Below, piece by piece: positions 1 through 64,000 of a stretch of DNA of 64,000 nucleotides. Both the position numbers and the translations under genes were made by a program. This DNA comes from Euphorbia lathyris (taxonomy: Eukaryota; Streptophyta; Magnoliopsida; Malpighiales; Euphorbiaceae). Location of the stretch: NCBI RefSeq assembly GCF_963576675.1, contig NC_088916.1, positions 56,731,001-56,795,000 of the forward strand, given 5' to 3'. Numbering within the stretch: the first letter of the stretch is position 1; every line of letters begins with the position of its first letter. The notes beneath the pieces were generated by a model, which was not told the origin of the DNA, did not search any database, and saw only the letters and a program-made list of their open reading frames with translations.

Positions 1-1019
1 AAAAAAAAAGTGAATTTGATGTGAAGGGAAGGGAAGGGAAGGGAAACAAACAAACTATTTGGAAGTGCTTATAAGGATGCTAAAAATTATTGACTTTTCT
101 CTATCCTCTCCATTAATTTGATTTAAATCTTTGTATAAGCTAAAACAAAGAGTATGTTACAAATTTGACATAAAAATATATTTTTGTCACGTTAATAAAG
201 CAAAAAGGGTGATTAAGCAACGTAAAAATATATTTTTGTCACATGCATATAAAGATGATCATTTTAAAAAAAATTCCTCCTATGTAATTTTTTTTTTGTT
301 GATAAAAACCTATTAGATAAGCAGTATTATAAACCGAGCAACGTGCGGGATTTCGACTAGTTGATGTATTAATTGGAAAAAACATCATTACTAATGATAC
401 CCTATTTGTAATGAGATTAGACGTGAATTTATATAAAAAATAGCTAAAGTTTGAGTACTATAAATGTAATTTACCCTATTGAAAGAAATAGAAAAACGAA
501 ATAGTTATGGTTAAGGGTGATTAAGCAATGAATCTCCTCCATGATATGGTGCCAAAAGAGCCAATGATAGGAAGATAAAAAGTAAGTAAATAATGGGTAT
601 GCATCACATCTTGCCTATATATATATATAATTTGTCTAGGTAGAGTTTGTTCATATCGCAAAGGATATGAGGGAGAAGAGGGATTAATGATGATCTCCTT
701 TGATTGGAGGAATAGATAAAAGTGAAACCTTTCCCACCATTTGATGTTATCTTTCATATCTATCTAATGCTTAATGTCTATAATTTGGACTTGAAGTGGT
801 AGGGAGATTTCCATTAACTTGATATCCATCCAAATAACTTGGTATCTTCGTATCTATCTCATGTTTAAGTTCGCATGCTCAGATATTATTGGTGCGGTGA
901 ATGTGGACTCCGAACAACACTAGTAAGAAATCAAAAAATTTAGAGATGATAGAATCAAATCGCATACAGTCAGAAGTTCACAGAAACAATAGGGAAGAAT
1001 CCACTCAGGAGTTTAAAAG
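1..1019. other. AT-rich non-coding stretch with a short GGGAA repeat
   Basis: The first 60 bases contain a short run of GGGAA/GGAAG units. The rest is AT-rich sequence with only short unsupported open frames. I see no domain, RNA gene or clear element boundary here. Confidence 0.5.
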
Positions 1020-2010
1020 CCAACCGCATCTGGAATCTGAATACCAACTGATGGAGGATGAAGTTTCTCGTTGATTTGGGCAAACTTAGGAGCGATGCAG
1101 TAGGAGATGGATGGCATACGGGCTGCACACGCAGTAGAGATGGCAGAGCTTAAGTAGAAATTGAGAAAACCCGAAGAGAATTTGCAAAACAATCTCAACA
1201 ACAATGCAAAATCTAGCCACCGATCAACAAGAACACCCAAAAGACACTTTAGAAGCTCATCTACAACAAGATATTCCCGATCAAGAGCCCCTCCAGGTGA
1301 AGGGAAAGATAAAAAAAATCCCAAAAGCAAGCCCAAACCCTGTTTCGAGGAAAGAAGTAAAAGTAGAAAACGATCCCCTCATAAACCTCAATTAACTCAC
1401 AACAAGCACACTGGCAGGAATAAACCGAAGGAGGAAGATAAGGATAAACATGCCAACAAGAAAGAGATGTACAAGATCCCCATGAAATAGATTTTAGAAA
1501 GGTCTGGTACATACTTCGGTCCTTCGGCCCTATCAGACACATGCATGCCTCTGTCTAAAAAAATCCAGCATTTGCCGGTGCCTAGAGGATTTTGTATCCC
1601 TACCTTTAGCCAATATGGATGTAGTGGAGATCCGATAAACCACGTCAAAAACTTCAGACATATCATGGAGGCCACTACAGCCACAAACACAGTTCTTTAT
1701 CGTCTCTTCCCCCATGACTTTGAAGGACTTAATAACCTTTTGGTACAAATAACTCCTTCCTGAATCCATTCACGACTTTAATGAGATGGCATAATAAGAA
1801 GACAAAGGTGTAACAACTAAAGGAACGACCAAAGAAGTTGAAAGGATAGACAAACGAGTAGTAGTTGGCGAAGGCACTCCTATTAATAAAAATAAGTCAA
1901 AAGAAGAAAGATCAAAGCCAAAGCCTGAGTTCAAAATAAAACACTCACCGGTAGTAGACTCCCCACCCACTTCCTTAGAAGCTCCTAAGGTGCTGGAAGT
2001 AGAAGTAGTC
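1020..2010 (+). pseudogene. Decayed gag of a Tat-type Ty3/gypsy retrotransposon
   Basis: Several plus-strand frames with stops between them read like the N-terminal half of a Tat-lineage gag. The clearest part is at 1545-1763, where a segment with IPTF, then GDPINHV, then RLFPHDFEG follows the order usual in the capsid region (P-x-F..G-x-D-P-x-x-H..F...G). The upstream frame at 1161-1490 is basic and Lys/Arg/Ser-rich, as gag linkers often are. After 1763 the capsid similarity continues only briefly, across a stop. No zinc knuckle, protease or LTR is recognisable, so this is an old truncated fragment. The assignment to the Tat lineage is inference from the capsid pattern. Confidence 0.6.
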
Positions 2011-3036
2011 TTGGACCCTTAAGGAGTTAATCCTTCAAGAAGCTCCGAAGAGGAAACATCCCATCTGCGATCTATAGCCTCCTCATTCACAGCTCTGCAG
2101 CTTGCCGAGCTAGCAATTTTTGGTAGAAGGAAGGCACGTTAGCACATGCAAAGAACATGAGGAACAAAATAAAAAACATAATGAAATATTATGATGCTAC
2201 CTTGGAGAAGAGTATTATATTTAGGCATGCCCTCGAAATACAAAGGCATTATGGGAGACCGAAAAAGGAAGGTGATGTTGTTTGCATGTGCAGGTTTCCT
2301 TAGAAAAATCCAAGGGCAGGTTCACCAGGAGATCCCGAGTCTCATTCTTTGCTTCGGTTAGAGGCCACAACACATACCACTTTTTTTATTCACGTGACTT
2401 GGGTTCCAAGAAGACCTAGAGGGGAAGTCGTTCAGATACAGAGCCCCCTTCATCGGCTTTCCCCTCTTGTCAATATGGTATGCAATTTGGAAATCCACAA
2501 GGAATCGTCTGTTTCTGATCTCACGGAAGGTGTCCAGATTCTTCAAAACAAGGAGCCAGTCAGCTTAATATCAAGGTCCTCATATACCTTCACCAATCTA
2601 AGAAACTTTAACCAACCAATGGGGGAAAGTTAAGCATGCCAAATATCAAACTCATTCAGGATGTTGACTATACTGGTAGAGAAGGGAAGCCAAACCTCAT
2701 TTTCCAAAAATAGTTCATAAAAACCCAGAAATCGATCTGGGCCTAGGTTATTACTTGGTCTTGGCTAGGAACGTCAAAACCCAGGTGCTCGAATTCTGGG
2801 TATTGGGAGGCTAACTATGTTAATAAGATGTCATCTAAGGAAGAAGGTTGCTCAAAGTTCTCAAGGTTTTTTCTTCACATTCTCAGCATATGAAGTTTCA
2901 CTCGCTTGAGTTTTTTTACGACCCATTATGAAACAAAAATAAAACACAAAATGAGGAAAAGCAAAGTAGGAAAAGGCACTTACTGAAGAAAAAGAGATGG
3001 AAAAGAGCTTGAAATGTAGTTAATAATTAGCATGAA
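2011..3036. other. Unassigned sequence, possibly older retroelement debris
   Basis: This stretch holds an open frame of 94 codons at 2349-2633 (+) and an overlapping 62-codon frame on the minus strand. Neither resembles a family I know. The location between gag remnants suggests old retroelement sequence, but nothing in it proves that. Confidence 0.35.
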
Positions 3037-3395
3037 CTAAGAAGCAAACGAGGTAAAAAGAAACAAGATAGCTAGAATATCATTTCCATGATAGAGGTCC
3101 TTCAAAGGATCCCAAGCTTGTTTGGTTGTGTCATAACCCATGATTCTTGAAAAAATTGACTTAGTGACACCAACATGGATTTGAGACAAGGCTCTTAGAC
3201 CATTGGTTTCTTCATCTTCATGAGCTCGAATTTGATTGAGCGTCAAGTTGTTTCTTAGAGGTTGTATTTCCCTCTCAATTTCAACTCACTACCACACGCC
3301 AATACTTTTTAAGTGGATTTCATTTTGATTGCCCAAACTTGATAATTTTGTCCATTAAAGATTGGAGGAGAAAGATTTGATGAACTGCTTATTGA
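3037..3395 (-). pseudogene. 5' part of a copia-type gag, frameshifted
   Basis: Reading leftwards from about 3395, the minus strand starts with PPIFNGQNYQVWAIKMKS, the opening of copia-type gag proteins of the DUF4219/UBN2 family. After a stop and frame change, the 3037-3246 frame continues with SQIHVGVTKSIF and a KQAWDPLKDLYHGND segment, equivalent to the usual A-K-x-x-W-x-x-L motif. No zinc knuckle or pol follows, so only the gag start survives. About 40 bases upstream is a sequence resembling a tRNA-Met primer-binding site (3440-3450, minus). Confidence 0.65.
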
Positions 3396-3452
3396 CATCT
3401 TTACTGCCTCTCACTCACAAGCCCCTCAAGATCAAAAGGCTTGATACAAATT

Positions 3453-3819
3453 TGTTGGTTTTTAGACTAAAAAATAAATGAAGAGAAGTATTTGAATAAT
3501 AATTTTTAGTTGCTCAAGTTTCTGCAGGAGAAAACCGTACATCAAATGTCTATTATATAGGCTCACAAGCAACTAAATTAGAGATAAATCAACTATATAT
3601 CAAGCTATTATCACACTAACTTATTAATTTAAATATCTAAACTAAAAGCAGTAAAAGTAGGACATGTTTAAGAAATTAGTTTGAATCAGTCAATCAATAA
3701 GAATTAATCGAGTTGTCCTCAAAGCGGAAATTATTAGATACTATCTATATCATAATGTAAAGGGTAGTTAGTTTAGTTGTTAGTAAGTTCTAGGTACTAG
3801 TTTTGTTATTTAACCAACA
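3453..3819 (-). repeat. Possible short LTR of the adjacent copia remnant
   Basis: The segment starts with TGTTGGTT and ends with AACCAACA, an 8-base inverted end of the TG...CA type. It lies directly upstream of a PBS-like sequence and the minus-strand gag remnant. No second copy or target duplication is present in the window, and a plus-strand gag remnant begins nearby, so the ownership of this segment is uncertain. Confidence 0.3.
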
Positions 3820-4187
3820 GTTACTTTATCTGTTATAAATAACAGATCAGTTGTAATTAAAGTTTTCTATTCTCTTTCGGATTCTTAATGGAATTTTATC
3901 ATTTTGATTCTTATATGTTCTTAATTCAAGCATCGTGGTACGGTAAAGAGTGATTATGAGAAGTCTTCCGCTTATCATTATCGTGTTAATCAGGAAAGTT
4001 GTCAAATCGAAAGCTTTTAATTTTTCGTTTCTTCTTTTTAGTCACGAATCACAATTTCTTATTTTAAATCAATTGCAAATTACAATTTCTTTAGTCAGAA
4101 CTTTTGTCTTGATTTCAATCGCTAATTACGATTTCATTTCTTCGAGTTTTTCTTCTGATTATTGTGGTCTTGTTCTTTGATTTTAAA

Positions 4188-4448
4188 ATGGCCGCAACCA
4201 ATCCAACACCTAATGTTACAACTCATGTTGTTGATCCGTCTTCTAATCCTACTAGCATTTACTATGTTCATCCTAGCAAGAATACTAATTTGGGGTTAGT
4301 TTCGCAAATTCTTACTAGTAGCAAGGAATATCATTCTTGGGCAAAAGCAGTCAAGAGGTCTTTAATCGCCAAGAATAAGTTGAAATTTATTGATGGATCT
4401 TTGTTGGAAGAAAATGTTGAAGAAGCAAATTCTTTGGCATATAACTGA
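4188..4448 (+). pseudogene. N-terminal fragment of a second copia gag
   Basis: The frame opens at an ATG at 4188 and reads 86 codons. The segment YYVHPSKN..LGLVSQILT..YHSWAKAVKRSLIAKNK followed by FIDGS is the start of copia-type gag proteins, in which a substrate-like HPSDNPG..L region precedes a W-x-x-x-M/V-x-x-x-L core. The frame closes at 4448 and the following bases only distantly resemble the rest of gag. The TATAAATA at about 3835 and the preceding 400 bases could be the end of its LTR, but no border can be fixed. Confidence 0.6.
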
Positions 4449-7064
4449 TGTAATCACTCATCCTTCATTGCATGAACCACCCAGTTTCACCTTCGATTTC
4501 TCAACTGTAAAATATGTCCTATGTGATATTAGAACCACATACCTCGATCTTGATCTTTTGACTACAGCACACTTTTCGCAATGAACTTATTTCTTTGCAA
4601 CCGAGTGATTAATATACTTCGTTTTAAGCAAGTTGAAGGGTTTATCTGGACATTTTAAGCAAGTTGAGGAGGCTATCAGAACACTCTGAAAGTTTATAAG
4701 GCCAATCAAATTTTTTTGGATAAGTTCAAGAGCGAAGGATGTATTAAGCTTAAAAAAATATTATAATGTTTCCAAATGATTAAATAAGTAAACCAGATGT
4801 TAAATTAAAACGAAAATATAAAAAATAAATTATATGGTTTGGTCGATTTAAAGATACAGTTTTGTAGTTTAAAATTCTGCAAACCACAATATGGAGTTCT
4901 ATAAAAAATTTGAGTTGAAAGATATATGAGTCAATTTTTTTTATCAAATAATACTTGTAATTTAGTTAAATTATAAAATCAAACCTTATATATTAGATAA
5001 TTTGTAATGCTAGTCTTTTTAATTCCTCAAAATCCTTTTCTTTTAGGGTAAACCACAACTGTTTACAATGAAATGCTTATGACAATAGAATGTACCTATT
5101 CTATTTATAAACTTTTAAACTACAATCAAATCCAACGAAACTACAAAATTTATTTTCATGCTTCTCCCTAATTTAAAAAACTACAAAATTTATTTTCATA
5201 TTTCTCCCTAATTTAAATTATTAAATTTGATGTTGAAAGCATATTAGTACTACTTTAATTGGCCACCTAAGCCACATCAGCAGGTTACTTTATAGACCAA
5301 CATGAGAGACAGTGCTTCAACTATGTTTTTGAAATACTGTATTACAGTTGCGTTCACATGGACCCTGATAACCACGAAAATTTGGTCATTCACCGTTATA
5401 CTGTATTATATTTCAGATTCCATTTCCAAACACCACGCAATATTGGTTCCACCATGTTATTTTAACTTTCAAAGATATTTTCATAAAAAAAAAAACTTTC
5501 AAAAATATGCTATATTTATCACGCGTTTACCAAAAACAAATTAATGTTCGAAAAATCAGTATTGGATTTAAAATCTTACAAATATGGAATAATACTTATT
5601 AGGACTTTGAACTTGAGTTAAAAAAATGGATTTCATTAGAATATCTCGTTAGTCCACTATACTTGTTTAATGTGATCTATTAATTACGTAGATTTATTTA
5701 AAGTGATTTATTAGCATTAAACTTGCTTCTAATGCTTTTAAAAACTTTAAATGATATCCATTTTAATTTGTTTAAATCCCCTCTTTTCTACCATTTGGAT
5801 TTGGGAGAGAGATAATCATATTACTTTAAGCAAATTTAAGAGGTTAACGAGACAATTTGTAAATTTCAAGGGACCAATCAGTTTTTTAACCAAAATTCTC
5901 CTAATGTATTAAGCTTTTACTAAGATAGAGTATAAATATAAGTCAATTTGGTATAATTTTGATGAGCCAAAAAATGAGTGTTTTTACAAATTTTTTTTTT
6001 TTTCCAAAATAGAGTATAAATATTCTGAAAGCTATATGTAATTCGTCATCCAATCAGCAGCCTAATTTCCTCTCCGATAGAAATAAATAAAGCAAAGCTC
6101 TCAATCTCTACCCAGTCAGTCGTCCGATTCTCTTCCCGGTAATGATTTTACCCAGTCAGCCTGATTTCCTTTCGGGTTAGTTACATAATGATCACTATTG
6201 CATTAAATATTTAGAAGTTTCTCATACTCTGAAAAGAAATTCTGAAAATGTCAAATGCATCTAATTTAAAACTGAATTTAACTTTTTCAGAAAAAAAAAA
6301 CTGAATTTGCGTAAAAATGGTTTGTTTTTAAATAATAAAAAATCAATTCTTCATCTATGCATAAATTAACCCATCTTCAAAAAAAAAAAAAAAAAAAAAA
6401 AAATAGAAGGAAAAAAAAACAGTTGAGGGTGATGGTAATAGCCATTGAAGGCAATCAGAAACTCTATGTTACAGCAGAGTTTTTTTTATTCCAAATTCAT
6501 TTGAAATTACAAAAACCGTTTGATATATTTGAATTAAAAACAATTCTGTAATTAAGGAAAAAAGGAAAGAAGAACGAAACTGAAAAAATGACAAAACTAT
6601 AAATAAACCCTTGAAATTCCGATATGTTTGGATTAGAAATCATATTTTGATAAAATAAAGAAATAATATTTGGTTAACTGTAAAATAAAATTAAAATCTG
6701 TTTTTTCAATGTAATTTTCTCTTTCCTTTCCGATAGAAATAAATAAAGCAAATTTCCTTTTGTTTTCAACTAGTATTTTGGTAAGCTAGATGGACTATTT
6801 ACATATATTTTCAAGAAAGGTAAAAGGAAGGGAAGAGGGGCCAGCCCATAGCTCCTGGCATCGTAATGTCTGTCTACAAAGAAATTGGGCCTAGGCCCAT
6901 TATTCTGGCTTGTGAAAGAGTCGGCAGACAACTTGCCAACATGATTTTGAAAGGCTTAAGAAATGATAAACTTATTTTACTTTAGGTTTAGATTAAAGTT
7001 AACATGTGGTTAATTTTGATGATAAGGATATTTTACAGGTTGACATGGTATGTTAGGAAATTTT
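4449..7064. other. AT-rich non-coding region
   Basis: No coding similarity was seen. It contains a 40-bp tandem duplication at 5138-5217, a 25-base A run at about 6380-6404, and a roughly 30-bp direct repeat with CGATAGAAATAAATAAAGCA at about 6067-6096 and 6724-6753. The rest is featureless to me. Confidence 0.5.
5138..5217. repeat. 40-bp tandem duplication
   Basis: Two adjacent copies of a 40-bp unit with ACTACAAAATTTATTTTCAT differ at only a few positions. It looks like a simple local duplication in non-coding DNA. Confidence 0.8.
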
Positions 7065-7066
7065 TT

Positions 7067-7514
7067 GACCTAATATATCTATTACTCCTAATTTTTTTTA
7101 CCTAATACAGTCTTCCTAAATTTTTAAAAGTTTCAAATGATTCTTTATTCTTTTTCAATTGCATTTAATAACCCTCAATTTTTCAATAGAATTTATTGAA
7201 TGTGAAAAATGAAAAACATGTTCCACCATCTGTCGTCACTGTCAAAAAGAAAAATGCAAAAACAAATAATTAGGAACTTTTGAAAGTTTATGGAGCAGTT
7301 AAGTTTTGAGGTTATTGAATGTAATTGAAAAAAATATAAAGTTATTGAATGCAGTTAAAAAAATATATAAGGTTATTGAATACAATTGGACTATAATAAG
7401 GGCTTATTGAATAAGAATATTACTTAATGCAATTATACAACTTTAAACTTTTAAAAGTTTAGAAAGGAGTTAGACGTTTTAGGCCAAATATAGTAGCAAG
7501 AAATGTATTAAGCC
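7067..7514. mobile_element. Probable non-autonomous element with imperfect inverted repeats
   Basis: The right end, read inwards on the minus strand, begins GGCTTAATACAT, and the left end begins GACCTAATATAT. The two arms then share TTTTAAAAGTTT and ATTGCATTAA-like blocks, giving imperfect terminal inverted repeats of more than 100 bp. The flanks are T-runs that could be a duplication of ATTTTTT, but low complexity prevents certainty. The inner part has three copies of a roughly 30-bp GTTATTGAAT unit at 7311-7400. A Mutator-like origin is inference from the long arms. Confidence 0.45.
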
Positions 7515-8726
7515 ATTTTTTTTAAAATAGTCATTTATGTGTTAGGTGGGTTCGAGGCGAGGCCAGGCCAGGTCAGGCCAAGCCAATAATCTATATTATG
7601 TCAAACTAATTAAATTATTTATAACTATGCCAAGTAATAATCTGAATTATATCAAACTAACTAAAATTATTATTATGAATTGAGGATATATTTTTTAGGG
7701 TTTAAGATTTATTAAGTGGATTACTATACTTAGCCATAAATTCCTACACTTAGCCTTGTGAAAATACAAGAATACCCTTTCTCATATTTTTGAAAAGCCA
7801 TTATTTTCTCAAACTCTCTCAAATCATTCTTCAAAATTGATTATACGTGTAATGGCGAGCAATCTCTCATCTCCGGGAAGAGAGGAGAACGACCAATCGG
7901 CTGAAGTCGAGGTATATTTTGGTTTTAAAGTCATATTTTATTTGTGATATATAAAAAAAATAATATATTAAAATTTATTTTAATGATATGATTTAATTAT
8001 AATTTTGTAAGTAATTATGACATTGGTATAGAAACCCTAATAATTAGACATATTCTGGTCCAATCTATTAAAGGTGGGTTTAGATGGACCGGATTGCCGA
8101 CAGATCCATAAAAAGATCTAATTCAGTCCTTTAAGAAAAAACAAATTTAGATGTGATCAATCTGCCATATGTAATAGTTGGAAGGTATTAATCTCATTGT
8201 GCGGACTCACTATTTTCAAGCCTTTAGACAAGAGTTTATGGGTTCATTTTCATTCTATATTACTTATAATACATGGCTAAAATACTATTTATCTCTCTTT
8301 ATTAATAATTCTGAGCTGGTATAATAGTCAAAGAATAGGGCATGCATAGTGCGTGAGGCGGATGAGAGAAGTCTTAGAAAGTCCTCACAGCAGTACCTGT
8401 AAAAGCTGAGACTGCTGAATCAATCAGCTGTGAACGAATTGGATGTTGGAAGAGGAAGGGCTTTTCTTTTCCAGGCTATTTCATAGCACATCCCTGACCT
8501 ATATTAGGGAAGTACTAACCTCTTTAAGCTATAGTTGAGAACGCAGTGTTTGAGCGTTAAACTAAACGCTGCAACATTTGTCAAATCCACGGAGCTCATT
8601 TTTTGTGTCACTTATTAAATTGAACGACTCTCTATATATTGAAAATTTAAAATGACAAAATGTGTCATTAATATTAAACTCATTAATAAGGGTAAAATAG
8701 GAAAATGTTACATTGGAAACTAAAAC
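7515..8726. other. AT-rich non-coding region with an isolated exon-like start
   Basis: No conserved coding sequence was recognised. At 7852-7911 an ATG opens 20 codons ending at a GAG/GTATAT splice-donor-like site and follows a CT-rich leader-like stretch, but no second exon could be found. A short palindromic GC-rich stretch with GGCCAGGCCAGG is at about 7560. Confidence 0.4.
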
Positions 8727-8735
8727 TAATAAATA
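8727..8735. repeat. Left 9-bp target-site duplication of the Mutator-like element
   Basis: TAATAAATA here matches 9716-9724 exactly. A 9-bp duplication is the signature of Mutator-like elements. Confidence 0.8.
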
Positions 8736-9715
8736 GGGATAAAGTGTAAAAATGTCCCTAACGTTGTGAAGAGCAATAATACCCCTACCTAACGTACATA
8801 ATAGTACAATTAAAGACCTAAGGTTAACAACTTGGACCAATTTTAGACCTTTCTAACAGATTTATTTTGTACAGTTATGTTTTCCGTTTCTTTTTCTATC
8901 TATCACGTGATTGAGAAAATAATTGCAATAATTTGTCTTCTTTTGGAATAGAAAAACGCAGGAACCTCACTCTCAATCAGAAATTCATCTGAAAATTGAC
9001 CCTCAAAAGAAAAATGCAAGAATCTTGATAACGATTCACGAAAACTCTAGCCCAAATCTCCTCATTTTTCATATATTTGGAACCCCAAAATCGTTGATTC
9101 CACTTCAATCTCACTTTGATTTCATCTTCAACCTCAATTCCACAAACTTTGAAATAGAAATTACTAAATCTGTGAATCCCAAAAGTAAGTTTCTTTTTTC
9201 TATGCTCCAATCCCTTTTAAATTTTCAATTAGTACTGTTTAAAAAATCGTTCCTTTTGATTCAGTTGATGTGTTGGGCTATTTGAAGTTGGAGAGCTTTG
9301 TGGAGGAGAGTTAGACAGAAGCACCTTCCAGAGAATTGCAGAATTGCTGTGGAAATTTCTGGAAACTAAGATTACTTGTGCCATTGTACCCATACATGAG
9401 AGGATTTAGGTTAGGGTTGTTTTTATTTGATATTTTTGTGTTTTTCTTTTCACGATTCAAACTTTCAAATGAATTTCTTATGAAGGCGAGGTTCCTTTTT
9501 ATCCAGAAAAAAGAAAGAGATTCTTTATTTATTTTTTTCAATCACGTGATAGATGGAATAAGAAAGCAGAAAACATAACAGTGTAAATAAATCTGTTAAG
9601 ATGTCCAAAATTGGTCTAATTTGTTAACCTTGAGCCTTTAATTGTGCTATTTTTAACGTTAAGGGTAATATTGCTTATCACCGTCAACGTTTGGGGCATT
9701 TTTGCACCTTATCCC
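8736..9715. mobile_element. Non-autonomous Mutator-like element (MULE), 980 bp
   Basis: The two ends are long terminal inverted repeats, about 8736-8970 and 9490-9715. The left starts GGGATAAAGTGTAAAAATG and the right, read on the minus strand, starts GGGATAAGGTGCAAAAATG. Both arms contain an ATCACGTGATTGA block. Exact 9-bp duplications flank the element. The 520-bp interior has no transposase. It contains an open frame (9025-9285) with a splice-donor-like AAAGTAAG at about 9183, so it could be a captured gene piece or just leader-like sequence; I do not recognise the peptide. It must have been moved by a transposase encoded elsewhere. Confidence 0.85.
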
Positions 9716-9724
9716 TAATAAATA
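9716..9724. repeat. Right 9-bp target-site duplication of the Mutator-like element
   Basis: TAATAAATA, identical to 8727-8735. Confidence 0.8.
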
Positions 9725-10600
9725 ATATGAAATAAAAAAATTTGATCAAATGTGACAATTATTTTGAAATGGTAAACTATTCTTCATGTGATGGGTCTCA
9801 TTTTAGTTCCCAAATGCTATAGAATTTCATTCAAACTGTAATTAACTCATAATTTAATTGGTTACATATATTAATTTCTTTCTAACACTTATTAAAGTCA
9901 CTAAATAGTAAGAAAATTACAAAAGAAAAAAGAAATTAATATTTTTTAAAGGTAAATGAATTTTTTTATTAAGAATCTTCAAGCAAAACCTAAAAAAAAA
10001 GAGAACATGATCCTAATCTTCATAAACTACATTGAAGATTCAGACTAATACCATAATGAATAATAGAAAAATAAGATGAAGACCCAAAAGGATCGAAGAA
10101 ACGGGCCTCTATACAATAGATATATTGAAGATTCAGACTAATACCATAATGAATAATAGAAGAATAAGATGAAGACCCGAAAGGGTAAAAGAAATCTAAG
10201 ATCTATAATAATTGGAAGAAATTTTTCCCATTTCAAACTTCAAGAAATTTTCTTTGGCTATTATTGCGGAAGTGGGAGCTTTCAGGTGTAGCAGGAAAAG
10301 TTTGTCGATCGAAGTCATGCAAGTCAAAGATTGAAAAGCAGGGGAATGATGATTTCGAAGTCATGCAAGTCAAAGATTGAAAAGCATCAGAATGATGATT
10401 TCGAAGTCATGCAAGTCAAAGATCGAATCAATTTTTCAGTGATTTCGAACAGGGGCCAGAGAGAGCGTAGATCAGTATGCGATTCAAAATGAGCGGTCGA
10501 CTTGGGCGGAACCTCAGTTATTGTTCGAGTGAATGTGAAGATCTCCTTGTAGGAATCCAGCTCGATCAACGAGGTCATTGAACGTCTAAGTGGGGGAGAA
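9725..10600. other. Non-coding stretch with two small repeat blocks, ending in a polypurine tract
   Basis: Blocks at 10031-10099 and 10124-10192 are near-identical direct repeats 93 bp apart. From 10310 to about 10440 a 46-bp unit containing GAAGTCATGCAAGTCAAAGA occurs three times. The stretch ends with GTGGGGGAGAA (10590-10600), a typical polypurine tract directly before the TGTCGCGGGG start of a probable LTR. The bases before the tract should be the end of an internal retrotransposon region, but no integrase motif is legible. Confidence 0.55.
10310..10440. repeat. Three tandem copies of a 46-bp unit
   Basis: Copies begin at 10311, 10357 and 10403 and differ by only a few bases; the third decays after about 30 bases. 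The array lies in the presumed 3' untranslated part of a gypsy element, where short tandem repeats are common. Confidence 0.75.
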
Positions 10601-11430
10601 TGTCGCGGGGTGAAATTTGGTCGTAGGCAAATCTCTGCCCAAGGTATGGGCAGGGCCATCTCAAGCGTCGGGCCAAGGCATCAACAAGAAGTTGTGGCAA
10701 ACGGTAAGGAGGATCGGATCCGATGGTGGCGAGTGGTGAATGGAACATATGAATGTCCATTGGCTGGCGGCCTCAAGTCGGCATAAGAAACACTATAAGG
10801 GGGGCAGGGTCTCTAGCGTCGAATATCCACCAACCCCTAGGCCAATACTCAGGATTGGTTTAAGCGATCCACCTAGTCCATTAACGACTAGAAGATTCGG
10901 GCATCCGACCTTTGGGAAGGGAGGCGGATGTCTCCATAGGGTGGAACCCCTATGGACACTTTGGACCCACGACATGGCCCATAGTGCGAGCCCTTTAGGA
11001 AGCGAGGTTTAACCACGGGAATCCCCTCCGGGACGGACTACGGGTATATGAATTGACGAGATGCTTGATGTTCTAAGAGGATAGACCCTTCGGTAGGTAT
11101 TAGCTGGTTGGGTCTCGGAGAAATCTCAGCACCACACGGGGCATTATCCGGGCTCCGACTTGGCCCCATGACACTTGGTCTAACAAGAGCCCCAACTCGT
11201 CCAGCAACCTTACTGCGTGTCCCCCCTCCTAATTTCCCTGTAAGGTTTTGTTTTTTAGAATAAATTTCCCTTTTAATCCTTGTTTTAATTTCCTAGTTTC
11301 AAGTTTTCTCAATTGCGGGTGCTTAATATTTTAGTAACATTCTCGGACCTGAAATCCGGTTGGCAACTCTTTCTCCGACACCGACCCTGTCGAGCTAGTC
11401 ATTTTCTCAATTAGAATTCGAGTCCAAACA
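10601..11430 (+). repeat. Probable 3' LTR of a Ty3/gypsy element
   Basis: A GC-rich block stands out from its AT-rich surroundings. It starts TGTCGCGGGG right after a polypurine tract and a plausible right end is at CCAAACA (11430), giving TG...CA ends and about 830 bp. A second copy and a target duplication are not visible, so the right border is an estimate. The sequence after it belongs to a LINE fragment. Open frames inside (for example 10740-11012) overlap on both strands and have no family similarity. Confidence 0.5.
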
Positions 11431-11439
11431 GTACCGTAG

Positions 11440-12566
11440 TAGTCATGACTCATGACGGACCTCCTGCAGATGAAAGCCTGTCGAGGCAGGCTTCGTCTAC
11501 AACCATCTGTATCTTTGAGTTGTTTAATTTGGTTCTTCTTCCGACGATTAGAAGCAAACTTATGAAAATACTTCGAATTGAGATCCTCTGATTTGAACCA
11601 TGTTTGTTTTGCTATCTGACGCCATTAGGACTCTTGTTGCGCTAAAAGAAGGTCTAACTGGGAACAAGCTGCAAGAAAATATGAAATAGAGGCATTATTT
11701 ATACGATTATTTAGCTTATAAATGATATTTCTGCAATCTGCAATTTTGTGATCGAAATTGGCTCGAAGTTGTTCACCCCACGGATGGAGAAGCTTGTTGT
11801 AGATTTTTATTCTTACCTGAATACCCGTAACAACAGCACCCTCCTAATCACGCTTAATCCCCTCTTGACAATCTTTCTCTTTCCCCTAAGACTTTTCAAA
11901 CCTGAATTTCTTCAACCACATCGAGTACTGTTGATATAAAGAAGGGAATAAAGTTGCACGATTCGTACTCATAACATCTTCAATGACTTTTTTTGCCACT
12001 CAAATATAGAAAACCAATCAGCAGTTGTGAATGCCCTATCTAGTTCCTCCTCTATGAAATTTGGCGTACCTCTTTCCCTTTCCCTTTCCCATGTGTATTT
12101 GTATCTTAAACTCTTAGAGGCCAAAAGAAGAAACTCTATTCCCAAAACCACGAAGTAGAGAGGTTGGATGAAGATTACAGCCTTTTTTATCTGATTGAAA
12201 TAAGAGATCATTAAAGCTGCTAATTACAACCCAACCCAAGGAAGAGTAGAAGTAGAGCTAAGATGACGAAGCAATTGCCAAGAGGCATGCCTATGATTTC
12301 GTTCTGGGAGGCCACTAAAAACCAGTTAAACGCCAAGGTTGGACATTATCAATAGTAACAAGGACATAAATAAAATTTTCAGAGTAACCAAGTAGACGAG
12401 TAATGATGTTAGAGCGCCACAATAAAGTAAGACCGCCACCACAGTTAATAGGATCAACAATAAACAAATCTATATAACCAGTCTTTCTTTTTATCACTTC
12501 AATCTTACTACGATGACATTTCGTTTTCATAAAAAAAATAAACGAATACTTAAAATTGGCAATCAA
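11440..12566 (-). pseudogene. Fragment of a LINE ORF2: endonuclease and following linker
   Basis: Reading leftwards from 12566, the frames give FFMKTKCHRSKIEVIKR, then GGGLTLLWRSN, then WRLTGFYG, then a decayed G-D-F-N-D-like stretch, and finally EELDRAFTTADWFSIF. These follow the order of the apurinic endonuclease domain of plant L1-type ORF2. Further left, LAACSQLDLLLAQQES and DEACLDRLSS correspond to the linker before the reverse transcriptase. Stops and frame changes are frequent. The reverse transcriptase is missing, so the fragment is truncated on that side where the gypsy LTR lies. No poly(A) end or target duplication was found. Confidence 0.75.
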
Positions 12567-13405
12567 ATTGTCAACATATGAACTAATCGTGGATTGCCGA
12601 CAATTTCAACTTAAAGTAGGGAAACAAATCTTAGAGAGAAAAAATATCCTTCAATGGCAATACATTTTTAAATTTTTTGTCCATTTGTTTGTTATAAAAA
12701 GAAAAAATAAAAACAAAGAAACAAGATATGAGAATATGCGTTGTGAAATTGATGAGATTTGGCAGTTCACTTTTGTACAATTTCACTCTTATCTTTCTTA
12801 TTATCTAATAAGCATTCTCTTTTTGTTCCTTTGACTCTTACTGTTCAATTTTTCTATTTCATTATTTTTCTAACTTGTTGTGGGTCCATACTCAATTGAT
12901 TAATATAAATTCACAAAAGAGCTCCTATTGAGATGACTACAACTCCAAACATTCTATTATGGTCAGAAACTAGTACTTGACCATTTAGAAGATTAATCAA
13001 ATTATGAATCATTGTTGAAATTTTTCTTAAAACTTATATTTTAACAAGTTTAAACTGATAAATAAAACGAAAAGTAACTTTAATTATGAGTCAAATGAAT
13101 TCATGATCAGCAAAATATGAGATATGTGTCTCTATAGCTGTTAAAATTGTTTTGGAGATAATAAAGTTATGAAAGTATGAGAATTGTGTTAGTACAATCA
13201 CTATAGCCTATTCCAATGATTAATTCGGCTAGAAAAACTGACTTAGTGATCACATCAGCAGCGTCGACTTAAATATTTTTGGGGTCCTGTGCTAAACGAA
13301 AAAATTGGGCTCTATTAATTAAAAAAAAATTAATACTTTCATATAACAATAATGTTTCTACAAAACGAAACACTAAAATACGTTTAACTTGATTTTTGAC
13401 ATAAT
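12567..13405. other. AT-rich non-coding region, target of the LINE
   Basis: No coding similarity was seen. The last 150 bases (GGGGTCCTGTGCT... followed by AATAATAAAA-rich sequence) have similar copies on the other side of the LINE at about 19310-19480, so the LINE went into an older repeated sequence. Confidence 0.45.
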
Positions 13406-13419
13406 AAATATAATAAAAA
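13406..13419. repeat. 5' target-site duplication of the full-length LINE
   Basis: AAATATAATAAAAA here recurs at 19287-19300, immediately after the poly(A)-like 3' end of the LINE. The site is AT-rich, so chance similarity is not excluded, but the two copies bound a complete element. Confidence 0.65.
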
Positions 13420-14027
13420 ACTAAAACATCTTGCCCTGTTGAGGCGATCTCCATGGCTCTGTTGAGGCGATAGGGTAAGCACCTTCTCCTCCTTCTCACC
13501 TGATCTCTGCACCACAACGAATTGATATTCCACTGATTAATACCATGACATCACACTGCTCCACCGCCTTTCGCGATTTCACACCCCTTCGCCCCCTTTT
13601 CGCCATTCCAATCAACAGATCTGTCAGTTAGGGTTTCATTTTGCGGCGACTTCCTTCTTCGTTTTTTGTTAGAGCTCGAGATCGGCAAGGACAGAGGCGC
13701 TTCCCTGCTACCAGAATCGGACGGCACAGACGAATTCTTATTTGCAGAATCGTTTCTCTGTTCCGGATGCGTACGGCACAGTCACTTTTTTTGGGATAAT
13801 CGATTGTTTTTCTCGGTCTCCCTGTTCTTGGAGCAAGAGTCCGATCAAGGCGGCGTGGTTCTGTGTTATCGATCGATCCTCTCGGCTTTCCTGTTCTTGT
13901 TGACGTTTCCCAATTTTAATTTCAAAATTTGTTTGTGTTAATTGAATGGTGGATCTGATCTGTTATCAAGATCTTGTTTGTGCGTATTGATTTTGCTTTG
14001 GCTCTGATTTGTTTGCCGACTGAATTA

Positions 14028-15179
14028 ATGGAATCACAGATGGAGAATCTTGACATAGACAGTGACGGTCTGGAATTTGACGGCCTATTGGAAAATCAGA
14101 CGACCGCTGACACGGACCTGTGCTTAATCGGAACCCTAATATCCGATAAAATGGTAAAAATACAGTATCTCTCAAATATGATGGCGAGAATTTGGAGACC
14201 GGGAAGGAAGATGACTGTCACGGAACTGGAAGGTGGTTTGATCCTTTTCCAATTTTACCATGAATATGATCTTAAATGGGTAATTGATAACAGCCCATGG
14301 ACGTATGATAATTGTTTGCTTCATGTGCAAATTATCAAGCCAGGACAAGATCCCTCACATATACCCTTACATAAAGTTGAATTTTGGGTACAGATTTATA
14401 ATCTTCCCGCGGTTTTTTTCTCTGAAAAGGTCGGGAAGGCCTTGGGTAATCATATTGGAGTTTTTGTTGCCTACGATCAGAGGAACAAACCAACATTCGA
14501 AAGACCGTATATGAGAATTAGAGTATGTGTGGATATCCGGGAACCTTTGAAGGTTTCTTACAGAGTTAGGAAGAAAGGGGATGAATGGATTGAGTGTGGT
14601 TTTAAGTACGAAAAATTACCCAGTTTTTGCTTTATATGTGGTCTCATTGGACATATTGATAGACACTGTGAAATCTTCCTATCTGCAGAGGATCCTGAAA
14701 ACCTGGTTCGTAAATGGGACTCATCTATAAGGGCACCTTTTAAGAAAGGTGTATCACTGGGAAGGGAACGTTGGTTGAAGGAAGTAGAACCTGATGAAAT
14801 TGGAGGAAGGAAGGGGCCTCCGAGATCTCTTACCAAGCCGCCATTATCGAAAGGCCCAAAAAATCTCCAATTCCTCGACAGGAATCTGGGAAGTTCAAAT
14901 AAACTCTTGGCTGATTCTGATGATACAATTATACCAACAACAGATAAAAGTATGGGCGGGGTTGAGATAATTGAAGAAAGGAAAAGACGCAGAGGGAATA
15001 GTGATGGAGTTTCTACTGATAACTCTATTATCAATACTATGGAGATTGATGAGGATAGCTCCAAGTCTAGAGTAAATGAGACAGATAATAACACTGACAA
15101 TGATTCTATTACTAAAGGTACCGATCCAAAAAACGGGAAACAGGCAGGCCTCAAGGAGAAGGTCTTCCCAGCAATATGA
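14028..15179 (+). CDS. LINE ORF1 protein (DUF4283-like, zinc knuckle)
   Basis: This is the RNA-binding ORF1 protein of the LINE, presumed to coat its RNA. From the ATG at 14028 (MESQMENLDIDSDG) it has 383 residues; an ATG 54 bases upstream in frame is possible but gives a hydrophobic leader unlike the family. The DUF4283-like domain covers roughly residues 30-190, with the expected W-x-x-x-x..L-x-x-G..F-x-F.. pattern and PWTYDNCLLHV. A CCHC zinc knuckle CFICGLIGHIDRHC follows at about residues 200-213. The C-terminal third is Ser/Asp/Lys-rich and probably disordered. The frame is fully open and its stop overlaps the ORF2 start in ATGA. Confidence 0.85.
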   Translation: MESQMENLDIDSDGLEFDGLLENQTTADTDLCLIGTLISDKMVKIQYLSNMMARIWRPGRKMTVTELEGGLILFQFYHEYDLKWVIDNSPWTYDNCLLHVQIIKPGQDPSHIPLHKVEFWVQIYNLPAVFFSEKVGKALGNHIGVFVAYDQRNKPTFERPYMRIRVCVDIREPLKVSYRVRKKGDEWIECGFKYEKLPSFCFICGLIGHIDRHCEIFLSAEDPENLVRKWDSSIRAPFKKGVSLGRERWLKEVEPDEIGGRKGPPRSLTKPPLSKGPKNLQFLDRNLGSSNKLLADSDDTIIPTTDKSMGGVEIIEERKRRRGNSDGVSTDNSIINTMEIDEDSSKSRVNETDNNTDNDSITKGTDPKNGKQAGLKEKVFPAI

Positions 15180-18100
15180 AGATTCTGAGTTGGAACTGCC
15201 GTGGGCTAGGGAATGCCAGGGAAGTTCCCATTTTTTGTGAACTTGTCAGAGTTCACAAGCCTGATGTTGTCTTTCTCTTTGAAACTTTGGTTTCTAAGTC
15301 TCGTATTGATTTTCTTCGAAATAAAATAAAGTTTGATTCTTGCTATTCTGTAGACTATGTTGGTCGGAGTGGTGGCATATGCATTTTTTGGAAGCATACT
15401 AATGATTGCTCTCTGCTTTCGTTTTCTCAAAATCATATTGATATGGAGATTGAAGACGATAAACATGGGAACTAGCGCTTGATTGGTTTTTATGGTTGCC
15501 CAGAACGGTCTAGACGCAAGGAATCGTGGCAAATTCTATGAAATTTAGCTTCACTGTCTACTCTTCCTTGGGCTATTATAGGGGATTTTAATGATTTGTT
15601 AACTCGTGAGGATAAAAATGGAATTAATGACCATCCAGAATGGTGTTTCAAAGGGTTCCGCGAAACTATGGATGATTGTGGTCTTTCTTCCCTTCCTCTA
15701 GAAGGCTATCCGTTCACTTGGATCTGTCATAGAGGTAAATGGAATGAGGTGCAGGAAAAATTAGATTGGGCGTTCACGACTGATAATTGGCTTAATATCT
15801 TCCCTAATGGCTCTTCTCACAATACCATTGCGCCAGTGTCTGATCACTCTCTTATCATTCTCCAAACGGAAGATTCTATTACTTCTCGTTCTAGTAAGCA
15901 GTTTCGTTTTGAGAATAAATGGATAAGGGAACCTGAGATGGTAAGGATTGTATTAAATGAATGGCTTAATAGTGGTGATAAGAGTCTGTCTGATAGACTG
16001 AAGGCAATTGTGGATAGTCTGGATAAATGGGGTCGTGGAATAAATGTGAATTTCAGGAGAGAAGTTAAATACCTTTCAAGTCAGCTTGAGGTTTTGCGCA
16101 GCTCTAGCCACGGTCAGACGGCTTCTGAATACGAGAAGGTATAGGCTGATCTTATTAAAATTCAGGTTCAAGAAGACGACCATTGGCGTCAGCGCTCCAG
16201 AATTCAATGGCTCCAAGAAGGGGATTCTAATTCTCGGGTTTTCCACTCTTTTGCTAATGGAAGAAGTCGTCGTAACTTCATTCCTAAACTTCAGTGTGAC
16301 GACGGTAGCATTGCTACTGAAGCTGACGATCTCTGTAAGGTTGCGCAAGAGTATTTTGGTTCTCTTTTCTCTCAAAGCAATATAGATTTTGAGGAGGTGG
16401 AAAAGGCGGTATCTCGGAAAGTCACTGATGAACATAATATGGCTCTGTCAGTTCCTTTCTCCTTGGAGGAATTTAAAATCGCGTTATTTGGAATGCATCT
16501 CGATAAAGCTCCGGGCCCGGATGGATTCAACCCTCGTTTTTATCAGAAATTCTGGGGTATCCTTGGTCCTGAAATTTTTAATGCCGGATGCCATTGGCTT
16601 GAGATAGGTACTTTCCCGCCCAATCTTAATGATTCAATTATTGCTCTTATTCCTAAATGCGACTCTCCATCTACTATGCGAGACCTTCGCCCTATCGCTT
16701 TGTGTAATGTGCTTTATAAAATCATTTCAAAGGTGTTGGCTAATAGATTGAAAGGAGTATTATCTGACATTATTTCTGAAAACCAGTCGGCTTTTCTCAA
16801 AGGTCGTTCAATTCTTGACAATGTCATGATTGCCTTTGAAACTATTCACAGTATGAGATGTAATGTGGCTAAAAAACAGGGTGATGTGGCTCTTAAAATT
16901 GACATAAGCAAAGCCTATGATAGGGTGGATTGGAATTCTTAAAGGCAATTATGTTAAAACTGGGCTTTAAAGAAGCTTGGGTGCGCTTAATTATGCTCTG
17001 TGTTACTTCTGTTCGATATTCAGTAACAGTTAATGACAAAGTAATTGAGCCCTTCGTCCCAGAACGGGGAATAAGACAAGGCGACCTATTATCTCCTTAC
17101 CATTTCCTTATCTGTGGTGAAGTCTTGTCTGCTTTATTAAATCGTGCCAAATCAGAAGGAAGATTACATGGTAACCGAGTTGTTAAAGGAGCTCCTTCGG
17201 TGTCTCACTTGTTATTTGCTGGCGATGCCTTCATGTTCTTTAGGGCGTCAATTGAGGAAGCTAGAGAAATAAAGCATATTCTATCCATATATGAAAAGGC
17301 TTCGGGTCAAGCGGTTAACTTCTCGAAGTCCGGAATTAAGTGTAGCAATAATATGAACCCTCTTCTAGCTTATGCTATGTCACAAATCATTGGGGTTGAT
17401 AATTCACTAGATTCGGGCAAATACCTTGGGCTCCCTTCCCTTGTGGGTAGGAAAAAATCCGCTATTTTTGCTCACTTCAGAGATAGGCTTTGGAATAAAC
17501 TTTAGAGTTGGAGGGGTCGTAATCTGTCCAAAGCTGGCAGGGCGACTATCATTTGGGCAGCTGGACAAGCCATTCCTATCTACTTCATGAGTGTATTTCT
17601 ATTGCCGGTCTCTACCGCTACTAAACTTCAAAGAATGCTTAACTCCTTTTGGTGGGGTAATAAGCAAGATGGGTCTCGAGGTCTTAATTGGATGTCTTGG
17701 GAGCGGCTCTGTATTCCCAAGTGTCAAGGACGGTTAAGTTTCCGTGATTTCACTGCCTTCAATGTGGCGATGTTGGGTAAGCAAGGGTGATCTATGCTAT
17801 CCTCTCCAGATTCTTTAACCAGTCGTATCTTCAAAGCTAAATATTACCGTCAAACGGATTTCTTAAGTGCAAGACTTGGTCACTCTCCTAGTTTTATATG
17901 GAAAAGTATCTAGGGATCTCAAATTATCATTCGTGAAGGTATAAGGTGGAAAATTGGAGACGGTAATTCTGTTAATGTTTGGTCGGATCTGTGGCTGAGA
18001 AAAGTTGATGGAAAAATGATTGAAACCCCGATGATTGCAGGATTGGAGAATTTAAAGGTCTGTGATCTTTTTATCCCGGGAACTCGCGAATGGGATATGG

Positions 18101-19266
18101 AAATGTTGAACGAAATATTTATCCCCAGGGATGTGCAAGCAATCCAGAACATTCCCATGAACAGACCTGGTACTGTCGACAAAATTATATGGAATGAAAC
18201 GCGAAATGGTCTCTACTCGGTTAAGAGTGCATATCGATTGGGAACAGAAGTAGTGGCTCAAAATGATCAGTGGAGGGCAGCGGGTAATTGGAGGAAAATG
18301 TGGAGTATGGAGATTCCAGTAAAATTTCGCTACTTCTGTTGGAGAATTGCCCGAAACTGTTTACCGGTACGTGCTAATCTACTGTCACGAGGTTTGTCAA
18401 TTCCCTCTACTTGTGTGCACTGTAATACTGGATATGAGGACCTTTGGCATCTATTTGTTGCATGTCCGTATATAAGGGAAATATGGTCTGACAGTAATCT
18501 GCTTAATCTAATTGATTCTTTGTCTTTGGATGCTGATGGTTTTAAATCTTTATTCTTCGAAATCATCAATACTTAATCTAAAGATATATGCTGCAAATTC
18601 TTAGTGATTTTGTGGAGTTGGTGGAAAGCTCGTAAAGATAAGCTATGGAAATGCAAAATAACTAAGAGCCGTCAGGTTATTATGAGGGGTTTGGACTGTC
18701 AATCCAATTGGGTGGCTGCCCGTAATCTTACGAATATTGCTATTCAGTAGGATCGGCCTGTGGTCTGCTCGAAGTGGCATTGCCCTCCTCAGGGTCTGGT
18801 TTGCTGCAGCGTTGATGCTGCATTTTTTTCTGCAACAGGAAAAACTGGTTCTACTGCTGTTCTTCGATCAGATGAGGGGCGCTTTTTGTCTGCTCGGGTT
18901 AATTCAGCAGATGGTCTTCAGCTGGTGCACGAAGGGGAAGCTACGACTCTGTTGAATGCACTTAATTGGATTAAATCAGCTGGTTTTGAGCATGTGTTTC
19001 TGGAATCATATTCGTTAACTGTTGTTCAAGCAGTTAATTCGTCTCTACCCGACGAAAGCGAGTTTGGTGATATCATTGCTCAGTGCAAATCTTTACTCAG
19101 TCTCAACAACGGTTTTTCGGTCCGTTTTGTCAAACGTTTAGCTAACGGTTTAGCTGATGCTTTTGCTCGGCTTTCCTGTTTACATGTTATTCCTTTTATT
19201 TATGATGTTATTCCGGATGTAATCTCTTCTAGTTTGTTGAACTTTTGCCCGATTGTGGCTCATTAA
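15176..19266 (+). pseudogene. LINE ORF2: endonuclease, reverse transcriptase, zf-RVT, RNase H (broken)
   Basis: ORF2 would nick the target and copy the LINE RNA. The endonuclease opens with KILSWNCRGLGN and keeps FLFETL, GDFND and SDHS, the usual active-site blocks. The reverse transcriptase begins with DKAPGPDGFN and continues with RPIALCNVLYKIISK, ISKAYDRVDW and GIRQGDLLSPY. Its catalytic F-A-D-D is here FAGD (codon 17221-17223), so one metal-binding Asp is lost. The zf-RVT region is at about 18180-18480 (FCWRIARNCLPVRANL...CVHC) and the RNase H at about 18800-19180 (SVDAAFF...EGEATTLLNAL...LADAFARLS). In-frame stops lie at 15473, 15539, 16142, 17503, 17788, 17911, 18574 and 18748, and a one-base loss shifts the frame near 16932. 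Confidence 0.9.
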
Positions 19267-19286
19267 TCTATTCCGTTTTTAAAAAA

Positions 19287-19300
19287 AAATATAATAAAAA
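19287..19300. repeat. 3' target-site duplication of the full-length LINE
   Basis: AAATATAATAAAAA, identical to 13406-13419 and placed after the A-run of the LINE. Confidence 0.65.
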
Positions 19301-19615
19301 TAATTTAATTAGATATTGTATAATAAAAATAATAAAAAATTTAGGCCCCTTAAGACTCTTAGACTGTTAACTTTCTGGATAACATAACATTCACTAAATT
19401 TTTCACATAATAAATAATAAGAATTTTTTTTGTTAGATTTGTATAATAATAATAAAAAATTGGACCCTCTTAAATTTGCGGCTTTATGCAGAAGAGCTCT
19501 TTGTACACCCTCCTCCTACTCCCCAGCACATCAACCACATGTCACAATTTGCTTTTAATATATGTCACGCCGCATAAAGAAAAAGTTAAAACGATATATA
19601 TATATATATATATAT
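19301..19615. other. Old repeat sequence continuing from left of the LINE
   Basis: AATAATAAAA-rich sequence with two copies of an AATTTAGGCCCC / AATTGGACCCT-like motif. It ends in a TA microsatellite at about 19593-19615. No gene is visible. Confidence 0.4.
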
Positions 19616-21373
19616 AGGTGAGATCCAACGTGACAAGAGCTTAAGTTGTGACAAGGAGCTTATTGTGTGACATAACAAAACTACGTAGTTTTGATGATAA
19701 TTAAAAATGGCAATATGGCAAATTGGTAAATAAAATGAAAGAGATGATAGAGAAAATTGTTTTATTTCTTTTCTTTAAAATACATTTTCCCGACATCTCT
19801 AACATCGTTTTTCGAAATTTTTTATACTATTAGACTCGTCTAAATTAGACGTTCATTTTAAGATCCCTGAAGCTCAAGTAAAAAAAATTTCGGTGAACGA
19901 AATCCGGGTGGGCGTTTTCCGGCGAGACAAAAAGTGCCCAGAAAATTCTCAAACAATTTCAAAAAATGTAAAACATTATTCTAAGAAACTTTAATTCTTG
20001 GGTCAAAATAGGATTTCTTACGGTTTAGTCCCAATAAAACTTTTTCCTTAATTTTATCCATTTTACATGCTTCAACAATTTGTTGGGACTATACCGTAAG
20101 AAATCCCGCTTCGACCCAAGAATTAAAGTTTCTTAGAATAATGTTTTATATTTTCTGGAATTTTTTGAGAATTTTTTGGGCACTTTATTTCTCACCAGAA
20201 AACACACACCCGGATTCCGTTCACCGAATTTTTTTTACTTGAGTTTCAGGGATCTTAAAATGACCGTCTAATTTAGACGAGTCTAATAGTATAAATTTTT
20301 TCGAAAAACAAGGTTAGAAATGTCGGGAAAATGTATTTTAAAGAAAAGAAATAAAATATTTTTCTGTTGGAACAATACAAGTATTATGTTGGAACAAATG
20401 GTACACTGATTTGGAACAATGTAAGTAGGACAAAAAACGTGCCCAGAAAATTATCAAAAAATTCAAAAACATGTAAAACATCATTTTAAGAAACTTTAAT
20501 TCTTGGCTCAAAGCGAAATTCCTTACAGTTTTGACCCAATAAATTGTTGAAGCATGTAAAATGGATAAAATTAAGGAACAAGTTTCATTGGGACTAAACC
20601 GTAAGAAATCCAGCTTCGACCCAAGAATTAAAGTTTCTTAGAATAATGTTTTACATTTTTTGAAATGTTTTTAGAATTTTCTGGGCACTTTTTTTCTTGC
20701 CAGAAAACGCCCACTCAGATTCCATTCACCGGAATTTTTTTTACTTGAGCTTCAGGGATCTTAAAATGACTGTCTAATTTAGACGAGTCTAATAGTATAA
20801 AATTTTTCGAAAAACGAGGTTAGAAATGTGTCCAGAAAATTATCAAAAAATTCCAAAACATGTAAAACATTATTTTAAGAAACTTTAATTCTTGGCTCAA
20901 AGCGAGATTCCTTACAGTTTTTACCCAACAAATTGTTGAAGCATGTAAAATGGATAAAATTAAGGAAAAAGTTTTATTTGGACTAAACCATAAGAAATCT
21001 CGTTTCGACCCAAGAATTAAAGTTTCTTAGAATAATGTTTTACATTTTCTGAAATTTTTTGAGAATTTTCTGGACACTTGTTTTCTTGTTGGAAAACGCC
21101 CACCCGGATTCCGTTCACCGGAATTTTTTTTACTTGAACTTCATGGATCTTAAAATGACCGTTTAATTAAGACGAGTCCAACGGTATAAAATTTTTTGAA
21201 AAACGAGGTTGAAAAAGTCGGGAAAATGCATTTTAAAGAAAAAAAAAATAAAACAATTTTCTCTTTCATTTTATTTACAAATTTGCCACCTCCTTTTGGT
21301 TAATTACAAAATTGGTCCTTATCACACAATAAAGCTTGTCACATCATAAGAGATGTGTCACACCTGATCTCTC

Positions 21374-21375
<2 letters not shown>
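19616..21375. mobile_element. Compound foldback element with three successive hairpin units
   Basis: The left end AGGTGAGATC and the right end, read on the minus strand, AGGAGAGATC are followed on both sides by GTGACA and GCTTATTGTGTGA-like blocks and then by AAATAAAATGAAAGAGA, so these are terminal inverted repeats. Both ends abut TA microsatellites. Inside, a sequence with TAATTCTTGGGTC, ATGTAAAACATT and TTAGACGAGTCTAATAGT occurs alternately on both strands. One long arm pair covers about 19745-20350, a second 20435-20830 and a third 20828-21245. There is no coding capacity. The flanking TA tract hides the exact target duplication, so the superfamily remains open. Confidence 0.75.
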
Positions 21376-21410
<35 letters not shown>

Positions 21411-21751
21411 AATTGGTAAGTGTAAGTTGCAATATATCTCCAACCTACCATAGTTTTTATTTTATTTTAGGGCATTTTCAACGATACTCTAAAATTCATT
21501 TTTAGAATATCAAATGGATTCCGATGATACCTTATAACCTTATTGTATTTTTAGAGTAAGAGTTTTGGTACTCTATAAAGTACCAAATTCTTTATGCTAA
21601 TTTTAGAGTAAAATGTAATAAAATTTATTAATTATTAAACAGCTTGTCACGTGCAAAGGCGATAACATAAAATTGTTATAAAAAGCGATATATTGTTTAT
21701 ATAAAGGAGGAGCATGAGAATTATAAAGTATCCTTAAAACTCTAGCCCGAA
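21376..21751. other. Spacer beginning with a TA microsatellite
   Basis: A TA run is at about 21377-21408, followed by AT-rich sequence with no recognisable feature. Confidence 0.5.
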
Positions 21752-21759
21752 CTTTTTAC
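21752..21759. repeat. Left 8-bp target-site duplication of the hAT element
   Basis: CTTTTTAC, identical to 25046-25053. Confidence 0.8.
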
Positions 21760-22311
21760 CAATGTTATCTGACTTGGACCTGACCGACCAGTTCGACCAG
21801 TCAAACCGGGAACCGGCCAGGCATTCGGTCCTTACCCCTCTGGTTTGTTAAATCCTCAACGAACCAGAAAGACTCGGAATTGAAACTGGATCCGGTGGGA
21901 AACCGGTGTAACTTCGGGTTTTTAACTATTTTTTTAAATACAATTTAACTCTTTTTTATAATTCAAAACAATAAATAAACGAAAAGAAAGTAAAAAAAAC
22001 AGTTTAGTAATTTATTTGAAACCTTTTTATTGTTTGTTTAGTTTTTAAAAATCCAAAACTAAAATTTGGATGAATATATATACATATGAGTAAATTACAT
22101 TAATGGTATCTGAACTTTATCTTAACTTATTAAAATATCCAATCACCCTTACTTGAGGTATATTTTTATAATAAAATATAATTCAAGTATCAAAATGTGA
22201 ATTGAAGTAAAATTCAAGTACCATCAGTGAATTTATTCGTGTATATATATTGAAATTGCAGAGAATTTGTTTTGTTACTTTTGTTCCTTGAAATTGCACA
22301 TCAATGAAGTT

Positions 22312-22324
22312 TAACGTATTAATA
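22312..22324. repeat. Target-site duplication of the nested LINE fragment (left)
   Basis: TAACGTATTAATA, identical to 24868-24880. The left copy is three bases from the poly(T) tract (22328-22337) that marks the minus-strand poly(A) tail. Confidence 0.8.
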
Positions 22325-22789
22325 TAAATTTTTTTTTTGCTAAACGTGGAAGGGGAACAGAAAAGAAGAAGAAAACAGAGAAAAAAACAGCGTAACAAAG
22401 TCAGAAACCAGAAACTAAGAACGAATAATTCTGCTTAGAGCCAAGCCCTGATAGTCATCAGAGAGGATCTTCTGGAGGCCTACAAGGGCACATCATATAC
22501 ATGATGACCCAAAGCATTTGAACCTGTGAAATTCGCCAGCCAGTCTGCAGTATGATTCCCTTCTATGTAAGTATGCATAAAGACAACCACTCATTCTCTA
22601 TCTTGGAGCTGTCTACACCGAGAGATTAACCATGCGAACGGATGATGAGATTCAGCTGCATCCGTGATCAAATGGAGAACAGTGCGGGAATCTAATTCTA
22701 GGATAAAAAAATTTTGTAACCCGCATCCCATGTCAGGCATAGACCAAAATATAACCCCCAAAGCTTCGCTAGAGACACTGTGCATGTCA

Positions 22790-22794
22790 CACCC
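22790..22794. repeat. 5-bp target-site duplication of the solo LTR (left)
   Basis: GTGCA, repeated at 24448-24452. Removing the LTR and one copy joins the two halves of the RNase H reading. Confidence 0.8.
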
Positions 22795-23879
22795 GACCCT
22801 AAACGACCTCATTCGGCATCGGGCGCGAAATAGAAAGATCACAATCAATACTTAGGAGTCTCCAAATTATCCAAATATCATAAATTTCAAATTATTCAAG
22901 TATTCCTCTTAGATATATATTCTAAATAAATCAATATCCTTACTACATTAGTCATTCAAGAACCTCAACATATTTACCAACTCTATTACATTACAATTGA
23001 AATACTAAGGTTCTAATACTAATTCTAACAATAAGTAACAACTTCCAATCCTCGCCTAATCGGTCGGTAATCTTCTCTATACTTGTACTTTCTCACCTAA
23101 AAACATTAAAACATTTAAAAAGGTGAGACAGAAATCTCAGTAAGAAACTATCAGCTATAAAAACCCAACTTTACTTAACATAGCTATATATACATTTGTA
23201 AAGGGATTTAATCAAAACCTTATAAAATATACTCAAACTTAAGTTTATAAGATACTCATCAAAACCTTATAAAATATTCTCAAAACTTAAGTTCATAAAA
23301 TAAAATTTGTGTATGTGTATCCATCATCGAATTCCACCCGTGTAGATCATAACATCAATCATAACAATATCGAGATATCTCATTTATATCTCGTTCCTTG
23401 CCTAACAGTTAGGACTACCAGTCGTGCACTCTGGCCATAACGCCATTAGATATGGTCTTACAACTTACAACTCCTACCCCGGGCAATCCTAGATGGACAA
23501 AACCATTTAATCTATCAAAATATCACAACTCATAAAAATCATATTTGGACTTCAATCCAAAATAATAACAACAATAACCGCAACAGATTTTTTAATCCAA
23601 AAACAATTCGTAAGAAATCATCAAATTCATTTTATTCAATATATATATACATTGAAACCAAAAACATATATGTATATATGTAAATCAACCAAATCAAGCC
23701 GTAAATCAACATAATCAACTAAAATCTGAAATTCACGTAGAAGCATAGTCAATAGCTTCATTTGAACGATAATTTTACAATAAAAAGCAAAATCGTGAAA
23801 AACCCCAATTTTACAAAATACCCGTATAAACCCTGACATATCAATTTCTGAAAATTCTTTGATTATATATATATCTATA

Positions 23880-23918
<39 letters not shown>

Positions 23919-24447
23919 CTCAAAATATAGTTGATAGTTACTTACCTTGGTTACTAATTGAAGAAAACACACCCGTTCAATTCTCCTCTAAATTCTGTCT
24001 AAGACGTTTCCCTCCAAACACTATCGAAACTTAAAAACTCTTCGGTTAGAACTTAGATCTATACATAAAGATGTTATGGTTCCAATTTCGAGTGATTCGG
24101 ACGGTCGAATCTCCGTAAATCAAAGAAACGGTGGAGAAACGGTTCAGAGAAAACTGATGAATTTAAAATAAATCGAAAAAGAAAAGAAAAAGAAAACAGG
24201 AGAAGAAGATGGCGAGATGATTCCAGATAATCTGGTAATATATATCCAAATTTAATAAATATCACGTTTGATCCTCCATCTTTCTATAATCTTTTAAACA
24301 TTATCCTAAACTTGTAATTTACTCATAAAACCATCAAATTAACTCCAAACTTTTCCTATAGCACCAAATTAATATCACATACCCAATAATTATAATATAT
24401 ACTAATATCAAGATATAAATTCTAGAAATTTAGACACAAACATGACA
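22795..24447 (-). repeat. Solo LTR of a gypsy-type retrotransposon inside the LINE
   Basis: The segment starts TGTCACACCCGACCC and ends AAACATGACA on the plus strand, giving TG...CA ends over 1,653 bp, with a 5-bp duplication. No gag or pol is present, so it is a solo LTR left by recombination between two LTRs. The GGTCGGGTGTGACA end on the minus strand resembles LTR ends of Tekay/Del-type gypsy elements, which suggests the minus orientation. It contains a TA microsatellite at about 23865-23917. Open frames within it are not supported. Confidence 0.8.
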
Positions 24448-24452
24448 GTGCA
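24448..24452. repeat. 5-bp target-site duplication of the solo LTR (right)
   Basis: GTGCA, identical to 22790-22794. Confidence 0.8.
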
Positions 24453-24867
24453 GTAACCAATATTTGCTCCAAATCCAACAAGCCAAACACCCTACGTATC
24501 TCTCAACAAGCCACCTGCAGTCGCAAATCCAGGATTACCTTTACAAGCACCATCTGTATTTATCTTGACCCACCTTTCATCCGGCGGGTGCCCGAATCCA
24601 AATAACCCGCGGAACCAAAGGTCTCCCACTCGAAACTTGCGCCTGGGCTTGGAGTCAGTACAAAAATTTACTAATCGATCCACACTATAACTCCAGGGGC
24701 GGGTGTTGTAAACACAAAATCGTTCCTCCATCTCCACACCCACCAGACTGTGAAAGAGAAGAGAGTAGACCATTTAACATTCCTAACAGCTGTATGGATC
24801 TCTAAGTTCAGCATCAGCCAACTCTTAATGTGACCTGTAAAAAGGGAAGCTAAATATCTGGCAGGGA

Positions 24868-24880
24868 TAACGTATTAATA
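24868..24880. repeat. Target-site duplication of the nested LINE fragment (right)
   Basis: TAACGTATTAATA, identical to 22312-22324, directly at the truncated 5' end of the LINE. Confidence 0.8.
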
Positions 24881-25045
24881 CAATTATCATATATATATAT
24901 ATATATATAATTTTAAATTAAATACATATATTATTTATTTATTACGTCATCCGGTCCGACAAATTCGAGTCAACCGGTCCAATTAAGTGACCCCTGAGCC
25001 AACTACAATTTCGGTTGGATGTCCTGTCTGGTTCTGATAACATTG

Positions 25046-25053
25046 CTTTTTAC
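25046..25053. repeat. Right 8-bp target-site duplication of the hAT element
   Basis: CTTTTTAC, identical to 21752-21759. Confidence 0.8.
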
Positions 25054-25104
25054 TTCACTCCTATATCTTAGTATTATACTGACTTGAGCGTCAGAGTGCT
25101 TATG
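25054..25104. other. Short remnant interrupted by the Ogre-like solo LTR
   Basis: ACTGACTTGAGCGTCAGAGTG is a motif often seen within plant LTRs, so the solo LTR may have inserted in an older LTR. Continuation is at 28225-28296. This is inference from one motif. Confidence 0.3.
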
Positions 25105-25109
25105 CCGGT
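25105..25109. repeat. 5-bp target-site duplication of the Ogre-like solo LTR (left)
   Basis: CCGGT, repeated at 28225-28229. Confidence 0.85.
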
Positions 25110-25536
25110 TGTAGACACCGAGTCGGAGGACCTGTGATGAAAACCTGAAAACAAGACGGTTGAAGCGATTGATTCCGAAAGTTTCGAAAAAAATAAAATA
25201 AATAAGTTACGGTGGGTCGCTGTTGTTGATCGGATGGCTCGCGAATGCTTAACGGCATGGTGCGAGTGCTTAGCGGCAGCCGGCGCGCATTCGACGACAG
25301 TCGGACGCCCGCTCGACGACGCAAAGCGCGCGCTCGACGTCCGTTGGACGCACGCATCCAACCACGAATAGCTTGGCGGCGCGAGGCGTGTGCTCGTCGG
25401 CCACGGGACGTGTGCGCCAGGCAGTGCGGAACACACGTCCGGCGGTCACGACGCGTGGACGCCCGACGGCGCAGAGCGCGAGCTCGACGGCCGCGGGGCG
25501 TGCACGCCCGACGGTGCGAGACGCGCCCCGACGGCC

Positions 25537-25770
25537 GTTGGGCGGGCGCCCAACCGCGTCGGGCGGACGCCCAACCTCGCATTGGGCGCTCGCCCAACGC
25601 TGTTGGGCGACCGCCCAACAATCGTTGGGCGATCGCCCAACAATCGTTGGGCAGCCGCCCCGACAATGTTGGGCGGTAGCCCAACGCAAGGTTGGGCGGC
25701 CGCCCAACATGCCTTGGGCGGCCGCCCAACCCCCTTGGGCGACACCCAATTCTCTTCGGGCGTCGCCCAT
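25537..25770 (+). promoter_or_regulatory. Array of about eleven GC-rich palindromes upstream of the LTR TATA box
   Basis: The unit is a palindrome of the form GTTGGGCG-NN-CGCCCAAC, repeated about every 20-26 bp with changing central pairs (GG, GA, CT, AC, AT, and so on). It ends about 20 bases before the TATA box. Each unit can form a hairpin and contains the TGGGC/GCCCA core known as a binding motif in plant promoters. A role as an upstream promoter array is inference from position. Confidence 0.7.
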
Positions 25771-25790
25771 TCCGTCGGGGATCCGTTTGC

Positions 25791-25800
25791 CTATAAAAGG
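25791..25800 (+). promoter_or_regulatory. TATA box of the solo LTR
   Basis: CTATAAAAGG lies right after the palindrome array. The equivalent position in the two full-element LTRs carries CTATATAAGG on the minus strand. Confidence 0.7.
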
Positions 25801-26473
25801 CACTGATCCCCATGCATTAGGGAGAGGATTCTTTTGGAGCTTTCTCACTCTCAACATTTTTAGAGAGAGAAAGTCAATTTTTTGGTGAAAATATTTTTTT
25901 TCCCAAAAAAATCCAAATTTTCCCAAAGTTAAATTTTTACTAAAAAACACAAAAAAACGGAAAATCACGACTCGTGGAATCAATCGGCTTCAACTGTCAG
26001 ATACCGAACTTAAGGTATTATCCGAGGACTAGACTCGCTTTATTTTATTTAATTTATTTCTTTCCTTTATTTATTTTTATGTTATAGTTTTTATTTATTT
26101 AGTTATTCATTTATTTTAACACGTTTTATTTAATTTTGCGTATTTATTTAATTTTCGTCTCGTGTTGAATAAAATTTGGTTTTGTTTTAAAATAAAAAAC
26201 CTCGTTTTGATATTACAATACGAACCGTGATCCGATAAAAAGGTAGTTCGGGTATTAAAAACGTTGTAATTATAAGTTTTTAATTTAAAGAAATTTCCAA
26301 ATAATGTTTTAAAATAAAAACGTCGTTTTAGGAACTTCCGTTATTGACTATGACCCATTTTTGGTAGTTCGGAAATCCGAAACGATTGAATTAGACTTAA
26401 TTTAAAGCTTTTGAATAAATCTGGAAACAATTGGAGTGCTGCTGTAATTTTCCGTTTCTGTCACTAATTGCTG

Positions 26474-26500
26474 TTTACCGACGGATTTTCCGTCGGTAAA
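26474..26500. repeat. Perfect 12-bp-stem hairpin in the LTR
   Basis: TTTACCGACGGA, three T, then its exact complement. The same hairpin is perfect in the LTR at 56380-56406 and has a two-base change in one arm in the LTR at 39412-39438. Confidence 0.7.
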
Positions 26501-28224
26501 TCTGCTGGAATGTAAAAAATGCTGTTTTGGTCCCTGTTTCTTAACTTTTAAGCTTTTGGTCCTTTGTATACATATATATAGTTATGTAATATATATTTTT
26601 AAGCTATTTTTAAATACTTTGTACATATATTTATTTAATGTCTTCATATGTCTTTTCTTTCATCAATTTGGTTTTATAAACTATATTTTATATATTTTCT
26701 ATTTAATTCATTTAAACCATATTGGGTATTATTTTAGAAGATTATTCATTTGGGCATTTTGGATAATTAATTAGAAGGTGTTTTGAGGATGATTAGGAGT
26801 CATTTTGATATTAATGTATATTTGGGAGAGTTATTTCTTATATGCTTATTATGATAGTTATTTTAGGGGGTATAATGGTTGTTTTCAATTAATTTAACTT
26901 AATAAAATATATGTGTATATATAGATTTTTCTCCTCATTTCATTTAAGCTAAATATTAATTTCTTATTTATAACTTATTTCCTTTTTTGGCTTTTGATTG
27001 GAATGGCAAGTTATTATACTTATTAAATACTTTCATCACTATTTTCATTCATCAAAGTTCATTATTTTCTCTCTATTGTTTTAATTACTTATTTTGTCAC
27101 ATATGTATATGTATATATATATATATATCTTTCTCCTTTTCTTCTCAAAATTCTTATATGTATATATATATTATTTGGGGAAAATGTTTTGATTGATTGA
27201 GTTTGAGATTCAATTTATTATTTATTGCAATTATGACAAGTGGAGAATCCATTAAGGAAAAGGGGAAAATAAATCACAAAAGAGTTTTCAATTTAATTAT
27301 TTAAACTAATGAATTTTTAGAGGTTCCTAATGTAAATAAATAGAGTTTTCTTGACATTTCAAATCATTTCTCAAAACAACACGTTTTAAAACCTTAGTCC
27401 GTCCCAACGACGGATTAAGCGAACATTGTAATTAAAATCGTTTTCTTTGTGAATAATAGAGTTTTGAATCATTTTCTTAAAGGATTTGTACAGAAATAAA
27501 ATTGACTTGTATGTTTAACCACGTTTTCTTATTAAAGGTTTTTTATCTCAACGTTTTCAAACACTCGAGTCATTCCAACGGCGATTCGGGTGAACTTCAT
27601 CAAACGGGGTTTTAAAACGCACCTAAATCGTTCCAACGGCGATTAAGGTACGAACCATGTAAATAAACTCGCTTTGGGGAAATGAGTTAGTATAGAATTA
27701 ACACGCAACACGACATGTAAATCCCGTGGTAAATAAACCACTTCTTTCTTCCTCCCCTCTCTTTGTATGTATATCAAATTGATGTAAATGGGTGATTCTT
27801 TACTAAAGTGGCTTTTCAATAATATATGCTCAAAACGGTTTCCAAAAAGAGAAAGAAAAGGTTTCAAATGAATTTTAAACTTAAAGAAGTATACGATTAG
27901 TCTGTTATCGCCTAACATGCTGAGTAGGAGGCCGGTGGTTCATAACCGGGCGATATCGGGGTGCCTAGTAGCCTTTCTCCGAAAAGGAGCTAGCCTTCTC
28001 GGCTCGTATCTAAGTTTCCCGAACCCACACCGATCTCCCGCAAGGGATCGGTGTTCATTTTCCCATTCGTGGGTGGCGACTCTTCCATATCTCCGAGCTC
28101 CGGTCCTGCCGAGCAGCTTGATTCCACGATTGGTTGCTTTCGACGCCAATCACCGCTTACGTCGCCATGAGGTGTCCACCCCCCGGTCCGCCCGGGAGAT
28201 TAGGCCGCGGCACCTCGTCTAACA

Positions 28225-28229
28225 CCGGT
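28225..28229. repeat. 5-bp target-site duplication of the Ogre-like solo LTR (right)
   Basis: CCGGT, identical to 25105-25109. Confidence 0.85.
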
Positions 28230-29545
28230 TAACTAGCAACTCCTCTATTTTGCATATTGCTTGGTGTTGAAGAGAAAAAGTGAGGCTATATTTTTCCAGT
28301 GTTCTAAAAATTGGCTGAGGCAGGGATTTTTAGAACACCGTCCCGATTTCCTCAAGTCGGGCGGTATAAATCAGTTTACCGATTTTTGACCGTCTAGACG
28401 GTCCGAAACGACCCTTTTAAAAAAATTAGCCCTTAAATTTTATATCCAATTTTTTTTACTTTTAAATAAAATATTAAATAAAAAAAATAAAAAAAGACCT
28501 TAAACTAATTTGTTTTTAAGAATATTAATTTGATCTTTTTTAACACATTTTGTTATTAATTTTATTTTGTTGACCTATTTTTTATATTTTTAGAATACAT
28601 ATGTTAGTCTATCCTAAATATTTTATATTATTATTTGTACATAGTATAATTTATATTTTAATTGTATTAATATAAAATTTATTTAATAAAAATAAAAAAG
28701 GCTTCAAAAAAAAAACACAAATCCGATTAATTTTCGATTAATTCCCAAGGTCTCTATCCGTTCAACTAGCGCTTACCTAATGTCTTTTACAATTTTTTTT
28801 TCTTCAGAATCTATTCTTAAAGTTCTATCGAAATCTATTCTTAAATTTCTAATATACATTATCGAATTAATAATTTACAATTTTATATAAATAATTAAAT
28901 ATTATATTATTGATTAAAATATGAAATGAAAGTAACTTATATTAAGCTAGTGTTTAAATGAAATAGTAGATAGTAAATACACCTTCAATCAATCGAATAG
29001 ACAAAAATGTGTGGGGAAAACATGTGGCAATAATTTAGGATGGTGACAGAGTATGAAACAAACCCTAATATATATAGCATAGATTATAGAAAATAAAAAA
29101 GGGATGAAGATGAGAATCATAATAATAATAAGGTACTAATATTTAAGTTTTAGTGGGAAAAATATATGAAACAAATGGGTCCTCATACTCCCTATATATT
29201 ATTTTGGATTTTGACAAAGCAAAGCATATATTCTCCGATTAAATCACTTTTGTCTTCTTCTTAACCCAAACCTTTTATTAAAATCCAATCCTCCAACTTT
29301 AGACCTCTTTTTAAGGACTTTGCCAAAGTATTTGACTCCTTTCTAAAGCATAATATATTTTATTTTATTAAAATAACCCCATCCCCTTTTAATCCACCAA
29401 TTATTAATTAATCACTCTTATTATAAACTATAACCATATAATGAACAGATCGATTAAATTATTTTAAGAAAACCCAAAAGCTTATGTATTATAAATAGGC
29501 CACTCAAAAGGCATGTGTTTATTATTGTATGATTATCGAATACTT

Positions 29546-29548
29546 TCA
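29546..29548. repeat. 3-bp target duplication of the MITE (left)
   Basis: TCA, repeated at 29847-29849. Confidence 0.55.
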
Positions 29549-29846
29549 GGGGGCGTTTGGTTCACAAAGTGTAAGAGAAAAGGAATCAAGAAAGGGAAAC
29601 TAAAGGAAATGAAAGGAATAAGCACTAATTCCCCTATATGTTTGGATATGTTTAGGAAAGGGAATGAGGTAAAGGGAATCCAATTCCCTATAGAATTTGG
29701 GGTAATGGCTTAACCTAAAGTGGGGTAATCCCATAATCTAAAATGGGTAAAGGGAATGAGTTTTTTTTTTAAACAAACAAAAACAAATGGAATGAAACCC
29801 TCACATTCCCATTCCCATTCCTAAAGACCCCGAACCAAACGCCCCC
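29549..29846. mobile_element. Harbinger/Tourist-type MITE, 298 bp
   Basis: Ends are GGGGGCGTTTGGTTC on the left and its complement GAACCAAACGCCCCC on the right, a perfect 15-bp terminal inverted repeat of the G-rich kind known from PIF/Harbinger MITEs. The arms continue with GGAAT- and ATTCC-rich complementary sequence. The flanking triplet is TCA rather than the usual TWA. The open frame inside (29513-29713) crosses the end and is not a gene. Confidence 0.8.
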
Positions 29847-30885
29847 TCAATTGTTTCAATTCTCATAAATTATTGTTTATTTGGGGACGACTCTACTTTT
29901 CTTAAGAAATAGATAGACATCGGATGAGATGGGGCTGTTTATTATCATGTTGAATTGCAATATCAATTTGTTTATTATTATATATTTCATTATCATACCT
30001 TGTCACAATAAATTAGAAATCCATCTGTTTGTTTTAATTATGGAAATCCGGATTAGATGATCTATAGAACGCATTGAGATTATCACATCACAAGATTGGT
30101 GCATGCTGTGATGGATAACAAATTCCATACATTATCATTGACATCCAGCTAAACTGCGAGGATATAAAGATAGTATTATGATATTCGGCTTCGATGGAAT
30201 ACCTAGAAACTATAAGTTGTTTCTTTGATGATTAAGAAAGCAAACATTTCCTAAAAAAAAAAACATTATATCAACTCGTGGATTTACGACCATGATGACA
30301 GTCCCTTTAATCCACATTAGAAAAACAACGTAATTCATCAATTGGTCATTTGACTGAAAAATGTCATATGTCTAGCATTTAGGTGGCACATGATGCACTT
30401 AACTGCCCATTAGTGAATTGTCTGTCAAAGCATGCATAAATTGAGTTACCTTGTCACTCCAAAATAAATATCTGAATGAGTGAAAACGAGATACTCCAAA
30501 CTTCCAACAACTTGTTACTTGTCTAAACTACGTGGAATCACTTAATACATCCCCATCCTCCACATTAGGTTTCTCATTTGGGCTAGTAGGGTTTGCTGGA
30601 CAATATATTTTTCCATTAAAGAATCTCTTTGCAATATTTATATTGATTAATATAATGCACTAAGATTATCACATCACAAGGTCATGTACATTGGTAAATT
30701 AACTTCAATTTTGATTTCTGTAAATAATAATAAAATCCATTTGATTTTACATGTTATATTTAAAAGATTCATTTACTCAACTTTAGCTAATGATTTGCTC
30801 ACAATTGGTTGTTTCTTACTTTTCCAAGATATCATAGATTTTCTAATAAACACACAATAATATGCTTGAATTAGCATATTTTGTT

Positions 30886-31003
30886 GCACGAGCGGAAACG
30901 ATTTATCTGATCTCTTTATTCGTCTGAATTGTATCGGCTCTCCATTATTCTTTCGTCTATACCTTTTTCGAATTTAGCACGAGCGGAAACGATTTATCTT
31001 GTT
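30886..31003. repeat. 24-bp direct repeat, 91 bp apart
   Basis: GCACGAGCGGAAACGATTTATCT occurs at about 30887 and 30978. Downstream, at about 31290, an A-run follows a TTTCTATC motif, as at the 3' end of some LINEs or SINEs, so a small retroposed fragment may lie at 30900-31300. The 112-codon open frame there (30929-31267) is hydrophobic at its end and unlike any family I know. Confidence 0.4.
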
Positions 31004-31789
31004 CGTAGATCAATGGATCTACGTGGTTGCAACAAAGGAAAGGATTCACATTCGTATCTTCAGATCGGCTTAAATGATGATGACTGGTTTGCAGATGCTT
31101 TTTTACGTATTTGGAATTACGAGAAGTATATATTTTATTGTTCTTTTATGTTTTTAATACCTTTTATGATTATTTTTGCTATTTGTAGTCGTTTTAGTGC
31201 CTTTATGGTTCTTGTAAAATTTCATTTCTTGTGTTTTTCTTGTTGTACTTACTTGTTCATCTATTAAAAATATAAACGTTTCTATCAAAAAAAAATATAC
31301 AAAATTATTTAATATAGAAAAATACATATATTTGTGACATATATCATTAAAAATGTGCAAACATTACTATTTCAACAAAAATATCATTGAAATAACTCAA
31401 ACAAATAAAATATAATATTCACAAGTAATATAATTCACCAAATGATATGAAACAATGTCCTTAAAGTCTTACACCATATGATGAAAACAAATAGAAAACG
31501 CAATTAATCAAAAAATTTGAAAATAATAAACACAATTCATGAATAATTACGCGACAATGTTCAATAGTGAATTATGATAAAAAAAACTAATAATATAAAA
31601 CATTTTTGTTCATAGCCGCTTAGGCGGAGCCCAAGCGGTTAAAAGTCAAGTAAGGGACAAAAAGCCGTCTAAAGAGACTAATCAGAGAAAATCATAGCGG
31701 ATTCTCAATTTCGAGCGTCTAGATAAAACCTAGACGATCTAGACGATCTTAGTTTTAAACAATGATAATTTTCATTTCTAGAAAACTTA

Positions 31790-32595
31790 TGTAATACAAC
31801 AGACTGGAAAACATTCTTGAAAACATGTACAATCCATTCTCCCAAAAAAAAGACGCATTGAATTACCACATTCAGAAATGAGTACACGATGAAGGACCCA
31901 AAAGACGGGTTACCAATAACAACAATCAAATACGCGGAATACCAATAACAACACCACAAGGATCAATCTAACAAACAATCAACCAAAGCACAACCCAAGT
32001 TCCAAATCAAAATAGCAACTATAAGCACTAGAATGGAAATCCAAAACCACAATCAACAACACAAGATTTATACGTGGAAAACCTCTTCGGTGTGAAGAGT
32101 AAAAACCACGGGACGTTTGAGGAGTCCACCCTACTTCTCTTATTATGATAAAATTGAGGGCAAAGCAAACCCAATAAAGTCTTACAAAAGGTTTATAACC
32201 CACCAACAATCATGAAACAATAAGAGATTTGAAGAAGTAGACAAATACCAAGAAAGAGAAGAAATCAGTCTACAATCTGCCCCAACTTCGAACAGACCTT
32301 CCCGACCTCCGAACGGCGATCCCAACGGTGAGAACAAGGAACAATATGTCTAGAAGCTCCTGTCCAAAAATCGTGACGATCCGACGGTTCAATCTCCGGA
32401 AATCGACAAAAACGTGAACTGACCTAATGAGAGAAAAGGCCAAATCCGAAAATCTCCTTTTGGTGTGTCTTTTCTTCTTCCTTCACTTGTATTAAATGAA
32501 TACAACTCATTCCAATAAATACACATTAATATAGCTTCTCAAAGAAGCCAAAATTAATAATAAATTGACTTTAAATATGGGCGGGACCCATAACA
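31790..32595 (-). repeat. 3' LTR of a Tork-like copia element (left border uncertain)
   Basis: The right border is clear: the plus strand ends GGGACCCATAACA at 32595 and is followed by the complement of a polypurine tract. The LTR contains a block at 32070-32130 (ACGTGGAAAACC followed by a CTTCGGTGTGAAGAG hairpin) characteristic of LTRs of Tork-type copia elements. The left border lies somewhere between the hAT end at 31764 and about 31830; no TG with a matching flank could be fixed. The partner LTR would be beyond the window. Confidence 0.55.
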
Positions 32596-32612
32596 ATCTC
32601 CCCCTCCAGCCC
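32596..32612 (-). promoter_or_regulatory. Polypurine tract of the Tork-like element
   Basis: On the minus strand the sequence GGAGGGGGAGAT immediately precedes the LTR start TGTTATGGG. It would prime plus-strand synthesis. Confidence 0.7.
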
Positions 32613-32641
32613 ATCACGGAGAGAAGAAAAACTCAAATTCT

Positions 32642-32960
32642 TCAACGTTTGAATCTCATCCCGGAAAGCTTATTACAAAGCTCAAGCTTGCTTCCGGGAA
32701 CCACCTTGGTTAACACTTCTGCTGCATTTTTATCTGTGTCGACTTTCTTTAACAGCAATTCTTTCTCTTCAATCACATTCCGCAACCAATGATATCTGAT
32801 ATCAATGTGCTTGGTACGAGCATGATACATGGCATTCTTGCTCAAGTCCATAGCACTCTGACTGTCACAGAATGTCAAATACTCACATTGCTTCAAACCC
32901 AACTCTTGAAGGAACCTCTTCAACCAAATCATCTCTTTACATGCTTCCACAGCTGCTATA
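32642..32960 (-). pseudogene. C-terminal RNase H of a Tork-like copia pol, cut by the SIRE insertion
   Basis: The minus frame reads EACKEMIWLKRFL, FCDSQSAMDLSKN, HARTKHIDIRYHW and then an LTKVVPG ending, the last third of copia RNase H. The DSQSA aspartate and the H-x-R-x-K-H-I-D block are intact. The reading ends upstream exactly where the LTR of the SIRE-like element begins (32961), so the rest of this pol must lie beyond the right edge of the window. The ORF keeps its natural stop and is followed by the polypurine tract and LTR. Confidence 0.85.
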
Positions 32961-34299
32961 TGTTGGTCCCTTGTTTAGTTGCAAGTATAGTTCCAAGGGG
33001 GGGTTAGGAACTATTTAAAGTTTTTTCGCAATTTAGGCAGACTTCTTTTTCTAAAGAAAAAGATTTGAACAGCGGCGCTGAGTAAACAGCAAGATACTGG
33101 CTTAGTCAATAGGTGACTAGGTCAGTTCCTCAGCTTGAGTCAGGAGATAGCACTTGGAGTCTATTCCTGAACTCAGACGTTCAACGCGCACAACTCAACT
33201 TGACCTCTTTACTTGGTCAGTTTTGATTATTTAAAGCAAGCAATATAAATTAGGAGTTAAGGTTTAGAAAAACTTCACTCAGCAGATTTATCCAGGTTCG
33301 GCTTCTTCTAAGCCTACGTCCTGTCCCCGGAACACCTCCGAGATTTCAAATCCTCTACTGAGCTCTTTAAAGGTAGAGCCTCAAACCTTTTACAATATCA
33401 GCAATTGAGTATGACAAGAGTACCTTCCTCTATACTTCTACTCAATCCTAATCTCTCCGCTGAGTACTTAAAACCGAGTACCCAGCCTCTCCTTTCTACT
33501 TCTAGAAATGATAAGGATTTTTGTCCTAACAACAATTGCTAGAACACCTTAGATGATTGAAAAACAATCACTCTAGACTTTTACACAGATATGAAAATGT
33601 AGTGTAAGAATTTTGCTTTGCTTCTTGCTTGCAGAACTTGTAGAGATTTGGTCAGCGTAATGGCTTGATCAAGTTCTGTGTGTTGTGAAGCTTGTGATGG
33701 CACTATTTATAGAGGCGTCTGGACATTCGGTCATTTCGAATTTCGAAATAACCGTTGGAGGGAAACGGCTATATGTCGTTGTCATCCTGACTTGCACAGA
33801 GCTCTTGGCCAATCACAATCGTGTATCTTCTGTCCTCGGTCAGCACAGCAGATGGTCTCTCCTTTTATGGTAAAGTCAACTGGACAGCATACTGTGTCGT
33901 CTGAACTTTGCTAAAAGAAGAAACACTTTGTCTGGAAGTTTTCCTTTGTCGGTCTGCTGTCTTGTACGCTTTGTCGAGACTACTCAGCAGCTTCATTGTG
34001 AAGTTGTTCCTGAAGGTCTTCTAGATCCTTCTGTTTGCTGAGTTGCGTTTTTTGTCCAAAACGACAACGTCTTGACATACGCGGGCCGAGTGTACTGAGT
34101 TGTTTGACTTGGGCCTTGGCTTCCGTATTGGGCTTGGGCCTTCCAATCCTTATGACTTATAACATTTATACTCAACATTGAACAAACACATTAGTAGAAT
34201 AAATCAACGCATTTAAACTTAGTGTGTTTAGAATATGTATTCTAATTTATACTTAAACAATTTTGTCAAATCAAAATTATGTGGAAAGGTGTTTCAACA
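32961..34299 (-). repeat. 3' LTR of the SIRE-like element, 1,339 bp
   Basis: Plus-strand ends are TGTTGGTCCC and GTGTTTCAACA. It matches the segment starting at 63037. Open frames at 33678-33914 also occur in the other LTR and are not genes. Confidence 0.9.
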
Positions 34300-34316
34300 A
34301 ACTCCCCCATTTTGAT
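34300..34316 (-). promoter_or_regulatory. Polypurine tract of the SIRE-like element
   Basis: AAAATGGGGGAGT on the minus strand directly before the LTR start TGTTGAAAC, the standard form in SIRE-type elements. Confidence 0.85.
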
Positions 34317-34791
34317 GTTGGCAAAACTGTTCAGTAAGGAACTCAGTATGAGCTCCCCCATGATAGTTGACCTTTTTAATTAAGTGAACTCCTCCGTAAG
34401 GACTGAACTACTGACTTAGTTTTATTCTAAACATTCTAAGGTTTAACTGAATAAGTCTAAGATCAGATTTTAGGTATAGGTCAGCTTATGGGTCATATTC
34501 TATTTTACTCAGAATTCAGCGGAAGTAATGTATAGTGACAGAGCGCGCTGAGCAAATTATTGTTCAATGAGTTCTTTATCAGAATGTATCATAAGATCAT
34601 AGTATGATGTCAAACATGTTATCAGCATATCATTTAGTCAATAAATATTATAAGTGTTAAGCATAGCTGATATAACGAAGATACATAATAACTCAGTACT
34701 TAAATAAGAAAAGGAAGTATGATATATTGATAGAAGTCAGCAGTTGCACAGCAAAAGAAATAAATTAGCAAAAAATTAAGACCTAGCCTAA
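34317..34791 (-). other. SIRE 3' untranslated region
   Basis: AT-rich sequence between the third ORF and the polypurine tract with no open frame of note. Confidence 0.6.
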
Positions 34792-37737
34792 CTATTTCTT
34801 TTTCTTGCCCTGTGACTGACTTTTCTTGTACTGACGTTGCTCATGCTGAGCTCTAGCAGCTTGCGCTTTCTCCCCCATTTTGTCAACTTCAGGGAGCTTA
34901 AACGCATCGGTTAAGACAGCGCGAGTCAGTTCTTGTGAAAGCTCTTTTAGTTTGTCAGCACTTCCGTTCACGCCATCAAAAATGGCAACCCCATCAGCTG
35001 AGACTTCTACTGGTATATGAAGATCAGCAGCACTGAGCATATTTACACTGAAGGCTTGAGCTTTGGCTTGCCAGATGAGAGCTTCAGAGAGGCCAGCGAA
35101 GACTTGGTGGAATGTCTTCAGAAGTGCTGAGTCATAGTGATGTCGTTGAATATTATTATGACGGATATGGTTGAAGGATTATTGTGCGAGGGACAACAAT
35201 TCATTCTGCTTCAATGCGTCAGTATCCATTTCTTGCTTGTTCAGGTTAAGTAGCCTGACAGCCTCACTGATTTGCTCAACTGAGCACTGACTATAGGACA
35301 CCATTTGCTCATTTGTCTTGAGTTGCTCAGTATGCAGCTGAGCAAAAAGCATCTTCAGTTCTGAGGAAGTGGCGTAGTCAGTGTTCACAGCAGATAACCT
35401 CTGGACTTGCTGATGTAGCGAGTTCAGATGTTGAATTGTGGACAGTTGAATCTCTGCCAACTTGGCAAGTGAGTCATGCTTTGCTTGTTGGGCTTGAAAT
35501 GATAAGACGACATTCAGCAGGTCCTTGAGTCCATTGACTTCGTTGAGAAGTAGAGTGACTTGGGAGAGCTGAGTTGCGGCAGGAATTGAAGATCCAGCAG
35601 CAGGCGAAGCGGAATGTTGAAGATCGTGGATGAGTGCTTGCACTGAGTCAAGGAGCTTTTTGCCGGACTCAGTGGTATCCCGATGTACATCAGTATGACC
35701 AGAAGAAAGTGGGGTGAAAGGAATACCCTGGTCAGTGACTGGATGACTTGGCTCAATCTGCACTTGAGTTGGAGGTAAGTTTGATTGATCAGCAGAGAGG
35801 TTGTTGATGATGGAAGTCATAACCCGAACACTGTCTGTGCTGACGGCAGAGGGATGAGGAGTCAGCATTATGCTTGAGGAAACAGCATGGGCAGTGCTTG
35901 GTTCAACCTGACTTGTAGAAGTGGTTGAAGTGTTATGCTCGGCATGTTCCTGTTGAGAAGAAACAGAGGCTTATTTTTCCAACGGCGTTGTAGTAGAGGA
36001 AGTTGAGGTCCGTTTGAAAAATTTTAATAGGACGATAGAAGGATCCTTTGTTGTCTTGGAGAGGACAAGTTGAGGAATGGATGGTGGTTGCACAGGAGGG
36101 TCACTGACTATTACCTCACTGGCCTTAACCAGTTTTCGCCTTCTACGTGGTGGAGTGGTATGATGAGCAGGTTCTATTGAATGAGTAGGAGAAGGTTCCT
36201 TTTGCTCAGTCTGAATCTGGTCAGCTTGCTCTTCAACTTGTTCAACTCCCGCAGCCAACTCAGTGTCAGTCTGCACAGCACCACCTGCTAGCCCAGCGTC
36301 AGCGTCCTCAGCTTCAATTTCGCTGGCATATTCTTCAGACTCCTCAGCGTCATTCTGACCGCTGGTTTCATCATCTTCTTCTTCTTCCTCAGTATTATCT
36401 CCATCAAGTTCTTCCTCAACTTGGGAGATGAAGTGGTCATCTAACTGGACCTCAGTTCCCTCAGCATCAGTGCCTTGACATTGAGTGAAGTGAGAATCAC
36501 CCGGTACAATAAAATCCGTCGGTATGACGTCGAGAGGGGCCAGTGTTGAAGACTTCTGCTTTTTTTGAGGGAGCTCAGCAGCTGCCTCAGTGTTAGGCTC
36601 ATCTTGCATGCTTCTCTTCTCAGCTGACTTTCCAGCTGACCTCTGTCTCTTTGCTGGAGACACAACATTAGGTGTCTCAGCAGATTTTCTCTTGCGAGAA
36701 GCTGGGGCCTTAGTTCTTTGCCCTTTCTTAGGCTCAGCTATAGTCTCCGCAGTCTGATCAGCTTGGCCAGCAGCAGCAGCAACTTTTCCTTTCTTCAAAG
36801 GCTGCCCATATTTCAGTGCCCTCAGCGAGGCCGCTGTGATTTCGGTTCCTCTGAAAGATTCCTCGCCTTCAAGGTCAATTTTATGGTCGATGAGGATCCT
36901 GGTAATGATTGATCCCAACCTCATTATACCCGTGCTGCGTAGGAACCCATCAACTAGGAAGACGGGCATGTTGATGGGGGTGTACGTCAGCATGTGCCAT
37001 ATGAAGCACTGTTCAAAGTTCGTTGCTGAGGTCGTGCAGTTTATCTTAGGGTAAATGAAGTAGCTCAGCAGGTAGTGAGCCATCTTTTGGTTCTGTCCCA
37101 TTGAAGATGCTGAGATCTCGCCTGAGTGACCCTCAGGTTTGCAGAAAGTATGGACGTAGTCGGTCTTGTCCTGATCTCCAGACTTCCTCAGCCTCACTCT
37201 CTCAGTTTTAAGTTGGAGGAGATTTCCCAAGTACAGAGGGTTGATGAAGATCGTCTTTCCTTTTACTTTAGTGCTTAGATAGTCAGGGGAGTCATTGGCA
37301 ACCATGAGATTGTGGTAAAACTCCCTTACCAGGTCAGGATACGTTTCATCTCTGACGGAGAACAGCCCAGTCCATTCGTTCTTTGCAATCCATTCGGCAA
37401 ACGGTTGTTCATGTTGGACGAAGTGCTCAGAAACCCATCTGGAGGGCTCAACTTTCCATTCGAGAACACTTTCGAAGACTTTGGAGTAGGTTCGTATTTT
37501 CATAGCTTTCTCTTTTTCAGAGTTTTGATCAGTTTTACCCTTGCTAGAGGTGGAAGGGTTTCGTGAAGGTTCATCGGAGCTGGACTTATTTTGGCCGGCA
37601 CCGGAGACATTGAAGGATAGCTTAGTCATGCTTCTAAGATGGAGAGAATAGAGGTATTTGAGAGAAAGAAATTTGGGTGATTTCGTAGCCTTAAAGATTT
37701 GTTGAGCGTAAGGAGTAAAAGATGGGGAATTGCCCAT
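34792..37737 (-). pseudogene. Third (env-like) ORF of the SIRE-like element, two in-frame stops
   Basis: One continuous frame of about 981 residues runs from the ATG at 37737 to the stop at 34792, broken by TAA at 35971-35973 and 35179-35181; both sit where a Gln codon is a single C-to-T step away. The N-terminal 330 residues hold a folded-looking region (WIAKNEWTGLF, YPDLVREFYHNL, INPLYLGNLL, WHMLTYTPINMPVFLVDGFL) of the kind annotated in databases as a putative plant transposon protein. A Lys/Arg-rich basic segment, a long acidic Glu/Asp segment (about residues 430-500) and a Gln/Leu-rich coiled-coil-like stretch follow. The C-terminus is GKKKK. No clear signal peptide is visible. Env-like is a positional name; the function is unknown. 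Confidence 0.75.
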
Positions 37738-37755
37738 GATTTATAGACGAGTTGA

Positions 37756-37760
37756 ACGGT
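37756..37760. repeat. Target-site duplication of the Ogre-like element (left)
   Basis: ACGGT, repeated at 57732-57736. Removing the element restores the SIRE spacer between pol and the third ORF. Confidence 0.9.
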
Positions 37761-40700
37761 TGTTAGACGAGGTGCCGCGGCCTAATCTCTCGGGCGGACC
37801 GGGGGGTGGACAACCTCATGGCGACATAAGCGGTGATTGGCGCCGAAAGCAACCAATCGCGGAATCAAGCTGCTCGGCAGGACCGGAGCTCGGAGATATG
37901 GAAGAGTCGCCACCCACGAATTGGAAAATGAACACCGATCCCTTGCGGGAGACCGGTGTGGGTTCGGGAAACTTAGGTACGAGCCGAGAAGGCTAGCTCC
38001 TTTCCGGAGAAAGGCTACTAGGCACCCCGACATCGCCCGGTTATGAACCACCGGCCTCCTACTCAGCATGTTAGGCGATAACGGACTAATCGTATACTTC
38101 TTTAAGTTTAAAATTCATTTGAAACCCTTTTCTTTCTCTTTTTGGAAACCATTTTGAGCATATGATATTGAAAAGCCACATCAGTAAAGAATCACCCATT
38201 TATGTTTATACATACACAGAGAGGGGGAAGAAAGAAGTGATTTATTTACAACCGTATTTAAATGTTATATTGTGTGTCTATTCTACATTAACTTATTTCC
38301 CCAAAACGATGTTTATTACATGGTTCGCACCTTAATCGCCGTTGGAACGATTCAGGTGCGTTTTAAAACCTCGTTTGATGAAGCTTACCCGAGTCGCCGT
38401 TGGAACGACTCGAGTAATTGAAAACGTTAAAGTAAAAGCCTTTTAATAAGAAAACGTGGTTAAACATGCAAGTCAATTTTATTTTGTACAAATTCATTAA
38501 GAAAGCGATTCAAAATCTCCATTATTAACAAAGAAAACGATTTTGGTTACAATGTTCGCTTAATCCGTCGTTGGAACGGACTAAGGTTTTAAAACGTGGT
38601 GTTTTGAAGACGATTTGAAATATCAACCAAAATGACTCTATTTATCTACATTAGAGATTTAAGAAAGCTCGTTAGCTTAAATAATTTAATTGAAAACTCT
38701 CTTTTTGTGACTTATTTTCCCCACTTGTTTAATGGACTCTCTAACTATTATAATTACATCAATAAACACATTTAGGCCCAAAAATTAATTTTGCCAAGTG
38801 AAGCCCATTTGAAACATGGACTTATAAATGACCAAAAGAAATAAAGAAAATAATATAGATATATATTTACACATTTTAGCCCAAAAGACATAAAATAAGA
38901 GTAAAAGAAAATATACTATCTAATACATATGTAAGAAAGAATAATGAAAATAATATATTTATACTTTAAACACAAGAAAATAGTGAATGAAATTCATAAA
39001 TAAGAAAATAGCATTTATCACTCAAAATAATTTTATTTAACAATAATTAAGATAACCCAAACATACCCCAAAACTATATATATACATAACTAATATAATC
39101 CTAATGGCAAAAGACTATATGTTCATCCCCCAATATCTACTAATTATCTCCCAAAATGCCCAAGTAAATAACATTTAAAATAGAATTTAATGTAATTTAA
39201 ATGAATAATAATAAAAAGAAAGTAATATGTATATATACAAAAAAATTAGAATAAAAATGGAATACCAATCTCCTAAAATAATTATATATGTTGAAGTTTT
39301 AAAACAATTTGAAAAGAATATATTACATAATTATATATATATATACTAAGGATTAAAAGTCTAAAAGTTAAGAAAAAGAGACCGAAATGACATTTTTTAC
39401 ATTTTGGCAGATTTACCAGCGGAAAATCCGTCGGTAAACAGCATTTAGTGACAGAATTGGCAAATTACAGCAGCACTCCAATATTTTCCAGATTTATTCA
39501 AAAGCTTTAAATTAAATCTAATTCAATCGTTTTGGACTTCCGAACTACCAAAGATGGATCATAGCCGAACACGGAAGTTCCTAAAACGAAGTTTTTATTT
39601 TAAAACGTTATTTGGAAACCTCTTTTAAATAAAAAAAACTTATAATTACAACATTTTCGATACCCGAACTACCTTTTTATCGGATCATGGTTCGTATTGG
39701 GATATCCAAAACGAGGTTTTTATTTTAAAACAAAACCGAATTTTATTTAACACGAAACGAAAATTAAATAAATACGTTAATTAAATAAAACGTGACAAAA
39801 TAAATAAATAACTAAAGGAATAAAAACTATAGCATAAAAAAAATAAATAGAAGGAGAGAATAAATTAAATAAAATAAAGAGTCTAGTCCTCGGATAATAC
39901 CTTTGATTCGGTATCTGACAGTCGAAGCCGATTGATTCCACGAACCGCGAGCTCCCGATTTTAATAAAAATTTAGTAAAAATTGAACTTAGGAAATTCGG
40001 AATTTTTGAGAAAAAAAAATATTTTTCTCAAAAAAATCCACTCTCTCTCTCTCTAAAAATGTTTAGAGTGAGAAAGTTTTTTTCCCCCAAAAAGGCCTCA
40101 AAAAGGCTCCTTTTCACCTTGGGATCCGTGCCCTTATATAGGGAAACGGATCCCGGAACAATGGGCGACGCCCAAAAAAAATTGGGCGTCGCCCATTGTG
40201 GTTGGGCGGCCGCCCAACAATGTTGGGCGATCGCCCAACGGCGTTGGGCGAGCGCCCAACGCGAGGTTGGGCGCCCGCGCCCAACCCTCGTCGGGCGTCC
40301 GCCCGACGCGTTGGGCGTTCGCCCGACGTAGTTGGGTGCCCGCCCGGTGACCCTCGGGGCGTGCCCCGCGCCGTCGGACGCGTGCACTCTGTGGCCGCCG
40401 AGCGCGCGTTCCGCGCAGCTAGACGCTCGCACGTCGCGGCCGCCGAACGCGCGCCTCCCGCTGCCAGGCACGTGTGCTCAACGGCCCACGAGGGCGCGCA
40501 CCGCCAGCGGTCCCAGGAATTGCTCGGGCGTCGAGAGCGTGCCACTCGCGGTGCGTCCGACGGACGCCGCGCGCACGTCTCGAGCCGTCAAGCGGGCGTT
40601 CGACCATCGTCGTCCGCGTGCGGGATGCCGTTGCGTGCCCGCGCCGTGCCGTTAATTTTCCTCAGCTTATTATTCTTTATATATTTTTCCAAACTTCCGG

Positions 40701-40764
40701 AATCAATCGCTTCGACCGTCTTGTTTCAGGTTTTCATCACAGGTCCTCCGACTCGGTGTCTACA
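37761..40764 (-). repeat. 3' LTR of the Ogre-like element
   Basis: Plus-strand ends are TGTTAGACGAGG and GGTGTCTACA. It is nearly identical to 54723-57731. Palindrome array at about 40161-40352 and TATA box at 40134-40140 (minus-strand TATATAA). Open frames in the GC-rich part (40028-40828) exist in several overlapping frames and are not genes. Confidence 0.95.
40161..40352 (-). promoter_or_regulatory. Palindrome array of the 3' LTR
   Basis: About nine GTTGGGCG-NN-CGCCCAAC-type units in the same place relative to the TATA box as in the solo LTR. Unit composition differs from that of the 5' LTR. Confidence 0.7.
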
Positions 40765-40780
40765 GTTGCCCCTACTTTTC
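40765..40780 (-). promoter_or_regulatory. Polypurine tract of the Ogre-like element
   Basis: GAAAAGTAGGGGCAAC on the minus strand directly before the LTR start TGTAGACACC. This fixes the element's orientation as minus. Confidence 0.75.
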
Positions 40781-41842
40781 TATTTTGACAGTGATGTGTG
40801 TGGTTCGAAAACGTTTTTGCTAACGTAACACATGCAATGTAAAACATATAAAAGTAAAAGACACGTAACGAGTAGGAGGAAACATACCTGACCTTTGCGC
40901 TGCGCGCTCTGGCATTGCTCTCTGACTGCATCAGACTCTGCTTTGGGCTGCACCCTAGTTCACGATTGCGGGGATAATGGCTAAATAGCTATCCTAGTTT
41001 ATGACCGCGGGGATAATGGCTAAACAGCTACCCTATTTCAAGATTACGGGGATAATGGCTAAACAGCTACCCTGATTTACGACTATGGGGATAATGGCTA
41101 AACCGCTACCTTAGTCTACGATCTTAGGTAAATATGGCTCAAAAGCAACTCCGGTCTGCGACCATGAGTCAGATGGCTCAAAAGCAACTCCGATCTGCGA
41201 CCGTGAGTCAGATGGCTCAAAAGCAACTCTGGTCCGCGACCGTGAGTCAGATGGCTCAAAAGCAACTCCGGTCTGCGACCGTGAGTCAGATGGCTCAAAA
41301 GCAACTCCGGTCTGCGACCGTGAGTCAGATGGCTCAAAAGCAACTCCGGTCTGCGACCGTGAGTCAAATGGCTCAAAAGCAACTCCGGTCTGCGACCGAG
41401 AGTCAAATGGCTCAAAAGCAACTCCGGTCTGCGACCGTGAGTCAAATGGCTAAAAAGCAACTTCGGTCTGCGACCGTGAGTCAAATGGCAAAAAAGCGGG
41501 TTCTGTTTCTGGATTTTCTTACCACACAGTTGTCTGTATTTTCTCACTAGAGCTATCATCTCGACGATTCGATGGGCACACGTCTGAGTCCGAAATGAAA
41601 TAGACTACTGATTGTTTTTCTGTTGACTGTTGTCTGTATTTCGACTGGTGTCACTGTTCTGTAAAAATTAGCTGTTGTCTGGAATTGATGTTTTGACAAT
41701 GTTAGTCACTGTCTGGGAGAAATGCAGGCTGAAACGGACTGCAAATCGGAGGTCTGTGCACCTGGTAATTAATTATTTACTTTTTACCTTTATGTCAAAT
41801 CGTACTTTTTTCACTATTTACGGGAATGTCATTCCCTTTTCC
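40781..41842. other. Ogre 3' region upstream of the antisense gene, with a 39-bp tandem array
   Basis: Apart from the tandem array (40950-41500) there is no coding similarity. The last 300 bases before the TATA box at 41843 would act as the proximal promoter of the plus-strand gene. Confidence 0.55.
40950..41500. repeat. Tandem array of about 14 copies of a 39-bp unit
   Basis: Units start with ATGGCT at 40977, 41016, 41055 and 41094, then every 39 bp from 41134 to 41485. Two subfamilies exist: ATGGCTAAACAGCTACCCT (first four) and ATGGCTCAAAAGCAACTCCG (the rest). As 39 is a multiple of three, the second subfamily is open on both strands, giving 13-residue repeats such as MAQKQLRSATVSQ on plus. 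I regard this as a minisatellite typical of Ogre 3' regions, not a gene. Confidence 0.85.
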
Positions 41843-41849
41843 TATATAA
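41843..41849 (+). promoter_or_regulatory. TATA box of the antisense plant-mobile-domain gene
   Basis: TATATAA in the context CCTATATAAGG, about 86 bases before the ATG. A CT-rich leader (CTTCTCTCTCCTCTTTCTCTC) starts about 35 bases downstream, as in many plant promoters. Confidence 0.65.
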
Positions 41850-41928
41850 GGTGGTGGGGTTTCATTTCAACCCCACACCTTCTCTCTCCTCTTTCTCTCA
41901 CTAGACTTCAATTTGGATTATTCTCGGG

Positions 41929-44922
41929 ATGGATTTAGACGAATGGGATGGCACCAAAGGCATGGACGAGGTTTACGTAAACCTGGATAGAGTGGATACC
42001 TTCCACGACCCTACAACACACTTGAGCAGGACACGCTGCAACGAGGTAAGTGGTTTCTCACTTTTATTTGATTTGAACTCTAGGATTTAGCACTCTTATA
42101 CGAACATGATTTGCATGCTAACTCTTAGACTACCTTAGAGGACCTTAGCTAGAAAACGTGAATTCCTTTATTTACACGTAACACCTGTTTGTTTTTGTAA
42201 GAATGCGCGCTATATGCATGTGAATAGTACACTACGAATTTATGCATGTTGACAGTAAAACCGATGTGAATAGTAAAAACGTGAATAGTGCACGTGAATA
42301 GTAAAAACTTAGCTAATACACATGAATAGTAAAACGTGAATAGTGCACGTGAATAGTAAAAACTTAGCTAATGCACGTGAATAGTAAAAACGTGAATAGT
42401 AAAAACTTAGCTAATGCACGTGAATAGTAAAAACGTGAATAGTAAAAACTTAGCTAATGCACGTGAATAGTAGAACCTAATCTATGCTCCTCGTCACCGC
42501 AGACGAGAGTGGATCAAAGAATTGACTCAACCTTACGTGAAGGACCCTACATGAGAGATTTTTACAGAAAATTGGTCCTAACTGACCGGATGTCTCTAGG
42601 TTAGAAAATGGAAGAATACCTAGTCTTAACGCGTTTTTTCAATTGCCTGCTTTAGGAGCTGTATTTAAATTTTCTTATCTTGTTCTTTTTTAGTTCATTG
42701 AGATTTCGGGGACCACCGCCGAGGTTCTCTCATGGTATGATAGGCTAGGTGCCGCGGCGAGAGCCCGTGTGCGCGAGTTGGGCTTCGAGCCCTTTATTGC
42801 AGCGCTGCCCCGCACCAACGGGGTATGCGATCCTTTTGGCCTACGGGCCTTATGCGAGCGGTGGGTTGACTCGACCCACACCTTCCACCTTTCCTTTGGG
42901 GAGATGACCATCTCGCCTCGAGATTTTTCACTGTTGACGGGATTGCGAGGGAGCAACACTCCCGTCCCTTTCCACTTTGGTATGATGCGACCACGGGTCG
43001 ACCCTGCTAGGCTTGCTACCTTGATTGGACCGGGAGTTCGTCTATGCGCCAAGTCTACTCCGGCGAAGTTTGTCTCTACCGCGAGCCTCTTGAGTAGACG
43101 TGATTTCTGCGAGACTGACGCTACCGACCTGGCGGTTCGTAGTTTCTTAGTATATGCTCTGAGTGAGACGATTTTCCGCACGAAGGGCGGGAAGGCACAC
43201 GCAGGTCTCATTCAGGCACTTAGCGATCTGGATGCAGCGGCTTCTTATGATTGGGCAGGGGCAGGCTTAGCCTTTCTTTACAAGTTCTTGGATCTGACTT
43301 GCCGGAAGCGCAAGGACTTCGGCGGTTATACCTTTGCCCTGCTGGTACGTGACGCCTTCTTGACTTATCCATCTTGTCTTTTTCGCATTTTTCACACTCC
43401 TAGTCCTCATTTTTACCGCAGGTGTGGGCGTACGAGAGACACATCCTTCCCAGCCGGTCTCGATCTCGACCGAGAGTGCCGAGGCTGCCATTTATGACTC
43501 GATGGAGGGACTTTGACTTGAGCGCTGAGAGGAGTCGGACAGTGTCGCGGCTTCTGGATCGGATCGACTCGCTGGCCCTGAGTCAGGTAGATTTTGCCCC
43601 ATCGTGCCAGATTTTGGTTTGAGCCTTTCTGACTTTCTCTTTGTGTATTTTGCTTTAGATTCAATTCAGGTGGGATGACCTCGACTTCGGCCCTGAGTAT
43701 GCATACGTGTCGATGATCCAGGAGCAGCAGTGTGTGCTCACCGGCCCCTGCGTGCGGGCGTGGTATCTAGGGGATCGAGTCATTACCGGGGTTAGAGACG
43801 CCCATTGGACGCCGGGTGAGATCCCCATCTCTATGTTCGCGGTACGGACTCTGCCCTTATCGACCATTCGTCGAGATCTGACCCGTCGTTTTGTCGGTAG
43901 AGTGGTCTGGATTCATGCCGGGGGCCGCGAGCCTTATTTGTCTACTTTACTGAGCGCGAGGGATGCCCCGGCGGCAGCGATGGAGGTAGATCCGGTGGCG
44001 GACGTGTTTTCGAGAGAGGCGGTCGAGGCCGTCTTTGGTCAGGTGGAGGTTCCGGTAAGTGATTCCGCCCCCTTTTCATTTTATTCATGATATGCTCGGA
44101 GGTTTTATTGTGTGTTTTTTTTTTGCAGGAGGGATCTTGGAGGAGTGCCCACTTATCTGATTTTTTTGATGGCACTCAGACTCAGACACCAGCGCGCGAG
44201 CAGCCCTACTTCGTCAGCGAGTCCTCCAGCACAGCCCGGCCGGAGAGATCGTCCATAGGCGTGCCTATACCAGGCTACGGGAGGGATTATGCTACGATCC
44301 GCTATGACGAGTCTGGGACACCTTATGCGGGATTTGAGGCGGCCCCTCCTATCTTCTCCTCGAGGGTCCCGTTTGATCCTTCGGATGCTTCACTGACCAC
44401 TAGGGAGACCTGTACAGACTACGTGGATCTATCCGGCTTCCTACGAGATTGCCTCAGCTTGTGCTGCACCGACCACCTGGTATGTATCATTACTGTACTT
44501 TAGTGTAGTGAAATGTATGCATGTATGTATGATTTATGTTTTTGCCTATGCTGCCTCTTATCTTTTTTTCTTTTTTTTTGTAGAGTGATCTTCGTGCCCA
44601 TGAGCGGAGACAGAGTGAGCTAGTGCGGGAAGCTGATGCCCGAGTTGGTCATGTGTATCAAGAGAGGAACGACCACTGGTCGGGGGTGATGCGATGGGAG
44701 ACTGAGGGTCGCCTTGCCATCGAGGAGAGGGCGCGTGATGAGTCGATCAGACGCCTTGCTGCAGAGGAGAGAGCACGAGCTGCTGATGAGAGAGCACGGG
44801 TTTCTGATGAGAGAGCGCGAGCTTCTGATGAGAGAGCGCGTGCTGCCGAGGAGACACTATTTGCGGAGCGGGCATCTCACCTGAGAGATTTTGAGAACTA
44901 TTGGGACTTCCCTCCGTATTAG
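41929..44922 (+). CDS. Seven-exon plant mobile domain (MAIN/aminotransferase-like) gene, antisense in the Ogre-like element
   Basis: Predicted exons are 41929-42045, 42503 to about 42598, 42694-43344, 43422-43586, 43659-44054, 44129-44479 and 44584-44922. Introns have GT...AG borders, with strong donors (GAG/GTAAGT, CTG/GTACGT, CCG/GTAAGT, CTG/GTATGT) and pyrimidine-rich acceptors, and nearly all lie in phase 0. The product is about 700 residues. Exon 3 holds the plant mobile domain signature LCERWVDSTHTFHLSFGEMT followed by LTGLRG, and exon 4 continues with VWAYERHILP. Exon 7 is a helical repeat rich in DERARA. This domain occurs in MAIN/MAIL1 silencing proteins and in plant transposons. All exons from 3 to 7 are open. 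The exon 2-3 junction is uncertain because the best donor is in the wrong phase. Confidence 0.8.
42240..42480. repeat. Tandem repeats of about 43 bp in intron 1 of the antisense gene
   Basis: A unit with ACTTAGCTAATGCACGTGAATAG and GTGAATAGTAAAAAC is repeated several times, with shorter degenerate pieces before it. It is located wholly within intron 1. Confidence 0.8.
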
Positions 44923-45384
44923 GCTCGTAGCTTTCATTGTTGCTTTGTAGCTTTTATTAGGGTTTCTCCGATGTATAGCTGATGTATAGGGAGTGGGGTG
45001 GATAGTAGGTAGGCTTTTTGTGAAAAGTAGGATAGGAAATGTATAACTCGTGATTCATATTACCATGCATTCAGTAGATTATGATGATTCCAATCATTCT
45101 CGTCAAATATATTCATGCCTTTATTTATTTACAAACAACAGAAATACTTAGTCTCTTATACATTGTTTTTGTAATTGCTCAAGTTATAACTATTGTTACC
45201 AGGACCCGCCTTTCGGTTTTCGGATCCCGGTGATTTTTCTCCTCTCCTTTTACTATCCCGGAATTTTTAAATGAGTGCCCTTTCGGGTTTTCACCCATTG
45301 GGATTTCCCTTATTGTTGCATAGGTCGCCCTTTGCGGGTTTTCAACCTATCGGGAATTTTTCTTTATTTATTTTTTTTTTTTTT
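44923..45384. other. Region between the antisense gene and the end of pol
   Basis: The first 200 bases would be the 3' untranslated part of the plus-strand gene. From 45196 to 45380 there are about three imperfect copies of a roughly 60-bp unit with CCCTTTCGGGTTTTCACCC, a type of repeat seen after pol in Tat elements. Confidence 0.5.
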
Positions 45385-47651
45385 TTACGAAAAGTATTTC
45401 TTAAGCCTATCCAGGTTGGTAGGTTCAGAGAATTCCATGCCGTCCATTGTGGTTAACTTCACCGCTCCTTTGCTTAGCATCTTTTTTACGACGAATGGTC
45501 CTTCCCAGTTAGGCCTGAACTTCCCTCTCGGGTCGGTGTGCGTCATACGGATCTGTTTCAGCACCAAATCTCCTTCTTTGATAGGGCTGGTCTTGACTTT
45601 TTTTTATTGAAAGCCCGAGCCATCCTTCTTTGATACAACTGTATATGGTAAAGAGCTTCCATCCTTTTCTCATCAACTAAAGCCAACTGCTCGCATCGCC
45701 TCTTTACCCATTCCGCCTCGGGAATTTCTGCTTCCACTGCGATTCTCAACGATCGCTTTTCAATCTCAATCGGCAAAAATGCTTCTGTTCCGTATACCAA
45801 GGAGAACGGCGTTGCCCCAGTCGAGGTTCTGACTGTCGTGCGATAAGCCCACAACGCGAGTGGGAGGTGCTCATGCCAGTTCCGATGTGATTCCACCGTC
45901 TTTACGAGGATCCTTTTAAGGTTCTTGTTAGCTGCTTCTACTGCCCCATTAGCCTGTGGACGGTACGGAGAAGACTTGTGATGTTCAATGCCATATTCTC
46001 GGAAAAAATTCCTTACTTCCCCCTGAAACTGGACCTCGTTATCCGTGATCATGTGATGAGGCACTCCGAACCTGGTGATCAAGTGTTTTTCAATGAACTT
46101 TCTCATCTGCCTGGATCCCAGTTTGCTAAACGACTCTGCTTCTACCCATTTGGTGAAATAATCGATGGCGACTGCAATAAACTTATGTCCATTTGAAGCA
46201 TTAGGCCTTACTTCACCGATGATCTCAATGCCCCAGGCAGCGAATGGCCAAATAGGTGCTAACACATGTAGTTCCATGGTCGGAAGATGACTGCAATCGT
46301 CGTGGATTTGGCAATCGTGACATTTCTTCACATACTCGTTACAATCTCTTTCCATGGTGAGCCAATAGAAGCCTTGCCTAATAATTTTCTTAGATAGTAC
46401 TACTCCTCCCATATGGGCTCCACAAATTCCCGAATGTACTGATTCCATCGCCTCACGGGCTTCCCCCGCATCCAAGCATCTGAGTTGTAATCCATCAACG
46501 TGCCTTTTGTAAAGCAAGTCGTTATGGATGACGAACTGACGAGCTAGCCTTCTAATCACAGCTTGATCCCTAGGTTCTGACTCTGCCGGATATGTTCCAT
46601 CTTTCATGAAGTTCACGATATCGAAATACCACGGTTTTTCATCTGCCCCTAACAGCATTACGTCTTCGTAGCACGGTTTGTGAGATCTTCTCAATACCAA
46701 TGGTTTCGAAGCAAGGTTCCGGGGGTTGTCCCAAACTGACACCAAAGTAGCCAAGGCATCCGCCGCCTGGTTCTGTGCTCGAGGAATATGATAGAAACGA
46801 CATTCCTTGAATCTTTGTGCCAACCCTTCTAGCTGATCTAGATATGGACGTAGCCTTTCTTCTCTCACTTCCCAGTTTCCTTGTGCCTGTTCGATGATCA
46901 ACTTGGAGTCGCCCTAAATTTCGACATATGACGCTCCCAGTGCCGCTAATGACTCCAAACCATAAATGCATGCTTCGTATTCGGCCATATTGTTGGTAAG
47001 GGGGAAGGATAACTTCTTCGCCATCGGGATTCTTTCTCCTTCTGGTGAGATAAGTAGTACTCCTACTCCGGCTCCACTCGAATTAACTGCTCCGTCGAAG
47101 AACATTTTCCATGGTATGACTTCGATTGCGTTCAAATGTTCATCGGGGAAATCATAGCTTACTTCTTCCTCTTCTGTATTCAGGGGTTGGTTAGCCAGAA
47201 ACTCTGCCACGGCCCTTCCTTTGATAACCTTCTTCGTCACATATTCAATGTCAAACTCGGACAAAAGCAACAACCATCTGGCTAACTTCCCCGTCAAGGA
47301 TGGAGTTCGGTATAGATACTTCACGGGGTCCATCCGAGAAATAATGATCACTTTATACGATTGGAAATAGTGCCGCAGTTTCTTCGTCAACCACACCACT
47401 GCCACACATGTCTTTTCGATCATGTTGTATTTGAGCTCATACTCTAGGAACTTCTTACTCAAATAATACACCGCGTGCTCCACACCGGTGTCTCCCTCTT
47501 GGGCCAACATTGCTCCAATAGATCGCTCTTCCATCGCTACATAGAGGAGAAGCGGCTTTCCCAGTTTAGGCGGTCTCAACACTGGCGGATTAGACAAGTA
47601 ACTTCGGACACTCTCCAACGCTTGTTGACACTTATCATTCCAAACGACGGG
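45385..47651 (-). pseudogene. Ogre-like pol, distal part: RNase H, second RNase H and integrase
   Basis: It continues in frame after a TAA stop at 47652-47654. The first RNase H includes LLLYVAMEERSIGAMLAQ and KLRHYFQSYKV. The second, archaeal-type RNase H of the Tat lineage starts with WKMFFDGAVNSSGAGVG, has NNMAEYEACIYGL, is interrupted by TAG at 46914-46916 and continues GDSKLIIEQ and ADALATLVS. The integrase has an intact HHCC zinc site (VHSGICGAHMGG ... CNEYVKKCHDCQ). The first catalytic block reads WGIEIIG, with Glu where Asp is expected, followed by ITDNEVQF and NGAVEAANK with their Asp and Glu. A one-base change in a T-run at about 45600-45610 shifts the frame; the C-terminal tail (45385-45567) with PRGKFRPNWEGPFVV is in the new frame. 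No chromodomain is visible. Confidence 0.9.
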
Positions 47652-49946
47652 TTAGTCTTTCCTTAACAATTTAAAGATTGGCTCGCAGATTGTGGTGAGT
47701 CTTGCTATGAACCGACTGATATACTGAACTTGCCCCAGAAACCCCCTCACTTCCTTTTCATTTCTCGGCGCTGGCATTTCCTTTATAGCCTTTACTTTAT
47801 CAGGATCTACCTCGATTCCCTTATTTCCGATTACGTAACCTAAGATTTTCCCCGACGAAACGCCGAAAAAGCACTTCTTCGGGTTTAACCTTAGCTTGAA
47901 TTCTGCAATTCGGGCCAAAAACTTCTCGAGTGCGGCAAAATGCCCTTCTCTTGACTCTGATTTGACCATCATGTCATCCACGTAGACTTCTACTTCCTTG
48001 TGTATCATGTCATGGAACAGGGCTGTGGCCATTCGCTGGTAGGTTGCCCCGGCATTTTTCAAACCAAATGGCATCACTCTGTAACAGTATGTTCCCCACT
48101 CTGTTGTGAACGAGGTTTTCGCTTTGTGCTTTTCGGCCATCTGAACTTGCATGTAGCCCATGAAACCATCCACATTTGTGTGTAAGACGCTTGATGCTGC
48201 ACTGTCGATCAATACATCGATATGAGGCAAGGCGAACTCATCCTTGGGGCATGCTTTGTTAAGATCTCTGTAATCCACGCACATCCTCACTTTGCCATCC
48301 TTTTTCGCGATGGGCACTACATTTGCGACCCAAGGGGGATAGTCGATCACTTCGATGAATCCTGCTTCTAACTGCTTCTTCACCTCCTCTCTGATCTTAT
48401 CTGCCCATTCGGGTCTCATACGTCGGAGCTTCTGCTTTACGGGCCTTGCCTCGGGATATGTTGGAATACGGTGAGTTACGATTGATTGATCGATTCCAGG
48501 CATGTCTTCGTATGTCCAAGCGAATACAATTTCGTATTTTTTAATTATTCTCTCAAATTCTTTTCTCTCTTCAATAGTTAATTCTTGAGCAATTTGTATA
48601 AGTTTAGGATTTTCATCCGTACCAAGATTGAAAGTTGACATTTCTATTGTATTGATTTCAAATGTAGGCATGTTATATGAATGAGAATGCATGGAATGAT
48701 CATGATCAACATCAAGCAAGTAAGCAAAATCAGAATTCATTTCATTGATAGCGTGGGTGATTACATCATTAGACTCAAACAAAGCAGTAATACAATTTTC
48801 ATCCTCAATATCTTCGGACTTCTCATATACTCTCGAGGTACTAGGCTCAATTTCAGCTCCTGTAGCCGCTTCAATGGTAATGACCTGCTCCTCGGCATTT
48901 GAATCCAGCATCATGATCTCCTCGACAAAGCAGTTTGCCTTTCCTTTGCCCCAGTCGGCGACATCATTGAAGATTTCAAACCCTGGCAGAATCTTTCCTT
49001 CCGTGCTAGTCCACGACTCGGAGGTTCCCGAATATGGCTTTCCATGCCCCTCGCTTACAAAATGCTTCCTCAAGCCTATTTTTCCTTCTGCACTCATGTT
49101 GGATGGACTCCCCTGCTCATATCCCAAACCCCTCCGGGTTTTCTGACTTTTAAAATCCGGAAACTCCGACAACCCTTGATGGTGTGCTCCTAATCCCATT
49201 CCCGGGATGAAACCTCCTTTCATCATCTTCACCACATCGGTGGTCATGCTCGATTCGTAAATCCCGGAGACTTGGAATCCGGAGAAAAGTTGAGGCTCAA
49301 TTCCCAATGCTGCCACCGAGCTCAGTTTCTCAGCTCTAATTGTAACTATCTCCTCCCCGAAGGGGAACTTAATCATTTGGTGGAGTGTGGAGGGCACACC
49401 TCCCAGCTTGTGGAACCAAGGGTGTCCCAACAATACAACAAAAGTTACCGGGATGTCCAACACTGTGAACTCAGTCTCTTCCTCATGCGGCCCTACTTTC
49501 AACTTGGCCTTAAAAACTCCTTCAATATGCCTACGGCTGTCATCGTATGCTCTGATCACTGTTTCAGAAGCTGTCAAGTCTCCTCTCTCCACTCCTAACT
49601 TGGACAAGAGCTTCAAAGGACAAACATTAATGGCCGATCCGTCATCGACCATAACACAGCTAGTCTTCTTCCCGTTAATTTCCGCTCGGATATACAATGG
49701 CTTATTGTGAGCCTTCCCCTCTTCTAGGAGATCCTCATCGGTAAATGTGATCTCAGTCCTCTTTCGGGCCATAATTGCCCCTACTAGCGCTGCCGGCTCC
49801 GTGTCGGTGGAAATAACCAAATTCTGCAACTCCTTCATCAGGTTCTCACGATGGTACTTAGAATGGCATAAAACTTCCCAGACCGTAGACTTAGCTTGCG
49901 TCTTCTGCAACTGTTCAAGAACTTGGTCATCGGGCTTAGGAGCCGA
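47652..49946 (-). CDS. Ogre-like pol, proximal part: protease, G-patch, reverse transcriptase
   Basis: Residues about 946-1709 of the long gag-pol frame. The aspartic protease is at about 1025-1130, with the active-site block VMVDDGSAINVCPL. A G-patch-like motif is at about 1182-1222 (MMKGGFIPGMGLG ... RRGLGYEQG), which in other proteins binds RNA. After an acidic linker, the reverse transcriptase lies at about 1450-1700, with CVDYRDLNKACPKD, MPFGLKNAGATYQ and the catalytic YVDDMMVKS. The first Asp block reads HTNVDGFMGYMQ, close to consensus. The frame ends at a TAA at 47652-47654 where a sense codon is expected, since the RNase H follows in the same frame. Confidence 0.9.
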   Translation of the reverse strand, partial: SAPKPDDQVLEQLQKTQAKSTVWEVLCHSKYHRENLMKELQNLVISTDTEPAALVGAIMARKRTEITFTDEDLLEEGKAHNKPLYIRAEINGKKTSCVMVDDGSAINVCPLKLLSKLGVERGDLTASETVIRAYDDSRRHIEGVFKAKLKVGPHEEETEFTVLDIPVTFVVLLGHPWFHKLGGVPSTLHQMIKFPFGEEIVTIRAEKLSSVAALGIEPQLFSGFQVSGIYESSMTTDVVKMMKGGFIPGMGLGAHHQGLSEFPDFKSQKTRRGLGYEQGSPSNMSAEGKIGLRKHFVSEGHGKPYSGTSESWTSTEGKILPGFEIFNDVADWGKGKANCFVEEIMMLDSNAEEQVITIEAATGAEIEPSTSRVYEKSEDIEDENCITALFESNDVITHAINEMNSDFAYLLDVDHDHSMHSHSYNMPTFEINTIEMSTFNLGTDENPKLIQIAQELTIEERKEFERIIKKYEIVFAWTYEDMPGIDQSIVTHRIPTYPEARPVKQKLRRMRPEWADKIREEVKKQLEAGFIEVIDYPPWVANVVPIAKKDGKVRMCVDYRDLNKACPKDEFALPHIDVLIDSAASSVLHTNVDGFMGYMQVQMAEKHKAKTSFTTEWGTYCYRVMPFGLKNAGATYQRMATALFHDMIHKEVEVYVDDMMVKSESREGHFAALEKFLARIAEFKLRLNPKKCFFGVSSGKILGYVIGNKGIEVDPDKVKAIKEMPAPRNEKEVRGFLGQVQYISRFIARLTTICEPIFKLLRKD

Positions 49947-52781
49947 CCCTTCTCCAATCTCAGTCTCTACCATTGGTGCCTTTCCTTCGGCCACACGACC
50001 TGATCTTGTCATCACCGCAACTTCCGGCTCGTCATCCGACTCGTCCCAAATGTTGATAGGGATCTTCCGATTGGCATCCTCCTCGTCAGAGGAACTCGCC
50101 CAGATGTCTACGACCATTAAATCCATGACGTGAGGAACACTCGGATTCAGGAAAAAGGGATCCGCCGATCCATACAAGGCCCAACCTATCAACTCATCAT
50201 AGTCACGGAGGGACACTCTACTCATCCTTCTTGCGGCCAACGGAATAGCGCCTCGTTGTATGCACATAAGCTGCACCTTATCGCTCATTGTCTCATTACA
50301 CCGCTCATAACGGTGCCTCCACCTCCTAGCATAATCCACAAAATGTTCCTCGGGGAATTGCCTAATCCTGTCCAAATCATCCAGGGATCCCGTCCACGGA
50401 ATGTACATTTCGTATCTCGCCACAAAGGCATTTCTGAGTGGTACCCAATGACACATCTCTTCCTCCGACAGACCCTGATGCCACAATAAGGCTTCTCCCA
50501 TCAAGGTTTCCGGAAAATGTTCATGCAACTCACACTGTGGGAATCCAGCGTTATACATATGATCGCGGAATATCCTCGCATGCTCTACAGGATCCCGGTA
50601 TCCACCATACCTAGGCATTGCTAATACCGCATCAGGTGTTTGGTAAGACGGGGAATCAGGAGTTTGCTCTGCTAGCATCCATACCGTATGTTCCTTGATA
50701 AATCTCTTCGTCATAGCTGCCCAATCAGTCTTAACATACATCGGCAGCGACATGTACCACATCAGCGGTTCACCCATCAATGAATTACAAAACAAGCTAG
50801 TGATCTCTTCCTCTTTGAAACCCAAGGCTGTCATAGCCGACAAATAGAAGTGAAGGTGCTCCATAGGGTCCTTATTGCCGTTATACTTGCTCACCCTTGG
50901 CAATGGACGCTTGATGGGTCCAATCTGCATTGCAAAGTGCTCCGCGGTTCTATCCTCAGCTCTCTGATACTTTTCAAGAAACAAATCTGACAACCGATCC
51001 CAATCGTGCTTGCAAGAGTCGGGCAATGAATGGAACCACTGCCAAGGCTCCCCTACCAGCGAATGGTGGAACCACTGAGCAATTTCAACTACCCCAAAGG
51101 ATTCAATAAACATGTCATGCATATATTCACGCAAGTGCACTTCGGGATCCCTTCCTCCACTGAACAAACCCAAATTTGGCACGATAGTCCGAGACGCCCC
51201 TTCACCGGTCTCTTCGGCACTATCCTCGTCATATGGTGCTCCACCATCTGATCCCTCCTCCATTGGTTCTTCCTCTTGTTCCTCACCCAAGAAGGACACA
51301 TACAAACCATTTCCCACATTGCTTCTTTCGACGGAGTCCAACAACTCCTCTACATCTTCCTCAAAAGATTCCATCACTACAGTTTCCGTCAAACCAACTC
51401 CGATCATGCTTACCCTATGATTAGGCAATGGATTGCGCCTCACGGAAGGGTTTGCGGATGAAGGATCAGCTATCTTCTTCTCCTCAATCAAATCTTGGAT
51501 TTCGTGTTTCAGCCTCTCACAATTCTCAATCGTATGTCCATAACTGCTGTGGAATTCACAATACCCTCTAGCCTGAATCTGCGGAGTAGGTTGAGCTTTG
51601 TTATACGGGGTAAGGGCTTTCAACAACCCCTTCTTCTGCAGACGTTCAAAAACCTTTGCGTAAGTCTGGTCGAACTTGGCGAACCGCCTCTTTTCGATAG
51701 CATTAAGATCAACCACTTTCACTGTCGCAGATTCCGTACTCGCGCTAGGCCCTCCGGCACTATATCCAGACTTCGTCCACTTGGTATAAGCTTTCTTCGG
51801 CTCCCCATCACCTTCGACAGTCAAGGCACAACTATACATCTGATTGAAATCCGTGAACGGCATATACCGCAACTCATTCTTGATATACGGCAACGTGTTG
51901 CCAACCACCATTCGGATCTGATCCTGCTCGAGCGGCTTTTGTTTCATGACCGCGGCCTTAGCCCTCCATCTCTTCACGAAGTCTGAAAGGGATTCCCCAG
52001 TCTGCTGCTTAGTGCTCTCTAACTCTTTCAAAGTGACTTCCAACATGGTGTTAAAACTATACTGAGCGATGAATGACTTCGCTAACTCCTTCCAATCCTT
52101 CTTTGTCACCATTGGCAGCGCATGGAACCATGTGAGGGCAGCCCCCTCCAGGTAAGTGTTAAACAGCCCCAAGACTTGATCCTCGGTCAGGATCGTGTGC
52201 TTCATTACCGCAACGTACTGATTCATAGGAGCGGAGGGATCTCCAGTTCCATCGAACTTTTTCATGTCAGGGAGTCGGAATTTCAGAGGCAAAGCTGTTG
52301 CTGTCAAGCAATTCTTCAAGTTATATAAATCTTGACTCCCAGAGCTTCCTCCGCGCAAGTCCTGCACTTCTTGTGTGATGTGTTGCCTCCACTCCTCTTC
52401 CTTAGCTTTCTCCTTCTCTAACTGTTTTCGGACATAATCCTGATAATCCTCCTCATTCCCAAAGCGAGGGCCATCGTTCACCTCATTCTCAGCACGCTTA
52501 CTACCACTCTTGTTGTCCTTTAGTGCTAACTCAGCTAGCTGGGCCAAGATTGTGGCCAGCTGATCATTGATATTGTTCACAGAATTCTCCAATTCAGCCA
52601 CTTTCTCGTCGGTCGCAGACATACTGGCGGAAGACTGAGTATACTCAGATGAAGACGATTCAGAAGCCACAACTGCTGATTCGGGACTGTCTACTCGCAA
52701 CTGATCAAACTGTCTGACAAGCCGATCACTCTCGCGAAACCACAACCGCTTAATGATGACGTCTGCGCGAACGGTATCCAT
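49947..52781 (-). CDS. Ogre-like gag with four successive capsid-like segments
   Basis: The ATG at 52781 opens a 1,709-codon frame; its first 945 residues are gag. A coiled-coil-like start (about 55-140) is followed by a complete capsid region at 165-325 (FDGTGDP ... YLEGAALTWFHALP ... W). Next is a CEFHSSYGHTIENC knuckle at 408-421. Then come three more segments with the same order of motifs: 535-605 (SGGRDPEVHLREY ... LVGEPWQWFHSLP ... W), 620-695 (NGNKDPMEHLHFY ... LMGEPLMWYMSLP ... W) and 720-870 (GGYRDPVEHARIF ... LMGEALLWHQGL ... W). The last has a C-terminal half as well (FVDYARRWRHRYERC). An acidic stretch separates the first from the others. The whole region is open. Capsid assignment of the repeats is from motif order only. 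Confidence 0.85.
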
Positions 52782-54701
52782 TAGTATGTATGCATGGTTT
52801 TATATGCATGATTCGTGGTGTGTGCGTTTATTTATTTACGATTATAAGATAAGAAGAACAAACGTTAGTTCTATTTACACGTATCACAACATCTCTCTTC
52901 CACCCTTATTCCTCCACACACTCGTTGGTCCAGGTCTCTTTCCTAGGATTTTGGTTTTTTGGCTCACATTGCGGTCCAGGGGACGCGTGATGCCGTCGAT
53001 TATTATGGGAAAGTAAATCAACCATCAGACAATACAGTTCGTTTTGACGTATCCATATTCAGTGACTCAGAAATCGACCAAGTTGGATTGTCCTTTCGGA
53101 ATAACTCGTCTTTCGTCCTTTCGTGAGACGCATTAATTCGGGTTTTGACTCCCTTTGAGCGCATCTCAGTTTTTAGACGTGGTTCGAGTTATTCTTCTAG
53201 TCCAATCGTTCGTTATTGTCAATGACTCGTTCCCTTTTGTTCGCGTGGATTCGTGTATCGATTTTTGGATTACAACGGGACCTTTTGGATCTGTTGAGAG
53301 ACGTAACCACGTGTTTATTTAGTGATGGAATCACTTTTGGATTTTATTTTAGGGAACGGACTCATCGCGTAACGCGTTTGTTCTTAGCGTCGAGGATCCG
53401 TTTGCTCATTTTGCTACGTGAAAAGACGGCGAGTCTTATTTTGAGCGCACGATAATCTTTCGGCTAATTATAACTCTTTGTTCCTCCCAATCCACGGGAT
53501 ATATCATCTCAGTGTGGTTATAGAAAATCAACATTTCGTTGAATCGCGTGTTTATTCGAAGCGAGGATATCACCGTTTTCCTTCCTTTAGGCACGATTTA
53601 AGCAAACACGTATATCGGGCCATATTTCTTGCAGTTTTGGTAACGGTCGAAATGATCGAGTCGTTAGTCAAAACCCGCAGTCTCGTCCATATAGCGCAAT
53701 TATATGGTTTGGCTTAATTCGGCTTCGAGATTTTAAATGGGGTATACACTCGTTCGAGGCACGTATTCAACGGTATTGGTTTATTTTCTTTAACTACTCT
53801 CGGGATTGACATATATCGTAGATTCGGAATGATTTTGGTCGTTTAGTTCATTTTTCGCTTTTCTTCTCTTAGTCACCTTTTGCGGACACGTCCATTTCTC
53901 TTAAGAATGACACAAGGCATAACGTAAAAGCTCGTCTTTTATTCGGAAGGGACGGGCTACTTGTGCGAAACTTTTCACGTTACAACAAGGTCGTTCGAAA
54001 CAGAAATGTTCTTCGTTTTCGTTTCGTCGTGATCTCGTTTTATCCCAATTTATTTCAAGAATGTGAATAACGGCTACCGTTAATATAGTCTTTTGTATCG
54101 AAATATAACTATCCTTAATACCGAACTGATTCATACTAATACGTGCTTACGTCATAACGTATTTCCTGAACACGTGCCTTCATCGGGACACCGAAAGGGA
54201 CAAGGCGGGTTGCACATGTTCATTCATATGAGATGACTAAGTTGTCTTTAGTTCAAATCGTTTCGATGTTTTAGGGTAATTAGTATGTCGATTCATGAGT
54301 ATATATTAACGCATCGTCTCATTTTCTTTACATAGTTTTAGGATTAGACACGTATCATGGCGGTTTGAAAACACGAACTGATTCATTTATCACATCAAAA
54401 ATAGTAACGGGTAATCCTATGGAAACTTCTAAGGCTACTATATGCTGACACGGCTGACCGCGGGACCTCACAGGACCGCACAGATTCGCCCCTAACGAAT
54501 GGATGGGGACCCTCTGGCGCTTTACTGTAAGGGGGAACTTACGCTATCCTCTTTCGAGCTGACGAATGGACTCTCGCTAGAGGTTTCGTGGAAATTACCC
54601 AAAGGGTTTGCAATAATGCTCGTGAATGCATACGAAAAGAAGTAAAACGATCCGTCCCCATTAAGGGCTTAGTGCATGCCTTCCGGAATCAAATTTCTCG
54701 C
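52782..54701 (-). other. Ogre leader between PBS and gag, no ORF1 seen
   Basis: About 1.9 kb with only short open frames (for example 53216-53455 and 53478-53717 on plus, 53901-54134 on minus), none resembling the extra ORF1 found here in some Ogre elements. The sequence is noticeably rich in TCG/CGA. It presumably carries the packaging and translation leader. Confidence 0.55.
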
Positions 54702-54720
54702 TTCCCCAGCAGAGTCGCTA
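54702..54720 (-). promoter_or_regulatory. Primer-binding site of the Ogre-like element
   Basis: On the minus strand TAGCGACTCTGCTGGGGAAG begins two bases inside the 5' LTR. It closely resembles the TGGCGACTC-type primer sites of Tat/Ogre elements, reported as complementary to a tRNA-Arg end in Ogre. I could not check the pairing tRNA. Confidence 0.65.
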
Positions 54721-57097
54721 CTTGTTAGACGAGGTGTCGCGGCCTAATCTCCCGGGCGGACCGGGGGGTGGACAACCTCATGGCGACATAAGCGGTGATT
54801 GGCGCCGAAAGCAACCAATCGCGGAATCAAGCTGCTCGGCAGGACCGGAGCTCGGAGATATGGAAGAGTCGCCACCCACGAATGGGAAAATGAACACCGA
54901 TCCCTTGCGGGAGACCGGTGTGGGTTCGGGAAACTTAGGTACGAGCCGAGAAGGCTAGCTCCTTTCCGGAGAAAGGCTACTAGGCACCCCGACATCGCCC
55001 GGTTATGAACCACCGGCCTCCTACTCAGCATGTTAGGCGATAACGGACTAATCGTATACTTCTTTAAGTTTAAAATTCATTTGAAACCCTTTTCTTTCTC
55101 TTTTTGGAAACCATTTTGAGCATATCATATTGAAAAGCCACATCAGTAAAGAATCACCCATTTATGTTTATACATACACAGAGAGGGGGAAGAAAGAAGT
55201 GATTTATTTACAACCGTATTTAAATGTTATATTGTGTGTCTATTCTACATTAACTTATTTCCCCAAAACGATGTTTATTACATGGTTCGCACCTTAATCG
55301 CCGTTGGAACGATTCAGGTGCGTTTTAAAACCCCGTTTGATGAAGCTTACCCGAGTCGCCATTGGAACGACTCGAGTAATTGAAAACGTTAAAGTAAAAG
55401 CCTTTTAATAAGAAAACGTGGTTAAACATGCAAGTCAATTTTATTTTGTACAAATTCATTAAGAAAGCGATTCAAAATCTCCATTATTAACAAAGAAAAC
55501 GATTTTGGTTACAATGTTCGCTTAATCCGTCGTTGGAACGGACTAAGGTTTTAAAACGTGGTGTTTTGAAGACGATTTGAAATATCAACCAAAATGACTC
55601 TATTTATCTACATTAGAGATTTAAGAAAGCTCGTTAGCTTAAATAATTTAATTGAAAACTCTCTTTTTGTGACTTATTTTCCCCACTTGTTTAATGGACT
55701 CTCTAACTATTATAATTACATCAATAAACACATTTAGGCCCAAAAATTAATTTTGCCAAGTGAAGCCCATTTGAAACATGGACTTATAAATGACCAAAAG
55801 AAATAAAGAAAATAATATAGATATATATTTACACATTTTAGCCCAAAAGACATAAAATAAGAGTAAAAGAAAATATACTATCTAATACATATGTAAGAAA
55901 GAATAATGAAAATAATATATTTATACTTTAAACACAAGAAAATAGTGAATGAAATTCATAAATAAGAAAATAGCATTTATCACTCAAAATAATTTTATTT
56001 AACAATAATTAAGATAACCCAAACATACCCCAAAACTATATATATACATAACTAATATAATCCTAATGGCAAAAGACTATATGTTCATCCCCCAATATCT
56101 ACTAATTATCTCCCAAAATGCCCAAGTAAATAACATTTAAAATAGAATTTAATGTAATTTAAATGAATAATAATAAAAAGAAAGTAATATGTATATATAC
56201 AAAAAATTAGAATAAAAATGGAATACCAATCTCCTAAAATAATTATATATGTTGAAGTTTTAAAACAATTTGAAAAGAATATATTACATAATTATATATA
56301 TATATATATATACTAAGGATTAAAAGTCTAAAAGTTAAGAAAAAGGGACCGAAATGGCATTTTTTACATTTTGGCAGATTTACCGACGGAAAATCCGTCG
56401 GTAAACAGCATTTAGTGACAGAATTGGCAAATTACAGCAGCACTCCAATATTTTCCAGATTTATTCAAAAGCTTTAAATTAAATCTAATTCAATCGTTTT
56501 GGACTTCCAAACTACCAAAGATGGATCATAGCCGAACACGGAAGTTCCTAAAACGAAGTTTTTATTTTAAAACGTTATTTGGAAACCTCTTTTAAATAAA
56601 AAAACTTATAATTACAACATTTTCGATACCCGAACTACCTTTTTATCGGATCATGGTTCGTATTGGGATATCCAAAACGAGGTTTTATTTTAAAACAAAA
56701 CCGAATTTTATTTAACACGAAACGAAAATTAAATAAATACGTTAATTAAATAAAACGTGACAAAATAAATAAATAACTAAAGGAATAAAAACTATAGCAT
56801 AAAAAATATAAATAGAAGGAGAGAATAAATTAAATAAAATAAAGAGTCTAGTCCTCGGATAATACCTTTGATTCGGTATCTGACAGTCGAAGCCGATTGA
56901 TTCCACGAACCGCGAGCTCCCGATTTTAATAAAAATTTAGTAAAAATTGAACTTAGGAAATTCGAAATTTTTGAGAAAAAAAAATATTTTTCTCAAAAAA
57001 ATCCACTCTCTCTCTCTCTAAAAATGTTTAGAGTGAGAAAGTTTTTTTCCCCAAAAAGGCCTCAAAAAGGCTCCTTTTCACCTTGGGATCCGTGCCC

Positions 57098-57104
57098 TTA
57101 TATA
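57098..57104 (-). promoter_or_regulatory. TATA box of the Ogre-like element
   Basis: TATATAA on the minus strand in CCTATATAAGG, just after the palindrome array. Transcription toward gag would begin roughly 30 bases further left, near 57070. Confidence 0.7.
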
Positions 57105-57123
57105 GGGAAACGGATCCCGGAAC

Positions 57124-57322
57124 AATGGGCGACGCCCAAAAAAAAGTGGGCGTCGCCCATTGTGGTTGGGCGGCCGCCCAACCTAGTGTTGGGCTACCGC
57201 CCAACCTTGTTGGGCGGCCGCCCAACGGCGTTGGGCGAGCGCCCAACGCGAGGTTGGGCGCCCGCGCCCAACCCTCGTCGGGCGTCCGCCCGACGTAGTT
57301 GGGTGCCCGCCCGGCGACCCTC
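57124..57322 (-). promoter_or_regulatory. Palindrome array of the 5' LTR
   Basis: About nine GTTGGGCG-NN-CGCCCAAC-type palindromes immediately upstream of the TATA box. Compared with the 3' LTR, it has an added unit with TA in the centre and lacks the GTTGGGCGTTCGCCCGAC unit. Confidence 0.7.
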
Positions 57323-57731
57323 GGGGCGTGCCCCGCGCCGTCGGATGTGTGCACTCTGTGGCCGCCGAGCGCGCGTTCCGCGCAGCTAGACGCTCGCACG
57401 TCGTGGCCGCCGAACGCGCACCTCGCGCTGCCAGGCACGTGTCCTCAACGGCCCACGAGGGCGCGCACCGCCAGCGGTCCCAGAAATTGCTCGGGCGTCG
57501 AGAGCGTGCCACTCGCGGTGCGTCCGACGGACGCCGCGCGCACGTCTCGAGCCGTCAAGCGGGCGTTCGACCATCGTCGTCAGCGTGCGGGATGCCGTTG
57601 CGTGCCCGCGCCGTGCCGTTAATTTTCCTCAGCTTATTATTCTTTATATATTTTTCAAAACTTCCGGAATCAATCGCTTCGACCGTCTTGTTTCAGGTTT
57701 TCGTCACAGGTCCTCCGACTCGGTGTCTACA

Positions 57732-57736
57732 ACGGT
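57732..57736. repeat. Target-site duplication of the Ogre-like element (right)
   Basis: ACGGT, identical to 37756-37760. Confidence 0.9.
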
Positions 57737-58083
57737 GTGGATCTTAACCAAATCCATGTGTCAGTTGCCTTGAGATCATGTACCGACAGGGGTCCTGGCA
57801 TTTATGACACATTACGGCGAATACGTCATCCTAGGTTATACGCGTGCTTGGAATTTATGCTAACGGATTAATCACTCAGTATTTAGAATGTCAAGCGTTT
57901 GATATTCTGAGAGGTCAGTGCATTATTTAAGGATGATTTTAAGTTCAAGTTCTAAACTAATTTACTCAGTGTGCAAGTTTACTCAGTATTGTATATTCAG
58001 TCAGTTTCAAGAGATACTCAGCAAACAATAAATCATTCAGCATGTAATTCGCTCAGCATTCAATATTCATTTAGCACAGGAAC
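57737..58083 (-). other. SIRE spacer between pol and the third ORF
   Basis: About 350 bp without an open frame; its continuation on the other side of the Ogre-like element is only 23 bp before the third-ORF start at 37737. Confidence 0.6.
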
Positions 58084-60377
58084 TTACTGAAGAGGATTAA
58101 ACATACCAATTGCTTCTCTCAGTATGCTGAACTGCTCACGAGCCAGTGGCTTCGTGAAGATATCCGCCAGCTGTTCGTCCGTTGGGACATAAGTCAGCTT
58201 AATTTCTTTCTTAAGTACATGATCTCTGATGAAATGATGTCTTATGCTGACATGCTTCATCCTGCTGTGCTGGATTGGGTTCTTTGAGAGGTCAATTGCA
58301 CTCTTGTTGTCGCATTTGACTTCAATTGTCTTTGTTTGAACACCATAATCTTCAAGCTGTTGCTTAATCCAAAGGACTTGAGCAACACAGCTTCCAGCAG
58401 CAATGTACTCAGCTTCAGTTCTGGACAGGGCTACTGACGCCTGCTTCTTGCTGAACCAAGATACAAGACAGCTTCCTAGGAATTGGCATCCTCCAGAGGT
58501 GCTTTTTCTTTCCAGCTTGTCTCGTCCATAGTCAGCGTCAGTGTATCCGATGAGTGTAAAGTCATGAGTATTTGGATACCACAGACCTGCATTTACTGAG
58601 CTTTGCAAATATCTAAGGATCCTTTTTACAGCTATGTAATAGGATTCCCTAGGGTTAGCTTGATATCTAGCATAATAACATACTGAGAACTGAATGTCCG
58701 GTCTACTTGCTGTTAAGTAAAGTAAAGAGCCAATCATACCTCGATATAACTTGCTGTCTACTGACTTACCATTTTCATCAGCGCAGAGGACAGTGTCAGT
58801 GCCCATAGGAGTGGATATTGGCTTGCAATTTTCCAAGTCATATTTCTTTAAGATCTCCTTGGCATATTTTGCTTGACTGATGAAGATGCCATTGTTTCCT
58901 TGTTTAATTTGAAGACCGAGGAAGAAGTTGAGTTCTCCCATCATAGACATTTCAAACTCAGTCTGCATTTGTTTGCTAAACTCCTTGCACATTGATTCGT
59001 TAGTTGCACCAAATATTATATCATCAACATAAATTTGGGCTAGCAGAGTATCTTTACCCTTTTTCTTAATGAATAAGGTTGTATCAGCTTTGCCCCTGAC
59101 GTAATTTCTAGTCAGCAGGAAACTGGCCAGCCTCTCGTACCAAGCATGTGGTGCTTGCTTGAGGCCGTACAGAGCCTTTTTGAGTTTGTAAACATGGTTT
59201 GGGAACTTAGGGTCCTCAAAACCTGGAGGTTGATTTACATAAACCTCCTCGTTTATAACTCCATTAAGAAATGCACTTTTGACATCCATTTGGAATAATT
59301 TAAAATTCATGTAAGATGCATATGCACATAATATTCTAATTGCCTCCAGCCTTGCCACTAGGGCAAAGGTCTCACCGTAGTCTATACCTTCTTGCTGACT
59401 GTAGCCCTGAGCTACAAGCCTTGCTTTGTTCCTGACTACGTTTCCTTGTTCGTCCATCTTGTTCCTGAAGACCCATCTTGTTCCGATGGTCTTTTGACTC
59501 TTTGGATGAGGCACTAACTCCCATACATCATTTCTTCGAAATTGATCGAGCTCCTCTTGCATTGCGTTCATCTAGAATTCATCGTACTCAGCTTCAGCGA
59601 AATTCTTCGGTTCTTGTACTGAGACGAAAGCAACATTGCTGAGGTATTTCCTGAGTTGATTCCTCGTCATCAGGGTATTCCCAGCAGAATCAAGGATTGC
59701 ACTTTCGGAGTGCCCTTTAGGAATCCTTATTTCTTTGGGTAGATTCATGTCTTGTGCTGTTCCTGTTTCAACAATCTCTGCAGAAGTAGATGGGTCAGTA
59801 AAAGTAATCTTAGGTTCACTCTTACTCTTGGTCAGCCTTTTCGTGAATGACTCAGTAGCTGGTTCTGAGTCAGCGATGGTTACTGAGTTTGGATCATCTT
59901 CGGTCAGCGGCTGGTATCTACCTGCAGGGTCAGTTTCATCGAACTCTATATGTATTGACTCTTCTAAAACTTGAGTTCGCTTATTAAAAACTCTGTATGC
60001 TTTGCTGTTTGTTGAGTAGCCCAGAAAGATAGCTTCATCAGCTTTTGAATCAAACTTTGCTAAGCTATCTTTGGTATTTAAAATAAAACATCTACAGCCA
60101 AAGGCACGAAAGTATCCAATGTTGGGCTTTCGTCCTTTCCAAAGTTCATAGGGGGTTTTCTTGAGTATAGGTCTAACTAGAGCCCTATTAAGAATGTAGC
60201 ATGCTGTGTTAACATCCTCACCCCAAAAAAACTTTGGAAGCCTATGCTCATCCAGCATTGTCCTGGCTATTTCAACCAGAGTTCTGTTCTTCCTTTCTAC
60301 AACCCCATTTTGCTGAGGTGTTCTAGGAGCAGAAAAATTGTGGTCAATGTCGCTGGCTTCACAGAATTCAACAAATT
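58084..60377 (-). pseudogene. SIRE-like pol, distal part: integrase end, reverse transcriptase, RNase H
   Basis: From about 60377 the frame reads the end of the integrase (ARTMLDEHRLPKFFWGED, then GYFRAFGCRCFIL). A TAG at 59572-59574 interrupts it just before [11 protein letters not shown], where a Trp is usual. The reverse transcriptase follows with [26 protein letters not shown], and the catalytic [11 protein letters not shown], intact. RNase H has [41 protein letters not shown] and the end [14 protein letters not shown]. The last 495 codons (58084-59571) are uninterrupted. On the basis of order and sequence it is a Ty1/copia pol. Confidence 0.9.
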
Positions 60378-61474
60378 TTGGTTTTTGAATTCTCCACCGT
60401 TATCACTACGGATATGAGCTAATTTTAGGTCTTTTTCATTTTCAATTTTTCTAACCAAATTTGAAAATGTCTCAAAGGTCTCATCCTTGCTGGTCAGCAA
60501 GATAACCCACGTATACCGAGAGAAATCATCTACAATGACCAAGGAAAACCTTCTTCCACCCAGACTCAGCGGCTGGACTGGACCAAAGAGATCCAAGTGT
60601 AGCATTTCTAACGGACGCTTAGTTGAGACAATGTTTTTACTTTGAAAAGATTGCTTGGTTTGTTTTCCAGCTTGGCAGGCATGGCATAATTGATCTTTTT
60701 GAAATTTAAGTTCAAGCAGTCCCTCAACCAATTGCTTTCTTGCTAATTTGGCCAGGAGGTCCATGCTTACATGACCAAGTCTCCTGTGCCATAGCCAGGA
60801 ATTTTCTTCCTTTGTGACTAAGCATACAGTTTTTGAAAACTTCTTTTCGAGGTTTAGCATAAAGACATTGTCTATCCGAGGGGCAGTTAAGATTAACTCA
60901 TTAGTTTTACCCTCGTATATTTTACATCCAGTAGCATCAAATATAACTTTTCTCCCATTGTCACATAGCTGAGCTACGCTGAGTAAGTTATATTTGAGTC
61001 CGCTGACTAGGGAGACAGATTCAATAGTAGGGTTACCTCCGACGGTTCCTGAGCCTACTATCTTACCCTTCTTGTTGTCTCCAAAACTTACACTCCCTCC
61101 TCGTTTACGTTCAAACGTGATGAACTGAGTTTCATCACCCGTCATATGCCTTGAGCATGCGCTGTCAATATACCACATCTTTGACTTCTCGGCACATCTC
61201 AGGCTTACCTGCATTGTAACTAGTTACTTTTAGGTACCCAACTCTTTTTGGGTCCTGACTTGTTAGGTGCAACAGGTATAGCATCATATTTTATTTTATG
61301 GCGGCATACATGGACAGTATGGCCATTCTTTCCACAGAAGTCACAACTGACCTTCTGTTTAGGATTTTTTACTGACTTGTCAGCACCCCAGTGTTGAGCG
61401 TGCCAGCACACTTTAGTAGTGTGTCCTAACTTCCCACAAAAATCACATTGGACTTTTCGCTGGGGATTTCTTCT
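60378..61474 (-). pseudogene. SIRE-like pol, proximal part: two zinc knuckles, protease, integrase
   Basis: It begins in frame after the gag TAG at 61472-61474. Two zinc knuckles, CDFCGKLGHTTKVC and CDFCGKNGHTVHVC, come first. After a stop and frame change near 61215-61222, the protease reads WYIDSACSRHMTGD, then the pre-integrase zinc region (WLWHRRLGHVSMDLL ... CHACQAGKQ) and the integrase core (LHLDLFGPVQ, VIVDDFSRYTW, IRSDNGGEF). The loss of one base in an A-run at about 60380 shifts the frame before the third catalytic residue. The element is therefore non-functional for pol. Confidence 0.85.
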
Positions 61475-62986
61475 CTACTGAGTACCTTGGTACTGTGTAC
61501 CTTGATACTGAGTTCTCAGCGGAAAATTGTTTTTGTTTGGAACCTTTAATTGGTTCTGAATGGTTGTGACATCCTTCCTCAGTTTCTTTGAAACTGACTG
61601 GACTTCAGAGACAGACTCATGAATGATTTTCATATTTTCATGCAAAACTGAGTTGTCTTGAAGAAGGTATCTGAGGTCACTCAGTTTGACCTCTTCTACT
61701 TCATCACAGCGCCGGCTGAGTGCTTTAATCTTCCTATTACACTTTTTAACAAGTGTATAGAGATCACTCAGGGCGTTACCCATTTCATTTCTGAGTTGAG
61801 AGAGTGAGATTACCTCATTAGATTGCTCTTCATTATCTGACTCATCAGATTGGTCAGCATGCTCAGAAATGCATGGCTCAGCAAGTTCGTCAGCCATAAA
61901 GCATATCTTCGCTGACTCGGTGGCCTCAGTTACTGTTGATGAAGATTCATCACTGTCACTCCAAGTAGCCACCATTGCCTTCTTCCCACTTTTCTTGTCT
62001 TTCCTCAGCGTGGGGCAGTTTGACTTAATATGGCCATCTTGGTGGCACTCAAAGCATGTAATGGGCTTTGAGCTGTCCTTTCTGTATTTGCTGTCGCTTG
62101 AGTCAGCCTTATACTTATCAAACTTTTTGTAAGGCTTTTTGGAATATTTGTCGTTCTTCCTGAACAGTCTCTTCATCTTTCTTGTGAACATAGCCATCTC
62201 CTCATCATCAGTTGAACTCCCGTCAGTGGAGTCAACCTTCATGACAAGTGACTTCTGCTTCTTGTCATCAGATTTTTCTTTCACCTCAAAGTTCTTCATT
62301 GATATCTCATGGGTCAGCAATGAACCGATGAGTTCGTCATATTTGTAGGTGGTTAAATCCTGAGCTTCCTCAACTGCTGTCTTCTTTGCTTGCCAGTCTT
62401 TTGGAAGACTCCTGAGTATCTTTTTGACTTGTTCTTCCTCAGTGAAGATTTTCCCAAGTCTCTTGAGCTCATTAATGATGTTGGTGAACCTTGCGTTCAT
62501 GTCTGAAATGCCCTCATCATTGTTCATCTCGAACAGCTCGTACAATCTCATCTGCTGATTCACCTTGGATTCTTTTACTTTGTTTGTTCCCTCGTAGGTG
62601 ACTTCCAGCTTTTTCCAGATCTCTTGTGCCGACTCACAACCTGAGATTTTGTCATATTCTGCAGCATCGAGCGCACAGTGAAGCATATTGATAGCCGAAG
62701 CATGGTTTTGAAGCTTCTTAAGATCATCCTCTGTCCATTCAACCTCAGCTTTAACAACTGACTGGCCATCAACAACTTTCACAGGTACAAACGGGCCTTG
62801 GACTATAGATAGCCAGGCACTCATGTTTGTAGCTTGAATGAAGTTTTTCATCCTATTCTTCCAAAAGGTATAGTTTGACCCGAAGAATAGGGGAGGCCTG
62901 GTAATGGACAGCCCCTCAGGTAATATCTGAGTTGTCTGGTTTCCAGGGAGAAACCGAGTGCTATTTTCGCCCATGGTATGGATCAA
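61475..62986 (-). CDS. SIRE-like gag
   Basis: A 503-codon frame opens at 62986; a second ATG (MGENSTRFLPG) four codons on is equally possible. The UBN2-type gag core starts with PPLFFGSNYTFWKNRMKNFI, followed by SAQEIWKKLEVTYEGT and ERLGKI-like VKKILRSLPKDW. A zinc knuckle CFECHQDGHIKSNC lies at about residues 312-325. After it is an acidic region and a helical region, then the tandem QYQGTQYQGTQ directly before the TAG. The frame is unbroken. It would form the particle that packages the RNA. Confidence 0.9.
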   Translation of the reverse strand: MIHTMGENSTRFLPGNQTTQILPEGLSITRPPLFFGSNYTFWKNRMKNFIQATNMSAWLSIVQGPFVPVKVVDGQSVVKAEVEWTEDDLKKLQNHASAINMLHCALDAAEYDKISGCESAQEIWKKLEVTYEGTNKVKESKVNQQMRLYELFEMNNDEGISDMNARFTNIINELKRLGKIFTEEEQVKKILRSLPKDWQAKKTAVEEAQDLTTYKYDELIGSLLTHEISMKNFEVKEKSDDKKQKSLVMKVDSTDGSSTDDEEMAMFTRKMKRLFRKNDKYSKKPYKKFDKYKADSSDSKYRKDSSKPITCFECHQDGHIKSNCPTLRKDKKSGKKAMVATWSDSDESSSTVTEATESAKICFMADELAEPCISEHADQSDESDNEEQSNEVISLSQLRNEMGNALSDLYTLVKKCNRKIKALSRRCDEVEEVKLSDLRYLLQDNSVLHENMKIIHESVSEVQSVSKKLRKDVTTIQNQLKVPNKNNFPLRTQYQGTQYQGTQ

Positions 62987-63022
62987 CTCAAGGTTGTTAG
63001 ACCTTTAGTAATGAGCTTTTAA

Positions 63023-63034
63023 GCTCTGATAGCA
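63023..63034 (-). promoter_or_regulatory. Primer-binding site of the SIRE-like element
   Basis: TGCTATCAGAGC on the minus strand, two bases inside the LTR, differs at one base from the initiator tRNA-Met site TGGTATCAGAGC. Confidence 0.8.
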
Positions 63035-63036
63035 CT

Positions 63037-64000
63037 TGTTGGTCCCTTGTTTAGTTGCAAGTATAGTTCCAAGGGGGGGTTAGGAACTATTTAAAGTTTT
63101 TTCGCAATTTAGGCAGACTTCTTTTTCTAAAGAAAAAGGTTTGAACAGCGGCGGTGAGTAAACAGCAAGATACTGGCTTAGTCAATATGTGACTAGGTCA
63201 GTTCCTCAGCTTGAGTCAGGAGATAGCACTTGGAGTCTATTCCTGAACTCAGACGTTCAACGCGCACAACTCAACTTGACCTCTTTACTTGGTCAGTTTT
63301 GATTATTTAAAGCAAGCAATATAAATTAGGAGTTAAGGTTTAGAAAAACTTCACTCAGCAGATTTATCCAGGTTCGGCTTCTTCTAAGCCTACGTCCTGT
63401 CCCCGGAACACCTCCGAGATTTCAAATCCTCTACTGAGCTCTTTAAAGGTAGAGCCTCAAACCTTTTACAATATCAGCAATTGAGTATGACAAGAGTACC
63501 TTCCTCTATACTTCTACTCAATCCTAATCTCTCCGCTGAGTACTTAAAACCGAGTACCCAGCCTCTCCTTTCTACTTCTAGAAATGATAAGGATTTTTGT
63601 CCTAAACAACAATTGCTAGAACACCTTAGATGATTGAAAAACAATCACTCTAGACTTTTACACAGATATGAAAATGTAGTGTAAGAATTTTTCTTTGCTT
63701 CTTGCTTGCAGAACTTGTAGAGATTTGGTCAGCGTAATGGCTTGATCAAGTTCTGTGTGTTGTGAAGCTTGTGAAGGCACTATTTATAGAGACGTCTGGA
63801 CATTCGGTCATTTCGAATTTCGAAATAACCGTTGGAGGGAAACGGCTATATGTCGTTGTCATCCTGACTTGCATAGAGCTCTTGGCCAATCACAATCGTG
63901 TATCTTCTGTCCTCGGTCAGCACAGCAGATGGTCTCTCCTTTTATGGTAAAGTCAACTGGACAGCATACTGTGTCGTCTGAACTTTGCTAAAAGAAGAAA
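63037..64000 (-). repeat. 5' LTR of the SIRE-like element, cut by the window end
   Basis: It starts TGTTGGTCCC on plus and matches 32961-33926 with few differences. About 375 bases, including its outer end and target duplication, lie beyond the window. Confidence 0.9.

Follow-up and report, generated by a model that had tools for sequence, protein, structure and literature searches.

The window, as we call the whole 64,000-nucleotide stretch of Euphorbia lathyris DNA that was analysed, contains a Ty3/gypsy LTR retrotransposon on its minus strand and, within that element, a plus-strand gene for a plant mobile domain (PMD) protein (Table 1). The element's domains, all on the minus strand, are gag, RT, RNase H, a second RNase H and integrase, and the order of RT_RNaseH, RVT_3 (the second, archaeal-type RNase H) and integrase identifies it as a member of the Tat lineage. 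The label "Ogre-like" given in an earlier note on this DNA is fair, except that the spliced region separating gag from pol in Ogre is absent and gag to RT forms one 1715-aa frame. The LTRs are ~3.0 kb each and 97.4-97.8% identical to each other by blastn (K2P = 0.0098 in a MAFFT alignment); at a substitution rate of 1.3e-8, which we assume, the insertion would be about 0.4 My old. The putative primer binding site reads TAGCGACTCTGCTGGGGA, which we take to be tRNA-Arg-like; a site for tRNA-Arg is characteristic of the Ogre clade. The PMD gene (41929-44922) lies between the 3' LTR and pol and antisense to the latter, the position and strand that define aORF-3R genes.

The retrotransposon is nested in a copia element, whose LTR parts flank it (32961-33900 and 63037-63977, 99% identical over 941 bases). 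This copia element has RVT_2 at 58084-59571, and its 3' part (35971-37740, minus strand) encodes Transposase_32 (PF20167) in a sense ORF, a domain also described from the extra ORFs of SIRE-type elements. Elsewhere in the window there is a second LTR of the Ty3/gypsy element's family, inverted and diverged (25110-28224; two pieces, 89% and 75% identical), and, clustered at 19749-21262, direct as well as inverted repeats of 105-438 nt.

Table 1. Features of the retrotransposon and of its antisense gene, in window positions
Feature	Position	Strand	Basis or remark
Target site duplication ACGGT, left	37756..37760	.	5-bp TSD
Tat-lineage Ty3/gypsy LTR retrotransposon, 19,971 bp	37761..57731	-	LTR pair, TSD, domains
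3' LTR	37761..40764	-	blastn against 5' LTR
39-bp tandem array, 4.4 copies	40952..41121	.	
39-bp tandem array, 9.3 copies, upstream of antisense gene	41134..41497	.	
Possible coding exon further upstream (phase 0), giving an alternative N-terminus	41699..41764	+	homologous to P0001 first exon
TATATAA, candidate TATA box	41843..41849	+	exact in 46/49 copies
Coding exon 1	41929..42045	+	shared variants 1 N : 10 S; joined to PMD exon in P0001, P0004
Intron 1 array of nine exact GTGAATAGTA copies, each on the gene's strand	42220..42472	+	
Coding exon 2, plant mobile domain	42694..43344	+	PF10536 E 6.5e-20; shared variants 17 N : 73 S
Coding exon 3	43422..43586	+	splice joints, other E. lathyris models, variant counts
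Coding exon 4	43659..44054	+	splice joints, other E. lathyris models, variant counts
Coding exon 5	44129..44479	+	splice joints, other E. lathyris models, variant counts
Coding exon 6; long-helix region, contains 21-bp repeats, little or no constraint	44584..44922	+	shared N/S 1.69
gag-pol, single frame broken by two in-frame stops	45558..52799	-	three adjoining same-frame ORFs and domains
Putative primer binding site	54703..54720	-	read from sequence
5' LTR	54723..57731	-	blastn
Target site duplication ACGGT, right	57732..57736	.	5-bp TSD

Exon structure of the antisense gene

The gene consists of six coding exons that give 672 codons without a stop when exon 1 is spliced straight to the PMD exon, and its five introns measure 648, 77, 72, 74 and 104 bases. 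The TATATAA, CT-rich leader and ATG described in the earlier note were all found, as was the plant mobile domain on the large exon, which scored 72 bits in a PF10536 search against a Pfam cut-off of 34.9 bits; the homologue P0001, an E. lathyris protein of 704 aa with 81% identity over 100% of the window's 633 residues, scored 89 bits. The exons previously numbered 3 to 7 also stand, with four GT-AG phase-0 introns after the PMD exon and 633 open codons plus a stop. The total of seven exons does not, and six replace it, as the proposed exon 2 (42503-42599) is skipped in both P0001 and P0004, where exon 1 (...RTRCNE) runs directly into the PMD exon (FIEISGT / FLEISGT), and with its 97 nt it would put the PMD exon out of phase and lead to an immediate stop. 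Its variants, 9 N : 6 S among those private to one copy and 9 N : 3 S among those shared, are without codon constraint. Joints 2 to 5 are found again in other E. lathyris models, the exceptions being an insert that P0004 retains at one joint and another donor taken by P0002. The E. lathyris homologues are NCBI models, some of them named isoforms, and probably have RNA support behind them.

P0001 has an upstream exon whose homologue in the window would splice from 41764 to 41905 in phase 0, and the 47 copies whose 5' end could be aligned retain the donor GT of this possible exon. Such a splice would place TATATAA inside an intron. The claim that the gene has its own TATA box is thus favoured by the conservation of the motif among copies and weakened by the P0001 upstream exon; the motif may serve one of two starts only, and either or both starts are possible.

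Copies in the genome

A search of the 1.02-Gb genome with the 217-aa PMD exon returned 3421 first-look candidates, of which the best 150, window included, are 96-100% identical and 145 of these 150 are free of stops, although the sample is biased to intact copies because matches were ranked by score. The best 150 RT matches of 18,783 candidates, likewise ranked by score, all lack a stop (150/150). For 25 of the 149 other PMD matches a scored RT match lies ~5 kb off on the opposite strand, as judged by eye among those best 150 RT matches. An intact, intron-bearing frame in a single young copy could by itself reflect a host gene caught once by the window copy, or chance open frames; the number of candidates, the introns and frame common to copies, and the at least 25 PMD matches that adjoin an opposite-strand RT refute this reading and leave it virtually no probability.

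Two further observations concern the organisation of PMD loci. At C1:73729843-73802381 six near-identical PMD exons lie on one strand at ~14-15 kb spacing, in a tandem-array-like arrangement. On one E. lathyris contig the NCBI models P0004, P0008 and P0009 join PMD exons with a gag-like exon set; the P0008 and P0009 models omit the PMD exon.

Introns, splice sites and variants were counted in 49 copies besides the window. All five introns are present in 49/49; the set thus contains no processed copy, and the proposal that the introns persist through retrotransposition is borne out. Splice dinucleotides are canonical at 465 of 470 sites in 47 copies, compared with 4830 of 5140 internal GT/AG left unchanged; L027 and L029, with the 5' part rearranged or lost, were excluded from these counts, from pairwise dN/dS and from the private and shared counts. 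In 29 of the 49 copies (L010-L038) the sequence ends near base 44844, which cuts the last exon. Start, splice sites and frame are intact over the covered part in 17 copies. The opposition drawn earlier between a broken gag-pol and an intact antisense frame therefore describes the window copy but not the family at large, since 32 of the 49 other copies failed this intactness test.

Selection on the protein

Pairwise comparison of 48 sequences (1128 pairs) gives a dN/dS of 0.175, and 0.21 when restricted to the four exons that played no part in the ranking. Private variants, which are mostly post-insertion, have an N/S of 2.00, near the 2.40 expected at a ts:tv weight of 4:1, and variants shared by at least two copies have 0.51 (p 3.3e-18); without the ranking exon the values are 2.26 and 0.64 (p 7e-12). 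This contrast shows that the protein was constrained along the multiplying lineages and decays after insertion. The gene thereby also stands up to the check that the earlier note had set, dN/dS between copies, for which a value near 1 would have counted against it. In shifted frames the contrast is reversed, in the reverse frame that mirrors the codon positions it necessarily recurs, and in the introns, read in three frames, private and shared variants do not differ significantly. Synonymous divergence (0.114) exceeds intron divergence (0.027-0.089), which counts against a simple reading. The last exon is nearly unconstrained, with N/S of 2.05 for private variants and the shared value in Table 1, and exon 3 taken alone is not significant (p 0.075).

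A deep subfamily, that of P0005, is represented by loci L059 and L060, whose introns lie at the window gene's positions with diverged sequence; the L059 stretch starts within intron 1, the first donor falling outside it, and its exon 3 is shortened. Omega is 0.116 (dS 1.9) and 0.142 (dS 1.6), with dS close to saturation in both cases; it was computed with the third exon of both loci one base short and one stop in L060. Behind L060 lies an opposite-strand integrase, 90.6% identical over 381 columns (omega 0.043, dS 1.16). In a separate case, L064/L065 (one element at C4:74.67 Mb), dS from the window is 0.05 for RT but 0.63 for the PMD exon; RT dS is 1.06 for L062, and in L063 the PMD exon was not found by the sequence pattern used. 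Exchange of the 3' region between element lineages is hinted at by L064/L065, and only hinted at because this is a single case.

These data also bear on whether the protein matters at all. LTR-element antisense transcripts have been discussed as possible siRNA sources (PMC7264820) and phasiRNAs from PMD genes are described in tea (PMC10673657), so that dsRNA/siRNA control of the element might alone be what counts, with the open frame as a passenger. The frame-specific constraint in shared variants and the omega of 0.12-0.14 across deep subfamilies refute antisense RNA as the sole explanation, which we consider very improbable, although such RNA may act additionally. From sequence evolution and anatomy it is highly probable that the element bears a spliced antisense PMD gene, that its introns are carried through, and that its protein was selected during spread. 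An accessory gene antisense to gag-pol would be expressed from its own plus-strand transcript, spliced to encode a ~672-aa (or N-extended) PMD protein ending in a C-terminal long helix; since the splice sites of an antisense gene cannot be recognised in sense genomic RNA, the introns pass reverse transcription unchanged, and selection acting during copy spread maintains the protein. The antisense layout thus explains how introns can be retained by a retroelement, and the selection result shows that protein, not antisense RNA alone, mattered for copy spread.

Predicted fold and the intron 1 array

The sole clear PDB match of the predicted fold of the PMD protein is the anti-silencing factor VANC21. 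In addition, the nine copies of GTGAATAGTA in the window compare with 0.15 expected, and at least three are present in intron 1 of 48/49 copies, plus four further loci. The VANC21 motif itself is absent from the element, and DUF1985 has no match in P0001, P0005 or P0007; a wider set of 38 PMD proteins includes 14 with weak matches. In the most likely mechanism, which we propose tentatively and at somewhat less than an even chance, a VANC-like DNA-binding factor would recognise the one-direction short motif in its own first intron and counteract silencing of the element family. The explanation as a whole, a selected spliced antisense PMD gene with a putative VANC-like role, we place just below an even chance.

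The gene could instead encode an accessory protein that serves the replication cycle and plays no part in silencing, acting for example in bringing the integration complex into the nucleus, in transcription from the LTR or in integration targeting. Grande, RIRE2 and Retand carry antisense aORFs at this position and on this strand, with proposed functions that are nuclear or regulatory (PMC7264820, PMC11963269), and purifying selection is compatible with any such role; neither the VANC21-like predicted fold nor the intron array is predicted by it, although both are compatible with it, and we regard it as a serious if doubtful alternative.

A third possibility is that the protein acts as a decoy, its PMD competing with the host MAIN/MAIL1-PP7L silencing complex, so that the target would be a partner protein and not DNA. 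TE silencing requires the PMD proteins MAIN and MAIL1, which bind PP7L (PMC7156037, PMC8616336), and an anti-silencing use of captured PMDs has been suggested for MULEs (PMC5418596). In a 31-row tree that was built without Arabidopsis MAIN/MAIL1 and without labelled PMD-A sequences, the window PMD is separated by a 100/99 branch from loci of the same genome taken as host-type or MULE-like, and P0001 matches the Pfam PMD at profile positions 21-242 of 347 only. Both observations argue against a decoy, which we consider improbable, and the tree lends no support to the host-like silencing modifier suggested in the earlier note.

Returning to a VANC-like role, a wider reading is that retrotransposon PMD proteins and VANDAL VANC factors form one transposon anti-silencing superfamily and that the element's protein binds the GTGAATAGTA array of its own intron. 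We think this rather unlikely as stated. Under it, the antisense orientation would let the intron array reach every daughter copy unspliced, so that gene and putative operator travel together, and the host silencing proteins MAIN and MAIL1 would be relatives of an anti-silencing weapon.

Discussion

Parts of this picture are already in print. PMD is reported in 57% of Ogre elements (PMC6317226), the PMD-A1 and PMD-A2 clades are exclusively Gypsy-encoded (PMC5418596), antisense aORFs with their own promoter are known, and a counter-silencing strategy via a TE-made PMD has been proposed in a paper that describes the function of the domain as unknown (PMC8616336). A literature search, covering mostly papers outside subscription journals, found no spliced antisense PMD gene, no test of selection during spread and no link of PMD to VANC21 by fold or motif. 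New here are the spliced architecture, the selection test, the predicted VANC21-like fold and the one-direction GTGAATAGTA intron array. Since surveys counted uninterrupted eORFs of at least 250 codons (PMC6317226), a spliced gene of this kind would be missed or cut by them. If the VANC-like mechanism is true, it would assign a function to the extra gene found most often in Ogre-type elements, themselves a major component of some plant genomes, and would tie the plant mobile domain to a solved DNA-bound structure.

Like the PMD-A genes of Ogre/Tat elements, this is a PF10536 gene in a Tat-lineage element of an angiosperm, but unlike those of the surveys it is spliced from six exons and comes with a test for selection. 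With Grande gene23, for which an own promoter and a nuclear protein are reported (PMC7264820), and with the aORFs of RIRE2 and Retand it shares an antisense position between pol and the 3' LTR beside tandem repeats; the Retand aORFs are mostly Transposase_28 (PMC11963269), whereas the gene here encodes a PMD and bears introns. MAIN and MAIL1 share the plant mobile domain but are host genes for TE silencing, and the host-type PMD loci of this genome fall on the other side of the tree. VANC21 of VANDAL21 may resemble the element's protein in its predicted fold, and the two share a one-direction short-motif array in an intron of the gene that encodes them and a variable part bearing repeats; VANDAL21 is a DNA transposon, whereas the carrier of the PMD gene here is a retrotransposon.
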